Virus record (IMG/VR): IMGVR_UViG_3300019757_000003
Coordinates: 50,271 to 114,270 of that record
Strand: one strand, 5' to 3'
Source of the DNA: a virus
Length of the DNA stretch: 64,000 bases
Shown here: positions 1 to 64,000 of the stretch, one piece after another
How positions within the stretch are numbered: the stretch's first letter is position 1
Layout: every line of letters starts with the position of its first letter
Position numbers and translations under genes: made by a program
The notes under the pieces: model-generated
The model's input: the letters and a program-made list of their open reading frames with translations, nothing else
Database searches by the model: none
What the model was told of the DNA's origin: nothing

Positions 1-2
1 CT

Positions 3-308
3 AGTAATCCGAAGTTCAGAGAAAACATTTTAAAAGAAGGACTGACCCCTCAAATAGGGGAGTGCTACGAACTACATTATGAGAGTTGGTATACATCTAA
101 TATGGGACCAGTTGTCTTCTTAAGACTGAAGGAAGAGAGTGACACACTACCTTGGGATAGTACTTATGATGACGATATTTGGGAAGTGAAAATGGATAAA
201 GAAGTTAAACTATTTGAAGACCCTAGTATGAAGTTCCCACAAGTCTATACAAAAGAGATAATAAAACCTACAAACCTTAAGCTAATATATAAAGGGACCT
301 GGGAGTAG
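3..308 (+). CDS. Hypothetical protein, 5' end outside window
   Basis: The frame is open from the window's left edge to the stop at 306-308, so the gene is probably cut by the boundary. The first in-frame ATG is at 102, but codons before it (e.g. PKFRENILKEG, ECYELHYESW) look coding and no ribosome binding site precedes 102. The visible part is a mixed alpha/beta, acidic protein with two Trp-rich stretches (LPWDSTYDDDIWEV). No family recognised. Confidence 0.6.
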   Translation, partial: SNPKFRENILKEGLTPQIGECYELHYESWYTSNMGPVVFLRLKEESDTLPWDSTYDDDIWEVKMDKEVKLFEDPSMKFPQVYTKEIIKPTNLKLIYKGTWE

Positions 309-317
309 GTTACACAA

Positions 318-417
318 CTAGCTAATGTCGGAAGCACAGAGTACTGAAGAGTACAGACTGGTAAGTCCGATTCTTACGATTGAGGAAGGAAGGAATGGTT
401 CGAGTCCATTCAGCTAG
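318..417 (+). ncRNA. tRNA-like structured RNA (non-canonical)
   Basis: About 100 nt between two genes folds as a closed multi-arm structure. CTAGCT (318-323) pairs with AGCTAG (412-417). The 3' arm is a tRNA T-arm look-alike (GAATGG, loop TTCGAGT, CCATTC) directly abutting the closing stem. A second arm GTAAG/CTTAC (361-377) has a 7-nt loop TCCGATT that also resembles a T-loop. A third hairpin GTACT-GAAG-AGTAC lies near 341-354. No anticodon arm with U33 and a purine at 37 is found, and no CCA is encoded, so it is not a normal tRNA. It may be a degenerate tRNA or a tRNA mimic. It lies about 670 nt upstream of an RNA ligase gene. Confidence 0.4.
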
Positions 418-447
418 ATACAAAAAAAAGTAAAATAAAGGAAAGAT

Positions 448-501
448 ATGAGTAAAATAGATTACGGTTCGCAAGAACTATTAGATAAGAAGATCCTATG
501 A
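448..501 (+). CDS. 17-residue peptide (possible leader)
   Basis: An ATG at 448 follows AAAGGAAAGAT, the usual ribosome binding arrangement here, and reads MSKIDYGSQELLDKKIL before a TGA at 499-501. The stop overlaps the next start as ATGA (498), so translation is probably coupled to the DUF4326-like gene. Function unknown; it could be a leader or a gene remnant. Confidence 0.4.
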   Translation: MSKIDYGSQELLDKKIL

Positions 502-818
502 ATGAAATTAAAGTAGGGATGATATATCATAAATTAGACGGTTATACACCTATATATATAGGTCGTAATGGAGCTAAGAATAAAGATGTTAAGAGATACA
601 ATCTAGGTAATCCTTTCACTGCTCAAGAGTTTGGATTAGTAGAATGTATAAATATGTACGAAGACTATTTAAGACAGAATATGGAGCTACTAGACCCATT
701 AAAAGAGGAATTGAAGAAGAATAATATATTACTCAAATGCTTTTGTAAGGGTGTTATAGACAACCAGAAACTCTGCCATGGAGATGTTATTAGAAAATTA
801 TTAAAGGAAACAATATGA
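498..818 (+). CDS. DUF4326-like phage protein
   Basis: A 106-residue protein with the layout typical of DUF4326: YIGRNG near residue 20, LGNPF near residue 37, a helical middle, then a cysteine/histidine cluster LLKCFCKG and LCHGDVI near the C-terminus. The Cys/His cluster suggests metal binding. The family is common in phages and its biochemical role is not established. The start is coupled by ATGA to the upstream peptide, and the stop overlaps the next gene's start by 4 nt. Confidence 0.65.
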   Translation: MNEIKVGMIYHKLDGYTPIYIGRNGAKNKDVKRYNLGNPFTAQEFGLVECINMYEDYLRQNMELLDPLKEELKKNNILLKCFCKGVIDNQKLCHGDVIRKLLKETI

Positions 819-1102
819 TAGACTATGAAGTAGTAGGCAAGATGTTTAAAATTACAATCACAAGAGATTGTATTATGAGAGTTAAAGTTCCAGAGGATAC
901 TCCACTAATAGATGTTACCCTATGGAATAATAGGTGTAAGGAGATTCTTAAGTACTTTATGGAGAATCCTTATAAGGTTACACTTAGAGCTATGACAAAA
1001 CAAATAGAGGGTAACTTAGTTCTGAGAGTAAATAACAACACAAAAGAACCTGTATTTAAAGTAGTAGGTACAGAAGTAAAGGAAATAAATGGAAAACAAT
1101 AA
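815..1102 (+). CDS. Hypothetical protein (95 aa)
   Basis: Starts with ATG at 815 inside the end of the DUF4326-like gene (ATGA overlap) and ends 14 nt inside the RNA ligase gene, so it is part of a translationally coupled trio. The sequence is beta-rich (EVVGKMFKITITRDCIMRVKV) and basic toward the C-terminus. No family recognised. Confidence 0.6.
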   Translation: MIDYEVVGKMFKITITRDCIMRVKVPEDTPLIDVTLWNNRCKEILKYFMENPYKVTLRAMTKQIEGNLVLRVNNNTKEPVFKVVGTEVKEINGKQ

Positions 1103-2210
1103 GAGAAAGTTAGTATCCATAAGAGAGATTAAAGATTTATTGCCTATTAAAGGTGCAGATTTCATTGAAAACGCAATTGTAGATGGTTGGGGGTTAGTCG
1201 TTAAAAAAGGAGAGTTTCAAGTAGGAGATATGTGCGTATTTTTTGAAATTGATTGTTTCTTACCTATAGAAGAGAGATACTCATTTTTAGGTAAAACTAC
1301 TGAATTTAGAAATGCTCAAGGATATAGACTAAAAACTATTAAGCTGAGAAAGACTTTATCACAAGGATTGGCTTTACCATTGAGTATGTTCCCAGAAATC
1401 AAAAGACCTAAGCTAGGCCTAGAAGTAACAGAACTACTTAAAGTAAGAAAGTGGGAACGTATTGAGAACGTACAGAATGTGCAAAAGTCGAGTAAAGTAA
1501 GAGTATTTCCTTCAGAGATACCTAAGACAGACCAAGAGAGAATTCAAAACCTAACTTGGTACTTTGACAAATTACAAGATATGGAATTTGAAGAAACCTT
1601 AAAGTTAGATGGAAGTTCTATGACTTGCTACAAGACTACTGATAAAACACCTTTCTTACAAAGAGTAATCAGATTATTTAAAACAGGAAAATACACTATC
1701 CCTCACTTTGGAGTGTGTTCCAGGAATGTAGAACTATACCAAGATAAACCTTTCTTCAAACTATTCACTAATTCAGATAAAGCCTCTGAATTTAGTACTA
1801 CAACCTTTTGGGAACTAGCTATTAGAGAAGATTTAGAGTCTAAGTTACCATTTGGTTACGCTATTCAAGGAGAACTACTAGACACTAAAATCCAAAGCAA
1901 TCATGAGAAAGTAGATAGACCAGAGTACAGAATCTTTGATGTGTATAATATTTTAGAGAAAAGATACTTAACACCTGCAGAGAGGAAAATCTTCCTAGAA
2001 ACTACTAAGTTAGACTACTTAAGTGTTCCTATTGTAGAGCCAAGTATTAAGATATTCAAAAAATGTACTACAGTACAAGATTTACTAAAAAGAGTAGAAG
2101 GTATCTCTATGAATCCTCAAACAGTATCTGAAGGTAGGGTCTATAAGAGTGTAGATGGTAAAATTACATTCAAAGCTGTGAGTAACAAGTACTTAATGAA
2201 AGAAGACTAA
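1089..2210 (+). CDS. RNA ligase (DRB0094/Rnl-like)
   Basis: A 373-residue ATP-dependent RNA ligase that would seal nicked or broken RNA through a lysyl-AMP intermediate. The nucleotidyltransferase signature KLDG holds the likely adenylated Lys172. Later motifs are GVCSRN, the GELLD region, EGRVYKS (motif IV-like) and FKAVSNKYL (motif V-like, with its lysine). The first ~110 residues (KLVSIREIKDLLPIKGAD, then VVKKGEFQVGD) look like the N-terminal OB-type domain of the Deinococcus DRB0094 ligase group rather than T4 Rnl1. The start ATG overlaps the preceding gene. Phage RNA ligases often counter host tRNA-cleaving defences, which fits the nearby tRNA-like RNA; that link is inferred. Confidence 0.85.
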   Translation: MENNKRKLVSIREIKDLLPIKGADFIENAIVDGWGLVVKKGEFQVGDMCVFFEIDCFLPIEERYSFLGKTTEFRNAQGYRLKTIKLRKTLSQGLALPLSMFPEIKRPKLGLEVTELLKVRKWERIENVQNVQKSSKVRVFPSEIPKTDQERIQNLTWYFDKLQDMEFEETLKLDGSSMTCYKTTDKTPFLQRVIRLFKTGKYTIPHFGVCSRNVELYQDKPFFKLFTNSDKASEFSTTTFWELAIREDLESKLPFGYAIQGELLDTKIQSNHEKVDRPEYRIFDVYNILEKRYLTPAERKIFLETTKLDYLSVPIVEPSIKIFKKCTTVQDLLKRVEGISMNPQTVSEGRVYKSVDGKITFKAVSNKYLMKED

Positions 2211-2236
2211 AGAGTGGTTCTTAGAAAGACTACAAA

Positions 2237-2256
2237 ACCTAGATTAATTTCTAGGT
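2237..2256. other. Intergenic hairpin after the RNA ligase gene
   Basis: A perfect 7-bp stem ACCTAGA/TCTAGGT with a 6-nt loop lies 27 nt after the ligase stop and 21 nt before the next start. There is no T-run, so it may be an RNA-stability or processing element rather than an intrinsic terminator. Confidence 0.45.
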
Positions 2257-2277
2257 AAACTAAATAAAAGGATAAAG

Positions 2278-2634
2278 ATGATTAGTAAAGATTTAATGGA
2301 GGAAGTGTTAGGTATTAAACTTGAAGAAGACTATATACCAAAGCTATCCGAGTACTCACCTAATTTTTTAGAGGAGTATTGGATAGAGTCAGAGCGAATA
2401 TGGCAAGATATGATGTCAGTTTACGAATTGTCTCATTTATGTAAAATTTGGACTAAAGATAATTCAGACCTAGAGATTGTGAGTAAATTAGGAGAAGCTT
2501 GGTTCTTAAATACAAAAGATACCGATGAACCTATGTATGAACTATTTAAAGCTGACCCTGAGTATGCGTCTGTATTTCAAGCAACTCAATGGATTTATGA
2601 AAGAATTAAGGGGACTAATGGGATTAACAGATGA
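2278..2634 (+). CDS. Hypothetical acidic protein upstream of helicase
   Basis: A 118-residue acidic helical protein starting at ATG 2278 after AAAAGGATAAAG. It contains several Trp-rich helices (EEYWIESERIWQDMM, LGEAWFLNT). Its last 17 nt overlap the start of the helicase gene, so the two are probably coupled. No family recognised. Confidence 0.6.
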   Translation: MISKDLMEEVLGIKLEEDYIPKLSEYSPNFLEEYWIESERIWQDMMSVYELSHLCKIWTKDNSDLEIVSKLGEAWFLNTKDTDEPMYELFKADPEYASVFQATQWIYERIKGTNGINR

Positions 2635-4246
2635 ACAACAAGCTGTAGTGGAGGCTAGCTTAACCCACCACATGGTGTTAGTACCTAGTCCAGCAGGTAG
2701 TGGTAAATCGACATTACTAGAAGGAGTAGCAGAAGCACATAACAATAAGAATTGCTTATATTTAGTTTTCAATAAAGAGATGCAAATTGAGGCTAGGGGT
2801 AGGTTTAACAGTAATGTTAAAGTGTCTACTTCTTCTGCTTTAGCTTATCATTATGTAGTTAGACTAGGTAATAGAAAATTTGAACCACACTTTAGTACAT
2901 CTCAGATAAATGAGAAAGATGTAAGCAAGAGAGACAAAGAAAAAGTAGTATTTTGGTTTGATAAGTTCTGTCAGAGTAAGTACTTAAGTATTTCTGAATA
3001 TTGTGCAACAGAACCTAAAGCTATGAAGAGGATTGAGCTAATAAAGAAATATATGAACCTGATGGTCACTTGTAAGATTCCTTCAAACTTCTCTTTTAAT
3101 ATGAAGTACTTCCATCATCAGCTAAGTAAAGGTAAAATAGATTTAGACTTAAAGTTACTTATGTTGGATGAAATTCAAGATTCTAGTCCAGTAGTATTAG
3201 AGATATTTAAACTAATAAAAGCTAAACATAAGGTAGGTGTAGGTGATCCACATCAAATGTTGTACTCATTCGCATCAGCTACTAATGGTTTCAACTACCT
3301 ACAAGACCAAAACCCTCACATTCTAAGATTGACTAAATCATTTAGAGTGACAGTGGAAGTAGCTAAAAAAATAGAACAATTTGGTAGACTATATTTAGAA
3401 CCAGACTTTGAATTTAAAGGAACTGATGGTGGGGTGGACAATGGATTAACAGCTTACTTAAGTAGGTCTAACTCTGCTCTAATATCTAGGATGGTAGAGT
3501 TACATAGAACAAAAACACCATATAGACTCACTAGAACAGTAGCATCTATATTTGAGGCAGTTAAAGTAATAATGTATCTGAATAAGAAGGGTGTTTACAA
3601 TCCACGTTACGAGTTCCTTAATAGGGGGATAAATGATTACTTTGAAGGTAAAACTAGAGCTAACTCACTAATATCTCATATTAAAGAAGAGTTTCACTAC
3701 CATTCAGAGATTCAGTCAGCTATTAATATAGTTATACAATTAGGTAGTAGGAAGTTAAAAGAGACTATGGAATTAGCTACTAAATATGCTAAGTTGCCTC
3801 AGTACAAGGCTGCTAAGACTTTGATAGCAACATCATACACAACTAAGGGTATGACAATCTCTACAGTTCATATAGACAAAGATGTACTACCTAAAGCTAA
3901 ATTATTAGACTTAACTATTAAAGACAGGACAATACAAGAGACGGAAGCACTAAACCTACTATATGTAGCAACATCGAGGAGTAACGGACAACAAGATACT
4001 ACACTATTAGACTATGCTATTAACTATAAGTTACAACAGAACACAAAAGGAAGTACAAAGGAGTTCAGAAGTAACGGAATCAGTCAAAGACATTGTACAT
4101 CTAATAAAAACATAACTAGTGGTACTGATGACTTTGGGGATCCTATTGTGAAGAAAGACGGTATGTACCTAAACAAGTATACCGGAGACTATACTAGAGA
4201 GGCACCTTCATTCACAAAATTTCTGTTAGAGGGAGTGTTATTATAG
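2618..4246 (+). CDS. UvrD/Rep-type superfamily 1 DNA helicase
   Basis: A 542-residue SF1A helicase. Motifs in order: Q-motif LTDEQQAVV, Walker A SPAGSGKST, Walker B LDEIQD, motif III GDPHQMLYSF, motif IV LTKSFR, then KGMTISTVH and motif VI LLYVATSRS. It should translocate 3'-5' on ssDNA and unwind DNA in replication or recombination. A longer frame begins at 2525, but ATG 2618 is preceded by AAGGGG and gives the standard helicase N-terminus, so it is chosen. The C-terminal ~70 residues after motif VI are low in similarity and contain GDYTREAPS. N4 also encodes a helicase among its middle genes. Confidence 0.85.
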   Translation: MGLTDEQQAVVEASLTHHMVLVPSPAGSGKSTLLEGVAEAHNNKNCLYLVFNKEMQIEARGRFNSNVKVSTSSALAYHYVVRLGNRKFEPHFSTSQINEKDVSKRDKEKVVFWFDKFCQSKYLSISEYCATEPKAMKRIELIKKYMNLMVTCKIPSNFSFNMKYFHHQLSKGKIDLDLKLLMLDEIQDSSPVVLEIFKLIKAKHKVGVGDPHQMLYSFASATNGFNYLQDQNPHILRLTKSFRVTVEVAKKIEQFGRLYLEPDFEFKGTDGGVDNGLTAYLSRSNSALISRMVELHRTKTPYRLTRTVASIFEAVKVIMYLNKKGVYNPRYEFLNRGINDYFEGKTRANSLISHIKEEFHYHSEIQSAINIVIQLGSRKLKETMELATKYAKLPQYKAAKTLIATSYTTKGMTISTVHIDKDVLPKAKLLDLTIKDRTIQETEALNLLYVATSRSNGQQDTTLLDYAINYKLQQNTKGSTKEFRSNGISQRHCTSNKNITSGTDDFGDPIVKKDGMYLNKYTGDYTREAPSFTKFLLEGVLL

Positions 4247-4286
4247 ACTATGCAATGCAATACAAATTAAATAAAGGAAAACGATA

Positions 4287-4736
4287 ATGGCTAATTGGTC
4301 AGATTTATACTTCAAAGTAGAAGTAACAAACAAGAGAAGATTCAAGAAATTCTGGAAAAAGAACGATATGTGGAGTAATCCTATATCAGTAGACACATTA
4401 GAATTTAAAGGAAATGTAGCAACTATACATGGAGATGGTAGATGGGGAGTAGGAGTAGAAGCTATAGAAGATTTACCATTTGTAGTAGAAGTACTAGATT
4501 ACTATGAGAGTGAAGGTGGATGTGATTTCTACAATGAGTTGACTGGTAGATACGACTATTTCTCAGAACCTATGATTTTAAACTATGGTGTTGAATATGC
4601 CATAGATAACTATGAACAATGTTTTGAAAGTAAAGAAGATTGTTTAAAAGAGATTGCTTTAGTAGAAAAAGTTGACAATATGCTATATCCAGATGATCCA
4701 TTAGAAGAAGATTGGTGGGAAGTTTGGATTATATAA
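4287..4736 (+). CDS. Hypothetical protein (149 aa)
   Basis: Starts at ATG 4287 after AAAGGAAAACGATA. Basic and aromatic N-terminus (NKRRFKKFWKKND), acidic C-terminal half ending DPLEEDWWEVWII. Two central glycine-rich turns (GDGRWGVGVE) suggest a small globular fold. Not recognised. Spacing suggests one transcript with the helicase and the following small genes. Confidence 0.6.
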   Translation: MANWSDLYFKVEVTNKRRFKKFWKKNDMWSNPISVDTLEFKGNVATIHGDGRWGVGVEAIEDLPFVVEVLDYYESEGGCDFYNELTGRYDYFSEPMILNYGVEYAIDNYEQCFESKEDCLKEIALVEKVDNMLYPDDPLEEDWWEVWII

Positions 4737-4754
4737 AGGAGAAAAGGAAATAAC

Positions 4755-4973
4755 ATGTGGATATTACAATATGAAGCGAACGAATACAATCAACAAGGGT
4801 TTTACTCTACTACAGCATGGGTAAATAAACCTACTTTAGCAGAATTAGCAGGAAGACCCCTAGAAGAGCTAGATGAAGCTGCAGTAATTAGAGTAGTTAA
4901 TTTACATCAAGGTAAGGAAATAGACCGTGAAAGATTGATAGAGACAGAACCTAATGGTACAATCCCTTATTAA
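4755..4973 (+). CDS. Hypothetical protein (72 aa)
   Basis: Small acidic protein after AAAAGGAAATAAC. It reads MWILQYEANEYNQQGFYS and resembles small single-domain phage proteins built from a beta-hairpin plus helix. No family recognised. It lies 18 nt after the previous stop. Confidence 0.55.
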   Translation: MWILQYEANEYNQQGFYSTTAWVNKPTLAELAGRPLEELDEAAVIRVVNLHQGKEIDRERLIETEPNGTIPY

Positions 4974-5012
4974 TTTTTTTAGAAAAAAAAACAACTAAAT
5001 AAAAGGAAAAAG

Positions 5013-5540
5013 ATGACATTAGCAGAATTTAATGAGTTATACGAGAAGACAGCAAAAGAAGAGAAAGAGAAGTACGAGTTTGAAAAAGAACAGTATACTA
5101 AAGGTATTTTTACTGAAGAGTTTAAATCTTATGACTTCCCTTTTAAAATAAAAACAACAATTAGTTCAGAAGATTTAGTAGATGTAGAACCCATTGAGGC
5201 AATAAAATACATACAAGAGTTCCTAGGAGAAGTAGGCAATTGTACAGACCTTAAGATTGGTGATGTACAACAAGACAGTGAAATAGATAACTATGAGAGT
5301 GACTTCGCTAGTGAGCTACAGTCCCTACACTACTACCAGGATATTGAAAGATTTGATTATAAATTAGATATAGTTAGACATACTAATAGAGTATTTAAAA
5401 GTAAAATTACTAAACTACTAAAACCTAAAGGTGAGTTTGCCACACTGATAATAGAGTGTAAATTTCTACAACTATACAAAAATGGTATTTTAGACTGGAA
5501 AGAACTCCAGAACCTAGTGTACTCAAATTGCAGTATATAA
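5013..5540 (+). CDS. Hypothetical charged protein (175 aa)
   Basis: Starts at ATG 5013 after AAAAGGAAAAAG. The N-terminal ~35 residues are a highly charged helix (YEKTAKEEKEKYEFEKEQ), probably coiled coil, followed by a mixed region. No catalytic motif seen. Followed after 9 nt by the zinc-finger gene. Confidence 0.6.
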   Translation: MTLAEFNELYEKTAKEEKEKYEFEKEQYTKGIFTEEFKSYDFPFKIKTTISSEDLVDVEPIEAIKYIQEFLGEVGNCTDLKIGDVQQDSEIDNYESDFASELQSLHYYQDIERFDYKLDIVRHTNRVFKSKITKLLKPKGEFATLIIECKFLQLYKNGILDWKELQNLVYSNCSI

Positions 5541-5549
5541 AGGATAGCA

Positions 5550-5783
5550 ATGAACAAGTGTCTATACTGTACAGATAAACAAGAATCTACTCATTTTATG
5601 TGTGCTAGATGTGGAGATGGTATGTGTGATAGTTGCTATGATAGTGAAAAAGAACACGATATACACTACAACAATCCACATGAAGTCTCACCAGAGCTAA
5701 GAGAGCTTAAATGGTATGTAGACTATTTGTGCGAAGACTGTTTTAAAAGTATAGTGATAACAAAAGAGAAATATAAAGGATAG
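5550..5783 (+). CDS. Small zinc-binding (Cys-rich) protein
   Basis: A 77-residue protein with CxxC pairs: CLYC, CARC, then CDSC and a C-terminal CEDC, with nearby histidines (EKEHDIHYNNPHE). The pattern fits one or two zinc-ribbon or RING-like folds. Possible nucleic-acid or protein interaction; no specific family claimed. It has the AAAGGATAGCA ribosome site also seen at the next micro-ORF. Confidence 0.65.
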   Translation: MNKCLYCTDKQESTHFMCARCGDGMCDSCYDSEKEHDIHYNNPHEVSPELRELKWYVDYLCEDCFKSIVITKEKYKG

Positions 5784-5785
5784 CA

Positions 5786-5821
5786 ATGGAAAAATACTAC
5801 ACTAACTCATGGAAATTGTAA
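5786..5821 (+). CDS. 11-residue micro-ORF
   Basis: ATG at 5786 follows AAAGGATAGCA, identical to the site before the zinc-finger gene, and encodes MEKYYTNSWKL then TAA. A 7-bp hairpin (5838-5857) follows before the nuclease gene. It could be a leader peptide or a decayed gene copy. Confidence 0.3.
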   Translation: MEKYYTNSWKL

Positions 5822-5837
5822 TCTTTGATTGTGTTAC

Positions 5838-5857
5838 TACCTCCCAACAAGGAGGTA
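5838..5857. other. Hairpin upstream of nuclease gene
   Basis: TACCTCC pairs with GGAGGTA around a 6-nt loop. One arm is a perfect Shine-Dalgarno sequence and the other an anti-Shine-Dalgarno, so it may hide a ribosome binding site. The actual start of the next gene (5881) uses a separate AAGGATAG. Confidence 0.4.
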
Positions 5858-5880
5858 AATAATACAAAACAAGGATAGAT

Positions 5881-6882
5881 ATGGTTAACATATTCCAAAA
5901 ACCTAATATAGCAAAAGAGACAGATTTAACAAGATATACTTTTGATGAGTCTAAAATACCTAAATGGATTGCACTAAGCTACATAAATCTAGCAGAGAAA
6001 GCTTATTCTGGTAAAAGAGAACTCAATAGAATCTCAACTACAGAATTTAGTGGTAGTGATAAACAGATATTACTAGGTCAGAGAAGACTACAAAACCCTT
6101 ACAAAGTTGATGTGAATGTACTGAATTTACAAAACAGTGTACATGGTAGTATCTTACATGAGGCTATACTAGGTGTTGAACCAGATAGGAAAGAGAAAAA
6201 GATAGGTAAGTGGACTATAAGTGGTGGTGCAGATAGAATAGAAGATGGAGTAGTTTATGATTTGAAGAATACTTCAGTTTACTCAGGTAAAGATTTATTT
6301 AGAGAATTAGACTTATGTACAGACTACTATGATTTATCACTAGAAGACTTATATGAACTCTACCCTAGTATCTTTAAATTCTTAAGTCAATTATCAATTT
6401 ATAGTTGGTTATATGACCTAAAATCTGAAGTAGGGTACATTACATTTATATTTAACAATTGGAGCTTCAAAGATAAGACTACTATACCAGGTAAAAATAT
6501 GGAAGTAGAATTTAGATTAGCTAGTCATAGTAAAGTAGAAGAATACTTAACTAAAAGACTTGAAAGAATAGAAGCTTACCAAGAAAGTGGTTACTTACCT
6601 CAATGTAATAGTAATACTACTGGAGCTAAATCTTCATCAGTATATAAAATAGTTAAACCAGGAAGCACTAACAAACGAGCAATAAATGGTTCTGGTGGAA
6701 GCCACAACACTTTACAAGCAGCATCCCAAGCACAGACTGCATTAAATGTTTACTCTGAGATATTAGAGGTAAAGAGTAACTCAGAACCTACGCTATGCCT
6801 ACAGTACTGTCAGTATAATACTGAAATAAACGGGATACCTGTGTGCATACAAGGTCAACAGATTAAACAAGAACATCAATAA
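5881..6882 (+). CDS. RecB/Cas4-like PD-(D/E)XK nuclease
   Basis: A 333-residue protein with RecB-family exonuclease features: H near residue 90 (SVHGSILHE), GGAD then VVYDLKNTS (the D...(D/E)xK catalytic core, here D and D-L-K), and QLSIYSW, a QxxxY motif. The C-terminus has three cysteines (LCLQYCQYN, then PVC), which could form with another cysteine an Fe-S site as in Cas4/AddB relatives; that part is tentative. It lies directly upstream of the DNA polymerase gene (10 nt), so it probably acts in replication, recombination or host DNA breakdown. Confidence 0.75.
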   Translation: MVNIFQKPNIAKETDLTRYTFDESKIPKWIALSYINLAEKAYSGKRELNRISTTEFSGSDKQILLGQRRLQNPYKVDVNVLNLQNSVHGSILHEAILGVEPDRKEKKIGKWTISGGADRIEDGVVYDLKNTSVYSGKDLFRELDLCTDYYDLSLEDLYELYPSIFKFLSQLSIYSWLYDLKSEVGYITFIFNNWSFKDKTTIPGKNMEVEFRLASHSKVEEYLTKRLERIEAYQESGYLPQCNSNTTGAKSSSVYKIVKPGSTNKRAINGSGGSHNTLQAASQAQTALNVYSEILEVKSNSEPTLCLQYCQYNTEINGIPVCIQGQQIKQEHQ

Positions 6883-6892
6883 AGGAGTATAA

Positions 6893-9613
6893 ATCAAGAA
6901 AGTTATAAAACAGAAACCAAAATTTAACAGAACATCTAACATAGAACAACTATTTAGCACTTTTAAACGTAGGTATCCTAAAGGATTACAACCAGACTCT
7001 ACTAATATAGTAGATGACGGTAGTGGTATAGACTTGCATAAATTGGATATAGAAGACCAGATAGCTACTGTAAGAGCTCAATTCTTAAATGTAAAAGTTT
7101 GGTTAGTTGAAACTGATGAAGATTTAACTAAAGTACTTAAACATAGTGAAAAATACAAATACATAGCATATGATACTGAAACTACATCTATAGATAAAGC
7201 TAAAACAGTACCAAATGTTATTATGTGGTCTTTAGCAGTTAAAGCTAATGAAGCTTTCATTGTACCTTATAAGTTTAACAAGAGGCTGTTTGAATGGATT
7301 ACTACTACAGATAAAAACATTGTTGTACAGAATGGTGGATTTGATAATAGAATTGTACACTGGAATACAGGTAAGCATATCAAAAATGCTCAAGATTTAT
7401 TGGGTATAAGTTATGTAATGTTGAACGACAGTGTATTGACACCTAGTATATCTCTGAAAACTGTAGCTAAAAAAGATTATGGTATGTGGTCTGAAAAAGG
7501 TGGAAGTTACGATATTACTGATTTACAGTACAGTGACGTAGACAATGTAGATTTACAATACTATGCTGGAATTGATGCTATGAGTTTATCACACTCTTTT
7601 TCTAAATATATAACTGAATTGGAAGCTACAGAATCAGTAGAGATAGAGAATGTTCTACCTGCTAGTCTACCTAAAGATAGAGGGTACACAAGAATGTGGT
7701 TCTACAAGAATGTGGCTATGAAACTACTACCTATTACTATAGAGTTCATGAACAATGGACTTCCATTGGACTTAGACCAAGTACATAAACTTGATACACA
7801 CTTAGACGATATTTTAGAAGAAGCTGAGAATGGTGTTAGAAAGCTAGAAACAGTCAAAACCTATTGGGAGAACTTAAGAAGTAGTAAAGCCTCTGAAGCC
7901 TCTTCTAAGTACCTAGAAACAGTAGATATAGATAATGTAAAGATATATAAATCTACTAATCAAGATTACATAAATCTATTTGTAGAGACATTATATAAAG
8001 ATAAAGTATTACCAAGTAAAGCTAAGAATTGGTCAGCTACAGTTGTTAAGACATTTGACCCTACACTAGCTCAGGCAATTAAAGATAAAGACCTTGAAAG
8101 ACTACGTTCACTCTATCCTTACGACTGTGTTTTTATACAAGTGGAAGGTCATTTAGGTAGAGTAGCAAAGTTAAAAAAGTTCAAAAAATCTCAAGAAACG
8201 GCTAAAAACCAAGTATCTAAAGTTATGCTAGACTTTGAGTTTAATCCACTAGGTTCATCTCAACAAAAGAAGTTTATCTTACAAAAAGGATTTGGTATTA
8301 AATCAAATACTAAATCTATGACTACAGGAGAAGATAGTTTCAATAGAGCTGAATTAGAAAGATTACAGAAAGAAGTACAAGAAGGTACAGAGTTGCACAC
8401 TTACTTGACACACTTACTAACCTATAGTGGTGGAGCAATTATAAAGAAAAACTTTGTTAAAAACTTCCTAGCTCACAGTACTGATGATAGTAGGATTCAC
8501 AGTTCAGTTAGATTATTTGCAACTAAGACATTTAGATTAGGTGGTGGTGGAAAAGTTAACTTACTAGCATTGCCTAGTTCACGTTCACCATTCAGTAAGC
8601 CTGTAAAGAAGTGTATTGCTGTACCTAGTGATGATTGGGTCTGGATTGGATCAGATTACCAAGCTTTAGAAGTTTCAGCGAATGCCTCTATAACACAAGA
8701 CCCCACTCTAGTTAAAATGCTTGATGAAGGCTTTGATATGCACTGCAATAACAGTGCAGCTTACTTTAAAGAGGAAATTGAAGCAATATTAAGTGTAAAT
8801 GATGGATCTATAGACTGGAATAAGAACTATAAGAAAGAGACATTTAATAATCCTAGACTAGATAAACTGAGAAGTAACTCAAAAGCTATTACCTTCTCAC
8901 TTCAATATTTGAGTGGTATACCAGGTTTATACAAAGCCGTAGGATACTTAGGAGATGTGTACGAAGATAGAGTAAAGATAGATACGGACACATACAAATT
9001 TACATTTGATGTTAAGTCTAATGGTGACTACTATGTCGCTAATCAAAATGCTAAATGGTACAGTATTGATAACTATTTAGAAATAGTGACAGATACAGAA
9101 TTACTAGAGTTCTTTAGAGTAGCTGTATTTCCAGCATATACTATGCACTACAGATACCACAATGAATTGTATTATGGTTCAAAAGAGTATAGAGACAAAG
9201 TTATTGTACCTCAAGTAAAGAAGCATAAGAACCTACATATGGGATTGGGTGCATACATAAATCAAACTAGGAGACTTAACAATGGATCTATTAGAAGCTT
9301 ATGGAATGCGGGCTTCCAGTTCTGGAGTTTATTGCCTTTAATAGCTTTAACAAAGTTTATGAAAATAGTGAGAGAAAAAGGGTATGATAATGATGTAAAA
9401 CCTATCATATCTATCTACGATTCAGTATATTTACTTGTCAGAAATGATAAAGAGATAATAAAATGGGTTGCAGAAACATTACAACCTATATTGGAAGCAC
9501 AGTATCTAATAGACCAACCAATACCACTAGTGAGTGATATAGAAATATCCACAACTAATTGGGCTGAATTTATAAGCTATAAAGAGTGGCTAGAAACAAC
9601 TGTAAGTGATTAG
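6893..9613 (+). CDS. DNA polymerase, family A with 3'-5' exonuclease
   Basis: Replicative polymerase. Exonuclease motifs: YDTETTSID (D94, E96), NGGFDNR and YAGIDAMS. Polymerase motifs: A SDYQALE (D588), B RSNSKAITFSLQY, and C SIYDSVY (D843). The first NTG codon in frame is TTG at 7034 (859 aa), but 47 codons upstream are open and coding-like (e.g. IEQLFSTFKRRYPKGLQ). They begin at ATC 6893, 5 nt after AAGGAG (6882-6887); an in-frame stop sits at 6890-6892. I therefore call a non-AUG ATC start (906 aa). From memory, the N4 polymerase is about 870 residues. Neighbours are a nuclease upstream and the primase-like gene downstream, as in N4. Confidence 0.85.
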   Translation: MKKVIKQKPKFNRTSNIEQLFSTFKRRYPKGLQPDSTNIVDDGSGIDLHKLDIEDQIATVRAQFLNVKVWLVETDEDLTKVLKHSEKYKYIAYDTETTSIDKAKTVPNVIMWSLAVKANEAFIVPYKFNKRLFEWITTTDKNIVVQNGGFDNRIVHWNTGKHIKNAQDLLGISYVMLNDSVLTPSISLKTVAKKDYGMWSEKGGSYDITDLQYSDVDNVDLQYYAGIDAMSLSHSFSKYITELEATESVEIENVLPASLPKDRGYTRMWFYKNVAMKLLPITIEFMNNGLPLDLDQVHKLDTHLDDILEEAENGVRKLETVKTYWENLRSSKASEASSKYLETVDIDNVKIYKSTNQDYINLFVETLYKDKVLPSKAKNWSATVVKTFDPTLAQAIKDKDLERLRSLYPYDCVFIQVEGHLGRVAKLKKFKKSQETAKNQVSKVMLDFEFNPLGSSQQKKFILQKGFGIKSNTKSMTTGEDSFNRAELERLQKEVQEGTELHTYLTHLLTYSGGAIIKKNFVKNFLAHSTDDSRIHSSVRLFATKTFRLGGGGKVNLLALPSSRSPFSKPVKKCIAVPSDDWVWIGSDYQALEVSANASITQDPTLVKMLDEGFDMHCNNSAAYFKEEIEAILSVNDGSIDWNKNYKKETFNNPRLDKLRSNSKAITFSLQYLSGIPGLYKAVGYLGDVYEDRVKIDTDTYKFTFDVKSNGDYYVANQNAKWYSIDNYLEIVTDTELLEFFRVAVFPAYTMHYRYHNELYYGSKEYRDKVIVPQVKKHKNLHMGLGAYINQTRRLNNGSIRSLWNAGFQFWSLLPLIALTKFMKIVREKGYDNDVKPIISIYDSVYLLVRNDKEIIKWVAETLQPILEAQYLIDQPIPLVSDIEISTTNWAEFISYKEWLETTVSD

Positions 9614-9662
9614 AAATTAACAAATAAGGTTTCACTTACAAAAAAAACAATAAAGGACAACA

Positions 9663-10073
9663 ATGAAAGACAAAGAACTAATACTAAAGAAAGGATACAC
9701 TATAAAAGTAGTATCTTGGGAAGATGATGGAGACAACTATAAAACACAAGAAGTGAATACACAGTCTATAGAAGATTTAAAGTACTTTATAGATATTTGT
9801 GATTTCTGCAGTGAGACAGATAATGGAACTTCAATAGCTAATGAGTATAGCTACTCTCCTAATGACAAGCAGAGAGAAGCTATAATCAACCTTCTTAACA
9901 AACACAATATCACTATTGATAAAGATTATGAGGATTTAGACGTATTCTTTGCACAAGCGCAAGCACTTCTAGGGTACTCAGAGTACTACTTAACTAGAGT
10001 ATGTGATAGCTACACAGTAGTGCATTCAGATGTAGATATATACGCTAAAAAGGTTGATGTAAGTCAACTGTAA
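9663..10073 (+). CDS. Hypothetical protein (136 aa)
   Basis: Starts at ATG 9663 after AAAGGACAACA. Acidic protein with predicted helices (QREAIINLLNKHNI, LDVFFAQAQALLGYSEYYL). It sits between polymerase and primase-helicase genes, where N4 has small conserved replication-region proteins, but no homology can be asserted. Confidence 0.55.
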   Translation: MKDKELILKKGYTIKVVSWEDDGDNYKTQEVNTQSIEDLKYFIDICDFCSETDNGTSIANEYSYSPNDKQREAIINLLNKHNITIDKDYEDLDVFFAQAQALLGYSEYYLTRVCDSYTVVHSDVDIYAKKVDVSQL

Positions 10074-10091
10074 GCACTCTTAATTGAGTGC
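10074..10091. other. Intergenic hairpin
   Basis: GCACTC pairs with GAGTGC around TTAATT immediately after the stop of the preceding gene. No T-run follows. It is one of several stop-proximal hairpins in the rightward block, possibly an RNA stabiliser. Confidence 0.4.
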
Positions 10092-10111
10092 AACCAAATT
10101 AAAGGAGAAGA

Positions 10112-10330
10112 ATGAAAACTGAACATGATAAACTAGACGTAACTGAGGATACTTACAGTTTCTTTTTATTCACACAATTGTACCTACTACGAAGACAAAA
10201 TAATACAGAATATGATTTACTGTACTTAGAGATAAGAAAAGACTTTGTAAAATTCATAAATAGTACCTACAATACAGGTGACTATGGATTATACGAATGT
10301 ATAGAACAGTACTTAGAAAACAGTGAATAA
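10112..10330 (+). CDS. Hypothetical protein (72 aa)
   Basis: Small acidic helical protein with a ribosome site AAAGGAGAAG. Contains TQLYLLRRQNN and IRKDFVKFIN. Not recognised. Placed 39 nt before the primase-helicase gene. Confidence 0.5.
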   Translation: MKTEHDKLDVTEDTYSFFLFTQLYLLRRQNNTEYDLLYLEIRKDFVKFINSTYNTGDYGLYECIEQYLENSE

Positions 10331-10369
10331 GTACAAAAGTCCTACAAAAAAAATTAAAAAAGGAGACGG

Positions 10370-12778
10370 ATGTCATTTGATGAGACAAAATTAGATGAAG
10401 AATTAGATAGTATTGATTTTTCATCAGAGGAAGGTATTGAAAAGATAGAAGAGGCTAAAACCTTACTACCACTTCATTACGAGAACCTAACAAATACGAT
10501 AGGAGGTGCAATAGGAACAGATTTCAACCCTGAGAGACTCACACCAAATATACAGAAAATGTTAAAGGTATTTGAACTTGAAGCACCAGCATTAGGTACA
10601 CAAACTAATGTAATGGTAGCGTCAATGGCTTATGCTAACACATTTGGTAAGTTCAGACCCTATATAAGAGACGTATTAGTATCTAAGAAAACTGACATCC
10701 CAACCAACATATTTACACTTAACTTTCAAGGTAGTGGAGATGGTAAAGATAAGTCATTTGATTTAGGTACAGAAATACTAAAAGAAGCTGATACTATGGT
10801 ACTTGACCAAATGGAAGTATTAGCAGAAGAAAAAGCTAAAAGAATAGCTATTAAAATCAATAACGATAAACAGCTAAAAAATAATGTTCCTAAAGATAAA
10901 CTAGTTACAGATGACACAGGTTGGGCTCAATATATTGTTAAACCTAACTCTGGAATCATTAAAATGGCTACTTATGAAGGACTGTTGGCAGAAGCTGAAA
11001 TTATAATGAAAAGTAGTGACTTAGGTAACTTGTTTGTTGCTATGTCTGAATTAGGTAATAGTTTAAAACTAGACCCTAGTATTGACAGATTACTGATGAT
11101 TATGGCAGAATTGTATGATATGGGTAAAGCTCCTGAGGACTTGAAAAAGACTAAAGAATTGAAGACTGGTGCAATTGAAGGACTAGCTCCTTCTATGTTA
11201 GCACATACTTCACCAAATATTATACTAAAAGATGCTAAATTAGCTGAGAAGTTTATTATGATAATTGAGTCTTACTTTGGTAGGAGAGCTTACATATTCT
11301 TTACTGAAGCATTGGAGACTATTCAAAAGATAGAGTTAGATACTGATATTGATGAACAAGTTAGGAAAATGCAAAGTAGTACTCATAAAACAGTTTCGGA
11401 TATTAGAGAACTAGAAACTACAGCTACTGCTAGTGTAAAAAGATTATTAGATGGCACAGACTTAGAAAGAATAACATTAACAGATGATGCTCAAGCACTT
11501 TATGGTAAATACTTTTTAATTAATAAATACTATAGAAAACTAGCATATATGTTAAATGAGGACTTTCAAGGTAGTGGTCTTCTAGTAGAACTTACAAACA
11601 GACATTGGAAAGCTATCAAATTAGCTGGTATTTGGGCTTTAGCAGAGAATACGAGTGAGATTACATTAGAAATACTTTCTAGTGCTATCTACTTCACAGA
11701 ATATACTGGTAAAGGTCTTAGAAAGCTTATGAGCATGGTAAACCTAGAAGTACATGAGAGATTTGTTAAAGGTATCTTAGATGGTGACATTAAGAATAGT
11801 ATTAGATTTGATACTTTAATCAAGAAAGCATTTATTAGAAAAGCTGACAAAATACAAATTACTAATCTATTAGTAGCAGTGAATTCTGCCCTACAAGGTA
11901 AAGCTGTAGTTGTAGCTGATTACAAAGAATCTCTACTCACAATAGACCTTATCAAAGAAGCTGAAGGTAAATATGGTTTCTCGTACATTAAATTCCCTAA
12001 GGGTACTTCTAAAGAAGACAGAAGAAGTAAAGCCTATAAAGGGTTCAAGTACTATAGAAATGACCTACATATGCTGAAAAAACTACTAACACAAGACTGT
12101 GCTTATTCACCATTTAAGTTTAAAGGTGGTTATAGAAAAGACGATAATATAGACTCTACTACTAATTACATAGTATTAGATGTAGATAAGTCTGAGCTAG
12201 ATATGGAACTACTACATAAGACTTACTTAAGTGGTACTCTACATATTATAGGCACTACATCTGATCCTGAGAACAAATTCAAGTTTAGGGTAATAATACC
12301 AGTAAAACAACAAATAGGTGATAATAATGCAGTATATAAGTATGTAACACAGAGAATTGCTGATGAATTGATGTTAGACATAGACCTTTTAGGTAGAAGT
12401 CAAGTAATGTTTGGGTATAATGGTGGTTCTACTTTAGACAACATAGATACTGGGTTGCAACCTATGGATATATCAGAATTCATCAAAGATGCAGCTACTA
12501 AAGTTCCTTCAAGAACCTACACAACAAAACTAACAAAAGCTCAACAAACAAAAGCTCAAGCAGATATGGAACATGACTTTGAAACTATATTTAATTTTGC
12601 TATTTATGCACCAGTAGGCAATAGAAATTTATCTACTTGGATAGCAGGTAGAAAGATGAAACAAGCAGGATGTGACCATAGAACAATAACATTACTAATA
12701 AACAAAATTAATAGTGCTAGAAATTCACCTATCGCATCTAAAGATATTAGATATATTATAGGTCAAATGGTAGACTAA
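10370..12778 (+). CDS. Primase-helicase-like protein (N4 gp43-like)
   Basis: An 802-residue protein downstream of the polymerase, in the place of N4's primase. N-terminal and middle parts resemble DUF3987-type P-loop helicases: a Walker A-like GSGDGKDKS begins at about residue 121, with D where S/T is usual. The C-terminal ~250 residues look like an archaeo-eukaryotic primase fold: IVLDVDKS supplies an hDhD pair (D604, D606), followed by IIGTTS and FKFRVIIPV strands. It probably primes and/or unwinds at the fork. The helicase-before-primase order and the altered Walker A make exact activities uncertain. Starts at ATG 10370 after AGGAGACGG. Confidence 0.65.
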   Translation: MSFDETKLDEELDSIDFSSEEGIEKIEEAKTLLPLHYENLTNTIGGAIGTDFNPERLTPNIQKMLKVFELEAPALGTQTNVMVASMAYANTFGKFRPYIRDVLVSKKTDIPTNIFTLNFQGSGDGKDKSFDLGTEILKEADTMVLDQMEVLAEEKAKRIAIKINNDKQLKNNVPKDKLVTDDTGWAQYIVKPNSGIIKMATYEGLLAEAEIIMKSSDLGNLFVAMSELGNSLKLDPSIDRLLMIMAELYDMGKAPEDLKKTKELKTGAIEGLAPSMLAHTSPNIILKDAKLAEKFIMIIESYFGRRAYIFFTEALETIQKIELDTDIDEQVRKMQSSTHKTVSDIRELETTATASVKRLLDGTDLERITLTDDAQALYGKYFLINKYYRKLAYMLNEDFQGSGLLVELTNRHWKAIKLAGIWALAENTSEITLEILSSAIYFTEYTGKGLRKLMSMVNLEVHERFVKGILDGDIKNSIRFDTLIKKAFIRKADKIQITNLLVAVNSALQGKAVVVADYKESLLTIDLIKEAEGKYGFSYIKFPKGTSKEDRRSKAYKGFKYYRNDLHMLKKLLTQDCAYSPFKFKGGYRKDDNIDSTTNYIVLDVDKSELDMELLHKTYLSGTLHIIGTTSDPENKFKFRVIIPVKQQIGDNNAVYKYVTQRIADELMLDIDLLGRSQVMFGYNGGSTLDNIDTGLQPMDISEFIKDAATKVPSRTYTTKLTKAQQTKAQADMEHDFETIFNFAIYAPVGNRNLSTWIAGRKMKQAGCDHRTITLLINKINSARNSPIASKDIRYIIGQMVD

Positions 12779-12794
12779 ACAAACAAGGATATAA

Positions 12795-13928
12795 ATGAAA
12801 GAAAAGACAGATATAGTAGTAATTAGCCTCTTCGATGGATTAAGTGGTGCTCGTCTAGCTTTAGATGAAGTAGAACACCTAAATATATTGAGGTACTACT
12901 CTAGTGAAATAGATAAGTACGCAATACAAGTAGCAGACAATAATTACCCACAAGATACAGAGTATAGACTAGGGTCAGTAGTAGACATTGATACTGATAA
13001 GCTATTAGCAGAGATACATGAAGACTTTGGTCCAGATGTAAAGATTCTACTAGTTGGAGGTAGTCCTTGTCAAGGGTTCTCTATGGCTGGTAAACTAAAA
13101 GGTTCATCTACAAAAGAGGGTATTGATGTAACAGAACTAGAACAATACCTAGATTTGAAGGAGCAAGACTTTGAATTTGATGGACAATCCTATTTATTTT
13201 GGGAGTACATTAGAATTAAAGAGGCTATTCAACCAGATTATTGGCTATTGGAAAATGTTAGGGTAACTAAAAAGTGGTTACCAATGTTCAATAAAGCTAC
13301 TGGTGTAGAACCAGTGTTCATTAATAGTGAAGTTCTATCAGCACAATCAAGACCTAGGTTTTATTGGTCTAACATAGCTATAGAACAGCCAATAAATAAA
13401 GGTATCCTAATAAGAGACATACTACTAGATCTACCTATGGATAAGCCTCTTACTCCATTTATGTCAGGTGAATTTGATGGAGTTAGTAGATTAGACAAAG
13501 GCATATTCAATTTTACAGATTTACCAAAAGGAATGTGTCAAACAGTTGGTAGTGGTCATGGGAATAAGTACTTAATCAGTAGACCTTGTGAAATGTTACC
13601 AAAGAAAAAGAATAGTACTCACGTAGCAGATGCTGCTGATATTAAAGGTAACGAGAGCATTAAACGAGTCTACTCTATAGATGGAAAGTCACCGACTGTA
13701 ACTACTCAACAAGGTGGTCATAGAGAGGTTAAAGTACTAATAGACGAATGTAGATATAGAAAGCTAACACCACTAGAGTGTGAGAGATTACAGACACTAC
13801 CAGACAACACAACACAAATACTGAAACTTAATGGGAAAGATTTGATTAGTGATACTCAAAGATTTAAGATGATAGGAAATGGCTTCACTAGAGATGTTAT
13901 AGCACATATCTTTAAAGGTATTAAGTAA
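12795..13928 (+). CDS. DNA cytosine-C5 methyltransferase
   Basis: A 377-residue C5-MTase. SAM-binding motif I ISLFDGLSGA, catalytic motif IV GGSPCQGFSMAG (nucleophilic Cys), ENV in WLLENVRV (motif VI), motif VIII QSRPRFYW, motif IX YRKLTPLECERLQ and motif X MIGNGFTRDV. It should modify cytosine in phage DNA, most likely to evade restriction. It lies between the primase-like and SSB-candidate genes with no cognate nuclease nearby, so it is an orphan methyltransferase. Confidence 0.9.
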   Translation: MKEKTDIVVISLFDGLSGARLALDEVEHLNILRYYSSEIDKYAIQVADNNYPQDTEYRLGSVVDIDTDKLLAEIHEDFGPDVKILLVGGSPCQGFSMAGKLKGSSTKEGIDVTELEQYLDLKEQDFEFDGQSYLFWEYIRIKEAIQPDYWLLENVRVTKKWLPMFNKATGVEPVFINSEVLSAQSRPRFYWSNIAIEQPINKGILIRDILLDLPMDKPLTPFMSGEFDGVSRLDKGIFNFTDLPKGMCQTVGSGHGNKYLISRPCEMLPKKKNSTHVADAADIKGNESIKRVYSIDGKSPTVTTQQGGHREVKVLIDECRYRKLTPLECERLQTLPDNTTQILKLNGKDLISDTQRFKMIGNGFTRDVIAHIFKGIK

Positions 13929-14001
13929 CAATTAATAGACCAATTACACTTAATGTCATAAAAAGATGTGTCCAACAATTTAAAACAACACAAGGATAAA
14001 C

Positions 14002-14904
14002 ATGGAAAATATGTTTCAAAACACAAGCGTAGAGAAGATCAAAGAGAACATTACAGTACAAGGTGCAGCAGGATTTTACAAACCAGGGATTCATAAAATT
14101 GTAGATACAGAAATCTTTATATTCGATACAGAATTTAACGGTAACACATACACAAATGCAGTTATTGAATTCATACGAGAGGATGGTGCAAAACTACAAC
14201 AAGAACTGAAGACAAAAACAAAGTCCAATCAATCTGAAGGTGAAACTGACCTAAGTAACTTTATGGGTAAGATTGCAATGGGAACTGGTAGAGAAGCTGA
14301 GTATGATGGTTTAGGTGCTACATTTATGGAACTACCTCTTACACCATATACAACTATGTATAAAAAAGAAGTGCAAGCTAAAGTTATTAGAATATTCTCA
14401 AATGCTAAATACTCAATTGTAACTACTACAAGTATTAGGGCTTCAAATGAATCATTGTACACTTCACAAATTCTTGATGAAAGATTTGTATTCAGAGCAG
14501 AAGATAATGCTTCATCTGGAGAAATTAAAGATGGAGATGAAGAAAAGTTCGGAAAAAGCTTTGAGTATTGGTCTGATGAAGACAATGTCAAAGACAAAAT
14601 AAGTATTGCTTATGTTAAAAGTAACTATGACAACTGGGATGGAGACTACTCTGATAGAACAGTAAAAGATTGTGTAACACAAGCTGTAGAGTACTTTAAA
14701 GATGGTGGAAATCTGTCAGAACCTTTACCTAATCAAGATGGTGTAGATAAAGCTGACTTAGAGAGAGTAGGTACATTATTTATTGATGGTCTAAGTGCAG
14801 CAGATGTTAAGCAAAGAATGTCTGACCTTAAAGGTGTAGAGACTGCAACTACTTCTATTGATGATGAAGAGCATTCTGATTCAGACGAACCAGACTTCAG
14901 TTAA
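14002..14904 (+). CDS. Probable single-stranded DNA-binding protein
   Basis: A 300-residue protein with a beta-rich central region and a strongly acidic C-terminal tail (DDEEHSDSDEPDFS), typical of SSBs that recruit partners through an acidic tip (as in T7 gp2.5 and E. coli SSB). It lies among replication genes just before the AAA ATPase, near where N4 encodes its SSB (gp45). No direct OB-fold motif can be proven by eye. In N4 the SSB also activates host polymerase at late promoters; whether this one does is unknown. Confidence 0.5.
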   Translation: MENMFQNTSVEKIKENITVQGAAGFYKPGIHKIVDTEIFIFDTEFNGNTYTNAVIEFIREDGAKLQQELKTKTKSNQSEGETDLSNFMGKIAMGTGREAEYDGLGATFMELPLTPYTTMYKKEVQAKVIRIFSNAKYSIVTTTSIRASNESLYTSQILDERFVFRAEDNASSGEIKDGDEEKFGKSFEYWSDEDNVKDKISIAYVKSNYDNWDGDYSDRTVKDCVTQAVEYFKDGGNLSEPLPNQDGVDKADLERVGTLFIDGLSAADVKQRMSDLKGVETATTSIDDEEHSDSDEPDFS

Positions 14905-14912
14905 GGAAATAG

Positions 14913-15803
14913 ATGGCAAGTGCAACATTTAAAATGTCAAATGCTGATGAGATAAGAACAACAAGAGGGACTTCTTTCTTGTTGTATGGTCCATCAGCTT
15001 CAAGAAAAACAAGAACTCTTGGTAGTATGCCTGATGAGTCTGTTACCCTACATATCTCACTAGACAGTGGGTCAAACTCGGCTTCTGATGCTGCTAAATT
15101 ATTAGGGAACACTAAAGCTGTACATAAAGTGACATCACCAACAAGTTTAAAAGAACTAAATGACGTGATAATAGCTTTACATACAAATAGTGCTTACAAA
15201 GATAAAGTAGACAATGTAGTTGTGGACAACCTAGTTGTGATAGCAAGCTGGGTTCAGAGTTTTGTAGCAGCTAGTCCTAGGTACAAAAAGGATGCGTTAC
15301 ATGTCGAAGATGCTGTAACTGATGACACAAGTAAACAAGCAGCAGGTTCAAAAATGATGCCTTACTACGGAGATGTGCAAAGAGTTACTAGAGAACTTAT
15401 AGAAAAAATACTTCAAATAACCAATAACTACAATGTTTTTGTGTTAGCAGGTGAGACAATATCTGTAAACGAAGTAGGGTCGCCTATCACTACTGTACTA
15501 GTAAATGGTCCAAAGAGTATAACCCCAATAACATCAATGTTCTCGGAAGTTTACAGAACTACTTTCACAGAAGGTGATTTTGACAGTTCAGACCATACTG
15601 CAACATTCTTTAAAGTATCAACACATAAGAATCCTTTAACAGGAAGTTCTGTATTTTGTAAAACTAGAAATATAAAAGATTTAGAACAACTTAAACTAAA
15701 CAAAATACCAGCAGATTTTAATCATATACTATCAGATGTCATAGGTTATGTTTGGAAGAAGTCTAGGGTAAAAGAAGTAGTAGAGAAAGAGAAGACTAAA
15801 TAG
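14913..15803 (+). CDS. AAA_24-like ATPase (N4 gp42-like/Sak4-like)
   Basis: A 296-residue RecA/AAA-type P-loop protein. The Walker A region is GPSASRKT, in which the usual last Gly is Arg. A Walker B-like VVVDNLVVI follows at about residue 90. The FVLAGETISVNEVG region and the VNGPKSITPITSMF strand-turn match the phage AAA_24 group, some of which are Sak4-type recombination ATPases. It follows the SSB candidate by 8 nt, supporting a role in recombination or replication. Starts at ATG 14913 after AAGGAAATAG. Confidence 0.65.
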   Translation: MASATFKMSNADEIRTTRGTSFLLYGPSASRKTRTLGSMPDESVTLHISLDSGSNSASDAAKLLGNTKAVHKVTSPTSLKELNDVIIALHTNSAYKDKVDNVVVDNLVVIASWVQSFVAASPRYKKDALHVEDAVTDDTSKQAAGSKMMPYYGDVQRVTRELIEKILQITNNYNVFVLAGETISVNEVGSPITTVLVNGPKSITPITSMFSEVYRTTFTEGDFDSSDHTATFFKVSTHKNPLTGSSVFCKTRNIKDLEQLKLNKIPADFNHILSDVIGYVWKKSRVKEVVEKEKTK

Positions 15804-15935
15804 GCTTAAGATACTGTGCCTTTAAACAGAATGAGAGTGGCTTGATTCTCAGTAGCCTTAACACTATGAGTGACTAGTAATCTTCTCTACTAGACAGTAA
15901 GTGAAAGTCTTACACAAAAAATAACAAGGAAAATA
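15804..15935 (+). other. Structured non-coding gap
   Basis: 132 nt without a gene. Visible pairings: AGGCT (about 15803-15807) with AGCCT around TGAGA/TCTCA and CTGT/ACAG hairpins; CTAGTA/TACTAG with an 8-nt loop; and GTAAG/CTTAC with a 7-nt loop (15897-15913), the same stem as in the tRNA-like RNA at 318-417. No T-run or coding potential. It may be an RNA element or a degenerate tRNA-like remnant. Confidence 0.35.
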
Positions 15936-16229
15936 ATGAGAGATTTAGTCAAAGAACTAACAATAGAGAGAGATGAGTTATCAAGTAAACTAGAAAAACT
16001 TACAGAATTTATTGATGGAGACATCTATAACACATTGACAGAATCATACCAATGTGCACTAGTTACACAGAGTACTATTATGGGTTCGTATGTAAACATA
16101 CTAAATACTAGAATTAAATTACTAGTAGATGGTAAAGTAACTCAAACACTATCTACCGATAAGTATAATGATAACTTTGATATGGCTGAAGAACGTGAAC
16201 TAAATAACGAAACAAAAGAAGGAAAATAA
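15936..16229 (+). CDS. Hypothetical coiled-coil protein (97 aa)
   Basis: Starts at ATG 15936 after AAGGAAAATA. N-terminal helix VKELTIERDELSSKLEKLTEF is likely coiled coil. The stop overlaps the next start as TAATG. Probably co-transcribed with the ribonucleotide reductase genes. Function unknown. Confidence 0.6.
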   Translation: MRDLVKELTIERDELSSKLEKLTEFIDGDIYNTLTESYQCALVTQSTIMGSYVNILNTRIKLLVDGKVTQTLSTDKYNDNFDMAEERELNNETKEGK

Positions 16230-16402
16230 TGACAAACTTTAACGCAACAAAACAACAAATGATGGATTGCTTAGACCAAATTGAAAAATATGAGGTTAAG
16301 CCAACTAAAGCAGAATCAGCAAGAATTAGAAACTCTTTAAATACTATTAAAAAAGGTATTACAGAAGCTAAACGAGACTTACTCACAGCAGATAAAGGGT
16401 AA
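16229..16402 (+). CDS. Small helical protein (57 aa)
   Basis: ATG 16229 sits in GAAGGAAAATAATG, the junction used repeatedly in this genome, and overlaps the previous stop. It reads MTNFNATKQQMMDCLDQI and ends LLTADKG before TAA at 16400-16402. Mostly helical, lysine-rich. It fills the gap up to nrdB exactly. No family recognised. Confidence 0.65.
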   Translation: MTNFNATKQQMMDCLDQIEKYEVKPTKAESARIRNSLNTIKKGITEAKRDLLTADKG

Positions 16403-16406
16403 TTGA

Positions 16407-17480
16407 TTGATAGAGGTTAGTAAGAAAAAGCTCTTCTCTCCAGATGCAGATAACAAGATTAAGATGTTTAGTGGGGACACTGACAACTTAATTGATATGA
16501 TTGACCAAGACTTACCAGATTTTTATCAAAGATACTCTGAGAAGATGTTTGCTAATAATTGGCATCCACATAAGTACCCAGTGTCAGAAGATATGGCAGA
16601 CTTTAAGAATCTGTCATCTATAGAGAGAGAGACTTTAGACAAAGCACTATCACACTTATCAGGACTAGATAGCTATCAAGTAAATAATCTACCTGAGATA
16701 GCTAGTAGAATTAGATACCCAGAAGTAGTAGGTGTACTATCTACGCATACAGCAGAAGAAAGTTTACACTCATATTCTTATGCGTATATATTTAATACTC
16801 TGTATTCAAAAGATGAAGCTAGAACAGTAAGAGATTTACTGAAGACAGACCCAATTATGAGAAATAGGGCTATAGATATTACAGATAGTTATGAGAATAG
16901 CTCAAAAGATGATTCACTACATACTATGTTACAAGTACTTCTTACTAACCTAACACTTGAAGGGATTATGTTCTACAACATATTTAACTTCTTCTTTTAC
17001 TTAAAGTACCAAGGTAAGATGACTAACACAGCAGTAGTTATAAGTTGGATCAAGAAACAAGAACTAGTCCATGTACAAATCTTTTTAGAACTTTTACTGA
17101 GATTTAAAGAAGACTACCCAGAAGAGTGGGATGAATCCTTTATAGCAGATTTTATTGAAACTCAAGTTAAACTAGAAGTGGTATATAGTACATATATTAT
17201 AGACCCTAGAATACCAGGATTTTCTAAAGAAAACATCGAGAAGTATACTAAATCAAGAGCTAATACTCTACTTAGGTTATTAAAGATAGACCATAAGATT
17301 CCAGATGCTTCCAACCCTTACACTCACTTAGAGAAAGTAAGTAATGTAGGTACAGAAGAGAATCCTGATGTAGGTTCTACAGAAACAGCTATATTTGAAA
17401 CTCATAACACAAACTACTTCAACCCATATGTAAAAATACAAGATTTCAAGGAGTTTGCAAATGCTAGTAACAAAAAATAG
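16407..17480 (+). CDS. nrdB: Ribonucleotide reductase, class I beta subunit
   Basis: A 357-residue radical-generating subunit that works with NrdA to make dNDPs. Metal ligands: Asp in SEDMADFKNL; Glu and His in EESLHSYSY, where the second Tyr of SYSY is the expected radical tyrosine; Glu in LTLEGIMF; Glu and His in KKQELVHVQ. The canonical tyrosyl site implies class Ia. The start is TTG 16407, 7 nt after AAAGGG; an in-frame TGA lies directly before it and the next in-frame Met is well inside the protein. It overlaps nrdA by 20 nt. Confidence 0.9.
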   Translation: MIEVSKKKLFSPDADNKIKMFSGDTDNLIDMIDQDLPDFYQRYSEKMFANNWHPHKYPVSEDMADFKNLSSIERETLDKALSHLSGLDSYQVNNLPEIASRIRYPEVVGVLSTHTAEESLHSYSYAYIFNTLYSKDEARTVRDLLKTDPIMRNRAIDITDSYENSSKDDSLHTMLQVLLTNLTLEGIMFYNIFNFFFYLKYQGKMTNTAVVISWIKKQELVHVQIFLELLLRFKEDYPEEWDESFIADFIETQVKLEVVYSTYIIDPRIPGFSKENIEKYTKSRANTLLRLLKIDHKIPDASNPYTHLEKVSNVGTEENPDVGSTETAIFETHNTNYFNPYVKIQDFKEFANASNKK

Positions 17481-19611
17481 TGGGACTACAGAGGAGCTAG
17501 ACTTCTCAAAGATAGAAGATATGATTAACTTTGCTTTTGAAGGAAGTGGCTTAGATAGTACTCAACTAATTCAGAAAGTTAATATAGCCTTCTATGAGGG
17601 TATTCCTACAAGGAGTATACAAGATTTAATTATCTATGAAGCTAGGTTATTCATTAAACCTGACCAACCACATAACTACAAATGGGCTGTTATAGTAGGT
17701 AGATTGCAAGCTACACAACTTCATGGAGATATTCATAAGAATACTGGATTTAATCAAGTAGATTTTGTAAAAGGGTACAAGCAGTTAGTTAAACAAAACT
17801 ACTACCAAAAAGATTGCTCTAAATCAACACTTAAAGAGCTTTTAAAGTTTATGGACTTAGAAGCAGACTTTACACAGCCTACGCAATCTATAGTATCACT
17901 TAAGAACACATATCTTATTAAAGACACTAAAGGTAATCATATTGAGTACCCACAATGGGCTGTTATGGCTGATGCTATTCTAACATCTGATGGTACAGTC
18001 TCTGATATTAAGAGAATCTATGAAGACACTTCTTCTTTAAGATTATCTCCAGCTACACCACCTAAAAAGAATTTACGAACTGGTGGTAATACAGCTAGTT
18101 GTTTCAGTATTATGCCAGAGGATAGCTTAACGGATATTATGAAAGCTGTAGATGATTCAGCACAGATAAGCAAAGCTGGTGGGGGTTTAGCTGTGTATGT
18201 CGGTAAGATTAGACCAAGTGGTTCTGCTATACAGAAGACAGGTAATGCTGCAACCCACCTAAATAAGTGGGTAAGATTCTTTGACCAAGTAGCTGGTACA
18301 GTAGACCAATTGGGGACTAGGAGTGCTGCTATTACAGTGGCAAATGATTGGTTTCATTATGACTTCTTAGAGTTTTTAGAGATTGGTACAGAAGATGGAG
18401 GAGACTTAAGACTCAAATCTTTTGATATTATACCTCAGTTCCTAATCAACAACTACTTTGCTCAAAAGGTTAAAGACAAGGAAGATGTGTACTTAGTAAA
18501 CAACTATGACTGTATAAAACATTTAAATATAGACTTGACAGAGCTTATTGATGAAGAGTTTAAAACAGCATATGAAGTAGTTCTACAGAACCTAGACAAA
18601 GTACAACATAAGAAAATAAATGCTTATAAATTATGGGTAGATATGTGGGAAGTTTATTTTAAAATAGGTAAGGTCAACATTACTGATAAAGATAATATAA
18701 ATACAAATAACTATCTTAAAGCTCATTATAAAGCACAAACAGCTAACTTATGCTTAGAGTCGTGGTCTATCAATACTAAAGAGTACTCACATACTTGCAA
18801 CTTAATATCTATTAATTTAGCTAAGGTTGTATTAAATGAGTCTCTTATGAAGAGAACTGTTAGAACAGCAGTAGATATATCACATAAAACACTTAGCTTA
18901 TCAAAATATCCTATACAAACAGCAGCAAATAGTGCAAGAGACTTACAAAATATAGGTATTGGAGTTATTGGTGGAGCAGATTGGTTAGCTTATAAGAATA
19001 TGACTTACAATGATGCAGGTCTTAAAGAACTATCCAGAGTAATGGAGATGATAGCATTTTACGCTTACGAAAGAAGTGTTGAGATTGCTGAGGAGAAAGG
19101 TCCTTATCCACTATACCATAAAGCAAACTACTCTAAGATGTTTAACAAAACACCTGAAGAACTCAATAAAGCAAGTCTAAATGGATTTGATTGGGTAGGT
19201 TTAAATAAAGATATAGTAACTAAAGGTATTGCTCATTTCTTGCTACTATCACCAGCACCTAACGCAGGAACTGGAGTAGTTATGGGAGCTAGTCCTAATT
19301 ATGGACCAGTAACCTCAACTTGTCACTTTAAAGATATGAAGAGTATTACTCCTATTATTGTACCACCTTATGCAGATGAGAAAGGTTTATTGTATAGAAC
19401 TAAAGGTTCATTTGATGGTATCTTCTTCTTAGACTTAACTGTAGCTATACAGCAATGGGTAGATACAGGTGTTAGTAATGAGATAGGTATTAATCCTGAG
19501 ATATTTAGTATGGTAGAATTTAGTGATAAATTACTAGACTACATTATAAATAAACAGATAAATGCTGTGTACTATATGAGTGAGACATCATGCTCAACTT
19601 GTGCTAATTAG
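17461..19611 (+). CDS. nrdA: Ribonucleotide reductase, class I alpha subunit
   Basis: A 716-residue catalytic subunit. Active-site features: first redox Cys in GNTASCFS, the radical-site cluster NLCLESW (Asn, Cys, Glu), the second redox Cys in YSHTCNLISI, and a C-terminal pair in SETSCSTCAN that relays electrons from thioredoxin or glutaredoxin. The N-terminal ATP-cone region is short. ATG 17461 is chosen over the TTG two codons upstream because AAGGAG lies 7 nt before it. It overlaps nrdB and is overlapped by the GTG start of the next gene. Confidence 0.92.
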   Translation: MLVTKNSGTTEELDFSKIEDMINFAFEGSGLDSTQLIQKVNIAFYEGIPTRSIQDLIIYEARLFIKPDQPHNYKWAVIVGRLQATQLHGDIHKNTGFNQVDFVKGYKQLVKQNYYQKDCSKSTLKELLKFMDLEADFTQPTQSIVSLKNTYLIKDTKGNHIEYPQWAVMADAILTSDGTVSDIKRIYEDTSSLRLSPATPPKKNLRTGGNTASCFSIMPEDSLTDIMKAVDDSAQISKAGGGLAVYVGKIRPSGSAIQKTGNAATHLNKWVRFFDQVAGTVDQLGTRSAAITVANDWFHYDFLEFLEIGTEDGGDLRLKSFDIIPQFLINNYFAQKVKDKEDVYLVNNYDCIKHLNIDLTELIDEEFKTAYEVVLQNLDKVQHKKINAYKLWVDMWEVYFKIGKVNITDKDNINTNNYLKAHYKAQTANLCLESWSINTKEYSHTCNLISINLAKVVLNESLMKRTVRTAVDISHKTLSLSKYPIQTAANSARDLQNIGIGVIGGADWLAYKNMTYNDAGLKELSRVMEMIAFYAYERSVEIAEEKGPYPLYHKANYSKMFNKTPEELNKASLNGFDWVGLNKDIVTKGIAHFLLLSPAPNAGTGVVMGASPNYGPVTSTCHFKDMKSITPIIVPPYADEKGLLYRTKGSFDGIFFLDLTVAIQQWVDTGVSNEIGINPEIFSMVEFSDKLLDYIINKQINAVYYMSETSCSTCAN

Positions 19612-20207
19612 TGAGTGCTACTAACAGAGGTAGTAAGGTAATCTCACAAGAGTTTTACCCTACACCAGACTACACAATAGAATCTATACTAAAAGAAATA
19701 GATTTTACTAAGGTAAACTCCTTTACAGAACCTTGTAGAGGAGAAGGTCATATCTATAATAAAGTAAATGTTCCTAATAAATACTATGCAGAGCTTAGTG
19801 AGGGTATAGACTACCTAACAACAGAAATGCCTAATGTAGACCTAATACTTACTAATCCACCTTTTAGTCTAGCTCAAGAATTTATAACTAAAGCTAGAAC
19901 TGAAGCTAAATGTGTGATTATGTTACAAAGATTGAACTACCTTGGCTCACAAGCTAGGAAAGCGTTCTGGAACTCCAATCCACCTACTCATATATTTGTC
20001 TTATCAAAGAGACCTAAATTCATAGCTAAGTGTAACAACAAATCTTGTGATAATAAAGAGAGTTTTCAGATAACAGAACCACCTACAATATGTGAGTGTG
20101 GTAAGACTGTTACACCTGCAAGTGATGCTGCTGAGTACGCTTTCTTTGTGTTTCAATCGGAAGATACAAATATTATGTACAAAGACAATGGAGTACACGT
20201 AATTTAA
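19611..20207 (+). CDS. Adenine-N6-type DNA methyltransferase
   Basis: A 198-residue protein with FYPTPDYTIESIL at the N-terminus, a degenerate SAM motif (FTEPCRGEGHI), and catalytic LILTNPPFS (NPPF, motif IV of N6-adenine methylases). A CxxxxC...CxC cluster (KCNNKSCDN, CECGKT) suggests a small zinc ribbon in the target-recognition part. The start is GTG 19611, overlapping the nrdA stop by one base. With the cytosine enzyme it gives the phage two base-modifying activities. Confidence 0.75.
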   Translation: MSATNRGSKVISQEFYPTPDYTIESILKEIDFTKVNSFTEPCRGEGHIYNKVNVPNKYYAELSEGIDYLTTEMPNVDLILTNPPFSLAQEFITKARTEAKCVIMLQRLNYLGSQARKAFWNSNPPTHIFVLSKRPKFIAKCNNKSCDNKESFQITEPPTICECGKTVTPASDAAEYAFFVFQSEDTNIMYKDNGVHVI

Positions 20208-20220
20208 CAAGGAGAAATAG

Positions 20221-20415
20221 ATAAATAAGAGAACATTAATTTGGTTAGGTTTAGTTAGTTTTCTAATTAGACCTACCAAGAAACAAACAAGAATAACGTC
20301 ACCACCAAATCACATTAGCAAACAAAGTTCGGCTAGAAAAGTAAGTTTCTACCCGGAACCTAGATACAATTTAAAGATACCAAGAACTAATAAAACAAAA
20401 TACGAAGGAAAATAA
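20221..20415 (+). CDS. Small membrane protein with an ATA start
   Basis: An open frame of 64 codons fills the gap between two genes but has no ATG, GTG or TTG start. ATA at 20221 lies 6 nt after AAGGAG (20210-20215), immediately after an in-frame TAG, and the frame ends at TAA 20413-20415, overlapping the next ATG in the standard GAAGGAAAATAATG junction. The product starts NKRTLIWLGLVSFLIRP, one transmembrane segment, followed by a basic tail (TKKQTR, ARKV). Function unknown. The fit at both ends makes a real gene likely, with ATA as start codon or a recent start mutation. Confidence 0.6.
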   Translation: MNKRTLIWLGLVSFLIRPTKKQTRITSPPNHISKQSSARKVSFYPEPRYNLKIPRTNKTKYEGK

Positions 20416-20789
20416 TGACAAAAATAGAAGAAGCTAGAGTAAGAGTGCTAGAAGCTGAAATAGTACAAAAACAACTATATATAGATGTTCACTCTGGAGT
20501 AGATGTATCAGACTACACTCTACGAAAAGCACAAGCTAGTGTTCTTAGAACAGAAGCAAATGAGAAAATAGTACTAAGTACAGAATTGTTGAAAGATGAG
20601 AATTGTACAGAACATAGCTCTAATATACTAGTTGGAGATATAGTCATTTTTAACTCTGGTAGTCCATCTATGACAGTAATTGGTGGAAACAAGGATGCAG
20701 TAGTATGTGAATGGATAAATAACGAGGGTATTATAAGTCAACATAGATTTGACAGAAGATGTGTAACTAAAACAAAAGAAGGAAAATAA
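20415..20789 (+). CDS. Hypothetical protein (124 aa)
   Basis: The N-terminal half is a charged helix (EEARVRVLEAEIVQKQLY). The C-terminal half is beta-rich (VGDIVIFNSGSPSMTVIGG), like a small SH3 or KOW-type barrel with a GDIV entry; similar YodC-like domains (DUF2158) have this GD-V...GSP-M pattern. The starting TAATG overlap and ending TAATG overlap couple it to both neighbours. Confidence 0.6.
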   Translation: MTKIEEARVRVLEAEIVQKQLYIDVHSGVDVSDYTLRKAQASVLRTEANEKIVLSTELLKDENCTEHSSNILVGDIVIFNSGSPSMTVIGGNKDAVVCEWINNEGIISQHRFDRRCVTKTKEGK

Positions 20790-21346
20790 TGGAAGAAAAC
20801 GAGCAAGAAATAGAACAAGCTACAGTAGAGTCAGTAACAGAAGTAACTTTATATAGAAAAGTAACACTTGAACCTATGACAAGACTACAGTACAATGAGT
20901 TTAGAGGATGGACACTACCAGAAGATGAGAATGAAGAAGACTCAGGATTCAAAGTGACTTCTTTAGAGAATGGTCATGTATCTTGGAGCCCATCAAAAAT
21001 AGTTCAACAAGAAATCATAGACCCTACTCAAACAGAACATGATAAAGATTCTGTACTAGAATCACTAGGTATTCATACAGACGGAGAACTGAAACACTTG
21101 ATTAATCAAGCTAAAGAGCTAATTAAGACTAGGAAAACAGAAGCTAAAGAACTAGCTAAACTAGAACGAGAAAGAATCAAAAATGAAGGTTTAGAGGAAG
21201 CTCTAGCTAAGTATGCTGAGACTAACGAACTAGGTAAAAGAATCTACAACTTTAAAGAAGTGTCTGAGCTTACGGGTGTAAGTACAACTAGGATTAAGAA
21301 AGCTTTAGAAGCTCAACAAACTAAAGAACCTGAGACAGTTGTGTGA
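20789..21346 (+). CDS. Hypothetical protein with coiled coil and HTH-like end
   Basis: A 185-residue acidic protein. A central helix (INQAKELIKTRKTEAKELAK) is likely coiled coil, and the C-terminus (FKEVSELTGVSTTRIKKAL) looks like a helix-turn-helix. It could bind DNA or assist a neighbour. Start at ATG 20789 in TAATG overlap. Confidence 0.55.
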   Translation: MEENEQEIEQATVESVTEVTLYRKVTLEPMTRLQYNEFRGWTLPEDENEEDSGFKVTSLENGHVSWSPSKIVQQEIIDPTQTEHDKDSVLESLGIHTDGELKHLINQAKELIKTRKTEAKELAKLERERIKNEGLEEALAKYAETNELGKRIYNFKEVSELTGVSTTRIKKALEAQQTKEPETVV

Positions 21347-21576
21347 ATGTAGAATTTGTAGACTATAGTATAACAGGTAAGACATTTGAAGGTGTAGAAG
21401 AGTACCTTAATACTCAAAATATACCTTACATACCGAGAATAGACAGAGAAGATAACTCAGATATTGAACTTCATGTAACTACTGATGACATACCTAGTCA
21501 CAATACCTTTATTAAAGACTTATGTCTTAAAGGAGACTTATCAAATGTTGATAAGTATATTATTTATTTACAATGA
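21343..21576 (+). CDS. Hypothetical protein (77 aa), GTG start
   Basis: Starts with GTG at 21343 in a GTGA overlap with the upstream stop and ends overlapping a downstream start. Acidic, mixed secondary structure (DREDNSDIELHVTTDDI). Not recognised. Confidence 0.5.
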   Translation: MNVEFVDYSITGKTFEGVEEYLNTQNIPYIPRIDREDNSDIELHVTTDDIPSHNTFIKDLCLKGDLSNVDKYIIYLQ

Positions 21577-21596
21577 ATAGAAAAAAAGGAGTTTAT

Positions 21597-22310
21597 ATGA
21601 GATATAGACAGTTAGGAAATAGTTCTGCTTTCAATACTAAGATGACTAATAGTTCTTTTCTAGTAGAAGAAGGTGGTAAACAGTTACTAGTAGATTGTGG
21701 ATACAATGTGTTTACAGAACTAAAAAGACTAGAGGAACTAGGCGAATTAGACTTGAGTAAGATAGATAATATATTTATTACTCACACGGATGATGACCAT
21801 ATTGGTTCTCTCAAGGCTTTTCTGTACTACAGATACTTCGTACTAGGTAAGACTACTGAGATTTACTCAGGAGACTATGACGGTCTGTGCAACTACTTGA
21901 ATGGAGTGAATTCACAAGTAAGAGACTTTAGGAAAGTAAAAGCAAAGATTTATGACCTAAAACTAGGTTTACCTAATGTCTTATTTGAGGGTTATAATGT
22001 AATTACAACAGATACTCATCATTATCAGAGTTGTAAAGGTATTGCTTTTGAGAAGATTAGTGGTAAAGATACTCTATACATATCTGGAGATACTAAAGCT
22101 TGTGAAGAGATTAAAGACACTATTCAGCATATATTAGATAATGGTGGTAGGTATAGAATATTTCATGATTTTAGTAACTTTGATGATGAGAGTAAACAAG
22201 TACATGCTTGTAAATCTGATACAGAAAGAGTATACAGTAAAGAAGTCTTAGAAGCTATTACTTGGTATCATAACGATACAGAATTTAATAGTGATTGGCA
22301 AGAACTATGA
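21597..22310 (+). CDS. Metallo-beta-lactamase-fold hydrolase
   Basis: A 237-residue MBL-fold protein. The metal motif THTDDDHIGS (HxDDDH) is preceded by NSSFLVEEGGKQLLVDCGYN and followed by DTHHYQSCKGIAF and YISGDTK, a layout of RNase Z/ElaC-like and related phosphodiesterases. A substrate could be RNA or a nucleotide. ATG 21597 is chosen over an upstream Met (21573) because AAAAAAAGGAG lies just before it. Ends in an ATGA overlap with the next gene. Confidence 0.75.
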   Translation: MRYRQLGNSSAFNTKMTNSSFLVEEGGKQLLVDCGYNVFTELKRLEELGELDLSKIDNIFITHTDDDHIGSLKAFLYYRYFVLGKTTEIYSGDYDGLCNYLNGVNSQVRDFRKVKAKIYDLKLGLPNVLFEGYNVITTDTHHYQSCKGIAFEKISGKDTLYISGDTKACEEIKDTIQHILDNGGRYRIFHDFSNFDDESKQVHACKSDTERVYSKEVLEAITWYHNDTEFNSDWQEL

Positions 22311-22477
22311 GTAAAGAAACTAAAGCAGAGATGCTAGACTACTTAATAGCTATATTTAATGATGAACCATTAGTGGACATCAGGAGTATACTAGAAGGTG
22401 GTGAATTTGATGATAAAGACATTGACGAACTAGGTATAGAAGATTACGATGAGGAAGAGTCCTTATATGGATACTAA
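22307..22477 (+). CDS. Small acidic protein (56 aa)
   Basis: ATG 22307 overlaps the upstream TGA. Sequence MSKETKAEMLDYLIAIF then a strongly acidic tail (EDYDEEESLYGY). An in-frame TTG lies 12 nt upstream but the ATGA junction is favoured. Unknown function. Confidence 0.5.
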   Translation: MSKETKAEMLDYLIAIFNDEPLVDIRSILEGGEFDDKDIDELGIEDYDEEESLYGY

Positions 22478-22493
22478 TAACACAAGGAAACAA

Positions 22494-22823
22494 ATGAAGA
22501 AAAAACAATTAAAACTAGAACTAGAGTCAGCTAACAGCTTAATATCAGCCATGAGAACCGAACTGGAAGACTATAAAGAAGCTTATAAGCAAGTTGTGGA
22601 AGAGAACATTAATCTAGTAAATAAGATGGATGCTTGCTTTGTAGAGAAATTAGCCAATAGAGTTAAAGAGGTTAATCCTTTAGATGTTATTGATTCTCTA
22701 TCCATTAAGTCCCTTGTAGAACTTGATGAGTCTGGTGTAGTATATGAGTTAGATGGTGTAGCTTTACTATCTGAGCTAAGAGCAGAGTTTAAAGAGATTA
22801 GACAAGAGAAAGGTTTAGAATAA
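22494..22823 (+). CDS. Hypothetical coiled-coil protein (109 aa)
   Basis: ATG 22494 follows ACAAGGAAACAA and begins MKKKQLKLELESANSL, a long coiled-coil helix (EDYKEAYKQVVEENINLVN). A longer frame from 22449 lacks a ribosome site. The stop lies at the base of the 9-bp hairpin at 22823-22844. Confidence 0.55.
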   Translation: MKKKQLKLELESANSLISAMRTELEDYKEAYKQVVEENINLVNKMDACFVEKLANRVKEVNPLDVIDSLSIKSLVELDESGVVYELDGVALLSELRAEFKEIRQEKGLE

Positions 22824-22844
22824 TACATAGGGCAACCTATGTAT
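22823..22844. other. Strong 9-bp hairpin with GNRA tetraloop
   Basis: ATACATAGG pairs with CCTATGTAT around GCAA, a GNRA tetraloop, right at the stop of the preceding gene. No T-run follows, so it may stabilise RNA ends or weakly terminate rather than act as a classic terminator. Confidence 0.55.
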
Positions 22845-22863
22845 ATCAAATTAAAGGATAGGT

Positions 22864-23007
22864 ATGAAGAAATATGTAATATATAATAATACAATGTCCA
22901 TAATTGTAAATAAACCAGATTATATGACTAGACAACAACTTAAAAGAAATATGATTATTAAATATGGAATAGTCTATATACACAGAATAAAGGACAATAA
23001 TGAGTGA
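22864..23007 (+). CDS. Small basic protein (47 aa)
   Basis: ATG 22864 follows AAAGGATAGGT. The product begins MKKYVIYNNTMSIIVNK and ends VYIHRIKDNNE. It is lysine/arginine-rich with beta strands, and overlaps the next gene by 8 nt, the next gene's ribosome site (AAAGGACAATA) lying in its 3' end. Function unknown. Confidence 0.5.
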   Translation: MKKYVIYNNTMSIIVNKPDYMTRQQLKRNMIIKYGIVYIHRIKDNNE

Positions 23008-23224
23008 CATCCAAGAAAGAGAAGAGTACTACAAACTAGACAGAGAAAATAAAACCCAAGAAGCTATCAGTAACCTTCTTACTCTAAAAAACGAACCTCA
23101 AGGACTCGTAACTGATAGTGTTAGAGACTATAACGTAGGTTCATCTAACTACTCTAAACATAAGATTCAACCTTGGGATATATGGTTGGAGTACAGCTTG
23201 AATCCTTGGGATGCTGACATCTAA
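23000..23224 (+). CDS. Hypothetical protein (74 aa)
   Basis: Starts at ATG 23000. Charged N-terminal helix, then NVGSSNYSKHKIQPWDIW and WLEYSLNPWDADI. Similar short proteins with PWDIW-like ends occur in other phages without known role. Followed by a promoter-like gap. Confidence 0.5.
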   Translation: MSDIQEREEYYKLDRENKTQEAISNLLTLKNEPQGLVTDSVRDYNVGSSNYSKHKIQPWDIWLEYSLNPWDADI

Positions 23225-23225
23225 T

Positions 23226-23262
23226 TTAAGTATATTTTAACATCACATTAGATACAATACAG
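23226..23262 (+). promoter_or_regulatory. Promoter-like element A
   Basis: Contains AAGTATATTT, then about 15 nt, then TTAGATACAATA; TACAAT is a -10-like box. A closely similar arrangement (AAGTATATTT, then TTAGATAGAATA) occurs at 28243-28277, again at the start of a new unit. No TTGACA -35. The recurrence supports a shared promoter type. Confidence 0.4.
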
Positions 23263-23294
23263 GTACAGATAAGAAGAACACAAAAGGAATTTAT

Positions 23295-24050
23295 ATGAAA
23301 AGCAAGTTTGATAAAACAGGAAGTAGTCTGGAGGTAAGAACCTCTAATTTCTTACGTAGAGCAATAGAGAGACATAATTCAAAGTATTCTTACAACAAAT
23401 TGCAATACAAAAACGCCAATAGTAAGGTACTTATTACTTGTCCGATACACGGAGACTTCCAACAAACAGCCAATGACCATGTGAAAGGGGCAGGGTGTCC
23501 AGCATGTGGGAGGTTATCTACAACTAATAGTCACACCTTGTCATTTTCTGAATTTAAAAATAGAGCTATTGCAGTACATGGTACTAAATACGCCTATAAC
23601 GAAAGCCTATTTACTATGAGTAGTGAAAAGGTAGGGATAGTTTGTACTACGTGCATGTCTGAATTTACTCAACTTGGATCAATGCACTTGCAAGGACAAG
23701 GGTGCTCTAAGTGCAATAAACATGGATTAAACTACACACAACCTACAATATTGTATTTTTTGAGTGTGAACAAGGGCGTAGCCTTTAAAATTGGTATTAC
23801 AAACTTTTCTGTAAACGAAAGATTCTTAGTTAAAGACTTAAAGACTATAGAAGTAGTAGCTGCTAAACAGTACAACACAGGTTATGAAGCTTACGACGCA
23901 GAACAGGCAATACTACTTGAATTTAAAGATAAGCAATATAGAGGAGCACCACTATTATCGACAGGTAATACTGAGCTGTTCTCGGAAAACATATTTAATG
24001 AAATAAAGGAGAGATATTTCGATGAAAAAAAATCCACTACTGAACCCTGA
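23295..24050 (+). CDS. DUF723/GIY-YIG-type homing endonuclease-like protein
   Basis: A 251-residue protein with two DUF723-like zinc repeats: KYSYNKLQYKNANSKV, then CPIHGDF and GCPACG; and KYAYNESLF, then CTTCMSEF and GCSKCN. The C-terminal part (TILYFLSVNKGVAFKIGITN, NTELF) looks like the T5orf172/MUG113 branch of GIY-YIG nucleases. Such proteins are usually free-standing homing or SegA-like endonucleases that cut related phage DNA. It has its own promoter-like sequence upstream and codon use a little less AT-skewed than neighbours, consistent with a mobile gene. Confidence 0.65.
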   Translation: MKSKFDKTGSSLEVRTSNFLRRAIERHNSKYSYNKLQYKNANSKVLITCPIHGDFQQTANDHVKGAGCPACGRLSTTNSHTLSFSEFKNRAIAVHGTKYAYNESLFTMSSEKVGIVCTTCMSEFTQLGSMHLQGQGCSKCNKHGLNYTQPTILYFLSVNKGVAFKIGITNFSVNERFLVKDLKTIEVVAAKQYNTGYEAYDAEQAILLEFKDKQYRGAPLLSTGNTELFSENIFNEIKERYFDEKKSTTEP

Positions 24051-24570
24051 CTCTAAGCACTACCAAATGTTCGATGAAAAAGAAACTATAGAACACTTAG
24101 AAGAGATGATGACTATAGATGAATTAAAAGGATGGGCGAAAGGTAACGTATTCAAGTACAGACTACGTATAGGGCATAAAGATGCTATAGAGAAAGAAAT
24201 GACAAAAATAAAGGGGTATGAGGAATACTACAAATTTTTAAATACTGAGAGAGTTCTGAGAGATAGTGGTAGAAATGATAGAACACTAGATTATGAGAAG
24301 ATTAAGCATATATGTGATGAGAGAATAAGACAACTAACAACTACAGTAACACCTATACTTACCAAACGATATATAACTATAGTAGATTCGGATGAGGGAC
24401 AAAAGGATTTTTGTGTATATACTAAGTTGTCTAAAGATGATGTAGATGAAGCAATAACTGCTAATAAACAAACAGAAGACCATGACTATGAAAGTCTATT
24501 TGACTTACTTAGACTATCGGATAAAGACTTAGAAGTTATAGATTTATCTAAAATAATGGTAAGTTACTGA
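24022..24570 (+). CDS. Hypothetical protein (182 aa)
   Basis: ATG 24022 lies inside the 3' end of the homing-endonuclease-like gene. Charged and helical (EKEMTKIKGYEEYYKFL). C-terminal half has VTPILTKRYITIVDSDEGQ strands. No motif recognised. The stop overlaps a 30-aa gene as TGATG. Confidence 0.55.
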   Translation: MKKNPLLNPDSKHYQMFDEKETIEHLEEMMTIDELKGWAKGNVFKYRLRIGHKDAIEKEMTKIKGYEEYYKFLNTERVLRDSGRNDRTLDYEKIKHICDERIRQLTTTVTPILTKRYITIVDSDEGQKDFCVYTKLSKDDVDEAITANKQTEDHDYESLFDLLRLSDKDLEVIDLSKIMVSY

Positions 24571-24662
24571 TGTTTGAGACTTTAGTAGGATTAGCAATAA
24601 TAACTAATACAATTACACAAGTAACTTGGTTTTATATAACAATTATTAGGAAGAAGAATTAA
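24570..24662 (+). CDS. 30-residue membrane peptide
   Basis: ATG 24570 overlaps the previous stop (TGATG) and its TAA at 24660-24662 overlaps the next ATG (TAATG). The product MFETLVGLAIITNTITQV... ends RKKN, a single transmembrane helix with a basic C-terminus. Tight junctions on both sides argue that it is a real gene. Confidence 0.55.
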   Translation: MFETLVGLAIITNTITQVTWFYITIIRKKN

Positions 24663-24895
24663 TGAAGGAAATGAACTTAACTAGGTTGCTAAAGAGTTGC
24701 TGTGTTACCATACCAGATAAGGTACAAGATGCTTTATTTGACTATCTAGTGGAGTTAGATGTAGATTTAAACACACTAAATGTTGACAATTTATATGTAA
24801 ATGATGTACAGTACTTAGAAGATGATGAAGGTGAGAATTATGCAGAAGATTACCATCTGTTAGTAAAAGATGAGGATGGAGGATATTATATATGA
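24662..24895 (+). CDS. Hypothetical acidic protein (77 aa)
   Basis: Starts at 24662 after AGGAAGAAGAATTA. Acidic (LEDDEGENYAEDYH) with early Cys pair (LKSCCVTIP). Part of a run of overlapping small genes up to 25923. Not recognised. Confidence 0.5.
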   Translation: MKEMNLTRLLKSCCVTIPDKVQDALFDYLVELDVDLNTLNVDNLYVNDVQYLEDDEGENYAEDYHLLVKDEDGGYYI

Positions 24896-25179
24896 AATTT
24901 GAATTATACGATATAGTAGAAACTATAGATGGTAGTATCATTTATAGAATAGACAATGTGTGTGAAGTAGATAAACTATACAACAGTAACCTAAATGCAG
25001 AAGAGATTGAAGATAGGTATTCCTTTTACGAAAGTGAACTAAAACTAGTAGCTTCTAAAGATAAGGTATTTTCTTGTCATAGATGTGGAGAAGATCTATC
25101 AAACACAGAGATGACACCAGGGTATGTATTTGGATGCGACACTTGTGATGAAGATTTTTGCTACTTTGAGGTAGCTTGA
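24892..25179 (+). CDS. Small protein with C-terminal zinc ribbon
   Basis: A 95-residue protein. The N-terminal half is a beta-rich acidic domain. The C-terminal half has CHRCGEDL and CDTCDEDFC, two CxxC knuckles that probably bind one zinc. Start ATG 24892 overlaps the previous stop by 4 nt. Confidence 0.6.
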   Translation: MKFELYDIVETIDGSIIYRIDNVCEVDKLYNSNLNAEEIEDRYSFYESELKLVASKDKVFSCHRCGEDLSNTEMTPGYVFGCDTCDEDFCYFEVA

Positions 25180-25715
25180 TGAAAACTAAACATATATGCT
25201 TGTATGGAGGACCAGGAATTGCCAAGAGTACAACAGCCTCTGGTCTATTCTATAGGATGAAAGAAGCTGGATATAAAGTAGAACTGGTACAAGAATACGC
25301 TAAAGAACTGACTTATAGAGAAGATTTCAGTACACTAAAGAACCAACTATTTGTATTAGCTAATCAACATAAGAACTGGTTTATGTTAGAGGGTAAAGTG
25401 GATTATGTAATCCATGATAGTCCTTTACTACTAAGCATACACTATGCTCAAGAATCTAATCATTTGCCTCTAAAAGAGTTTAAAGAATTTGTACTAGCTT
25501 TAAATAGTAAGTATGAAACTATGAACTTCTTACTAATCAGAGATAATGAAGCTCATCCATATAAACAATATGGCAGAACTCAAACACTAAAAGAAGCTAT
25601 AGAAATAGATAAATCTGTGAAAGGATTACTAGAAGACTCTGATACTAGTTTCTTAGAAGTTCGTGATTTAGCTAAGATAGCTAAGATAATTGAGGTTACA
25701 TATGAGAACTCTTAG
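25179..25715 (+). CDS. P-loop nucleotide kinase-like ATPase
   Basis: A 178-residue protein with Walker A GGPGIAKST, then LVQEYAKELTYRED, then IHDSPLLLSIHYA (Walker B/DR-like region) and LLIRDNE. It resembles AAA_28/NadR-type and thymidylate kinase-like enzymes and fits with nucleotide metabolism genes nearby (ThyX-like, MazG-like). Substrate unknown. ATG 25179 (TGATG overlap) is preferred to TTG 25176. Confidence 0.65.
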   Translation: MKTKHICLYGGPGIAKSTTASGLFYRMKEAGYKVELVQEYAKELTYREDFSTLKNQLFVLANQHKNWFMLEGKVDYVIHDSPLLLSIHYAQESNHLPLKEFKEFVLALNSKYETMNFLLIRDNEAHPYKQYGRTQTLKEAIEIDKSVKGLLEDSDTSFLEVRDLAKIAKIIEVTYENS

Positions 25716-25923
25716 AGATTTATTTGAACAATTAGCTGACTTATCAGAAGATGAGTTAGATAAGGACTTGCACTTGACAGTATGGGACCAATCAGATAAT
25801 TGGAATTGTAAAGATATAGATATAAATACAGATGGTACTTGCAGTGATTTACAACTAGTACTAGATAGTGGTTATACAGTAAGTTATAACAGAGATAAGG
25901 TATTTGAAGTACCAAAACATTAA
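25702..25923 (+). CDS. Hypothetical protein (73 aa)
   Basis: ATG 25702 is preceded by GAGG 6 nt upstream; an in-frame TTG at 25690 is less likely. N-terminal helix TLRDLFEQLADLSEDEL, then a beta-rich acidic end. It has the look of small phage proteins that pair a LADLSEDEL helix with a VxDQS strand; role unknown. Confidence 0.5.
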   Translation: MRTLRDLFEQLADLSEDELDKDLHLTVWDQSDNWNCKDIDINTDGTCSDLQLVLDSGYTVSYNRDKVFEVPKH

Positions 25924-25933
25924 AGGAAAAAAA

Positions 25934-26245
25934 ATGGGATATTATACACAGTATGACCTAGAGTTAGGTAGTAACGAGAGATTAGATAGAGATGGAATAG
26001 CAGAGAAATTTGAAGATATTTCGGGATTTAGTATGCACTCAATAGACGACGAATCTATGAAATGGTATGACTATGACACAGATATGCAGAAGCTAAGTAA
26101 GGAGTATCCAGAAGTATTATTTATAATGACTGGATTAGGTGAAGACTCTGACGATAACTGGAGACACTACTTTAGAGGTGGTAAAAGCCACAAAGTAGAT
26201 GCTATTGTAGCCTATCCTCCATTAGATGAAACTAAATTAAGTTAG
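25934..26245 (+). CDS. Hypothetical protein (103 aa)
   Basis: ATG 25934 after AAAGGAAAAAAA, begins MGYYTQYDLELGSNER. Contains MKWYDYDTDM and FIMTGLGEDSDDNWRHYFRGGK, a pattern typical of a widespread small phage/bacterial family with YYTxY and GED-DxWRxYF motifs whose function is unknown. Confidence 0.55.
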   Translation: MGYYTQYDLELGSNERLDRDGIAEKFEDISGFSMHSIDDESMKWYDYDTDMQKLSKEYPEVLFIMTGLGEDSDDNWRHYFRGGKSHKVDAIVAYPPLDETKLS

Positions 26246-26250
26246 AAGAG

Positions 26251-26463
26251 ATGTTAATATCTAACAAACAAGACTTAAAGAAAAAAATTGAATTGGGTGG
26301 ATTGAGATTATCATTTGAGGGTAATGGACACCTAAACTTAAAATACACAAGCAACGATAGCACAGAACAAGTACAGTTTATACTAAATAAGTCAGAAATG
26401 AGAAGTATACTTGAGACACTATCAGTAGAACGTAGTAACAAAAACATTAAAGGAGAAATATGA
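26251..26463 (+). CDS. Hypothetical protein (70 aa)
   Basis: Starts at ATG 26251 five nt after the previous stop. Basic helix followed by short strands (NLKYTSNDSTEQVQFIL). The stop overlaps the ThyX-like start by 4 nt. Not recognised. Confidence 0.5.
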   Translation: MLISNKQDLKKKIELGGLRLSFEGNGHLNLKYTSNDSTEQVQFILNKSEMRSILETLSVERSNKNIKGEI

Positions 26464-27218
26464 AAGTAGAGTTAATAGATATACCTACAGAGATTACACA
26501 CGATAGTGTATTAGCTTATTTAGCTAGTTGTAGTAGTGTTGTTAGGGATGCCCAACCTAAGAATAATGAGAGGTTGTTTAAAAGACTACAAAAAGAGTCT
26601 TTTGGAGATAAGCCCAGTAGGGTATTTGAGTATGTACCTTGTAAGATTTCTAGTGGTGTGATACAATATAGTGCCATGCAGTTATTTGGTTTTTACACAG
26701 AAGAACAGACAGATAATACTTCCGTTTTTGAACGAGCCTATTATACAAATGCTAGAGAGTTGCTAAATTGGGGCTGGACTTGGGAAGAGGTATTAAAAGT
26801 AGTAGACTTTACTAACTATAAAGCTGTTAAAGTTACTGCACCTTACTTCCTATATGGTCAAATGAGCACACATAACCAAATAACTAGTGTTAGCCATAGT
26901 AATAGATATACGCAGTCTAAACTAGGTTATTGGTGTCCAATACCTAACCATCCAAATTGGGACTATACTGTAAGGGAGACAACACCAAATAGTCTTGAAC
27001 GTATTATGAAAGCAGCAGGTATTGTTCGTAGAGAAGTGTTTGCAAGAGGTTCTGATATGTTAGAGTATAGAGTCAGTACCCTAGGTGGATATACCAATAA
27101 TCCAAATGCTTGGGAGCACTTTATCAACCAAAGACTTAATGACAGTCATACACAACTAGAAATGAGAGAACTAGCTTCTCTTATAAAAGAGAAACTTGAA
27201 GGAGTTAGTAATAATTAA
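26460..27218 (+). CDS. Divergent ThyX-like (FAD-dependent thymidylate synthase) protein
   Basis: A 252-residue protein aligning by eye with ThyX: VFEYVPCKISSGVIQYSAMQ N-terminal region, FLYGQMSTHNQITSVSHSNRY in the place of the RHRxxS...S.RY signature, and a C-terminal RLNDSHTQLEMRELA matching the (A/S)QxEIR helix. The His, Ser and RY are kept, but the flanking arginines of RHR are not (THN here), so flavin or dUMP handling may differ. ThyX normally makes dTMP from dUMP with methylene-THF and NAD(P)H. The kinase-like gene upstream and the MazG-like gene downstream support a nucleotide role. Ribosome site AAAGGAGAAAT. Confidence 0.6.
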   Translation: MKVELIDIPTEITHDSVLAYLASCSSVVRDAQPKNNERLFKRLQKESFGDKPSRVFEYVPCKISSGVIQYSAMQLFGFYTEEQTDNTSVFERAYYTNARELLNWGWTWEEVLKVVDFTNYKAVKVTAPYFLYGQMSTHNQITSVSHSNRYTQSKLGYWCPIPNHPNWDYTVRETTPNSLERIMKAAGIVRREVFARGSDMLEYRVSTLGGYTNNPNAWEHFINQRLNDSHTQLEMRELASLIKEKLEGVSNN

Positions 27219-27507
27219 TGAGAAACTAGAAGAACTAGAGTATGCTTATAGAATAGAACCTAATGAAGAGTATGCTAAAGCATTGAAAGATAAGATAGAC
27301 GATATTAAAGAGTCTATGAGAGATACTAAACTAGATGAACTAAGACAAGATATAGCAGATGATGAGTCTATGTCAGTAGATACGTCTGAACTAGTTACAG
27401 CATTTGTAGAGAAAAAGGTAGAGTTCTTAGAGACTTTAGATAAAGAAGATTTAGAGGAGTATTTATATTCTACTGGATCTGAATTAAATATAGAGGATTA
27501 CAAATGA
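27196..27507 (+). CDS. Hypothetical charged helical protein, unclear start
   Basis: Frame open from TTG 27196. The strong AAGGAG (27199-27204) lies inside it and points to a start at ATA 27211 or ATT 27214. The usual TAATG junction with the ThyX-like stop (ATG 27218) is one base out of frame and ends after three codons. A single extra G after that ATG would restore frame. The protein is very acidic/basic helical (LEELEYAYRIEPNEEYAKAL). Product clear, start not. Function unknown. Confidence 0.5.
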   Translation: MKELVIINEKLEELEYAYRIEPNEEYAKALKDKIDDIKESMRDTKLDELRQDIADDESMSVDTSELVTAFVEKKVEFLETLDKEDLEEYLYSTGSELNIEDYK

Positions 27508-27875
27508 ATTTTATACAAGAGAGTATGAGAACAGAGTCAAGCCAATTTAATGATTTAACTAATAACGGAGTTACTTATAGTAAAGAGAGGCTTTTGCATG
27601 CTTGTTTAGGTATGCAAACGGAGTCAGCAGAGTTTAGTGATGCAATTAAAAAATCATTGTTTTATGGTATAGAATTGGATGTTATTAATTTAAAAGAAGA
27701 GCTAGGAGATATGTTATGGTATATTGCTATTGCTATGGACGAACTAGGTACTGATTTTACTACAGAGCAAATTAGAGTAGTTAATAAATTAAAGGTAAGA
27801 TTCCCTACTAAGTTCACTAATATAGATGCAGAAAATAGAGACTTAGAGTCTGAGCGTCAAGTATTAGAACAATAA
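27504..27875 (+). CDS. MazG-like nucleotide pyrophosphohydrolase
   Basis: A 123-residue all-helical protein with the MazG/dUTPase-like metal motif: ESAEFSDAIKK (ExxE) then LKEELGDMLWYIA (ExxD). It would hydrolyse NTPs or dNTPs to monophosphates and PPi, possibly lowering ppGpp-linked signals or cleaning modified nucleotides. ATG 27504 overlaps the upstream stop by 4 nt. Confidence 0.8.
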   Translation: MNFIQESMRTESSQFNDLTNNGVTYSKERLLHACLGMQTESAEFSDAIKKSLFYGIELDVINLKEELGDMLWYIAIAMDELGTDFTTEQIRVVNKLKVRFPTKFTNIDAENRDLESERQVLEQ

Positions 27876-27950
27876 AACAAACAAATAGGTTTAACTTTAA
27901 GAGCAACTAAAAGTTATAAAGAATGACACAAAATAAAAGAAGGAGTACCA

Positions 27951-28238
27951 ATGAAGTACTATTTAGTAAATGAAACAGAAGAAGGATTAGCACTTATTAA
28001 GTCAGATAGTGGAGTATATAACTTACCATGGACTACAGTAAAACCTAACAATATAGTAGATGGAGAGTTTACATTAGAAGGCAGATTTATCGCAGAAGAA
28101 GGAACTATTGTAGAGGTAGAGGAACTACCAGAGTTTACTCCACACCAAAGAATTAACTATAATAAGTTCTGTGCAAGTGAAGAGTATACTCTAACTTGTG
28201 CTCTACTATTGAGATTTGCTGGTAATTTCTTAAGGTAA
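27951..28238 (+). CDS. Hypothetical protein (95 aa)
   Basis: ATG 27951 after AGAAGGAGTACCA. Starts MKYYLVNETEEGLALIKS, beta-rich N-terminus; C-terminus has a hydrophobic helix (LTCALLLRFAGNFLR). It is the last gene before the 748-bp non-coding segment. Not recognised. Confidence 0.5.
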   Translation: MKYYLVNETEEGLALIKSDSGVYNLPWTTVKPNNIVDGEFTLEGRFIAEEGTIVEVEELPEFTPHQRINYNKFCASEEYTLTCALLLRFAGNFLR

Positions 28239-28242
28239 TAAC

Positions 28243-28277
28243 ATAAGTATATTTAAGGTAACTTAGATAGAATAAAA
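28243..28277 (+). promoter_or_regulatory. Promoter-like element B
   Basis: AAGTATATTT followed by TTAGATAGAATA, nearly the same as element A at 23226. TAGAAT is a -10-like box. It stands exactly at the 5' edge of the structured non-coding segment, as expected if that segment is transcribed as an RNA. Confidence 0.4.
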
Positions 28278-28571
28278 CTACGCATTCCCTCATGTAAATC
28301 AAAGTATCGTACTTCGGTGTTGATATGTAAGTCGTAAGAATAACTACCCAATAAGCCAAGTGGAATGAAGGTTTGAACCTAAGCGAATATCAAATATACC
28401 TTAGATACTTTATTGACAGAGTAACGTCTGTAAACCTTATAAAAGACACCTACAATATTTGATGTAGAGTTACGGAAGTCTGGTAGACTGAACGGGATAC
28501 CTAAGTAAGTAAACACTTCACAAGGTGTATAAACTATGTCAGTACTCATAGCCAGAGTCAGCTTAAGTGGT

Positions 28572-28648
28572 GAGTAGTAACAGGTTTAACTCCTGTAGTT
28601 GGTAAGTTCTTATGAAATACTTGCTCCACGAAGCTTACGTGGCTACTC
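28572..28648 (+). ncRNA. 77-nt tRNA-sized sub-structure
   Basis: GAGTAG (28572-28577) pairs with CTACTC (28643-28648), enclosing ACAGG/CCTGT with loop TTTAACT and CCACG/CGTGG with loop AAGCTTA directly against the closing stem, as a T-arm would be. Length equals a tRNA, but the middle lacks a clear anticodon arm and the loop AAGCTTA is not a T-loop. Confidence 0.3.
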
Positions 28649-28650
28649 TA

Positions 28651-28755
28651 TAACTAGGTATTGGTTAAGAGAAGGTTTGAATCCTTCTATACAATTTGTA
28701 TCCATGATGGCTAGTAATATGAATGATAGGTGGTTCAATTCCATCAACCTAGTTA
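28651..28755 (+). ncRNA. 105-nt tRNA-like sub-structure
   Basis: A perfect 9-bp closing stem TAACTAGGT/ACCTAGTTA encloses GAAGG/CCTTC (loop TTTGAAT), a small ATACA/TGTAT hairpin, and GGTGG/CCATC with a consensus T-loop TTCAATT. If the first hairpin is an anticodon arm it reads UGA (Ser), but a D-arm is missing. Closely parallels the 318-417 element in size. Confidence 0.35.
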
Positions 28756-28986
28756 CAAACAGTCGAGATCTCACATCAATTTATAATTGTTAAACGACTT
28801 TAACTTTTGAGAGGTTTACCGACCTTAAGGTATACTCAAGTAGCTACGAGGACTTTACATTCAGTATGATTAATAGTCTTAGATGTAATTAAACGACAAG
28901 CCTCTACCACAACGTGCTGAAGCCAATTCAGAATATATGATTGTGGTTACGCTGTTTTATATAATATAAATTAAAAGGATGAATAA

Positions 28987-29358
28987 ATGGTAAAGATACA
29001 TATAGATGACTATAGAGAGTTATTAGAGAATAAGATAGAAGAACTTACTACGAAAATAAAAGAAGTAGAAGATCTATCTGATGAGCAGAAACTAAGTATA
29101 ATGGAAGAAGACACACCTTTAAGGTACTATCAAGCACAAATTATCAATGGCGAAGACACTAGTAAATTAGATTATTTCTATGATACACGAATAATGGCTG
29201 AATACTCAGAAAACCGAACTCTGCTAAAAGAGTGTAAGATTATTCTACCTCTAATACCAAACTTAAAGAAAGTACTAATAGATGGTGTTTATGAGATTAA
29301 AGTAGATAAACTAGTGGAGTTACAATGTCAACCAAAGGAAAATAAATGTTATCAGTAA
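28987..29358 (+). CDS. Hypothetical charged protein (123 aa)
   Basis: ATG 28987 after AAAAGGATGAATAA. Long charged helices (YRELLENKIEELTTKIKEVEDL), likely coiled coil, then a small mixed C-terminal region. Overlaps the next gene by 13 nt. Resembles the 116-aa product at 31093 in general build (helix, then a PLRYY/LPYIR strand, then a second helix), so the two may be distant paralogues. Confidence 0.5.
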   Translation: MVKIHIDDYRELLENKIEELTTKIKEVEDLSDEQKLSIMEEDTPLRYYQAQIINGEDTSKLDYFYDTRIMAEYSENRTLLKECKIILPLIPNLKKVLIDGVYEIKVDKLVELQCQPKENKCYQ

Positions 29359-29609
29359 GTTTAGCACACAAAGAGATAAAAGAAACTAAAGAGGTTTTAG
29401 CCTGTATTAAGGAAGCAAAGTACTATAATGGAAATGTAGACTTCTACATCAAACCGAGAGGTGTGGGTATGGATACAGATTTACTAGACCTGACTTCTGA
29501 AGAAAGTAAGAAAATACTTAAATTCATTGAGAGGATGCTTAAAGCCAAACTAAAAGAACAAAAAGTTGAGAGTGCCAGACTTAATAAAGTAAGAAAGAGG
29601 TACGAGTAA
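29346..29609 (+). CDS. Hypothetical protein (87 aa)
   Basis: ATG 29346 after AAAGGAAAATAA, overlapping the previous gene. Mostly helical with a short beta segment (YNGNVDFYIKPRGVG) and basic C-terminus (LNKVRKRYE). Last gene before the sigma70 promoter region. Confidence 0.5.
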   Translation: MLSVSLAHKEIKETKEVLACIKEAKYYNGNVDFYIKPRGVGMDTDLLDLTSEESKKILKFIERMLKAKLKEQKVESARLNKVRKRYE

Positions 29610-29639
29610 CAGTAGAACAGAGTAAATAAAAAGAATTTA

Positions 29640-29680
29640 GCTAAATTTGCTCTAAAAGCTTGACAAAAAGGCTAAATTTG
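29640..29680 (+). repeat. Direct repeats flanking the -35 box (operator candidate)
   Basis: GCTAAATTTG occurs at 29640-29649 and again at 29671-29680, 31 bp apart (about three helical turns). The first copy is also part of the palindrome AATTTAGCTAAATT. One copy lies just upstream of the -35 box and the other inside the promoter spacer, the expected placement for repressor sites. Confidence 0.45.
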
Positions 29681-29688
29681 GATATACT
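29660..29688 (+). promoter_or_regulatory. Strong sigma70-type promoter
   Basis: TTGACA (29660-29665), a 17-bp spacer, then TATACT (29683-29688): consensus -35, ideal spacing, near-consensus -10. Transcription would begin near 29695 and run through the inverted repeats toward the gene at 29874. Host RNA polymerase is the likely user. Confidence 0.75.
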
Positions 29689-29745
29689 TTACACGTAGTA
29701 TCGAGTACTCGCATATAGTGTGAAGTATTCACAACGTCTAAGAAT

Positions 29746-29829
29746 ATAACTAAGTGCAGTTTTTGTCGAGACTTCTGCACTTAGTTATGAGCTTAGTACT
29801 TCTAGTATCAGGTTAAAAAGTCTCGACAA
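29746..29829 (+). ncRNA. Candidate pseudoknot RNA
   Basis: A 14-bp perfect stem ATAACTAAGTGCAG (29746-29759) with CTGCACTTAGTTAT (29775-29788) has a 15-nt loop. Twelve loop bases (29763-29774, TTGTCGAGACTT) are perfectly complementary to 29818-29829 (AAGTCTCGACAA), so an H-type pseudoknot or alternative pairing is possible. Upstream on the same transcript are CGAGTACTCG (29702-29711) and TGTGAA/TTCACA with loop GTA (29719-29733). It could be a regulatory leader for the nuclease-like gene at 29874, or an independent small RNA. Confidence 0.55.
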
Positions 29830-29873
29830 CTTCCTTAATCTCTCATAAAAACAATAAGTCGGAAAGTTAGTTT

Positions 29874-30461
29874 ATGACAAAAGAACACAAGTTTGTCGAT
29901 TTAAAAGCACTTATAAAAGAACATAGTCACATAATAAATGGAGGAGTTGAAACTTTTAACTGGATTAAATTTCTTTGTGAAGTTGAAGACATACCTAGTA
30001 AGTTGGTAAAATCTAAACGAGGAAAATTCACCCTACTATATGATGCTGAAAAGACAATTGACTTAATACAAAGAGCATGTATCAGATACGAAATAAAGCC
30101 ATTAAGAAAACACTCGGTAAAAGAGTTCTATTTTGTTTATATACTTAAAATACAAGAACTTAAAGACACCTACAAAATAGGTATTTCACACGATGTGAAG
30201 CACAGATTGGAAGAAATCAATAAATGTTCCTTAGAAGTTAATTTACAGCACACTTACGAACTAGTAGAGAATATGAAGTTTTCTCTAAAGAGTCAAGCCT
30301 CAAAAGTAGAAAGAGAGATTAAATATCTTCTAAAAGACTACAAATCAACAAATATAACACTACATAAAACAGAAGTATTTACTATACCTTTACAAGATCT
30401 ACAAAAGATCCTATTTGTATTTGGTAAATACATGACAAAAAGTGGAACTAATGTTAAGTAA
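29874..30461 (+). CDS. T5orf172/MUG113-type GIY-YIG-like protein
   Basis: A 195-residue protein. The N-terminal half is unrecognised (helical, possibly DNA binding). The C-terminal half has FYFVYILKI, then YKIGISHDVKHRLEEI, then QASKVEREIKYLLKDY and TEVFTIP, the pattern of the T5orf172/MUG113 GIY-YIG relatives (strand Y-V-YI, KIGxSxxxxxR, E in the helix, TEVF). Probably a nuclease; free-standing homing activity is possible. It stands behind the sigma70 promoter and pseudoknot leader. ATG 29874 has only a weak GGAAAG ribosome site. Confidence 0.65.
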   Translation: MTKEHKFVDLKALIKEHSHIINGGVETFNWIKFLCEVEDIPSKLVKSKRGKFTLLYDAEKTIDLIQRACIRYEIKPLRKHSVKEFYFVYILKIQELKDTYKIGISHDVKHRLEEINKCSLEVNLQHTYELVENMKFSLKSQASKVEREIKYLLKDYKSTNITLHKTEVFTIPLQDLQKILFVFGKYMTKSGTNVK

Positions 30462-30489
30462 TATAATTACAGAATACAAGGAAATAATT

Positions 30490-31053
30490 ATGCTCGGAAA
30501 AGTATTTAAAAAAGGTGGAATTAATTGTATTTTTGGAGAATCTGGTCTAGGTAAAACTGTAAGTACTATTAAAGCTCTAAATGAAGACGGTATAACACCG
30601 ATTCTACTAGACTTTGATGGTAATGATAGCCAAGAGGCTAATGACTGTAAATACACCCATGTAGATGGTGTAAAGTTTGTAGCTAAATACATGATAAAAG
30701 AAGCTACTATACCTGAGAATGTTGTAATAGTGATAGATACTTGGACTTTATTTGAGCCTTACTATAATACTCATAAAGACCTATTAGACGACTTACATAA
30801 AGAGAATACTCTTATCATTGTAGCTCACAACAAGGATATAGCGACTAAGAAAGATATACCAGTTGTGCCAGAAGAACTGATAAATCACTGGGATGCAAAA
30901 TTGTACTTAAGCTTCTCTAACGGAACTAAAGGTAAAGCCGGTACTAGTACTAAGCCAGAAGTAAAAGCTATACCAAGTGGTTCTAACTTAACTGTTATGA
31001 AACTTAGAAGTTACAAAGGACCAAGGGTTATACATAATTGGATGAGAGATTAA
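30490..31053 (+). CDS. RecA-like P-loop ATPase
   Basis: A 187-residue ATPase: Walker A FGESGLGKTV, strand LLDFDGN, Walker B VVIVIDTW, sensor-like LIIVAHNKD. Size and build suit Sak4-type or other small RecA-fold phage ATPases in recombination. ATG 30490 is chosen because AAGGAA lies 6 nt upstream; upstream GTG/ATG codons at 30442 and 30451 lack one. It slightly trails the GIY-YIG-like gene and may share its promoter. Confidence 0.65.
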   Translation: MLGKVFKKGGINCIFGESGLGKTVSTIKALNEDGITPILLDFDGNDSQEANDCKYTHVDGVKFVAKYMIKEATIPENVVIVIDTWTLFEPYYNTHKDLLDDLHKENTLIIVAHNKDIATKKDIPVVPEELINHWDAKLYLSFSNGTKGKAGTSTKPEVKAIPSGSNLTVMKLRSYKGPRVIHNWMRD

Positions 31054-31092
31054 AAAGGAAAACAAAACTAGTAAATTAGCAAAGGAGCTAAG

Positions 31093-31443
31093 ATGAGTAA
31101 AATGTTAATTAAAACAGTGATAAAGCATAAAAGGACTGAACTAAGACTAAAAGAAGAAGAGTTGATTATCAGACAAGACAAAGAAGGTTTACCTTATATA
31201 AGATTAGAGGGGGAACAGATAGGCTCTTGGAGTACCTTTAGGAAGAGTGATAGGGCACTTAGAGAACCAGATAAAAACAAACTATTTATAAAAGTCTATA
31301 CTGAAAAACTAATACCTAGACTACAACAAGAAATTGAGAACTTAGAAGAGATTCAAGAGTTACTAATTGACGGTATCATTGATGTAGATATAGGTGAAGT
31401 AATTGAAATGAGAAATTACATCAAACAGTACACTAGGAGCTAA
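31093..31443 (+). CDS. Hypothetical protein (116 aa)
   Basis: ATG 31093 after AAAGGAGCTAAG. Charged helices (KHKRTELRLKEEELI, LQQEIENLEEIQELL) around a short strand region. Possible distant paralogue of the 28987 product. Function unknown. Confidence 0.5.
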   Translation: MSKMLIKTVIKHKRTELRLKEEELIIRQDKEGLPYIRLEGEQIGSWSTFRKSDRALREPDKNKLFIKVYTEKLIPRLQQEIENLEEIQELLIDGIIDVDIGEVIEMRNYIKQYTRS

Positions 31444-31444
31444 G

Positions 31445-31702
31445 ATGGAAATAGAATTATATTCAAATGAGAAGCTATTATTAACTATAACTGACGAACA
31501 ATTGAGGAATGGATCTACTTTTACAGGTATCAGAGATAGTAAAGGTAAGAGACCTAACAAATATAAAATAATAAACAAGTGCACAGATTACGCTATTAAA
31601 GAGTACTTAGCCTACTCTTTATTTCATGCTTTTACTGCCAATACTGATTTAGAAGAGTTGAGATTACTAATTAAAGATTGTAATAAAGGACTAGAATGTT
31701 AG
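31445..31702 (+). CDS. Hypothetical protein (85 aa)
   Basis: ATG 31445 one base after the previous stop, with AGGAGCTAAG as ribosome site. Mixed small protein (TFTGIRDSKGKRPNKY). Overlaps the next gene by 7 nt. Not recognised. Confidence 0.5.
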   Translation: MEIELYSNEKLLLTITDEQLRNGSTFTGIRDSKGKRPNKYKIINKCTDYAIKEYLAYSLFHAFTANTDLEELRLLIKDCNKGLEC

Positions 31703-31896
31703 AAGCTCTTATAGAGTCAATAATATTAGTTATACTAGTCTTATGGTTTATGAAGAGCATAGTTGATGCTTTACATTTTAGAAAGATAGATAAGTTACAT
31801 AAAGAAGGTACACTGCCAGATTCTATGTATAGTTATGGAATGGAGGTAGATATGAAAACAGGTGAATCAAAAGGTACTAGAGTACCAAATTATTAA
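31696..31896 (+). CDS. Small membrane protein (66 aa)
   Basis: ATG 31696 after AAAGGACTAGA. One N-terminal transmembrane helix (LIESIILVILVLWFMKSIV), then a basic-to-polar cytoplasmic tail. Unknown role. Confidence 0.55.
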   Translation: MLEALIESIILVILVLWFMKSIVDALHFRKIDKLHKEGTLPDSMYSYGMEVDMKTGESKGTRVPNY

Positions 31897-31912
31897 ATAT
31901 AAAGGAATACAG

Positions 31913-32119
31913 ATGACAAGAGAGAACGCATTAAAAGATTTCAAACAAGGTGTAAAAGGAGATAAGATCATAAAAACTATATACAATGATATTGATACTA
32001 GAGTTTGTGAAAACTGCCAATTCAGTAGAAGAAGTGGAGGTACAAGTTTTGAATGCTCCAAGTTTGTAAATTGGTACTTACCACTATCTTTTGGTTGTAC
32101 AGAGTTTGTAAGAGACTAA
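31913..32119 (+). CDS. Small Cys-rich protein (68 aa)
   Basis: ATG 31913 follows AAAGGAATACAG; an earlier in-frame start (31862) lacks such a site. Four cysteines (VCENCQFS, FECSKF, FGCTEF) are spaced like a metal-binding knuckle or Fe-S site. Similar short Cys4 proteins occur in other phages without known function. Confidence 0.55.
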   Translation: MTRENALKDFKQGVKGDKIIKTIYNDIDTRVCENCQFSRRSGGTSFECSKFVNWYLPLSFGCTEFVRD

Positions 32120-32145
32120 TTAAGACAAAATATAAAGGAAGATAA

Positions 32146-32415
32146 ATGACAAGAGAAGACGGTCACATAACTACTAAACATATCTGTCTACAATGTAATA
32201 GAGTAGAGTCTCATGAGTTTAAATGTTGTGAAGAATCTTATAAACTAGATAGAAGAGTTAGAGTACCTAAGAAGAGAGCTAGTAGAGCTAGATGGAAAGA
32301 ATTTTATACCTACTTATCTAAATTTAATTCAAGACTATTAGAGAAACATCCACATTTAATAATTAAATACAACCTAGATAAGACTCTTAAATGGGATAAT
32401 ACTAACTATGGTTAG
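32146..32415 (+). CDS. Small basic zinc-finger-like protein (89 aa)
   Basis: ATG 32146 after AAGGAAGATAA. N-terminal HICLQCNRVE and FKCCEES suggest a CxxC...CC knuckle, followed by an Arg/Lys-rich stretch (RRVRVPKKRASRARWK) fit for nucleic-acid binding. Inference only. Confidence 0.5.
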   Translation: MTREDGHITTKHICLQCNRVESHEFKCCEESYKLDRRVRVPKKRASRARWKEFYTYLSKFNSRLLEKHPHLIIKYNLDKTLKWDNTNYG

Positions 32416-32466
32416 AATACAACAAAAGCAGAACAAATGCTAATAGAATTTCCGAGGAGGAAGTAG

Positions 32467-32853
32467 ATGAGACCAATAGAATTTAGAGTATGGGATATAG
32501 CAAATGAGGCAATGGATTACAGAAAACCTCAACATAGTAGTTTGACCAATAGTTTTAACTATAGGTCAGAAAACCCTATAATGCAATACACTGGACTTAA
32601 AGATAAAAAGGGTACTAAGATATTTGAAGGTGACATAGTTAAACTTCAAGATTTCTCTTCCTATGAAGAAGTCTACTATAAAGGCACTATAGACTATATA
32701 CAAAGTCATTTTTCTTTTAAATACTCAAACATAAAACCATCTAAAAGATTAGGTTTAGGCACATTTTATCCTGATGGTGAGCAGAACATAGCTGTAGAGT
32801 TAGAAGTAGTAGGAAATATCTATGAACATCCAGAATTATTGGAGATTAAATGA
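32467..32853 (+). CDS. YopX-family protein
   Basis: A 128-residue protein with the YopX layout: RPIEFRVWD at the N-terminus, IMQYTGLKDKKGTKIFEGDIV in the middle, and GNIYEHPELL at the C-terminus. The family is common in phages; its function is not known. ATG 32467 after CGAGGAGGAAGTAG, the strongest ribosome site in this stretch. Confidence 0.8.
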   Translation: MRPIEFRVWDIANEAMDYRKPQHSSLTNSFNYRSENPIMQYTGLKDKKGTKIFEGDIVKLQDFSSYEEVYYKGTIDYIQSHFSFKYSNIKPSKRLGLGTFYPDGEQNIAVELEVVGNIYEHPELLEIK

Positions 32854-32915
32854 ACGAAGAAACTAGGGAATATCAAATATATTGGTACTTAAAGGAGTTA
32901 GAAGATGAAGAATAA
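32850..32915 (+). CDS. 21-residue peptide
   Basis: ATG 32850 overlaps the YopX stop (ATGA) and encodes MNEETREYQIYWYLKELE... ending DEE. It contains the ribosome site (AAAGGAG) of the next gene and overlaps its start, so it may serve for translational coupling. Confidence 0.35.
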   Translation: MNEETREYQIYWYLKELEDEE

Positions 32916-33276
32916 ACAATTAAGAGATTTAGGTATAAATACAGGAGTAGTATGTACTAGTAAAAAACAAGTAAGATCTCTTCTGTCTAAAAAGAATTAC
33001 AAACGTGTTAAGGATTGGATACAACCAATACTTGAGCAAGATAATACTATAGCAGTTTTTAGGACAACTAGTATTTTCTGTGAATCTAAGGTGGTAGGGA
33101 TAGCCTCACCTAAGTACTACGAGTATAGTACCACCAACTATAATCCAAATTATAAGAGTGCTAAGGAAGAATGCCTACTAAGAAGGCTTAGAAAGTCATT
33201 TACAGTAACTCTACCAAATGAACAGAGAAAATTAGAGAACGATTGGTCCAAAAGGCAACGGAAAGGTTTAGAATGA
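32905..33276 (+). CDS. Hypothetical basic protein (123 aa)
   Basis: ATG 32905 after AAAGGAGTTAGAAG. Lysine/arginine-rich, with short beta segments (TIAVFRTTSIFCESKVVG) and a basic C-terminal helix (LRRLRKSF). No family recognised; could bind nucleic acid. Confidence 0.5.
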   Translation: MKNKQLRDLGINTGVVCTSKKQVRSLLSKKNYKRVKDWIQPILEQDNTIAVFRTTSIFCESKVVGIASPKYYEYSTTNYNPNYKSAKEECLLRRLRKSFTVTLPNEQRKLENDWSKRQRKGLE

Positions 33277-33752
33277 AAAATAAAGACAGTTGTAAGCTAT
33301 GTAGGTATAATAGAGAACTAGGAGTCTACATAAGATTAGACTACATGACGGGTATTGACTTATATGGTAGAACTAAAGAAGATGTAAAAGAAGGTATTTG
33401 TACACATAACATTAAAAGGAAACAAATGAAAGCAACAGCATATAGCTATTTAAAAGCTAAATATGGTAAAAAGATAGTTAAAAAGGTATTTAAAATACTA
33501 GAATTAGATAAGAGTAGACCAATGCCTACAGAGAATGTGAGAGGTAGTGGCAATACTACAGTAGCCGTACTAGAAGCCTGGCTGCACAAGTACACAACAA
33601 AAAGACGCACACTATTTATTGGCAGACATGAACCAGAGAACTATAAATCTAATAGCTTAGATTTTATGATGTTTGAAAGAGTTAGTGGTCAATGGGTATT
33701 TGAGCAGTTGTATAAAGACTTATCTGAAGAGTTAGACAATGAGCTTACTTAG
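33273..33752 (+). CDS. Hypothetical protein (159 aa), N-terminal Cys pair
   Basis: ATG 33273 overlaps the upstream stop (ATGA); an in-frame TTG at 33243 is less likely. DSCKLCRYN and a later GICTHN may bind a metal. A central basic helix (YLKAKYGKKIVKKVFK) and PTENVRGSGNTTVAVLEAWL follow. Not recognised. Confidence 0.5.
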   Translation: MKNKDSCKLCRYNRELGVYIRLDYMTGIDLYGRTKEDVKEGICTHNIKRKQMKATAYSYLKAKYGKKIVKKVFKILELDKSRPMPTENVRGSGNTTVAVLEAWLHKYTTKRRTLFIGRHEPENYKSNSLDFMMFERVSGQWVFEQLYKDLSEELDNELT

Positions 33753-34299
33753 AAATAGCATAGTTACTCCAGATGGAACAGAATTAACCTCTAAGAGTAG
33801 ACATCACTTCAATCAATACAAAGATAAGAATGGTAATACTTATGCTGTTGATGGAGGTCTGGAGTACCTTAAAAGAGTATGTGATGTACATGACTATAAA
33901 GAGACAAACTTACAAAGTTGTATGCGTATAGAAAAGCTTAGAGAAGAATTAACTTGGAGCAGTTACGGTAAAGATGGTACAGAACCTCTAAAACTTACTA
34001 AGTTTAAAGATTTATCTACTAACCATATCAATAATATAGTAAAAACTCAATACCATAGTAAGTATGTTAAAGTACTTATTAGAGAGTTAGAGTATAGAGA
34101 TAAGAACAACTTACATCTATACGAGTACAATGTTAAAGCTAAAGATTGTGTAGAAGAGTTCTATTTCTTAAATGAAGTATTCCTAGGTAGAAGTAGAGAA
34201 CAAGCTATTTACAAGGCATTTAAACATTGGAAATTAAGAGATTACAAGACATACTTTGAGTTTAAGAGAGATATGTCTTGTGTAAGAGTAGAAGAATAA
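33739..34299 (+). CDS. Conserved phage protein of unknown function (186 aa)
   Basis: Contains GTELTSKSRHHFNQYKDKNG and YAVDGGLEYLKRV, a recurring phage signature (LTSKHRHDF...D.NG..Y.VDGG..Y.RR) with no known function, followed by basic helical regions. Last rightward gene before the convergent hairpin. Confidence 0.6.
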   Translation: MSLLRNSIVTPDGTELTSKSRHHFNQYKDKNGNTYAVDGGLEYLKRVCDVHDYKETNLQSCMRIEKLREELTWSSYGKDGTEPLKLTKFKDLSTNHINNIVKTQYHSKYVKVLIRELEYRDKNNLHLYEYNVKAKDCVEEFYFLNEVFLGRSREQAIYKAFKHWKLRDYKTYFEFKRDMSCVRVEE

Positions 34300-34325
34300 C
34301 AAGGAAGAGTTAGACTCTTACCTTG
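34300..34325. terminator. Bidirectional hairpin between convergent gene blocks
   Basis: CAAGG-AAGAGT pairs with ACTCTT-(A)-CCTTG: 11 bp with one bulged A and a 3-nt loop TAG. It sits 1 nt after the last rightward stop and 5 nt before the last leftward stop (34330), the expected place of a shared terminator. No long T-run on either side. Confidence 0.7.
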
Positions 34326-34329
34326 AGTC

Positions 34330-35202
34330 TCATACTCCCATCTGGGTAAATAAATTATTCATTGAGTTAGCTGTAAATTTTTTACCATTACGTTCTCCAA
34401 CCCATCCACCAGAAGCAGACTTGTAATATGTCCAGTCATCCTTAGGTTGTGGTACATTAGATGGATCATATATATTAGGCACAATAGGTGTGTTACCTTG
34501 AACTACAGGACTAACAGTATTAGCATTGTTTGGTGTGTAAGTTTGATGATTTCCTCCGAATCTGGATTTCCAGTGATTTAGGTAGTCTTGAACTGTACCG
34601 TTACCTCCAGGTATATTACTTCTAATATTCTTCATATTTACATTACCTCCACTAAGTATAGCTTTAGCACCACCTAACCCCTGGTTGTGAGCTAACCAAA
34701 GGTTCATATTAGTAGGTTTATACCCTGCTTTAATTAGTCCTGCTCTATTATCAGCAGTAAACCTCTTAATCATATCCTCTTGTCCCTTAGGAGTTCTAGC
34801 ATACTCTTTAGTAATACCCATTTTTTTAATCATATCAGCTTCAGTGCTAGGTATAAACTGGTACTTACCATAAGCTCCAGAGGATTTATTATAAGCATCA
34901 TACTTACCTTTAGATTCCACATTAGCTAATTGCTTGAAATACTCATCTGTGTTTACATTTGTAGGTACTCCAGTGCCAGTTGGAGTGTTTGCAGGATTAG
35001 GTACTTGTCCTGGCACAACATTGGGTTGGGTTAAACCTCGATTAAAATTTAAAGACATATTACTTTGAGGAGTAAGACCTTGAGAGTAGATTGGGACAGG
35101 TGTTCTAGTAGGTTTAGGTGTAGATACACCTTGAACACCAAGGATTTTAGCTAGTGCACCTTGTTGGTTTTCTCTAGACATATTTCGTTGTGGTTGTAAC
35201 AT
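34330..35202 (-). CDS. Lytic transglycosylase-like virion protein
   Basis: A 290-residue protein. A low-complexity Pro/Thr/Asn-rich N-terminal ~90 residues precede an SLT/lysozyme-like domain: LANVESKGKYDA supplies the likely catalytic Glu, followed by GAYGKYQFIPSTEADMI and LWLAHNQGLGGAKAIL. The C-terminus has another small domain (WTYYKSASGGWVGERNGKKF). It probably opens peptidoglycan during genome entry. It lies just downstream of the virion polymerase genes. ATG 35202 with TTGGAG upstream is chosen over TTG 35220. Confidence 0.7.
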   Translation of the reverse strand: MLQPQRNMSRENQQGALAKILGVQGVSTPKPTRTPVPIYSQGLTPQSNMSLNFNRGLTQPNVVPGQVPNPANTPTGTGVPTNVNTDEYFKQLANVESKGKYDAYNKSSGAYGKYQFIPSTEADMIKKMGITKEYARTPKGQEDMIKRFTADNRAGLIKAGYKPTNMNLWLAHNQGLGGAKAILSGGNVNMKNIRSNIPGGNGTVQDYLNHWKSRFGGNHQTYTPNNANTVSPVVQGNTPIVPNIYDPSNVPQPKDDWTYYKSASGGWVGERNGKKFTANSMNNLFTQMGV

Positions 35203-35231
35203 ATGACTCCAATATAACAAATTTTAAAGAT

Positions 35232-35260
35232 ATTATAACATAAAAAATACGATTTTAAGC
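35232..35260 (-). promoter_or_regulatory. Leftward extended -10 promoter
   Basis: On the minus strand TGTTATAAT, an extended -10 (TGnTATAAT), lies 30 nt before the transglycosylase start. The -35 position (17 bp upstream) is GCTTAA, a poor match, so activity rests on the extended -10. Confidence 0.5.
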
Positions 35261-35342
35261 GTTGACTTAATTAGATAACAACCAACAAACAAGGAGGATA
35301 CACAGAATAAACAAAACAAATAAAACACAAGGGTCAAAATAT

Positions 35343-35558
35343 ATGACAAACAGACGACAGACTTTCTTCAACTATACAGAAGAAGAAATTGAAGCCGAAG
35401 TAATGGCACAAGAGATACATAGAGAAGAACTAGCAAAGTATGACGAATACCGTTTAGAGGTAGACCAAGCAATGCAAGATGCTCACTATGAGAAACAAGA
35501 AGAGTACAGAATGTACCAAGAATTAGATAGAATTAGTAGATTAAAGAACCTCTACTAA
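35343..35558 (+). CDS. Rightward small charged protein inside the late block
   Basis: A 71-residue, highly charged helical protein (YTEEEIEAEVMAQEIHREEL) opposite to its neighbours, ending directly at the stop of the 984-aa gene. ATG 35343 has a weak AGGG site. A strong AAGGAGG at 35291-35297 is followed 9 nt later by an in-frame ATA (35307), which would add 12 residues. Possibly expressed early, before late transcription. Function unknown. Confidence 0.5.
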   Translation: MTNRRQTFFNYTEEEIEAEVMAQEIHREELAKYDEYRLEVDQAMQDAHYEKQEEYRMYQELDRISRLKNLY

Positions 35559-38513
35559 CTAACCAAACACCTGCCAAGGAGCAACCATATTAGGATTCCA
35601 AGGATCAAATTGAGTACTATCTCTCATACCTATTAGAGAATTACCTATATGAGCATTACCATAGTTAGTAAGTTCATTCATACCAACATAAGTAGCTCCA
35701 CCAGTAACAGCTTTAGTATAAGCTAATGACCATAACATCTTCTGTATTCTAAGAAGGAAATGTGGAAACATAAACAAACCTAGAGACTTCCATTGTTCAA
35801 TTTGTTCAGGTAAAGCATCTCTATAATCAATAAATGAACCATGAACAATCTCAGTAGCAATATCACTCATTTCTTGGGGACTTAAATTAGGTTTAGATTG
35901 CGACATTTGGTCTATTAAATGTTTATAGAGAGTCCACTTACCAATCAAATCCACCATAGTAGTAACAGCACCACCATACCTAACTAGCTCAGATTGACCA
36001 GGAGAAGCTAAGATTTCACTAATCAATTTTTGATGTTGTTTAGTATCTTTAATAGCATTAAACTTCTGGCTAAGTCTGGTAAGTTCAGATTTGAGAGTAC
36101 CATTACTAGTTACTTTAGAATCAGCATAAGTAAGTATAGAAGCTAGAGACAGTCCAGTATTGGACATAGAATCCATTATTTTTACAACTGAAGGATAATC
36201 ATCGACTTTACTAAGGAATCCATCTAAACGTCTCTGAAGACCTTCATTAGCTTCTCTATCTCCAATTAACATTTGAGTAGATAAAGTTTGATTGAAACCG
36301 TTATCCTCAGCTACTTTAAATGGGTGTACTTCAATAGTAGCGTCTACTTCATCTAGCTGAGACTTTAGAGTCTTATAAGTAGAGTCAGCTTCATCAGTAC
36401 CTTTCACCATCATACTTAACATAATTTGTTTCTGTCTTAATTGGCTAAACTCCTTATGATACCTGACAGCTTCTTTACCATACTTAGCTGCACTAGTAAG
36501 AGGTACTTGATGAATAGCTAGAATACTACCAGTAGATATAGCATCCATCATAATTTTGGTAGGATTTACTATAGCCCAATGAACAGCTTCCATAGTAACT
36601 AAATCTCGGAGTAGTTGTTCTACTTTATGAGCATATCTATTCTTATTATTAAATAGAGGTTTATTAGAATAGCCAAGCATCTGAGTCTTTAAGTCTCTGT
36701 GAACCATAGTAGCATACCTAGGTAGCTCAAGAACACTAGTAGCATTACCAAAGTTCTTATCTTTAAGAGTTCTGCCTTTATTAGTAGTAGACATATAATG
36801 TTTCTTAATCAAAGGGTAGTCTTTAATATCTAACAATGAATCAGCACTAAAGTCAAAGTTAAGGAACATAGGACTAATACCCTTTGCTAAACCTTTCTCA
36901 ACCTTATCTGCTTCAGTAGGCAAATAGACCTTAGTGGTTTGATTATCTATAATGTGTTTAATTGTAGACATAGTTTGTAGTATCTCTTCATTATGAGCAT
37001 AAGACCTATGTAATACACTAGGAGTTTCATTATCTACTTCCATCTTATCCAACATCTTCTGAGTCAATCTGAGAACGTACCGAGGTACTTTGTCATAATG
37101 TCTCACTTCGACATTGTTGGACTTCAAATCAAACTTATACTCTAAATACTGTTCATGAGATAAATGGATACCATCATCAGGAATAGTAGTATTAGATATG
37201 ATACCAGCAGTCTGACCAAAATCAGTTCTCTCTCTAATAGCTACACCAATTTGACCTTTACTATACTCTTTGATAATAGTCCATTTGTCTTCAGGTTTAA
37301 GCTTATCCACATCAGCTTGAGATAGTAAAGGTATCTTATCATAGTTCTTTTTAAAGTGTACACTTCTACCTGTTTTATTATCTAACTTATACATAGACTT
37401 ACCTCTTAAATCTACATCAATTTGACTTCCTACAGCAGAAGTAGCTTGAGATAACATAAGAAATTCATTATAAGAACCTTTAGATTTACTATCTTTCTTA
37501 AATTTAGATAAAGTATCTAATTGTTCCTTACCACCTAATTTTAATTGATGTAAAGCTACTATCTTCATAAAGTCTTGTAAATACTTACCACCAAGGTTAC
37601 TATAAACAAATCGTTCATTAACACCAGTGTCCACAATATCTGCCAAGTCTCTAGTATGGTAAAACTTAGCTAAATCTTCAGCAGACTTACCTATACCTAC
37701 CTCTATCATCTTAGTATTGGCTATACCAGATTGACTTACAAGCTCTTTAATCTGCTCATCTATAGCAGACATAGGGTCAGAACTACTTAAGGCTTTATCT
37801 AGATTCTCTTGGTCTATTAAATGAATATGTGAAAAATTGAATAAAGAAGAAATATGGTCTAGTTGTTTCTTAGTGTAGTCTTTAGTAACTTCTCTGAATA
37901 GTCGTTTAGACTTAGTGAGCATCTCTATATCTATTTCATTCCTAGCCCTAGAAGCTTTAGTTTTATCTGACAGATAAGTGCTAATTTGTTTATAGTCAAT
38001 ACCAGTCTTGAGCTTCATATATATCAAGAGTTCATTAATAAGTTCACTAGGAGTTTCTCTATCTTTAAGAGCATTTACTGCTTTGTGATAGATACCCTCA
38101 GCATTACTCATCTTATTCTTATGGAAGTCTTGAACCCAATTACTATTAACTACACCTAAAGCAGAGTTAGAAATACCTTTACCAACTCCTTTAGTCAAAT
38201 CACTACCTATAATAGCTTTAATAGGAGTAATAATACCTAAAGATATAGCTGACCTAGTAAGACTATTAGCTGTCTCAAATATACCATTAACAGGAGCTAT
38301 ATACGGAGGTTTTTGACCTTTGTACATAACATGAGATAGAGACCTATCTAAATCTGTTTTAGGTTTATTAGCCTCAGCTAGTACCTCATCATATAGTAGA
38401 TTTACTTGTTTAGTGACCTCAGAAGAAGATAACTTAGGATTATCCTTCTTTAGTTGTTTACTCATTATTTCTAGCAGTTTAACCTTATCTACATCTTTTA
38501 TACTACAGCTCAT
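35559..38513 (-). CDS. vRNAP-linked large virion protein (possible detached C-terminal domain)
   Basis: A 984-residue protein immediately downstream of the virion RNA polymerase. Its ATG (38513) overlaps the polymerase stop as TAATG, with GAAGGA 8 nt upstream, so the two are translated in tandem. Mostly helical, with hydrophobic stretches (LTRSAISLGIITPIKAIIG, LVTMEAVHWAIVNPTKIMM) and a C-terminal FMFPHFLLRIQKMLWSLAY. N4 vRNAP is about 3500 residues and its last third is outside the polymerase core. Here 2664 plus 984 gives 3648, so this may be that part made as a separate protein. It should be packaged and perhaps injected. Homology is inferred from position and size. Confidence 0.6.
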   Translation of the reverse strand: MSCSIKDVDKVKLLEIMSKQLKKDNPKLSSSEVTKQVNLLYDEVLAEANKPKTDLDRSLSHVMYKGQKPPYIAPVNGIFETANSLTRSAISLGIITPIKAIIGSDLTKGVGKGISNSALGVVNSNWVQDFHKNKMSNAEGIYHKAVNALKDRETPSELINELLIYMKLKTGIDYKQISTYLSDKTKASRARNEIDIEMLTKSKRLFREVTKDYTKKQLDHISSLFNFSHIHLIDQENLDKALSSSDPMSAIDEQIKELVSQSGIANTKMIEVGIGKSAEDLAKFYHTRDLADIVDTGVNERFVYSNLGGKYLQDFMKIVALHQLKLGGKEQLDTLSKFKKDSKSKGSYNEFLMLSQATSAVGSQIDVDLRGKSMYKLDNKTGRSVHFKKNYDKIPLLSQADVDKLKPEDKWTIIKEYSKGQIGVAIRERTDFGQTAGIISNTTIPDDGIHLSHEQYLEYKFDLKSNNVEVRHYDKVPRYVLRLTQKMLDKMEVDNETPSVLHRSYAHNEEILQTMSTIKHIIDNQTTKVYLPTEADKVEKGLAKGISPMFLNFDFSADSLLDIKDYPLIKKHYMSTTNKGRTLKDKNFGNATSVLELPRYATMVHRDLKTQMLGYSNKPLFNNKNRYAHKVEQLLRDLVTMEAVHWAIVNPTKIMMDAISTGSILAIHQVPLTSAAKYGKEAVRYHKEFSQLRQKQIMLSMMVKGTDEADSTYKTLKSQLDEVDATIEVHPFKVAEDNGFNQTLSTQMLIGDREANEGLQRRLDGFLSKVDDYPSVVKIMDSMSNTGLSLASILTYADSKVTSNGTLKSELTRLSQKFNAIKDTKQHQKLISEILASPGQSELVRYGGAVTTMVDLIGKWTLYKHLIDQMSQSKPNLSPQEMSDIATEIVHGSFIDYRDALPEQIEQWKSLGLFMFPHFLLRIQKMLWSLAYTKAVTGGATYVGMNELTNYGNAHIGNSLIGMRDSTQFDPWNPNMVAPWQVFG

Positions 38514-41500
38514 TACTCGCATCCTTCTTGTACATTTTTAATAGTAGTATACAATATTTCTTTAGTGTTCTTGGTTTGTATAGTACCTAAAGACTCTTGT
38601 TCTTGTTGGTTATCAGGTTTAGGCTTACCACCTTCTTTACTAGATTCAAATATAATATTCTCAAGAGACCTATTAAATACTTCAACAGTAATATTAGACA
38701 ACTCTTTACCTGTAATAGCTTTATAAGCACTACTAAGAATATCTTTGATAGACTTCATAAGATGTTTAACCATTCTATCAGAGAAGATACCAAGACTAGA
38801 CTCAGTTTCTTGAGTAGTTGCATTATTACTTAGATAATCCCTAAACTCTTGGTTACTCCTATATATAGCTACAAACTCAGACATAGCAGCAACTCTTTTG
38901 GAGTCATCTTCACCATTACCAAGTTCTCGATGTATGTACTCAAATCTATCATGCAAAGACTGACCTAGTATATCCCCATCTGCTGTAGTTCCTTTAGTAT
39001 CGTCTAATATGTCAGGTAATTTATTCTTAAACTTAACAAAAACACTAGATAGTACTTTAAAAGCATTACTTTGCTTAGTAGACTCCATAAAAAATTGGTT
39101 TCTAATATACTCAGCTGTAACACTATGTTGTACCTCATGGTCAATATACTTTAAGAAACTCTTAGTATCTGAAAAGGTAATATCATTGCCTACAAATATC
39201 TGCTCATCATTAGGATTAAACTTAAAAGCTTTTCCAGAGACTAAACTGTTATCTGAATTTAAAGCACTCTTAATGTTCTCAATGTAAACCTTAGTCTCTT
39301 CATCAGTATCCTCAATACTATTAAGAAAATCAGTACCCTCACTAACTTTTAGAGCTTTATCTTTCGACTTTAGAGCTTGTTGAAAATCATATATAAATGA
39401 ATTCGTATCCTTTTTAACAACCTCACCAAAGTTATTAACAATACTAGATAATTGGGCTATACTAGTAGTGTCTTTGTCAGCAAATCTCTCAGCCATAGTA
39501 TCTTGAGACACTTCTGTAGGCTTATTAGGATTGTACTTACCATCTGTGTTAGTTATCTTATTATACTCATGAAAACCTTGAGATACATCAATTACTTTAA
39601 AGTCTTGTTTACTGTACTCCTCAGAAGTGTTCTTAAGAACTAAGTCAATATTATTAGCTAAATCATAGCCTACAAGAGGTACATTAGTAACAGTCTCATC
39701 CAAGTCTTTAGCTTCTTTGTTCAGAGAAGTCATAAAATCATCAATAGCTTTAGAAGACTTTACTTGACCTCTAGTCATGCCTTTAAGGACAGTACCATCA
39801 GGACTAGTGTAGTCATACCCTATTTGACCCTTTAGTGACTCAGATGTCTCCAATTCTTTATGAGAAGGGCTACCATCATTATCCCTTTTAAGAGCAAGTT
39901 CATATGTAAACTCATTACTAGGTAATAAGGTTAAAGTCTTATCCTCTCCTACTTGCTTACCATCTTTATAGATAGAAGCTGTTAAACTAGTAATTTCCTT
40001 AGTTTTAAGAGACTTACCTGAGGTAGTAGAACTCATTACAATATAAGGTTCACCACTAGCAACTAAAGACTTTAACTCTTTATAATGTTGAGGAGAATTT
40101 TCGTACTTCTTCTTAGGTACAACAGACTTTATATCAGGAGCAAAAGAAACTACTGCTTTACGTTGTTCCTTTTGAATTCTCTCAAGAGCCTCAGATTTAG
40201 AATCCTTATCTTTACTAGCATCACTCTGTTTACCAAAATCCCGTTTCTTATATACTTTATAATTAGTAGTATCGATAGGTCCACTAGGCATCTCAGACTC
40301 TGAAGGTAATTTACCGAATATAGAGAAATCCTTATTAGCTCTCAACTCTTCAATCTTAGCTTCTTTACTTGCTAATCTCTTATCTTTATTGATAGTAATA
40401 TTTTTAATAGCTTTTTCTAGTTTACCAACCTCACTACTACCTTCGTTAATCTCCTTAACTTGCTCTAAAGTATACTCAAGTTCTATCTCCATTTCACTAA
40501 GTATGTCATAGTATTGGGCAACATCTAAAGTAGCTTCATGATAAAACTCTTTGTACTTTAAAAGAAACTCAGGAGAACCTTTAACAGCATCATGAATAGC
40601 AATAGAACCTAAACCTTTGTATATACCTTTATCTTTAAAGTACTTAAAAGTTCTCTTAAAAGCAATAAGAAGTATAGCACTATCAATAGCATGTAAAGCT
40701 ACAACAGAAGCAGAGTTCTTGTTAACATTAGACATTAACTTAGTAGGTACTACTCCAGCATCTTCAGCTATTTTAGTCATATCTTGTTCAGTAAGCATTA
40801 ACTTCTCTATTGAAAAGTTAGTATCGGGATCAATATCTCCTAGAACTTCTTCAGTAGCTTTTAGGGTTACATCTAAAGGGTTTCTCATAGATATTATATG
40901 ATTTACACCAGAGCTCCTAAGAAATGATCTAGCACTTGTAAGAACCTCATATGCCTTATCTATAGTACCTTGTACAGCATTCAAGTCAGCATTAATGTTT
41001 TTAAGACCATCACTAAAGATAGTACCAAAGTTTGCACCAACTTTGCTAGAAACCATCTTAAATGAAGCATTTGTATCTTTAACATCTTCTAATTTAATAT
41101 CTAAACTCTTAAAAACAGCTTCTGCATTAGCTTTATCAGTACCTGAACCTTTAAGATAAGCTTTCATCAAATCTATACCTATTTCTTTACCAAGACCTGC
41201 AATTAGAGACTTAATCTTTTGACCATAGGAGTTCGTCATAACTGGATACTTAGCAGTGTCCCTAATCTTTCTCTTATGATCAGGGTTGTTTATATCAAAT
41301 TCACCATCACCTTCAACATTAGCAATAAATTTAAGAATAGCTGAAGTGGCTTTATTCTTCTTTTTGATGGTAGTGTCGTTAAGATCAAGAGAGTTACGCT
41401 TATCAATAATGTTCATTACTTCTTTAATAAGAGCTAAATAAGCATCCCCACCACCTAAAGTAAGTTCATCTAGTTTATCAGACAACCTAGTAGGTCTATC

Positions 41501-44500
41501 TTTATCTGATTTACTCTCGCCATCAACTACTTCTGATTTAGCTTTAACACCAATGTAGCCTTGAAAGTTAGCAATTTTATTAACAATACCAGAAGCAGAA
41601 GCATCAAATTCAGGGTTGAAGTTAGTGGTAATCTTTAAATCAGACCACATAATATCTTTATCAGGGTTAGCTTCTTGTTCAGCTTTTACAGCATTACGAA
41701 CATCTATAATACCTTGAATAGCAGTTATAATTTCAGCAACACTATCACCTTTCTGTAGAATTTTCTTTGTATATTCTCCATTATAGACTTCAGAAGACAA
41801 CAAAGATCTAATACCATTGTTAGAGTAGTGAGTAAGAATATCCTCAAGTGCTTTAGATTCCTCAGATGAATTAGACGGAGATAGTATGTCATCTACAGTA
41901 ATCTCAAAATCAGTACTAGATAGAGTGTCAGCTAAGTTAGCTAAAACAACTAAGTTTTCTTCCTTAGTATTAGTAGTATGTCTAGTATTTAGAATAAACC
42001 TAGAGACAATCTTATCTGCTTGGAAGTCTAAAGCAATGTTCTCTAAATGTATTCTATTATTCCTAGCAGAGAAGTACTCAAAGAATTGTCTCCTCTTCTC
42101 GTAAGGTTCAAGAGAGTCATTATTTTCAAGCTCTCTAATGTAGTCTAAAATACTATCAGCATTACCTTGTCTACTAACTAGTTGACCTATCTCTTCCTCT
42201 CTAGTAATTTCAAGACCACTCTTCTCTATATTAAGTCCGAAGAAATTCTTTATCCATATATCTTTCTCACTATTACCTAAAGAAGATGTAGTCCTACCTC
42301 TTAGAGTTTCAACAATATCAGTAAGAAGACCATAGAATTCATTGTCTATCTCTAATGGTTCACTACGTATATCCTTAATAATAGAACTCTGTTCTGAGCT
42401 GTTCTCATTACCATCACTTCTAACAGGACCTTTAGGTTTTGTGGTTGAAGGAGTTTTAGAACTGGATGGATTCAATGCAGCTAAAATTGGTCTAAATGGA
42501 GTATCAAATTTACTTTTATAGAACACAGAAGCTTCAAAAGATCTATCATTCTTATCTACATCTTGGAACTCTTCTTTTAAAAGAATGACATCATCTTTAC
42601 CAAGAGACATATCAGGAGTTACTTTAACTTGTCCAACATCTTTACGTTCAGCTAAAGCATAGTGCGTAATACCAGACCCATCATCAGGATTATACTCAGA
42701 CAAATATCCTAAAGTATTAAGTAATTTTATACCAGTATCACCTATCTTAATGTGGTAAGAAGAAACAGCGTTATCCTTAGTACCTTCCTTAGCCACAACC
42801 TCTTGACCATAACTATGAGTAAAACTACGTCCAATCTCTTTTAAAGTGTCCTGTTTTGTAGCGTAATGAGTGGACATCTCAGCATCTTTATCAGTAGAAT
42901 TTTGGGTTCTATCAATATTTGATCTCATATTCTTAAGAACACCACTAATAGATAAAATAGCTAATCTCATAGCTTTAGGTACAGACAATGGATCTGATTT
43001 AGGGAACATAGGTAACTCACCTTTATCAACTGCTGCTTCTACTCTTGTAGTTAAGTTTCTTATTATCTCTTTATCAGTATCTAACATATTCCAAGACTTC
43101 TCTTGGATATTATGTGCTTTATTGTTTGCAGACTTAGTACTGATAGCACCACGTTCAAGAACATCTTCAAAAGCTTCATCAGTAACAATCTCAGTGACAT
43201 ATTGTTTTACACGTTTTTCAGATTGTTTAATCTTCTTTAAGCCAGACTTATTTCTACTAATCTTCTCGTTAGGATCTCTATCATCTTCAGCTAAGTCTTT
43301 AGTGGTACTCTTCAGCTCCACGTTAGGATCAGGGATATTGTGCATAGCTCCACGTTCAGTAGTAGCACTTTTCAAGTAACTAAGTAGTACATCTCTAGCC
43401 TTAGTAGATATAGAACTATTCTTTATAGAATTGGTTAAAGAGTCTTGACTTATACTATTAGAGTTGAAGTTCTTAATAGCACTATGTAAAGTATTATATT
43501 GGTCAGATTGAGATAACTTACCAAGTTCTGTAACACTTAGAGTCTGACTTCTTAAAAGTTTATCAGTAGAAGCTTTAATGTCTTCTGACTTAGACTCAGT
43601 AACTTTACTAAGAGTTGTATTCTTATACTTATGAGTCTCAAAGTTCTCGAACTTCTCACCTAACTCAACTTCAGTGAGTTTATCAATATCAGCTAACTCA
43701 TTTACAGTAGCCTCAGGTTGCTCTTCAGTGCCTTTATTTTCTTCATTAGAATCAGTTGTTGGTTCAGTAGGTTTAACCTCTTCAGTAGCTTCCTCAGTAG
43801 TATTAGTAGAAGTAGTTTCAGGTTCTACTTCAGGTTCAGTAGTTGTTTTTTCATCTACTCCAAAACCTAAACTTTTAATAGTCTCTAATCTTTTAGAATA
43901 CATCTCCTTAGCTTTATCATTAAGTCTTACACTAGAATCAGTATCGTTTATTATAGATTTCAAACTATCATAAGCTTCTTGGTCAGGTAGTTTAGTATTA
44001 TTTGATAAAATATTGGTTAAAGAAGCTACTCTATCTTTACCTGTCAAGTCTTTAAGTTTAGCAATGTCCTCAGAAATAGGATTTTGAGTGAATACTTTAG
44101 ATTCACCTTTCTCTCTTTTAGCTATAACTTTGTTTAGCATCTCAAGAGTTTTGGTACTAGACTTAGTAGGTTCTTTAGAACTTAGTGCAGTAACAGCTTT
44201 TCTGAGCTTTTCAGTAGAGTATTTTTCTAACTCTTTAGTAACTGCTCTATTATTCAGACCTTGTGAAATTGACTTAAATCCAGGGATTTTAGAAGTCTCA
44301 GTAATGTCTTTAATATTTGTAGTACTTAAATCAACATCAGAATCAGTTTTAATCTTACTTTCTGTACTTGTTTTATCTTTACTTAATTCCCTTTCTTTAA
44401 TAGCTATAGAGTTTTCTTTTCTAGTTTGAATAAGATTCTTCAATTCTTGTGTTTTAGCTTCATCAGGACCTGATTTAAGCTCAGTTCTAATCTCTTGAAT

Positions 44501-46507
44501 ACGATTCATTGCTTCATCATTTAAAGCCTTTAAATCAGCTATTTGGATGTCAGAAGCTTGATTAGAGAACTTTAAGTCGTTATCTGATAACGTTTTATAA
44601 GTTTTGTCATCAATAGCTTGATTAACATCCTTAAATGTACCAGGAGTTTCCACAACAGCTCTCATCTGTGCACCAGCACCAATTCCACCTAGACCACCCA
44701 TTCTAGCTTCTTGTTGCTTATCCTCGTCACTAAGAACATCAGATACAGTCTTACCACCAACACCAACATTAGCACCTAATATCTCACCCCAAGTTTGAAT
44801 GTACTCTTGAACACCCTCAACCCCACCTGCAGCACCAATAGCAGAAGCTTTAGCTACTAATTTACTGATAATAGGTTTTTGTTCAGATTTAGTTAGACTT
44901 TTAAAAGCTTTCTTAAGAGCACCCACTTCTCCAGTAATACCAGTAGCCTTAGAGAATGCCATTTTATCTATTGATAAAAGAACTAATTGAGTAGCATAAA
45001 CACTAGCAACTTCAAACATATCAACATCAGGATCTTCTCCAGCTTTGAGTTTCTCAGCTATCCTATCATCTAGTACATTATTAGTCATAGCACCTACAAC
45101 AGTATGGAAACCAGAATTTTTAGCAAAATGATCTAAGGTTTTAATCAGGGTAACATTATTTTGGTACTTCTCATACTTACTAATCTCTTTAGCTGTCATT
45201 AATTTTCTAGCTCTATTCTCCAATTTAGCTATATGTTGAACTGAAGCACCTGTTTGTCTAGCTTTTTCAGTAGCTTTAAGTAACCTAGAAGCAGCAGTAA
45301 ACTTCCCAGTACCTACAGTCATACCAATCATCATAGGTAAAGACTCAGCCATAGTATTAGGGTCTGTTAAAACTCCAGTAATAGCATCAAAGTAGTTACC
45401 ATTCTTCCAATTGGTTGCAGCATCAGTTAATACTTGAGTAGATTTAGTTCTATCATAACCAACCCATTTATCTATATTCTCTTTTTTCTTAACATCATTT
45501 AGCATAGTGTTATCACCAGGAGTAACAACATCTAATATAAAGTCAGCAGTGTCTACAAGTAAACTAACAGTACCAGAAGCTAATGCACCAACAACACTAT
45601 CAGTCATACCAGCTTTGTATCTAGCCCTAGCTATATTAGTAAGTCTCTCTGAGTATTCTCTATTCTTATCATAGTCTGCTTGGGTCTTACCTTCATCTAC
45701 ACCTAATAAATCCTTATTAAGTAATTCAGTATAACCATCACCAAAGTTTACACCAGAAGCTTTATCCCTAGAAACGTACTTACCATCAGGAGTTTGTACT
45801 CCACCTACATCAAGAGTTCTAGCATCTAAAACACCTTCTGAAGCATTCCAAGTTTTCTCCCATTCTTCAGCACCAGTAAATCTCTTCTCTTCAACTATCT
45901 CATAACCATCTTGTATATCCTGAGCAATACCTTTAAAGTTATATCTATCATTAGCTCCTACCTCAGCAAAACCTGTCTTATATAGGAACTTCTCTGTACC
46001 ATCAGGATTGTAACCGTCAAACTTCTTTAAGGTATAGACAGTACCACCTGCATTAGGGTCATGTTTAGCATTATGATACTGATCTATAAGTTCTTTAGTT
46101 GTAGTATTTCTAGCAGCAATAAAGTCTTTATTGGACATAGAGTATCGTTTACCTTGATTCTCAGCATCAAACTGAGCTCTATCAAGCATTTCCCCTTGAC
46201 CAAAGTCAGCTATATTCTCAGAAGCTTCTAGTAACCAATCAGCTCCTCTACTAACAGCATTAGCAGCTTCTTTAGCTCTAATCATAGCATTACTATCGTG
46301 TATTAAGCTACCATCATTCTCGTACTGTAGTTCACCAGTTCTCATAGCTATCTTACGTTGTAGTTCTCTAGCTCTCTCTTGTTTTAATAAATCTTCCCCA
46401 CTATCCACAGGGAGCAATCCTGTACCATAATTATACAAGGAAGACGAGTCTTGATTGTACATCCTAGGGTCTGCAAAAGAAGCTTGTAATCCATCATATA
46501 ATCCCAT
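38513..46507 (-). CDS. Virion RNA polymerase with C-terminal HExxH domain
   Basis: A 2664-residue N4-type virion RNA polymerase, packaged and injected to transcribe early genes. The N-terminal ~870 residues have no motif seen, then a Thr/Glu/Pro-rich linker (about 883-935). Polymerase motifs: TxxGR-like SARNNRIH (R1485), motif A NPEFDASASGI (D1635), motif B with R1749, K1753 and Y1761 (the T7 spacing of +4 and +8) in YPVMTNSYG, and motif C IAIHDAVKGS (D1973). R1485-D1635-K1753 spacing is close to that of N4 (R424, D559, K670). At 2457-2461, HEVQH gives a zinc-metallopeptidase HExxH, with a downstream AMSEFVAIY that could supply the third ligand. Ribosome site AGGAGA. Confidence 0.88.
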   Translation of the reverse strand: MGLYDGLQASFADPRMYNQDSSSLYNYGTGLLPVDSGEDLLKQERARELQRKIAMRTGELQYENDGSLIHDSNAMIRAKEAANAVSRGADWLLEASENIADFGQGEMLDRAQFDAENQGKRYSMSNKDFIAARNTTTKELIDQYHNAKHDPNAGGTVYTLKKFDGYNPDGTEKFLYKTGFAEVGANDRYNFKGIAQDIQDGYEIVEEKRFTGAEEWEKTWNASEGVLDARTLDVGGVQTPDGKYVSRDKASGVNFGDGYTELLNKDLLGVDEGKTQADYDKNREYSERLTNIARARYKAGMTDSVVGALASGTVSLLVDTADFILDVVTPGDNTMLNDVKKKENIDKWVGYDRTKSTQVLTDAATNWKNGNYFDAITGVLTDPNTMAESLPMMIGMTVGTGKFTAASRLLKATEKARQTGASVQHIAKLENRARKLMTAKEISKYEKYQNNVTLIKTLDHFAKNSGFHTVVGAMTNNVLDDRIAEKLKAGEDPDVDMFEVASVYATQLVLLSIDKMAFSKATGITGEVGALKKAFKSLTKSEQKPIISKLVAKASAIGAAGGVEGVQEYIQTWGEILGANVGVGGKTVSDVLSDEDKQQEARMGGLGGIGAGAQMRAVVETPGTFKDVNQAIDDKTYKTLSDNDLKFSNQASDIQIADLKALNDEAMNRIQEIRTELKSGPDEAKTQELKNLIQTRKENSIAIKERELSKDKTSTESKIKTDSDVDLSTTNIKDITETSKIPGFKSISQGLNNRAVTKELEKYSTEKLRKAVTALSSKEPTKSSTKTLEMLNKVIAKREKGESKVFTQNPISEDIAKLKDLTGKDRVASLTNILSNNTKLPDQEAYDSLKSIINDTDSSVRLNDKAKEMYSKRLETIKSLGFGVDEKTTTEPEVEPETTSTNTTEEATEEVKPTEPTTDSNEENKGTEEQPEATVNELADIDKLTEVELGEKFENFETHKYKNTTLSKVTESKSEDIKASTDKLLRSQTLSVTELGKLSQSDQYNTLHSAIKNFNSNSISQDSLTNSIKNSSISTKARDVLLSYLKSATTERGAMHNIPDPNVELKSTTKDLAEDDRDPNEKISRNKSGLKKIKQSEKRVKQYVTEIVTDEAFEDVLERGAISTKSANNKAHNIQEKSWNMLDTDKEIIRNLTTRVEAAVDKGELPMFPKSDPLSVPKAMRLAILSISGVLKNMRSNIDRTQNSTDKDAEMSTHYATKQDTLKEIGRSFTHSYGQEVVAKEGTKDNAVSSYHIKIGDTGIKLLNTLGYLSEYNPDDGSGITHYALAERKDVGQVKVTPDMSLGKDDVILLKEEFQDVDKNDRSFEASVFYKSKFDTPFRPILAALNPSSSKTPSTTKPKGPVRSDGNENSSEQSSIIKDIRSEPLEIDNEFYGLLTDIVETLRGRTTSSLGNSEKDIWIKNFFGLNIEKSGLEITREEEIGQLVSRQGNADSILDYIRELENNDSLEPYEKRRQFFEYFSARNNRIHLENIALDFQADKIVSRFILNTRHTTNTKEENLVVLANLADTLSSTDFEITVDDILSPSNSSEESKALEDILTHYSNNGIRSLLSSEVYNGEYTKKILQKGDSVAEIITAIQGIIDVRNAVKAEQEANPDKDIMWSDLKITTNFNPEFDASASGIVNKIANFQGYIGVKAKSEVVDGESKSDKDRPTRLSDKLDELTLGGGDAYLALIKEVMNIIDKRNSLDLNDTTIKKKNKATSAILKFIANVEGDGEFDINNPDHKRKIRDTAKYPVMTNSYGQKIKSLIAGLGKEIGIDLMKAYLKGSGTDKANAEAVFKSLDIKLEDVKDTNASFKMVSSKVGANFGTIFSDGLKNINADLNAVQGTIDKAYEVLTSARSFLRSSGVNHIISMRNPLDVTLKATEEVLGDIDPDTNFSIEKLMLTEQDMTKIAEDAGVVPTKLMSNVNKNSASVVALHAIDSAILLIAFKRTFKYFKDKGIYKGLGSIAIHDAVKGSPEFLLKYKEFYHEATLDVAQYYDILSEMEIELEYTLEQVKEINEGSSEVGKLEKAIKNITINKDKRLASKEAKIEELRANKDFSIFGKLPSESEMPSGPIDTTNYKVYKKRDFGKQSDASKDKDSKSEALERIQKEQRKAVVSFAPDIKSVVPKKKYENSPQHYKELKSLVASGEPYIVMSSTTSGKSLKTKEITSLTASIYKDGKQVGEDKTLTLLPSNEFTYELALKRDNDGSPSHKELETSESLKGQIGYDYTSPDGTVLKGMTRGQVKSSKAIDDFMTSLNKEAKDLDETVTNVPLVGYDLANNIDLVLKNTSEEYSKQDFKVIDVSQGFHEYNKITNTDGKYNPNKPTEVSQDTMAERFADKDTTSIAQLSSIVNNFGEVVKKDTNSFIYDFQQALKSKDKALKVSEGTDFLNSIEDTDEETKVYIENIKSALNSDNSLVSGKAFKFNPNDEQIFVGNDITFSDTKSFLKYIDHEVQHSVTAEYIRNQFFMESTKQSNAFKVLSSVFVKFKNKLPDILDDTKGTTADGDILGQSLHDRFEYIHRELGNGEDDSKRVAAMSEFVAIYRSNQEFRDYLSNNATTQETESSLGIFSDRMVKHLMKSIKDILSSAYKAITGKELSNITVEVFNRSLENIIFESSKEGGKPKPDNQQEQESLGTIQTKNTKEILYTTIKNVQEGCE

Positions 46508-46515
46508 TTAGTCTC

Positions 46516-47973
46516 CTATTTTCTTGACTCTATTAACGAATCATAGTTAGCCATCTTCTTAGCATGTGCTTCGTTAGCTTGTTTGAGAGCGAGTTCAGCA
46601 GCCTTCAACTCAGCTGGAGTTTTAGCATTTTTTAGATTGGATTTTAGAATAATCATGTCACGTTTAAAAGTACGTTCATCCCTCAAATTCTGCTGAGATT
46701 TAACTTCTTTCCCTAACGTAGCTTGTTCAAGATTAAATGCTTTTTGTTCAGCACTAGCAACTTTATTAAACTTAGCTATTCTAAGATTCTTTTGTCTATC
46801 TGTCAATGTAGAAGTTTTTAGACTATCCTTAAGAACTTTTCTAGCTTCACTAATAGACTTTTTAAACTCAGTTGATGTGACTCTACGGTCGGTAGTAGTT
46901 TTAGGAGCTTTAGCTACAATATCTTTAATAAGCTCTTTAGACTTAATAACATCAGGATCATTAGCAAATTCAGGACTATCAGGATTATTAATAGTTTTAC
47001 TATTAGCTTCTACTACTTTTCTAGCCTCTTCCTTAATTCTAGCTTTCTCAGCCTCTGCTTCTTTCTTCATTCTAGCAGGTTCATCTCTAGCCATTTTATC
47101 TACTTTTCCTAATGTGCTCAGATTAGAGTCCTTAACCTTATCTTGGTAAGCTCTGCTCTCCTTGTCCCTAAAACTCTTAATTATATCAATACCCTCTGGA
47201 GAAAGTCTATCAACACCTTTAGGGAGTATGTCCTCTACATCTACACCAGATCCTACAAACCCTCCAAGGTAATTACCGACACTACTAAGAAACCTAGAAT
47301 CATCAGTTAAAGGTTGTACATCAAGAGGATTATCAGTACCCTGAGTTAGTCTAGCTTGTTGAGTTGCTCCTATATCTCTAAGTGCAATACGTTTCTCTGC
47401 ATCAGTCATATTAGGGTCACTTTTAATACCATTATACATAGCTAAAAACTCAGATTGTTCTGGTACATTACTTACTTGAGGCACAGTAGGTAAATTCCCA
47501 CCTAACTTCATAGGATTACCATTTTGCTCTCTTCTAGCTATCTCCTCATCTAAAGCATAAATAGCAGGAGGTGTATTATCTACAGTAGTAGTACGAGGAA
47601 TGTTTATATCTCCAACAGCAGCATCAGCAGCAATTATGTCATCTTGTCTGGTAATACCCTCATCATATCTACGTTTACTCTCCAACCTAGCAGCCTCTCT
47701 ACTAGCATTTGTAGCAGCTAGGGCATCAGCTCTATACTTCATATCCTCACTTCTATTCTTAGCAGCTAATTCTAAAGCTAACTTCCTATTAAGAGACTCT
47801 TGTTTATATCGTTCAGCTTGAGCAATAGCATTCATTTTAAGGTTAGCCTGAGCTTGTTGTCTATCAGAATATCTACCAAGAGCATTAGAAATAGTTAAAT
47901 CTCTATCTTCCATAGACACACCTCTACCACCAAAGTTTACACCAGCCATTCTATCGTATGTAGATGAGCCCAT
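46516..47973 (-). CDS. Internal virion protein, coiled coil (485 aa)
   Basis: Located next to the virion polymerase gene, in the place of the N4 gp51/gp52 virion proteins. Glycine-rich N-terminus (GVNFGGRGVS), then very long charged helices (EAEKARIKEEARKVVEANS, AELKAAELALKQANEAH) typical of internal or ejection proteins. Starts at ATG 47973 in a TAATG overlap. Function by position only. Confidence 0.55.
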   Translation of the reverse strand: MGSSTYDRMAGVNFGGRGVSMEDRDLTISNALGRYSDRQQAQANLKMNAIAQAERYKQESLNRKLALELAAKNRSEDMKYRADALAATNASREAARLESKRRYDEGITRQDDIIAADAAVGDINIPRTTTVDNTPPAIYALDEEIARREQNGNPMKLGGNLPTVPQVSNVPEQSEFLAMYNGIKSDPNMTDAEKRIALRDIGATQQARLTQGTDNPLDVQPLTDDSRFLSSVGNYLGGFVGSGVDVEDILPKGVDRLSPEGIDIIKSFRDKESRAYQDKVKDSNLSTLGKVDKMARDEPARMKKEAEAEKARIKEEARKVVEANSKTINNPDSPEFANDPDVIKSKELIKDIVAKAPKTTTDRRVTSTEFKKSISEARKVLKDSLKTSTLTDRQKNLRIAKFNKVASAEQKAFNLEQATLGKEVKSQQNLRDERTFKRDMIILKSNLKNAKTPAELKAAELALKQANEAHAKKMANYDSLIESRK

Positions 47974-48560
47974 TAGTTACCTCTCTTAGCAACTCGTTCT
48001 TTATTAACATAGGTATTAGGTCTTCCTGTTAATTGGGATGCTCTATCATTCTTAGCATTATTAATAGCGTCTGATCTATCTGCTAGAGCATTATAAGAAG
48101 TAGCTCCTGCATTAAATTGATCATTACCAAGACTTATGTTATGTTCCAGAGAACGTTCAGCCCTATCATTGGCTTGTATACCATCCCAAATACCAAATCC
48201 TAAAGCACCTAGCTTAGTAGCACTATCTAACATACCACCCCAACCACCTTGGTCAGCATTAGCATTAAAAGTAATTTGATTATCTTTATTCTCAGGTAAC
48301 TTATTATAAGCATTAGTAGCTTGTAAACCTGCTGCACTGTCAGGTCCAAATGAGCTAGTCATTAATTGTCCTGTGGTAGGATCAACATAATTAGTACCAT
48401 GTTTTTGACCACCAAACCAATTAGAGTCCCCACCTATAGAGTCCCACCAACTAGTACCAGGAGTTAATCCTACTGATGATACATTGTTAGTATTAGTGCT
48501 TGTTGGTTGTCCTGGTATTCCTACTACTGGACTTGTTACTGGATATATATTTCCACCCAT
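47973..48560 (-). CDS. Small internal virion protein-like (195 aa)
   Basis: N-terminal Pro/Ser/Thr/Asn-rich region, a glycine-rich centre, and a helical C-terminus (IQANDRAERSLEHNISLG, NAKNDRASQL). This build resembles T7 gp14-type and N4 gp52-type ejection proteins. ATG 48560 after ACAAGGAATTTAAT. A TATAAT lies at the end of the upstream gene and may be an internal promoter. Confidence 0.5.
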   Translation of the reverse strand: MGGNIYPVTSPVVGIPGQPTSTNTNNVSSVGLTPGTSWWDSIGGDSNWFGGQKHGTNYVDPTTGQLMTSSFGPDSAAGLQATNAYNKLPENKDNQITFNANADQGGWGGMLDSATKLGALGFGIWDGIQANDRAERSLEHNISLGNDQFNAGATSYNALADRSDAINNAKNDRASQLTGRPNTYVNKERVAKRGN

Positions 48561-48594
48561 ATTAAATTCCTTGTATTAACTTTTTTGTATTATA

Positions 48595-50217
48595 TCACAC
48601 TCCACTATGGATTGAGATTTTTTGTTGGTAAATATCTGAAATATTATATAAATTAGGTATTTCATCATACTTAGCTCCTATTTTACTGTAAACCATTTGT
48701 TCTATACTACTATTTGGTGGAGGTTTACTTGCATAATCTAAATCTACATCCATTTTAGGATAATAGCCTATCCCAGTAGTATCTGACCACTCTTCCTTAA
48801 GAGCTTCTAACTTCTCTTGGTACTCTGTTAGCTCTATATCAAATGCCTCTCGTTCTTTATTAAGCTCTTCCATTTTATACTGAGTGTAAACATTAGTTAG
48901 CTTACCACCCAAATCTAACATCTTATAGTATAGATTAGGATCATTTAATAAACTACCATAGTCCATAGAACCTACTGAAATAGCTATAGTAACTAGACTA
49001 ACTACCCAATCAGGTAAACCTAATAAATCTCCAGCACTAGCTATAAGCATACTAGTAGCAGTAGCTATAAGCAGATTACTCACAGCAGTAATGACTGGTA
49101 CACCAAAGTACACTTGTAGAGCTAAGGCTGCTACAGTTGCTAGAAGCTTAAAGAATCCTGTTTGGTACCAAGCTACTTCAACAGTTTGTACAGAGTAAGC
49201 AATCATAACTAAAGATTCTTCATGAACTACAATAAATTCTTTATACCTTAAATCTTGTAAGTAATCTAAAGGTATGATAAATCTATTATTATAACTATCT
49301 CCATTCTCAGCGTCAGGTACTGTATTTAAATCATATATATTAGTTTGTCCACTAATTGTTACAGCCACACTATAGTCTTTGATAGTAAGTTTCTCTATAG
49401 TATTATTTGTTTTTTGAAAAGATAGTATTAGTTCATTACTGATAACCTTAGATGTATAAGTACCTTTTACCCCAATTGAACCTACTACAGTAGCCTTACT
49501 CACATTAAATAGATACTTCCAAGCTACATTACCAAAGCTAATATCTAGTCCATCAGCATCAGGAACTACGGTATTAAAGATAGTATATAGTAGTTTTAAA
49601 GAACCTTGACTTTTAGTATTCAGAGGAACTCCATAAGCTACATAAGCGTTATCTATATCCTCGTTTTCTAAAGTAGTAAGTAAGTCATCAAATTCCAAAC
49701 CAAGTAACTTTAACATCTTCTTTAACTCAGTACCCTCTTCTTTAATAGTGTTATTCTCTTTAAGAGGTATAACGGCAGAAAAAGGTAGAGGAGTAGTTAT
49801 AAATAAAGAACTAGGTAAATCATCAACGTTACCACTTAAAGTTTGGGTATCTCCAACATCATCTAAATATGTAAATAAATATTCAGTTGTAGTAGCTGTA
49901 GATGTGAAAGAATAACTAACAAAAGTAGTAGCATTTGGATCAGTAAGTAGTATAAAATCAAGAGCTAATCCTGTGTGTAATACTTTACTAAATCCATCTG
50001 ACTTAGGAGCAAAACCTAACTCTTTAAGTTTCTTAGCAGAATAGTTTCTTCTATACTTCCTTCTTTGAGATGTATAAGTTTGTAAGTAGACATCCATATC
50101 ACCTTTAGCAGCATACATACTAGACTTTCTAGCTTGTTTATCGTACAAATCCTTCTCTAATAAAGGAAAGGTGGCTATAGAAGAAAAAGTCTTAGTTGTA
50201 CCACTAAATATACCCAT
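48595..50217 (-). CDS. Structural protein with hydrophobic segment (540 aa)
   Basis: Basic N-terminus (SQRRKYRRNYSAKKL), beta-rich middle, then a long hydrophobic region (LLATVAALALQVYFG, LLIATATSMLIASAG, WVVSLVTIAISVG) and a C-terminal coiled coil (EYQEKLEALKEEW). Placed where N4 has gp53, a tail/ejection-associated protein. The hydrophobic block suggests membrane contact during infection. ATG 50217 is preceded by the stop of the next gene with 4 nt between. Confidence 0.5.
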   Translation of the reverse strand: MGIFSGTTKTFSSIATFPLLEKDLYDKQARKSSMYAAKGDMDVYLQTYTSQRRKYRRNYSAKKLKELGFAPKSDGFSKVLHTGLALDFILLTDPNATTFVSYSFTSTATTTEYLFTYLDDVGDTQTLSGNVDDLPSSLFITTPLPFSAVIPLKENNTIKEEGTELKKMLKLLGLEFDDLLTTLENEDIDNAYVAYGVPLNTKSQGSLKLLYTIFNTVVPDADGLDISFGNVAWKYLFNVSKATVVGSIGVKGTYTSKVISNELILSFQKTNNTIEKLTIKDYSVAVTISGQTNIYDLNTVPDAENGDSYNNRFIIPLDYLQDLRYKEFIVVHEESLVMIAYSVQTVEVAWYQTGFFKLLATVAALALQVYFGVPVITAVSNLLIATATSMLIASAGDLLGLPDWVVSLVTIAISVGSMDYGSLLNDPNLYYKMLDLGGKLTNVYTQYKMEELNKEREAFDIELTEYQEKLEALKEEWSDTTGIGYYPKMDVDLDYASKPPPNSSIEQMVYSKIGAKYDEIPNLYNISDIYQQKISIHSGV

Positions 50218-50221
50218 AGAT

Positions 50222-51634
50222 TTATGCTACATAGTTGGGATCATTAGTTACTTTATCAAATGATAGCTGACCAGTGTAAGACTTCAAACCTGTGTTGTCT
50301 TTAATTGTATAGTACATTGGTACTGGTGGTGTAGTACCTAAAGCTGTGTATATTACTTTTCTAGTAAATTCATTATACTCCCAAGTCCCATAGTTACTAC
50401 CATCTTCACCTGTGCCTATTGCAGTCTCAGTCTGACCTACACCAAACAAAATACTAGAGAAATCTAACTTATTATCTAGGTCAAATGAAAGAGCTATGTT
50501 AAAGTAATACTCTCCAATACTAGGTAGTTCTCCACTACCATCCAGCTCATACAAAGTAATATTAGCAGCTATAGGAGTAGAGTTATAAGGAACTGAGTTA
50601 TCTCTTACAGACATTCTAATCAACTCATCAACACCCTCTACTGTAGATATAATACTAGGTAGTATAGGTACTTCATGGTCTTGCCCAACAATACTAGAAA
50701 AGTTAAGTAGTGTTGTTAAAGCTTTCTGTCTCTTATCATCATCAAAACCTACAATCTGTCTTGTTAAAACCTCTATCTGTTTATCAGTTTGTTCTCTACT
50801 CTTAGCACTAGTAAGCTCATTATCTGCTTGTTTAGAGTCATTCCTAATAGTACCAGCATACACTTCAGCTTCTTGTGCTACATTAACAGCAATAGTTTGG
50901 AATATAGCATCTTTCTCAGCATCTAGCTTACCATCTCCAGTATCTGCACCTACTACTATATTACCATCACCATCTAGTGTATAGTCGTACCCTAACACTT
51001 TATCTATATTAGCAATACTGTTAGCTTGTTCAGTTGCTGCTTTAGTTTTAGCTATCTCAATATCTTCTTTGACTTTGAGAATTTGGTTCTCTATCATACC
51101 ATCAATCATATTATTCATAGCTTCACTCTCATGCTTCTCTGTTACAAGTGTAGTATTCTGTAGTTCAGTTAAGACTTGTTGAGTCTTTAGCTCTTCTTCA
51201 GTATCTAGCAAAGTTTGTTGTTTGATATTAGTAGTATGTGTATCTGGTAATAAAGTATCTACTTCATATTTGAGTTTGTTATACTGCTCATCAATTACAC
51301 CTAATCCAGTACTATCCCCAAGAATTAGGTTCTCATCAACACCTACAGTTACTTCATAACCCCACTGTTTTTCTACTTCAGCATGGATTTTAATTCTATC
51401 TAGTAGGTTCTTTTGTTGAGTAGCTTCGTACTGTAGAGCAGCGTTAAATGCAGCAGGTATCAAAGCAGTATAAATCTTACCAGCCTCTCCTTGAGTTATC
51501 CTATTATCTTTCTGTTCTGCAATAACATGGGCAAAGCCTATATTAAGCAAATCACCAATTCTGCCACCATTCTCATAGGTAGCTTCACCAACAATCTTAG
51601 CCCAAGTAGGGTCATCTGTAATTGCGTAAGCCAT
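50222..51634 (-). CDS. N4 gp54-like structural protein
   Basis: A 470-residue protein immediately after the gp55-like gene, as in N4. N-terminus (DDPTWAKIVGEATYENGGRIG), long helices (ATQQKNLLDRIKIHAEVEKQ, QTDKQIEVLTRQIVGFDDD), and a beta-rich C-terminus (YFNIALSFDLDNKLDFSSI). The K-RQ-x-FDDD-RQ-K pattern occurs in gp54 family members. Head-tail or tail structure by position. Confidence 0.6.
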   Translation of the reverse strand: MAYAITDDPTWAKIVGEATYENGGRIGDLLNIGFAHVIAEQKDNRITQGEAGKIYTALIPAAFNAALQYEATQQKNLLDRIKIHAEVEKQWGYEVTVGVDENLILGDSTGLGVIDEQYNKLKYEVDTLLPDTHTTNIKQQTLLDTEEELKTQQVLTELQNTTLVTEKHESEAMNNMIDGMIENQILKVKEDIEIAKTKAATEQANSIANIDKVLGYDYTLDGDGNIVVGADTGDGKLDAEKDAIFQTIAVNVAQEAEVYAGTIRNDSKQADNELTSAKSREQTDKQIEVLTRQIVGFDDDKRQKALTTLLNFSSIVGQDHEVPILPSIISTVEGVDELIRMSVRDNSVPYNSTPIAANITLYELDGSGELPSIGEYYFNIALSFDLDNKLDFSSILFGVGQTETAIGTGEDGSNYGTWEYNEFTRKVIYTALGTTPPVPMYYTIKDNTGLKSYTGQLSFDKVTNDPNYVA

Positions 51635-51653
51635 TAAAATCCTTTATAAGTAT

Positions 51654-51680
51654 TAATAAAGCCTTCCTTAGAAGACTCTA
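51654..51680 (-). terminator. Hairpin terminator after gp55-like gene
   Basis: On the minus strand AGTCTTC pairs with GAAGGCT around TAAG, followed by TTATTAAT. It lies between gp55-like and gp54-like genes, and may reduce read-through from capsid transcription. Confidence 0.55.
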
Positions 51681-51686
51681 TAATAA

Positions 51687-52217
51687 TTATGCTTGCTTAC
51701 TGTTACGCATTTTCTGAACATTAGCCAAAGCCTCTAGTTCTTTTTTAGTCATAGGTTCAGCAGGTACAACAACAAATCTCTTCACACGAGTAGACATAAC
51801 ACCACCACCAGGCTTGGGTATATGTTTGACCATATGTGCATCTTGTAAGTTAAGTATAGCTCCACGTCTAATGTATTGGGGTTCCCCACTTAAATCCACC
51901 ATGTCTGTATGCCTACCAATTAACTTATTACCCCAACAAATAGGTTGTAACTCATCTTTAGTTTGAGACTCTTGCATATCTCTAACACTAACCCTATCTT
52001 TTCTCATAGCATCTAGTTTTACCAATTGTGCTTTAGTCTGTCTTTTCTGTTTAACTAGTGGAGCTTTAGCTTTTTCTTGACCAGCTTTAAAAGCATTTAG
52101 TGTAGAAAGTAACTCAGCCTTAGTAGGTTTAGAGCCTTTCATCACGACATCCAACCCATAAGACTCAGCTAGTTCAGCTAGCTCTGGGTTAGTCATATCT
52201 TCAAATAATCTATCCAT
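51687..52217 (-). CDS. N4 gp55-like head protein
   Basis: A 176-residue protein. The N-terminal ~65 residues look like a LEM/SAP-like helix pair (NPELAELAESYGLDVVMKG, TKAELLSTL), then a basic linker, then a beta-rich domain (EPQYIRRGAILNLQDAHMV). It directly follows the major capsid gene, as gp55 does in N4. Virion role by position. Confidence 0.55.
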   Translation of the reverse strand: MDRLFEDMTNPELAELAESYGLDVVMKGSKPTKAELLSTLNAFKAGQEKAKAPLVKQKRQTKAQLVKLDAMRKDRVSVRDMQESQTKDELQPICWGNKLIGRHTDMVDLSGEPQYIRRGAILNLQDAHMVKHIPKPGGGVMSTRVKRFVVVPAEPMTKKELEALANVQKMRNSKQA

Positions 52218-52234
52218 TTAATTTGTTCCTTTAA

Positions 52235-52276
52235 TTTTAATAGTTACCTACCTCAAAAAAGAGGCAAGTATTAAAA
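52235..52276 (-). terminator. Long hairpin immediately after the major capsid gene
   Basis: TACTTGCCTC pairs with GAGGTAGGTA (two G-T pairs) around a T6 loop, inside an outer TTTTAATA/TATTAAAA pair. It begins at the base after the capsid stop. It may stop most transcription after the capsid gene and raise capsid yield relative to downstream proteins. Confidence 0.6.
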
Positions 52277-53647
52277 CTACGCCATTTTAGCTGTAACAGC
52301 TATTTGCATAATTCTCTCAGGTCTGTAGATCAATGAACCATAATACCAAGCAATACTCATAGAACCATTTTTACCGAATGGGTCGATATGTGCATCAGCC
52401 TTAGGCATTGCAGTCTTAATTCTAGCAGAGTCACCCTCAAAACCAACAGTAGCAAATGAATCAGATCCTACGAAGAGAACAGGGAACACATCAAACTTCT
52501 CAGTCCCACCACCAGCAGGTGTAGAAGCATAGTATCCAGTAACATCGCCAGTACCAGCACCAGTATCTGTAGCACCTGCTGCTTTATAACGAAGCATACT
52601 ATTCACTTCAATAAATCTAAATCTACCAATTCTACCAATCTCATCTTCAGCAGTTGGTCCACCAGCAGAGTACTTAGATACATCTTCCCATACTTTGTCA
52701 CCATTAGAATCTTTCATATCCTCAAGACTAGGAGACAGCTCTTCAGGAACAAACACATAAAATGCTTTAGGAATAGGAGTAGTACCAATCTTAGTAGTAC
52801 CAGAGATAATCTTAGTATCACGAGGTACTCTTAATCTCTTAAGCTCTTGTTCCATAGCTCTAAGGTCTTCATAAGTCAACTCACCAGTTTGGTCAAGTGT
52901 AGTCATAGATAGGTGTGCTCCACCAAATGTACGATTAAGTTCAGAAGCAGCAAGTAAGTCAGCCTCAATCTGTTTCTCGTAAACATCACCCTTTAACTCA
53001 CCAAGTGCTTTAGACTTTTGTGCAAGAATACCTGTACGAGAGTCCATATCAATAGAACGCTGTGTAAACTTCAAGTGATGACCAAATTCATCAACTTTAC
53101 CACGCACAGTGATAGACTTAGTATTTACACCATTTACATTACCACCTTCTTCAGAAAGAGAAGGGAAAGTACCTGCAATAACAGAAATATCTGAATCACC
53201 CATATAAAGTGAACCAGCACCATTCTGTACTTTACCTCCAGCAGCAGCAGCAGTAGCAGCAGCTTCAGCTAATACAGCACCAGCTCTAAGTTCAGCCTCA
53301 GTAGCAGTAGTACCAGCAATAGTAGTATAATCTTTAGTATCAAACGTCCCTACTAGAGCCCCAGTAGTGTCATAAGCATAAAAAGTGTTTAATACTAATG
53401 TAGCCGTAGTAGCATCAATACCACCATCAAGTCTGTTAAGTTCATGCCAGATTGGGAGTTGTCTCTCTTTAACAATCTCATCACCCCAATGTTTAGGCTG
53501 AGTTAGCCTATCCCCAAGTTGTGTAAATGTACGTTTACGCATTGCTTCACGTTTAGCACCCTTGGACCAAAACGGGTCATTATACTGTTCATCAATACCT
53601 GTCGAATTAAACTTTCCTCCGTTAAAGAGGTCTTTAGTTGTTGCCAT
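52277..53647 (-). CDS. Major capsid protein (N4 gp56 family)
   Basis: A 456-residue capsid protein. Family features: LPIWHELNRLDGG near the N-terminus, KFTQRSIDMDSR and GVLAQ-like E-loop region, RFIEVNSMLRYKAAG, FPVLFVGSDSFATVGF, and C-terminal DPFGKNGSMSIAWYYGSLI with PERIMQIAV, all matching the N4-gp56 family pattern. An Ala/Thr-rich insertion (AAATAAAAGG) lies near residue 120. It forms the icosahedral head. The upstream scaffold-like gene and downstream gp55-like gene are in N4 order. Ribosome site AAAGGAAAAATA. Confidence 0.88.
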   Translation of the reverse strand: MATTKDLFNGGKFNSTGIDEQYNDPFWSKGAKREAMRKRTFTQLGDRLTQPKHWGDEIVKERQLPIWHELNRLDGGIDATTATLVLNTFYAYDTTGALVGTFDTKDYTTIAGTTATEAELRAGAVLAEAAATAAAAGGKVQNGAGSLYMGDSDISVIAGTFPSLSEEGGNVNGVNTKSITVRGKVDEFGHHLKFTQRSIDMDSRTGILAQKSKALGELKGDVYEKQIEADLLAASELNRTFGGAHLSMTTLDQTGELTYEDLRAMEQELKRLRVPRDTKIISGTTKIGTTPIPKAFYVFVPEELSPSLEDMKDSNGDKVWEDVSKYSAGGPTAEDEIGRIGRFRFIEVNSMLRYKAAGATDTGAGTGDVTGYYASTPAGGGTEKFDVFPVLFVGSDSFATVGFEGDSARIKTAMPKADAHIDPFGKNGSMSIAWYYGSLIYRPERIMQIAVTAKMA

Positions 53648-53697
53648 ATTATTTTTCCTTTATTTAATGTAGATACAAGGTAGTAAGTTAGATCTCC

Positions 53698-54894
53698 CTA
53701 ACCTCTACCACCAGATATTAAGAACTCCATATGCTTATCTAAATCCTCACCTTCAAGATCCATAGGATTGATGGTTTTACTTTTAGGTGCAGATGTAGCT
53801 CTCTTCTTACTTACAGAACTTGCTTTTTTCCTACTTGCTGCTGCTTGTTCCTCCTTTAACTCTTTTCTAATTTGTTCTCTCAAAGTAGCCTCATCCATTT
53901 GTGGAGCAGGAATTAGAGGAGCTACTGCAGATTCAGGTTGAACTGCTGGAGCAGATTCTTTAGGTAAACTACCCCAAGCTGTTTCATACCTATTGATGAA
54001 AGGTTGAGACCTAAACTCTGGACTATCAGCAGAAATTCTATTCATTTCTTGCATAACTTTATCATAAGTGCCATTCTGCATATGCTTATGCAAGTCAGAT
54101 CTTACAGCAGGACTTTTGCTAAATCTATCAAAACTAACATCATCATCTAGTATAGTAGAAACTAAACTATTAAACTTATCTCCATACCCACCAACTTCAG
54201 CTTGTTTTAGCGTATCCTCTAAATCAAGAGAGACTTGAGTTTTAAGAACAGTTTTAGGTTCATATTTAACTTCCTCGAGATCCATCTCCATAGGGTCTAT
54301 ACTAAGGTCTTTTAAATGTTTTTTAATAGCTTCTTGATCTCCGTTAACTAAATCTAAAGCTAATTTAAACTTATCAGGGTTATCAAATAATCCATTTTCT
54401 TTCATAGCTGCTATATATGGAGCATTTTGTTTCTCTTTATCAGCTTTAACAGAAGCACTTCTAGCTGTATTGATAGCTTCTATAATCTTCTGAGGACTAT
54501 CAGGAGCTGAAACTTTCTGACCATTGAAAGAGTAATCACCATTATTGATAGCTTCATAATAAGCTTTGTAATCAATTTCATCTGTAACTGGTTCTGCAAC
54601 TTCCTCAACTGTAGGTTCATTGGCAGATTCTAAATCCTCGTCAACATCTTCTTCAGTATCAACAGACTCATCTTCCTCTTCAGCAGATTCGGTATCCTCA
54701 GCTTCTTCCTCTTCATTTTCTTCTTCTGAATCTTCTAGATCTGTAGTCTCAGTAACATCTTCTACTTCTGAATCTTCTACATCTTCTATAGGATCTTCTT
54801 CTTCTATAGTTTCAGGTTCTTTTGGTTCCCAAGTACCATTAGCCATAGCCTCAAATTCGGCTAATTCTGCATCGAGTTCTAATTCATCATCCAT
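53698..54894 (-). CDS. Scaffold-like acidic protein (N4 gp57-like)
   Basis: A 398-residue protein. The first ~110 residues are extremely acidic (EEENEEEEAEDTESAEEE). The middle is helical (ILDDDVSFDRFSKS, VMQEMNRISADS). The C-terminus is basic with Ala/Lys (SRKKASSVSKKRATSAPKSK), a common capsid-binding feature of scaffolds. Lies between portal and capsid genes as N4 gp57. Scaffold function is inferred. Confidence 0.7.
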   Translation of the reverse strand: MDDELELDAELAEFEAMANGTWEPKEPETIEEEDPIEDVEDSEVEDVTETTDLEDSEEENEEEEAEDTESAEEEDESVDTEEDVDEDLESANEPTVEEVAEPVTDEIDYKAYYEAINNGDYSFNGQKVSAPDSPQKIIEAINTARSASVKADKEKQNAPYIAAMKENGLFDNPDKFKLALDLVNGDQEAIKKHLKDLSIDPMEMDLEEVKYEPKTVLKTQVSLDLEDTLKQAEVGGYGDKFNSLVSTILDDDVSFDRFSKSPAVRSDLHKHMQNGTYDKVMQEMNRISADSPEFRSQPFINRYETAWGSLPKESAPAVQPESAVAPLIPAPQMDEATLREQIRKELKEEQAAASRKKASSVSKKRATSAPKSKTINPMDLEGEDLDKHMEFLISGGRG

Positions 54895-54945
54895 CTTTAT
54901 CCTTTATATATTATTGTAAGTATACCATAAAATTTTAAATTATAC

Positions 54946-55305
54946 TTAAGCTTCTCTCATTTCTTCTAAAATTACATCTTTATTATCTATATCCTCTTTA
55001 GCACGAGCACCATTGGATTCTATAAAACCACCTGTACCAAAGTATACATTAAATAATCTGATAAGATCTAGTTTTCTCATAACATCATCTTTATCTTCTC
55101 TGTCTACCAAACTAATATTAGGATTAACAAGTTGTTCAAGTAAACTCTCTGACTGCTCCTTAATAAAGATTTGGTCAAACACTAGTTTATAAGCTTCAGT
55201 TGCTTTAAGAGTTTCTAAAGCTTTAGCTATCTCTAAGTGTCGTTCTTGTACTTTAATGTACGCATTAAACTCTTCAACTTGTAAATCAATCTCTGTCTTA
55301 CCCAA
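54946..55305 (-). CDS. Hypothetical head protein (119 aa)
   Basis: Acidic helical protein (DLQVEEFNAYIKVQERHLEIAK) between scaffold-like and portal genes, in the N4 gp58 region. The gap to the scaffold gene holds an AT-rich 7-bp inverted repeat (AAGTATA/TATACTT) with a TATAAT, possibly a promoter. Function unknown. Confidence 0.5.
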   Translation of the reverse strand: MGKTEIDLQVEEFNAYIKVQERHLEIAKALETLKATEAYKLVFDQIFIKEQSESLLEQLVNPNISLVDREDKDDVMRKLDLIRLFNVYFGTGGFIESNGARAKEDIDNKDVILEEMREA

Positions 55306-55531
55306 AATTAACTCCTTGTGGTATTTGTGGTTGTACTAAACCTTGATCAGGTATTAAACCAATAGGTTGTTGAGGTTGAGACATAGCTAGTTGTTGTCTC
55401 ATCATCTCCTTTTGCATATCTTCTTGGGCATACTGTTGTTGTTTCTCGATACCAGCTCTACCAAACTTAAGCTTAGCACTAGCTAAGAGTGGATTAGGCT
55501 CTGCTATAAAAGGGTTTTGTATTGGTTCCAT
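55298..55531 (-). CDS. Hypothetical protein (77 aa), Gln/Pro-rich
   Basis: Sequence MEPIQNPFIAEPNPLLASAKLKF, then glutamine/methionine-rich helices (EKQQQYAQEDMQKEMMRQQ) and a PQQPIGL end. Overlaps the next gene by 8 nt. Probably a minor head protein; no family recognised. Confidence 0.5.
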   Translation of the reverse strand: MEPIQNPFIAEPNPLLASAKLKFGRAGIEKQQQYAQEDMQKEMMRQQLAMSQPQQPIGLIPDQGLVQPQIPQGVNFG

Positions 55532-55539
55532 AATATCTC

Positions 55540-57687
55540 CTATACTACTATTCTGACAGCTTTTTCAATGTCATTCATTTTAGAGTGTTCCATCTCTCTC
55601 TCTTTATATATAGCATCTAACTCTCTATCTTCAATCTCTTCTTCTCTTTTCCTACCAGAGTCAGTATCAATATAAACTTGTGTAGCTATATCAGTCTCTA
55701 TATCCATTTTCTTAGCAGCAGCTTCAGATTTTCTAGCTTCAGCTTGTTTCTTAGCTATATCAGCTTCTAAGTTTTCATCAACTCTTGACATACGTTCAAA
55801 TATCATACTATCTTCAGCTTCTATCTGTTTAGCTATAAGACCGTTCTTCAACTCTTGTTCTTGTATTTGTAAATCTATCATTCTTTCTTGTCTAGGATCT
55901 GGTGGAGGTGGTTGTTGGTCTCTTATAGCTTGAGCTTCTTCAGGCATCTTCCATAACTCTAACATCTTAACATACATCATCTCTACTGTCTCAGGTTTCT
56001 GGGAAGCAGCATTGGTTTGCATAAGAGTCATAATCCTATTAGCCTGTTCTTCATCTTTCTCAGGAGTAGATATTTCTACATTAAAATCAAATCTACCCTC
56101 TAAGTCATCTCTAGCAATAGTTACAAACTGATCTCCAGTAGCCCTAACAATCTCAGTCTCAGATAAGTACACTTGGTTCATAGATATAGTCATTCTAGCC
56201 ATATCCTCAAACATAGCTCCAAGTCTCCTAAGAACACTTAACTTACGTTGAGCAGTAGCATCCATAGAACTCTTCTGTTGAGTACCACCACCAAGCTTAG
56301 GGTTACTTTGAGATCCAGCAAATGCTATACTACCACTTAACTCAGCAGCCTTCTTCTCTTCTCTTGCTATAACATCAAACTGAGTAGAACCCAGAGGTTG
56401 TACATCATTCTTCCATATGGCATCTTTAGGGTGCATATTCCCAGAGTAGTAAGTAGTATTGCCTTTCTCCATAGCGTTCTTAGCAGATGGTTTTAAGAAG
56501 CTTTCATGGATAAACTTTTGACCAACAGCATCTTCAGCAGTCTTATCGTCAATAGCTCTGCCCATTCTACCAATTCTAGCTTGACTTTGCTTAAGAAGTT
56601 CACCATCAGGTTCTCCGTGGTAACTGCCTTTTCTAGGCATATAAGCAGCAGTACTGAAAGGTATTCTTCCATGAGGGAAGGGATTCTCCTCTAATCTAAC
56701 TAATGTATTATTTATCCAAGTAGCTACAATACTTACTAACACTCCATCACCTTGAATATCCCAATAACCCCAATATTCATAAGCTCGAAGCCTTTTACGA
56801 GCAGGATCATCAAACTTAAAGTTATTAGACTCATCAGACTTAAATTGATCATAAATATCATCACCATCGTCACCATTCTTAAACACGTCAATATTATGAT
56901 AATAACCAGACTCTTCTCCAGTCTCTTTATCCTTTGTGTATTTATACTCTAGTAACTCAGCATAGTTAGTATTGAATTCGTAGATAGCGAACTGTGCATC
57001 CTCTACAACCCCATCGCAAGTAGGGTCAATAGTAATATTAGCATTATTACATACTTCATACGTAGGTTGGTTCTTTATCAAAGTAGGTTCTTCTACATAA
57101 ACAATTTCAGTACCTATTTGAACAGGTTGATCAGTCTCCATTGATTGTTGAGCTTGTTCAGGAGGAATTTGACCTTGTTGTACCATCTCGAGGAGCTGTT
57201 CAGGAGTAGCAAATACAGGTTGTTCTTTCTCTACTTCCTTGACACCTTCTATAGACTCCCAACCTGTTTTAACAACTACTGTACCTTCTTCAGTGAGAAC
57301 CTCAACAATATCATCAACAAGTTTAACCTTATTAATTTTATTACTCCATTGGTTGTTTATAACCAAAGAGTTTTGGGTAGCCCCTAGAACATCTTCACTG
57401 CCAATAGGTGAGATTTTGAACATATTTTTAGTACTTAGTATAGCCTCAGATAAAGCTGGTTTAGTCCATTCAACATGCTCACGAACTAATAGAGATACAG
57501 CAGTACTCTTTCCTTGACGGACTTTAGGTACAACTCCACCCTTCATATTAGTTCTGTACTCTCTAAGTTTAGCCCTATAGTCTTCCTGTCCATTTAAAGC
57601 AGAAGCATAATCATTGTATAAATCTCCTCTGGTAGGAGCATTAGCCCACTTAGGTTGTAATTTACTTACAGCGACTGGTTCAATCAT
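55540..57687 (-). CDS. Portal protein (N4 gp59-like)
   Basis: A 715-residue portal protein forming the dodecameric head-tail gate. Typical pattern: N-terminal helical clip (KWANAPTRGDLYNDYASAL), VRQGKSTAVSLLVREHVEW, a core beta region (VEDAQFAIYEFNTNYAELL, LVSIVATWINNTLVRLE, PFSTAAYMPRKGSYHGEPD), and a long C-terminal coiled coil (LQIQEQELKNGLIAKQIEAE). N4's portal is of similar size. Starts with ATG 57687, 4 nt into the amidase end. Confidence 0.82.
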   Translation of the reverse strand: MIEPVAVSKLQPKWANAPTRGDLYNDYASALNGQEDYRAKLREYRTNMKGGVVPKVRQGKSTAVSLLVREHVEWTKPALSEAILSTKNMFKISPIGSEDVLGATQNSLVINNQWSNKINKVKLVDDIVEVLTEEGTVVVKTGWESIEGVKEVEKEQPVFATPEQLLEMVQQGQIPPEQAQQSMETDQPVQIGTEIVYVEEPTLIKNQPTYEVCNNANITIDPTCDGVVEDAQFAIYEFNTNYAELLEYKYTKDKETGEESGYYHNIDVFKNGDDGDDIYDQFKSDESNNFKFDDPARKRLRAYEYWGYWDIQGDGVLVSIVATWINNTLVRLEENPFPHGRIPFSTAAYMPRKGSYHGEPDGELLKQSQARIGRMGRAIDDKTAEDAVGQKFIHESFLKPSAKNAMEKGNTTYYSGNMHPKDAIWKNDVQPLGSTQFDVIAREEKKAAELSGSIAFAGSQSNPKLGGGTQQKSSMDATAQRKLSVLRRLGAMFEDMARMTISMNQVYLSETEIVRATGDQFVTIARDDLEGRFDFNVEISTPEKDEEQANRIMTLMQTNAASQKPETVEMMYVKMLELWKMPEEAQAIRDQQPPPPDPRQERMIDLQIQEQELKNGLIAKQIEAEDSMIFERMSRVDENLEADIAKKQAEARKSEAAAKKMDIETDIATQVYIDTDSGRKREEEIEDRELDAIYKEREMEHSKMNDIEKAVRIVV

Positions 57688-58181
57688 TTAGTAACATCTT
57701 CTCGTAGTTTATCCATATCCATACAAGGACAAGCTTTATGAACACCTTTTATCTCTTTATGTCCAACAATATTTGAAATCTTAACGTTATACAAGTCTTT
57801 TAATGTTTTTAATGTTGTTACTAAAGTTTCTCTTTGTTTAGTAGATAGTCCATCTTCAACTACATCTAAATTAGAATCTAGTCCACCACTGTAAGCTATA
57901 CCGATAGAACCATTGTTCTTACCTTTAGCATGAGCTCCAATGTTATCTGCCCATCTACCTTTTTCAAGAGTACCATCTTCTTTAACTAAGTAGTGATAAC
58001 CTATACCACTAGTTCTACCCCATCTTGCTAAGTGCATCTTATCAATATCATTAGCATCAACATCTCTACCAAAAGGTGTAGCAGTACAATGTACTATGAT
58101 AGTATCTACAAATCTACTAGTATGGTACAAGTCGGTGGGGTCTAAAACTCTACCTACAGAACTAAACTTCTTGTCTCTCAT
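57684..58181 (-). CDS. N-acetylmuramoyl-L-alanine amidase (endolysin)
   Basis: A 165-residue Amidase_2 enzyme, T7-lysozyme type. Zinc ligands: His in IIVHCTATPFG, His in IGAHAKG, and a Cys in HKACPCMDM; the usual catalytic region (SIGIAYSGG, VGHKEI) is present. It cleaves the amide bond between MurNAc and L-Ala at lysis. It lacks a signal peptide, so a holin is needed. N4 instead uses a muramidase, so this is a replacement. Ribosome site AAAGGATTAAAAG. Confidence 0.88.
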   Translation of the reverse strand: MRDKKFSSVGRVLDPTDLYHTSRFVDTIIVHCTATPFGRDVDANDIDKMHLARWGRTSGIGYHYLVKEDGTLEKGRWADNIGAHAKGKNNGSIGIAYSGGLDSNLDVVEDGLSTKQRETLVTTLKTLKDLYNVKISNIVGHKEIKGVHKACPCMDMDKLREDVTK

Positions 58182-58317
58182 CTTTTAATCCTTTGATTAG
58201 TGTTACTTGGTCTTTATAAGCTTTTAGAGCTTTCTCTAATTTGGCTATGTATTTGTCTTTTTTCTTACTTTGTTTAACCATCTTTTCTAATGTCTTAGCA
58301 TCTATCTCAACTAACAT
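58162..58317 (-). CDS. Small charged lysis-region protein (51 aa)
   Basis: ATG 58317 lies inside the end of the o-spanin-like gene. The product MLVEIDAKTLEKMVKQSK... is a lysine-rich helix, ends DERQEV, and overlaps the amidase start by 20 nt. Probably a helper or vestigial lysis protein; function unknown. Confidence 0.5.
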   Translation of the reverse strand: MLVEIDAKTLEKMVKQSKKKDKYIAKLEKALKAYKDQVTLIKGLKDERQEV

Positions 58318-58477
58318 TGTATTCTACCTTTATTTTGGGAAAATCTTCCTTAGGTACATCATAATAATATACCTCTGGAAGAGGAGATGTTATATACACA
58401 TCCTTGACTTGTTGCGTACAGTTAGTAAACAATAGTATGCTTACCAACACTAGTATTAAGCTCAAACTCTTTCTCAT
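58307..58477 (-). CDS. o-spanin (Rz1-like) lipoprotein
   Basis: A 56-residue product with a short signal (LILVLVSILLFTNC) whose Cys20 would be lipidated, then a Pro-containing periplasmic part (ITSPLPEVYYYDVPKED). Asn at -1 (FTNC) deviates from the usual lipobox. It overlaps the 3' end of the i-spanin gene in another frame, the classic nested Rz/Rz1 arrangement. It would join outer to inner membrane to finish lysis. Confidence 0.7.
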   Translation of the reverse strand: MRKSLSLILVLVSILLFTNCTQQVKDVYITSPLPEVYYYDVPKEDFPKIKVEYNVS

Positions 58478-58733
58478 CACTTAAATTCTCCTCTATACTA
58501 TACTTTTCGTAGACCTTATACAAGTCTTTATCTAATCTCCTAATCTCAGACTTACTCTGAGCACCTTTAGCTTCTATAACCTCAATCTTACCACTACTAA
58601 CCTTTAAATCAGCTTCTAGTGAATCTACATAACTAAAATGAGAGTAGAGCTTAATAGCACCAACGAACACTACTGTGTATACAACAGTGAAGATTGATAC
58701 AAACACAATGTTATTTCGTAGACTTGTTAGCAT
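58422..58733 (-). CDS. i-spanin (Rz-like)
   Basis: A 103-residue type II membrane protein: N-terminal transmembrane segment (IVFVSIFTVVYTVVFVGAI) and a periplasmic charged coiled coil (ADLKVSSGKIEVIEAKG, KSEIRRLDKDLYKVYEK). ATG 58733 is chosen because AAAGGA lies 6 nt upstream; a start at 58760 lacks one. Contains most of the o-spanin start in another frame. Acts with it after peptidoglycan loss. Confidence 0.7.
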   Translation of the reverse strand: MLTSLRNNIVFVSIFTVVYTVVFVGAIKLYSHFSYVDSLEADLKVSSGKIEVIEAKGAQSKSEIRRLDKDLYKVYEKYSIEENLSDEKEFELNTSVGKHTIVY

Positions 58734-59046
58734 CGTACATCCTTTCAACACAGTCTTCAAATTTATTGGTAGTATCTTCCAATTTCACAGTAACTGCTTT
58801 TATTTCGTCAAAGCAGTTCTGTTTCTCTTGTTGGGTGATCTTTTCTCTCTCTTCTAATTTAGATATTCGAGTTTGATTATCTTTATGTCTACCCTCTATT
58901 ATAGACTCTTTATCTTTAGTTTGGTGGCGTAGCATGTACCAACCACCAATAGCACCAGCAAAGATGAGTACTTTAACAAAAGCTTCATCACCTAACCCTG
59001 CTATAGTAGTAACAATATCTACAACAGTTGAAGTCTCATCTGGCAT
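58711..59046 (-). CDS. Holin-like membrane protein (111 aa)
   Basis: One hydrophobic segment (FVKVLIFAGAIGGWYML, about residues 24-41) after a short acidic N-terminus, followed by a long charged helical tail (ISKLEEREKITQQEKQ). Adjacent to spanins and amidase, so a class III or T7-type holin role is likely, but not proven. Its transcript follows a leftward promoter-like sequence (59072-59101). Confidence 0.55.
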   Translation of the reverse strand: MPDETSTVVDIVTTIAGLGDEAFVKVLIFAGAIGGWYMLRHQTKDKESIIEGRHKDNQTRISKLEEREKITQQEKQNCFDEIKAVTVKLEDTTNKFEDCVERMYDANKSTK

Positions 59047-59071
59047 AGTTTAATCCTTTCCTTTTTATAGA

Positions 59072-59101
59072 ATTATACCATCCTAAACTTAGAAGGTATA
59101 A
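59072..59101 (-). promoter_or_regulatory. Leftward promoter-like sequence and hairpin before lysis genes
   Basis: On the minus strand TTATAC, 18 bp, then TATAAT. The same bases form a 7-bp inverted repeat (TTATACC/GGTATAA) with a 15-nt loop. It sits in the gap before the holin-like gene, so could be a lysis-cassette promoter or a control site. Confidence 0.45.
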
Positions 59102-59102
59102 C

Positions 59103-59453
59103 CTAGTCTTTTTTATTGATAGTATCCCTAGCTTCTTGTCTTTTAGCTTTTAACTTATCTGCCTCTTCTGTAGATAGTTGTGCATATTTATCAATTGTGA
59201 AATAAAAATCTGTATCTTTTAGATACTTTAAAGCTTCATTTTGAGCTTTGCATAACTCTTGTTTAGCTATCTCTTCAGCTGTAAACATAGGTTCAATAAC
59301 TCCACCCTTAGCTAGATACTCATCTACAATATCTGTATATTGTCTGCGAACATTATCTGTTAAGCTAGACTGTCCTCTACTACCATCATCGAACTCTATA
59401 GAGACCCAATTAAGAGCCTCATCTGTGTATTTTAGTTTTGTTATTTGTTTCAT
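59103..59453 (-). CDS. Tail-fibre-associated hypothetical protein (116 aa)
   Basis: Short protein directly downstream of a fibre gene. N-terminal strands (KLKYTDEALNWVSIEFDDG), then acidic helix and a C-terminal charged helix (EEADKLKAKRQEARDT). This fibre-gene-adjacent, ~115-residue layout is typical of tail-fibre assembly helpers, but no family is certain. Confidence 0.5.
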   Translation of the reverse strand: MKQITKLKYTDEALNWVSIEFDDGSRGQSSLTDNVRRQYTDIVDEYLAKGGVIEPMFTAEEIAKQELCKAQNEALKYLKDTDFYFTIDKYAQLSTEEADKLKAKRQEARDTINKKD

Positions 59454-59467
59454 TTATGTCTCCCCTT

Positions 59468-61213
59468 TTAATATACTTCTGCGTCTGCTGTAAAGCTCAA
59501 TAGGTCGGATTGTGTTGTAGAGTCTCCCACAGTTGCATAACATATCAACATTTGTCTTGTTCTGGTGGAGAGAGTAGCAGTCCCAACAGAAAAATTCAAA
59601 TTTGTAATATTAGGAATTACTCGCATAGTTGCAGGAAAAAACACATTACAAGTTCGTCCAATATTTGTCGAATTAGGCAAAAAAGTATAAAGTCTCTGTG
59701 GTAAAATCCAAAAATAAGCATAACACAATCTCTGCTCATCTTCTTCAAATCTAAACTCCTGTTCAGTAATCTCACTACCCTCTTCTAACTGTAAGTTATT
59801 ATTTGTTTGAAGAGTAATAACATTCCAAACACCACTAGCAGGACTCGTTAAAGTAGCCACAAACACACCATTATTACTTAAAGTATAAACAGTATTTGGC
59901 TTATAGTTCCCCTCTATTATAGGTTGTACTTTCTGTGTCGCATCCCACTTTCTCCACCTATCGTATCCATACTCTCCTACAGATACAGAACTCCAATCAC
60001 CACTAAAACCTCTTTGATTGATTGTGTTGTTTGGATTAATAAGTATGTTTTTGCCTATTATTTGAGTCTTATCAGCCTTTAAAGCCAATTTAGCATCATT
60101 CTCCACTTTAGTATATACATCTACCTTATTAGCCTTCTCGCTATCTAACTCTTCCAAAGCATCTTGAACATTAGTAGATTCTATGTCCCCAACTGGTACA
60201 ACACTTATACCACTAGCATTAGTTGTAACATCATAAGAGCTTGATGAAGCTAATATACTGTGAAATACAGGTATAGAGTAACCATCACCATCTGCTCTTA
60301 CTTCAATCCTAATTGTGCAAGGAGCTGAAGGCATGCCATTTCTACCTATAGTCAAAAGTGTAATAATATTCGCTATCTCTGTATCACCGTTGTTTGTACT
60401 CATTATAGCCATCTCTGTAGCTATAACAGAGTCATCAGCCGTATTAATTAAGTCAAATGTAACAGTACGAGTAGAGTTAGTAGTACTTGCAAATGTAACA
60501 GTACTTGAAAAGTTATAACTAGCATTTTTGTAGAATGTTATAGTCTCGGCAGTATCATCAACTGAGAACACATCTTCATCTGTTGAGCCTATATTTGTAG
60601 CAAAACTTAATACTTGATTAGATGTAGTTATTACTGTAGTATCGTCATTATGTATCTGACACTGAGCAGTTGCAAGGTTAGCTATTGCTTGAGTATTATT
60701 TAAGATACTTTGCTTATCCACATCACTAAACTTATTTGTATCAGCTAAACCCTCATAAAGAGCTTCTATCTCTAAATCCGTTTGGTCTGCAGTTGCTCCA
60801 TCTTCTATGGTAGCTAGCTTATCTTTCTCAGTTGTGGAGTAGTCTTCTGTAGATAATTGCTTACCTACTACTTTATCCACCTTTAAAGCTTGTCCTGTAA
60901 TAAACTCAGCACTGTTAATAAAATCAGATAGATTAACTACTACATCAGCTCCACCTTGAGAGTTAGTTAAAGTAAGTACATTGGTAATAGCATCTAAAGT
61001 AGCTCCATCAACATAAATATCTGTAACCACATCATCTAAATTTAGATTAGAGATAGTTCCATCTATGTAAGTAACTACCAACCAATTGTTAATAGGGTCA
61101 GTGACTACACTCTCTACTTTATTGAGATTTATAGCATCTACAAAAGCATCTGTAAAATTATTATCTGAAGCACTACTTAGTAATCCAAAAGGATCAATTA
61201 TTGTCTGTTGCAT
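59468..61213 (-). CDS. Tail fibre / receptor-binding protein
   Basis: A 581-residue fibre. N-terminal LSSASDNNFTDAFV attachment region, repetitive beta-strands with VVTYIDGTISNL, then the fibre-type stretch GKQLSTEDYSTTEKDKLATI, and a C-terminal domain LINPNNTINQRGFSGDW, YGYDRWRKW typical of receptor-binding tips. Probably trimeric. Start ATG 61213 in TAATG overlap with the next gene upstream. Confidence 0.75.
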   Translation of the reverse strand: MQQTIIDPFGLLSSASDNNFTDAFVDAINLNKVESVVTDPINNWLVVTYIDGTISNLNLDDVVTDIYVDGATLDAITNVLTLTNSQGGADVVVNLSDFINSAEFITGQALKVDKVVGKQLSTEDYSTTEKDKLATIEDGATADQTDLEIEALYEGLADTNKFSDVDKQSILNNTQAIANLATAQCQIHNDDTTVITTSNQVLSFATNIGSTDEDVFSVDDTAETITFYKNASYNFSSTVTFASTTNSTRTVTFDLINTADDSVIATEMAIMSTNNGDTEIANIITLLTIGRNGMPSAPCTIRIEVRADGDGYSIPVFHSILASSSSYDVTTNASGISVVPVGDIESTNVQDALEELDSEKANKVDVYTKVENDAKLALKADKTQIIGKNILINPNNTINQRGFSGDWSSVSVGEYGYDRWRKWDATQKVQPIIEGNYKPNTVYTLSNNGVFVATLTSPASGVWNVITLQTNNNLQLEEGSEITEQEFRFEEDEQRLCYAYFWILPQRLYTFLPNSTNIGRTCNVFFPATMRVIPNITNLNFSVGTATLSTRTRQMLICYATVGDSTTQSDLLSFTADAEVY

Positions 61214-61464
61214 TATGTTAAATCCGTTCTTGCTAATTTAGCATCTCTAGGACTACTTCTAAAGTAAACTACCTTGCCAGCAGGACAAACTAGATGTTCT
61301 CTATACTCAAGTGTAGACCAACCATCTTGATCTAATTGATTAAATTGGTACTCACACATACTACTAACTGTTAGTTGTAGTGATACATCAACACTAGGTG
61401 TTAATTGGTACTCCTCCAAGGCTACTAGGGGTATCCCATATAAGCTATTATCTATTACTGTCAT
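61213..61464 (-). CDS. Hypothetical tail protein (83 aa)
   Basis: Short beta-rich protein (VDVSLQLTVSSMCEYQF, VCPAGKVVYFRSS) between the fibre and peptidase-like genes, overlapping both. Could be a fibre tip, capping or assembly protein. No family recognised. Confidence 0.5.
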   Translation of the reverse strand: MTVIDNSLYGIPLVALEEYQLTPSVDVSLQLTVSSMCEYQFNQLDQDGWSTLEYREHLVCPAGKVVYFRSSPRDAKLARTDLT

Positions 61465-61910
61465 CCACTCTCCTTGTTTCTTATAAGTGTGTCTTTAAAG
61501 AATTTGTCAGCATTATACTGTATAACATCTTTACCTATACCTAAATCATAGTTAGTAAACAAACTTTCTATAATCCATTCATATTGCTTTGCATCTGTAT
61601 ATTTTCTATACTCTACTTGTGCCATATAAGCTTCTAGTTCACTAACTAATCTATAATTAGAAGATAAATATTTCAGTAGACTATCCAATAACCATAGTCT
61701 ACCAAATTGTTTAGCGTGAACCATTTCATGTTTTAATAGTCCTAAGTCGTCTTTCTTAGAAGGGTCTATCTCAATAACACACTTAATTAAGTAGCAAGTA
61801 CAACTACCAGATAATTCAGGTTTAATGTAGTGTATTGTACTAGGAATAGCCCACTTCCCTAAAGAAGTGAACCTTGTATCAGAGTACAGTCTAACCAAAA
61901 ATCCTAACAC
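61461..61910 (-). CDS. HExxH zinc-peptidase-like protein
   Basis: A 149-residue protein with LLKHEMVHAKQFG (HExxH) and, about 22 residues later, LVSELEAYMAQVE, whose acidic residues may complete the metal site, as in M48-like or SprT-like small peptidases. No signal peptide. Among tail genes it may act in processing of virion proteins. Cysteine-rich CTCYLIKC strand nearby. Start ATG 61910 overlaps the upstream stop. Confidence 0.6.
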   Translation of the reverse strand: MLGFLVRLYSDTRFTSLGKWAIPSTIHYIKPELSGSCTCYLIKCVIEIDPSKKDDLGLLKHEMVHAKQFGRLWLLDSLLKYLSSNYRLVSELEAYMAQVEYRKYTDAKQYEWIIESLFTNYDLGIGKDVIQYNADKFFKDTLIRNKESG

Positions 61911-63388
61911 TAGCGTATCCTTGTGTAAATAGGTAAACTAGTAGTTGGGTCTGTAGTTGCTGTTATCAGTCCCACAACACCTGTATCCTCTAGCATAAGT
62001 AATGAACTTAGTGAGTAAGAGTTAGGACTAATAAGAAAAGTCCCTTGTGTTGTATTTAGTATGTAATTTCCACTACTACCATAGTTCAAAAATACAGAAG
62101 AGGGAAAGGTAGCTCCTGTAGATGTATAATCACTCAAATTGTATTGTTTTATCATTCTACGCTCAGAAGCAGAATAAACTTCACTAAAAGTGTAAATAAA
62201 TCCATCTTTTATATAAGCTTGTCTTGGACTCCCATGATTATTAGCATAACTGTCGATAGGTATAAGCGTTGGTGTTATTTCAATAAAATCTAAACCAAAA
62301 GTTGAAACAAATCCATTTACTTCTAATATAAAAACATCCCTAGTAGAGTCATAGGCTATAAACAGAGATTGTCGTGGTATAGTAACTGTAAGAGTAAAAC
62401 TTTCCACAAATACTCCAGATGCACTGTAAACATCTACAGAAGACCCAGCACTACCACTCAAATAGTCAACATCAGGTTTAGTGAGTATATAAAATACTCC
62501 TTGTCTAATAGTCAAATCTATAATATACCCTACAGTGTCAAAACTCCATCCAGTGTACCTACCTGCTAAATCAAAACGATACACAGTACGCCCATTGTAG
62601 TCTGCCTTGTAGTAGTATCCATTGTCATAAGTAGCCTCTCTATCATTTACTATAGGGAACATAAAGTCACCAGTAGTAAGAATATTTGTGTTTACATCAA
62701 TACGCTCATAACCAATTCTAAAATCATCCCCAGTTGACCTATTCGTCAGGAGTACCTCGCCATCAACTGTAGTTATAGCGTCAGATAAAGAGCTAGATAT
62801 TGCTGTAACATATGCCCAGTCACTATCGTATTTAAGTACCCTAGAGTCCAGTGTAGTAACCCAAAAAAACCCTGCATTATATGTTGCACAGAACCCTGGG
62901 AGGGAACCACTAAAACTAAACAAATCTGTGTGTTGCCTGCTTACATTCTGGAACACAAAGGATGTATCATATTTATGTATATTATCAATATTTGAAGCAC
63001 CGTTTTCAATACACCAAACCACACCTAGATCTGTGTCATAAACAAATGATTCTATACTATGAGTTAAGGTATAGGTTGTACCTGTAGGTGTGAAGTTCTT
63101 ATCTGTTTGGGCTATAATATTAGTACTCATAGCAGATAGCACATAATAAAAACTACCTATTTCAATAAAAGAGTGTACATCTATTGGAGTAACAGGGACT
63201 ATCTCTGTTTGGTTTAGTACAATGGGAGTATGTGTGGCTAGTGGGTACAGCACACTACTAGAAACCTCTCCACTCTTCAACCAAGTAGTATACACATTAC
63301 TAACAGTAGATTCTACTGAATTGAAAGGAAGTGTACCATTTATTGGTATTCCTCCATTACTATCTTTAATTATATCACTTAAATTCAT
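61910..63388 (-). CDS. Beta-propeller-like tail protein
   Basis: A 492-residue beta-rich protein with recurrent blade-like units: FYYVLSAMSTNI, VFQNVSRQHTD, GFFWVTTLDSRVLKYDSDW, GEVLLTNRS, GVFYILTKPDVD, DVFILEVNGF. Such repeats indicate a beta-propeller or fibre shaft of an adsorption protein. ATG 63388 (ATGA overlap with the upstream stop, GGAG nearby) is chosen over Met 63403. Confidence 0.55.
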   Translation of the reverse strand: MNLSDIIKDSNGGIPINGTLPFNSVESTVSNVYTTWLKSGEVSSSVLYPLATHTPIVLNQTEIVPVTPIDVHSFIEIGSFYYVLSAMSTNIIAQTDKNFTPTGTTYTLTHSIESFVYDTDLGVVWCIENGASNIDNIHKYDTSFVFQNVSRQHTDLFSFSGSLPGFCATYNAGFFWVTTLDSRVLKYDSDWAYVTAISSSLSDAITTVDGEVLLTNRSTGDDFRIGYERIDVNTNILTTGDFMFPIVNDREATYDNGYYYKADYNGRTVYRFDLAGRYTGWSFDTVGYIIDLTIRQGVFYILTKPDVDYLSGSAGSSVDVYSASGVFVESFTLTVTIPRQSLFIAYDSTRDVFILEVNGFVSTFGLDFIEITPTLIPIDSYANNHGSPRQAYIKDGFIYTFSEVYSASERRMIKQYNLSDYTSTGATFPSSVFLNYGSSGNYILNTTQGTFLISPNSYSLSSLLMLEDTGVVGLITATTDPTTSLPIYTRIR

Positions 63389-64000
63389 ACTATTACTCTC
63401 CAATCAGTTCCGTTACTTATTAATTTAAACTCTATTCCATTAGTATCAGCAATGATACTTGTATCAGCTGTATCCAATAACCTAACCAAACTACCGTTAC
63501 CATCAATAGTTATGTTAAAGTCTTCACTAGTCTCACCAGTGTAGAATGTAATCTGATCATTTAGTGTGTGTACTACAGGCAATGATACAGTAAAAGTAGT
63601 AGTAGCTTGTAAGAATATGTAATCTTGATTCTCAGCAATGTAAGTAGCATCAATTACTATATACTTATTATGGTCTCTACCTAAGAAGAACCACTCAGCA
63701 GTATTCTGTATGTGTTCAGGTGATATAATAGTAACACCATTTAATTTACAAGCATATAGTAACCTACCAAAACTAACAGTATCACCAATATTATAGGTCT
63801 CACCTGGATCCCAGTCACCTTTATATCCAATAAAATCAGTAGCAACTAATGCAGACTGTTCTGCATTTTGAGCAGCTAGTTCAGCTTGTGTGGCAGATAA
63901 ACTTGAAGCATCAGCAGAATCACTAGAAGCAGTCTCACTAGCTAAAGCATTATCTGCTGAGGTTTGAGCATCAGTAGCACTTAGTACAGCTTCATCTTTA
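63385..64000 (-). CDS. Tail fibre protein, N-terminal part outside window
   Basis: Open to the right edge (204 codons visible plus stop). The first part seen is an Ala/Ser-rich fibre shaft (DAQTSADNALASETASSDSA, AELAAQNAEQSALVAT), then FIGYKGDWDPGETYNIGDTV with WF, which resembles carbohydrate-binding modules that recognise polysaccharide, then a beta region to the C-terminus. Probably the fibre that binds host surface sugar. Confidence 0.65.
   Translation of the reverse strand, partial: KDEAVLSATDAQTSADNALASETASSDSADASSLSATQAELAAQNAEQSALVATDFIGYKGDWDPGETYNIGDTVSFGRLLYACKLNGVTIISPEHIQNTAEWFFLGRDHNKYIVIDATYIAENQDYIFLQATTTFTVSLPVVHTLNDQITFYTGETSEDFNITIDGNGSLVRLLDTADTSIIADTNGIEFKLISNGTDWRVIV

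Follow-up and report, generated by a model that had tools for sequence, protein, structure and literature searches.

An N4-type virion RNA polymerase encoded by two overlapping genes, with cysteines at the broken ends of its chains and those of split relatives

Results

The window, i.e., the whole 64,000-nt stretch of DNA analysed here, makes up the final 64 kb of a virus record 114,270 bp long and carries two overlapping open reading frames (ORFs) for a virion RNA polymerase (vRNAP) on its minus strand. The first vRNAP chain (38513..46507, 2664 aa) contains an N-terminal domain (NTD), the RNA polymerase (RNAP) and the C1 zincin, and the second (35559..38513, 984 aa) contains the C2 domain; counted from its first ATG, the second ORF covers 35559-38522 (987 aa), and from the ATG at 38513 it encodes 984 aa. 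The junction of the two ORFs reads AAGAAGGATGCGAGTAATGAGCTGT. The TAA stop codon of chain 1 (38515-38513) overlaps the ATG of chain 2 (38513-38511) within a TAATG on the minus strand (38511..38515), and a Shine-Dalgarno-like AAGGA (38522..38526, minus strand) is located 8 nt ahead of that ATG. When the junction was read directly, the chain 2 frame was found to have its own TAA stop ~24 nt upstream of the start, and no slippery heptamer was present in the short stretch shared by the two ORFs; a programmed frameshift is therefore unsupported at this junction. The window vRNAP is produced as a pair of polypeptides, NTD-RNAP-C1 and C2, whose genes overlap and are likely to be translationally coupled. 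A search for the exact junction did not find a second assembly containing it. A preliminary description of the locus had placed the polymerase core in the 2664-aa ORF, had the 984-aa ORF begin at the same point through TAATG with GAAGGA before it, and had judged the summed length of 3648 aa usual for a vRNAP. All of these points held, the sum (2664 + 984) lying inside the range of the single-chain vRNAPs in our set (2657-4093 aa).

The late genes of the window are on the minus strand and include those for portal (phrog_1216, E 6e-143), a tape measure-like protein (phrog_2120) and the major head protein (phrog_1357), the last followed by several structural genes, a gene for a 485-aa protein (46516..47973, minus strand) and then the two vRNAP ORFs. 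This gene order from portal to vRNAP (window 57687 down to 35559), all on one strand, matches that of N4. The 485-aa protein occupies the position of N4 gp51, the periplasmic tunnel ejection protein; the assignment rests on position, homology to gp51 was not shown, and the protein has no cysteine. Between 46516 and 57000 (minus strand), the part of the portal in this range, the tape measure-like protein, the major head protein and the other structural ORFs of at least 250 aa contain zero cysteines. The vRNAP genes are followed immediately, in the same orientation, by a gene for a 296-aa transglycosylase-like protein (34330-35220, phrog_4067, E 7.5e-14); the N4 ejection proteins are reported to be without peptidoglycan-degrading activity. 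Elsewhere, the window encodes a C-5 cytosine DNA methylase (12795-13928, plus strand), with a gene for a family A DNA polymerase (7034-9613) and those for ribonucleotide reductase (16407-19611) nearby.

In chain 1, four minus-strand features were mapped: the NTD (44414..46465, residues 15-698, by HMM), an acidic low-complexity linker from NTD to polymerase that is unbroken in the window (43730..43825, residues ~895-926), the RNA polymerase core with its catalytic residues intact (39842..42442, residues 1356-2222), and the HEVQH zincin motif of C1 (39125..39139, residues 2457-2461). The core matches phrog_2206 "virion RNA polymerase" (E 1.1e-8). The catalytic residues D559, R666, K670 and D951 of N4 mini-vRNAP (the N4 letters at these positions agree with the numbering) are kept in 53/53 aligned cores, that of the window included, and the H, E and H of HEVQH are invariant in 19 relatives. 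The C1 model was of low confidence (pLDDT 63) and had no significant PDB match in the fold search. Pfam detected no family in chain 1 at E 0.1, tblastn of chain 1 against phages returned nothing, and the NTD family of the window grew to 23 members without its HMM ever recruiting N4. The domain HMMs were iterated, so that their late E-values are inflated.

Chain 2 matches in tblastn the C-terminal part of annotated vRNAPs, i.e., those of PT11-V19 ("RNA polymerase", E 4e-17), R22Y (E 4e-16) and KPP21 ("virion RNA polymerase", E 6e-3), and an HMM seeded with chain 2 recruited the C-terminus of N4 gp50 in the second round (E 9e-12). The AF2 model of chain 2 (pLDDT 70, pTM 0.71) had N4 vRNAP gp50 as its sole significant match in a Foldseek search of 350,542 PDB chains (9pnt, E 3.4e-9; 9pnr, E 9e-9). 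The global TM to the N4 fold is low (0.23), and the match therefore indicates homology, not superposition. Searches of PDB sequences by phmmer with both chains, and with a profile of the C2 alignment, found no relative, and viral contigs scanned with either protein alone gave no useful relatives. An HAD_2 match of chain 2 (E 0.0018, below cut-off) was dropped, since it lies in the N-terminal helices and contradicts the C2 homology. The 984-aa protein is a homologue of C2, the large, alpha-helical last domain of N4-type vRNAP, and the window pair is an N4-type vRNAP by homology and domain content, not by single-chain state. Its packaging, ejection and transcription from hairpin promoters are inferred from sequence alone.

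The N4 vRNAP domains are NTD (1-906), RNAP (1007-2101), C1 (2124-2375) and C2 (2376-3500) (PMC12633501), and in these terms the window break falls between C1 and C2. The preliminary description had taken the 984-aa protein for the split-off C-terminal part of vRNAP, to be checked against that part of N4, and this idea held by tblastn, HMM and structure prediction; the alternative, a separate gene resembling nothing in N4, failed on the C2 homology to N4 gp50. Its view that the split parts the polymerase from the C-terminal part had to be refined: only C2 is separated, and the C1 zincin stays with the polymerase. The cysteines at the chain ends, which had not been noticed there, are in our opinion the most informative feature of the locus.

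Relatives were gathered by a portal-based scan and a C2-alignment scan, and their vRNAP domains were mapped with purpose-built HMMs. They include both fused and split versions, which answers the earlier question of whether relatives have a fused gene. Single chains are found in N4, KPP21, G028, G030, G033, G036, L137, L138, L140, L143, L147 and L149, while 39 split genomes, that of the window included, are broken between NTD and RNAP, between RNAP and C1, or between C1 and C2, with two to four chains each. The window break, C1 from C2, is shared by G001, G027, L139, L187 and L150; RNAP is parted from C1 in AD45, G006, G007, G008, G014, G016 and others, and NTD from RNAP in G019-G021, PT11-V19, R22Y and many marine contigs. 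Three or four chains are present in G001, G002, G003, G005, G010, G015, G017, G022, G026 and L150. Chain starts were picked by position and Shine-Dalgarno match; Shine-Dalgarno sequences of at least 4 bases stand at 37 of 48 tabulated junctions, compared with 15% of internal ATGs. Most adjacent junctions have gaps of -11 to +29 nt, and the frames are mixed (14 frame 0, 13 frame +1, 21 frame +2). Since junction frames differ among genomes, a conserved frameshift is excluded. A tree of 53 polymerase cores requires at least 6, 3 and 4 state changes at the three boundaries (at least 13 in total); it is a quick tree with long branches, and the counts are approximate. The gene break in the vRNAP family is real and recurrent at three domain boundaries.

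The closest relative, G001 (IMG/VR 3300003873_000011), also carries C2 as its own ORF (977 aa, 56% identity, MAC start). Comparison of the two C2 genes gave NG86 dN 0.38 and dS 1.14; the long ORFs are intact and under purifying selection. It differs from the window in having four chains (1117, 1818, 1230 and 977 aa), with the NTD also detached and all end cysteines matching. Its NTD chain aligns with residues 20-894 of window chain 1 (73%) and its polymerase chain with residues 927-2623 (48%); because the matches end at 894 and restart at 927, G001 is cut exactly in the acidic linker that is continuous in the window. The additional 1230-aa chain (L135 6318-10010) lies inside the vRNAP string, has a zincin-like HEAIH and carries cysteine at both ends; stretches related to it are present in chains of G010, G002 and G008.

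Among isolates, the Alteromonas phages AD45-P1 to P4, PT11-V19 and R22Y resemble the window in having two adjacent vRNAP genes with end cysteines (AD45, 2481 and 1409 aa; PT11-V19, 1000 and 2082 aa; R22Y, 1008 and 2083 aa); unlike the window, they are broken between RNAP and C1 or between NTD and RNAP, not between C1 and C2. One common split is found in all four AD45 isolates. In their annotation the break appears as a potential frameshift, or the first chain is called hypothetical: in RefSeq NC_021532 (L191 30624-42306) the AD45-P1 vRNAP region is left without a CDS and marked "potential frameshift", whereas it contains two intact ORFs of 2481 and 1409 aa with end cysteines, and the R22Y vRNAP was given as 2083 aa with the first chain missed (PMC11705849). 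A survey that dropped proteins below 2500 aa blamed the split vRNAPs of AD45-P1 and pSb-1 on gene-calling mistakes or read-through, and joined them (PMC10654107). In pSb-1, vRNAP is represented by three ORFs without end cysteines, the second beginning mid-sequence, and here the break is likely a sequencing artefact. The record of this Shigella phage (L198 7364-8583, L199 5194-15982) has both the tape measure gene and vRNAP annotated in pieces, probably as a result of sequencing errors.

The two vRNAP chains of the window contain only two cysteines, one on each side of the break: the C-terminal Cys of chain 1 (VQEGCE-stop; TGC codon at 38519..38521, minus strand), 2 residues from the C-terminus, and the N-terminal Cys of chain 2 (MSCSIK; TGT codon at 38505..38507, minus strand), at residue 3. 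Single-chain vRNAPs have 0 Cys in 24/24 cases (12 of the main set including N4, and 12 diverse isolates). The 12 isolate vRNAPs add up to 41,274 aa with 0 Cys, vs 1.05% Cys in the replication proteins of the same phages, and the proteins in the gp51 position of 11 isolates also have none. In the 39 split genomes, Cys was present on both sides of 51/51 junctions, 1-6 residues from the C-terminus in 51/51 upstream chains and at residue 3-7 in 53/53 inner N-termini (the raw census gave 53/54; the L187 first chain, actually an outer start, was mislabelled by a length threshold). Middle chains have Cys at both ends. The outer ends lack it (0 of ~50 N-termini and 0/70 C-termini), and only 2 internal Cys occur in 205,712 residues of split chains. 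G008 and G022 have extra internal Cys. Exactly 2(n-1) Cys were counted in 37/39 strings. Among other ORFs of the same loci, used as control, Cys was found in the first 8 residues of 5/123 (4%) and in the last 8 residues of 13/123 (11%). The end cysteines are encoded by TGT (87) more often than TGC (17). The cysteines are strictly placed at the broken vRNAP ends. We did not find a paper on a cysteine-free or disulfide-linked vRNAP in the open-access literature searched; an older mention for N4 may exist.

Six strings ran past the DNA in hand, their last complete chain having an end Cys, and all six were completed by extension. The advance prediction held in 6/6: the next chain begins with Cys, and a C2 chain lacking a C-terminal Cys closes the string. 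The extended strings reach four chains (G022: 2713, 1293, 987 and 1337 aa) or ~8.1 thousand residues (G017). In a fresh test set of 56 dereplicated new loci, six new splits had Cys on both sides (L212, L231, L243, L266, L272 and L279), five further downstream chains, whose partner lies beyond the contig or is not a direct neighbour, had an N-terminal Cys, and another ~19 complete single chains had no Cys; L225 and L226 were left out of this count for N bases or broken frames. The rule is not a by-product of start/stop overlap, because it holds in some fresh splits whose partner genes are 0.1-2.9 kb apart (0.6 kb in L272, 2.9 kb in L266). L212 is an N4-like contig (1256 and 2558 aa, with end cysteines) binned in a Candidatus Bipolaricaulota MAG.

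One locus, L267 (3729-13498), breaks the rule: it is split into 1092 and 2164 aa without end cysteines and has one internal Cys. It may be an exception or a sequencing frameshift, and remains unexplained. Another break without end cysteines, in L218, has an N base at that point. The divergent C2-like giants L230, L234, L273 and L277, three of them without detectable polymerase, contain Cys, which sets a phylogenetic limit to the Cys-free rule.

Two strings hold unusual members. In G017 (~8100 aa), the second of three chains (L117/L194), flanked by the NTD-RNAP and C2 chains, is 3840 aa of unknown content with Cys at both ends and HExxH at 3125. In G002, a 204-aa multi-Cys ORF, possibly a homing endonuclease, separates the NTD chain from the RNAP chain (positions 16135-16749 in the joined L196/L107 stretch), and the end cysteines of the flanking chains persist despite the insertion.

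Discussion

We propose that a disulfide links the two vRNAP chains of the window head to tail, the C-terminal Cys of chain 1 being bonded to the N-terminal Cys of chain 2, and that the resulting string is the functional unit. We regard this as likely, although it is inferred: no disulfide was observed, and what is shown, all from sequence, is only the pairing of single end cysteines. N4 vRNAP is thought to cross the tail as beads on a string, and its C-terminal domain binds the polymerase weakly and autoinhibits transcription (PMC12633501); unpublished data cited in PMC4496689 assign the N4 NTD to injection and the CTD to encapsidation. If the domains are packaged together and exit in order, the disulfide would stand in for the peptide bond lost by the gene cut. 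This disulfide would form after the chains have been packaged next to one another and the virion has left the reducing interior of the cell. It would hold the domains in order during passage of the protein along the narrow tail and across the oxidising periplasm, and its reduction in the cytoplasm of the host would then detach the polymerase from the C-terminal domain. As each broken end has a lone Cys and the protein is otherwise free of Cys, only the right bond could form. The timing of the bond, and any importance of release from the C-terminal domain for transcription, are inferred and not shown. A recognisable glutaredoxin or thioredoxin gene is absent from most split genomes, the window included (AD45 has a thioredoxin), and neither family tracks the split; oxidation and reduction would therefore rely on the environment and the host.

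N4 gp50 (Schitoviridae; PDB 9pnr, 9pnt, 11gp, 2po4) resembles the window vRNAP in its catalytic residues, C1 HExxH and C2 fold and in closing the portal-capsid-ejection operon, and differs in being one 3500-aa chain without Cys, where the window has two chains with Cys at each broken end. Interchain disulfides are known in phage particles of Milano (PMC10811340), including Cys3 bonds, and crAss001 (PMC10172136), where they stabilise tail sheath, tube, baseplate or capsid/tail parts (in crAss001, the tail); unlike the proposed string, they do not join the pieces of an ejected enzyme end to end.

The rival that survives best, which we still consider unlikely, is that the end cysteines serve otherwise, i.e., in homotypic disulfides between vRNAP copies, a shared metal site or thiol docking to a virion protein. 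In its favour, sequence cannot reveal which Cys pairs with which, and N4 virions carry 4 +/- 1 vRNAP copies (PMC12633501). Against it, Cys occurs only at break-facing ends, one per side, with the 2(n-1) count met in nearly every string, and a metal site or docking thiol need not vanish exactly where the domains are fused, as happens in every single chain.

A further, very unlikely alternative is that the chains act as independent subunits without any covalent link, C2 serving in packaging or regulation and being held to the polymerase by non-covalent contacts. In N4, the CTD does associate with RNAP non-covalently, tightly in some arrangements and loosely in others, and the domains are also observed separately (PMC12633501), but this reading leaves unexplained why otherwise Cys-free proteins have cysteines only, and nearly always, at their broken ends.

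That there is really one gene, and that its break reflects an error of sequencing or assembly, a programmed frameshift or read-through of a stop, is all but excluded for the window and refuted for the family as a whole. Such artefacts do exist (the pSb-1 ORFs without end Cys, the N at the L218 break), and the window junction is in no second assembly. However, the break recurs in relatives with differing frames, Shine-Dalgarno sites, overlaps and gaps, four AD45 isolates agree, and the long ORFs are intact under purifying selection; paired cysteines cannot be created by error, and the artefactual breaks in pSb-1 and L218 lack them. Programmed frameshift or read-through was rejected on the spread of frames 0/+1/+2 (14/13/21) and of the gaps at most adjacent junctions (-11 to +29 nt).

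A nucleotide-level pattern, in which TGT near the stop and start is a translation-coupling signal, is just as improbable. The codons do adjoin stop and start, and TGT outnumbers TGC, as expected at low GC; yet both codons are used, always in frame and at varying distance, the pattern survives the separation of partners in L272 and L266, and the starts of the other genes in these loci do not show it (5/123). A split intein was rejected, as Pfam found no intein family (none at E 0.1 in chain 1 and only the weak HAD match in chain 2) and the cysteines, within 6-7 residues of the ends, leave no room for an intein half beyond them.

Conclusions

The window vRNAP is a known kind of protein in a variant architecture, and the disulfide string that we prefer for it is a likely mechanism, strongly patterned and predictive but inferred. 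In a bolder reading, toward which we lean only slightly, N4-like phages have repeatedly cut their injected polymerase into two to four genes and replaced the lost peptide bonds by disulfides between newly gained end cysteines; the result would be a string that remains intact both extracellularly and in the periplasm and is taken apart by reduction once in the cytoplasm of the host, where the autoinhibited polymerase would also be set free. In some phages this string would carry passenger chains (the 1230-aa chain of G001, the 3840-aa chain of G017).

For N4 it is still unresolved how an enzyme of 3500 residues crosses a tail channel of ~35 Å and gains activity inside the host. The breaks fall at the bead boundaries of N4 and show which domains fold and work apart, while the cysteine rule implies that the pieces must stay connected and hence that exit order matters. 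The rule also explains why split vRNAP has passed for an annotation error, and it suggests a redox-cleavable linker for protein delivery. The end cysteines provide a sequence signature for finding further members of the string, for instance the uncharacterised chains of G001, G017 and G022, and the absence of Cys from the vRNAPs of 12 diverse isolates is a testable constraint on passage through the periplasm.
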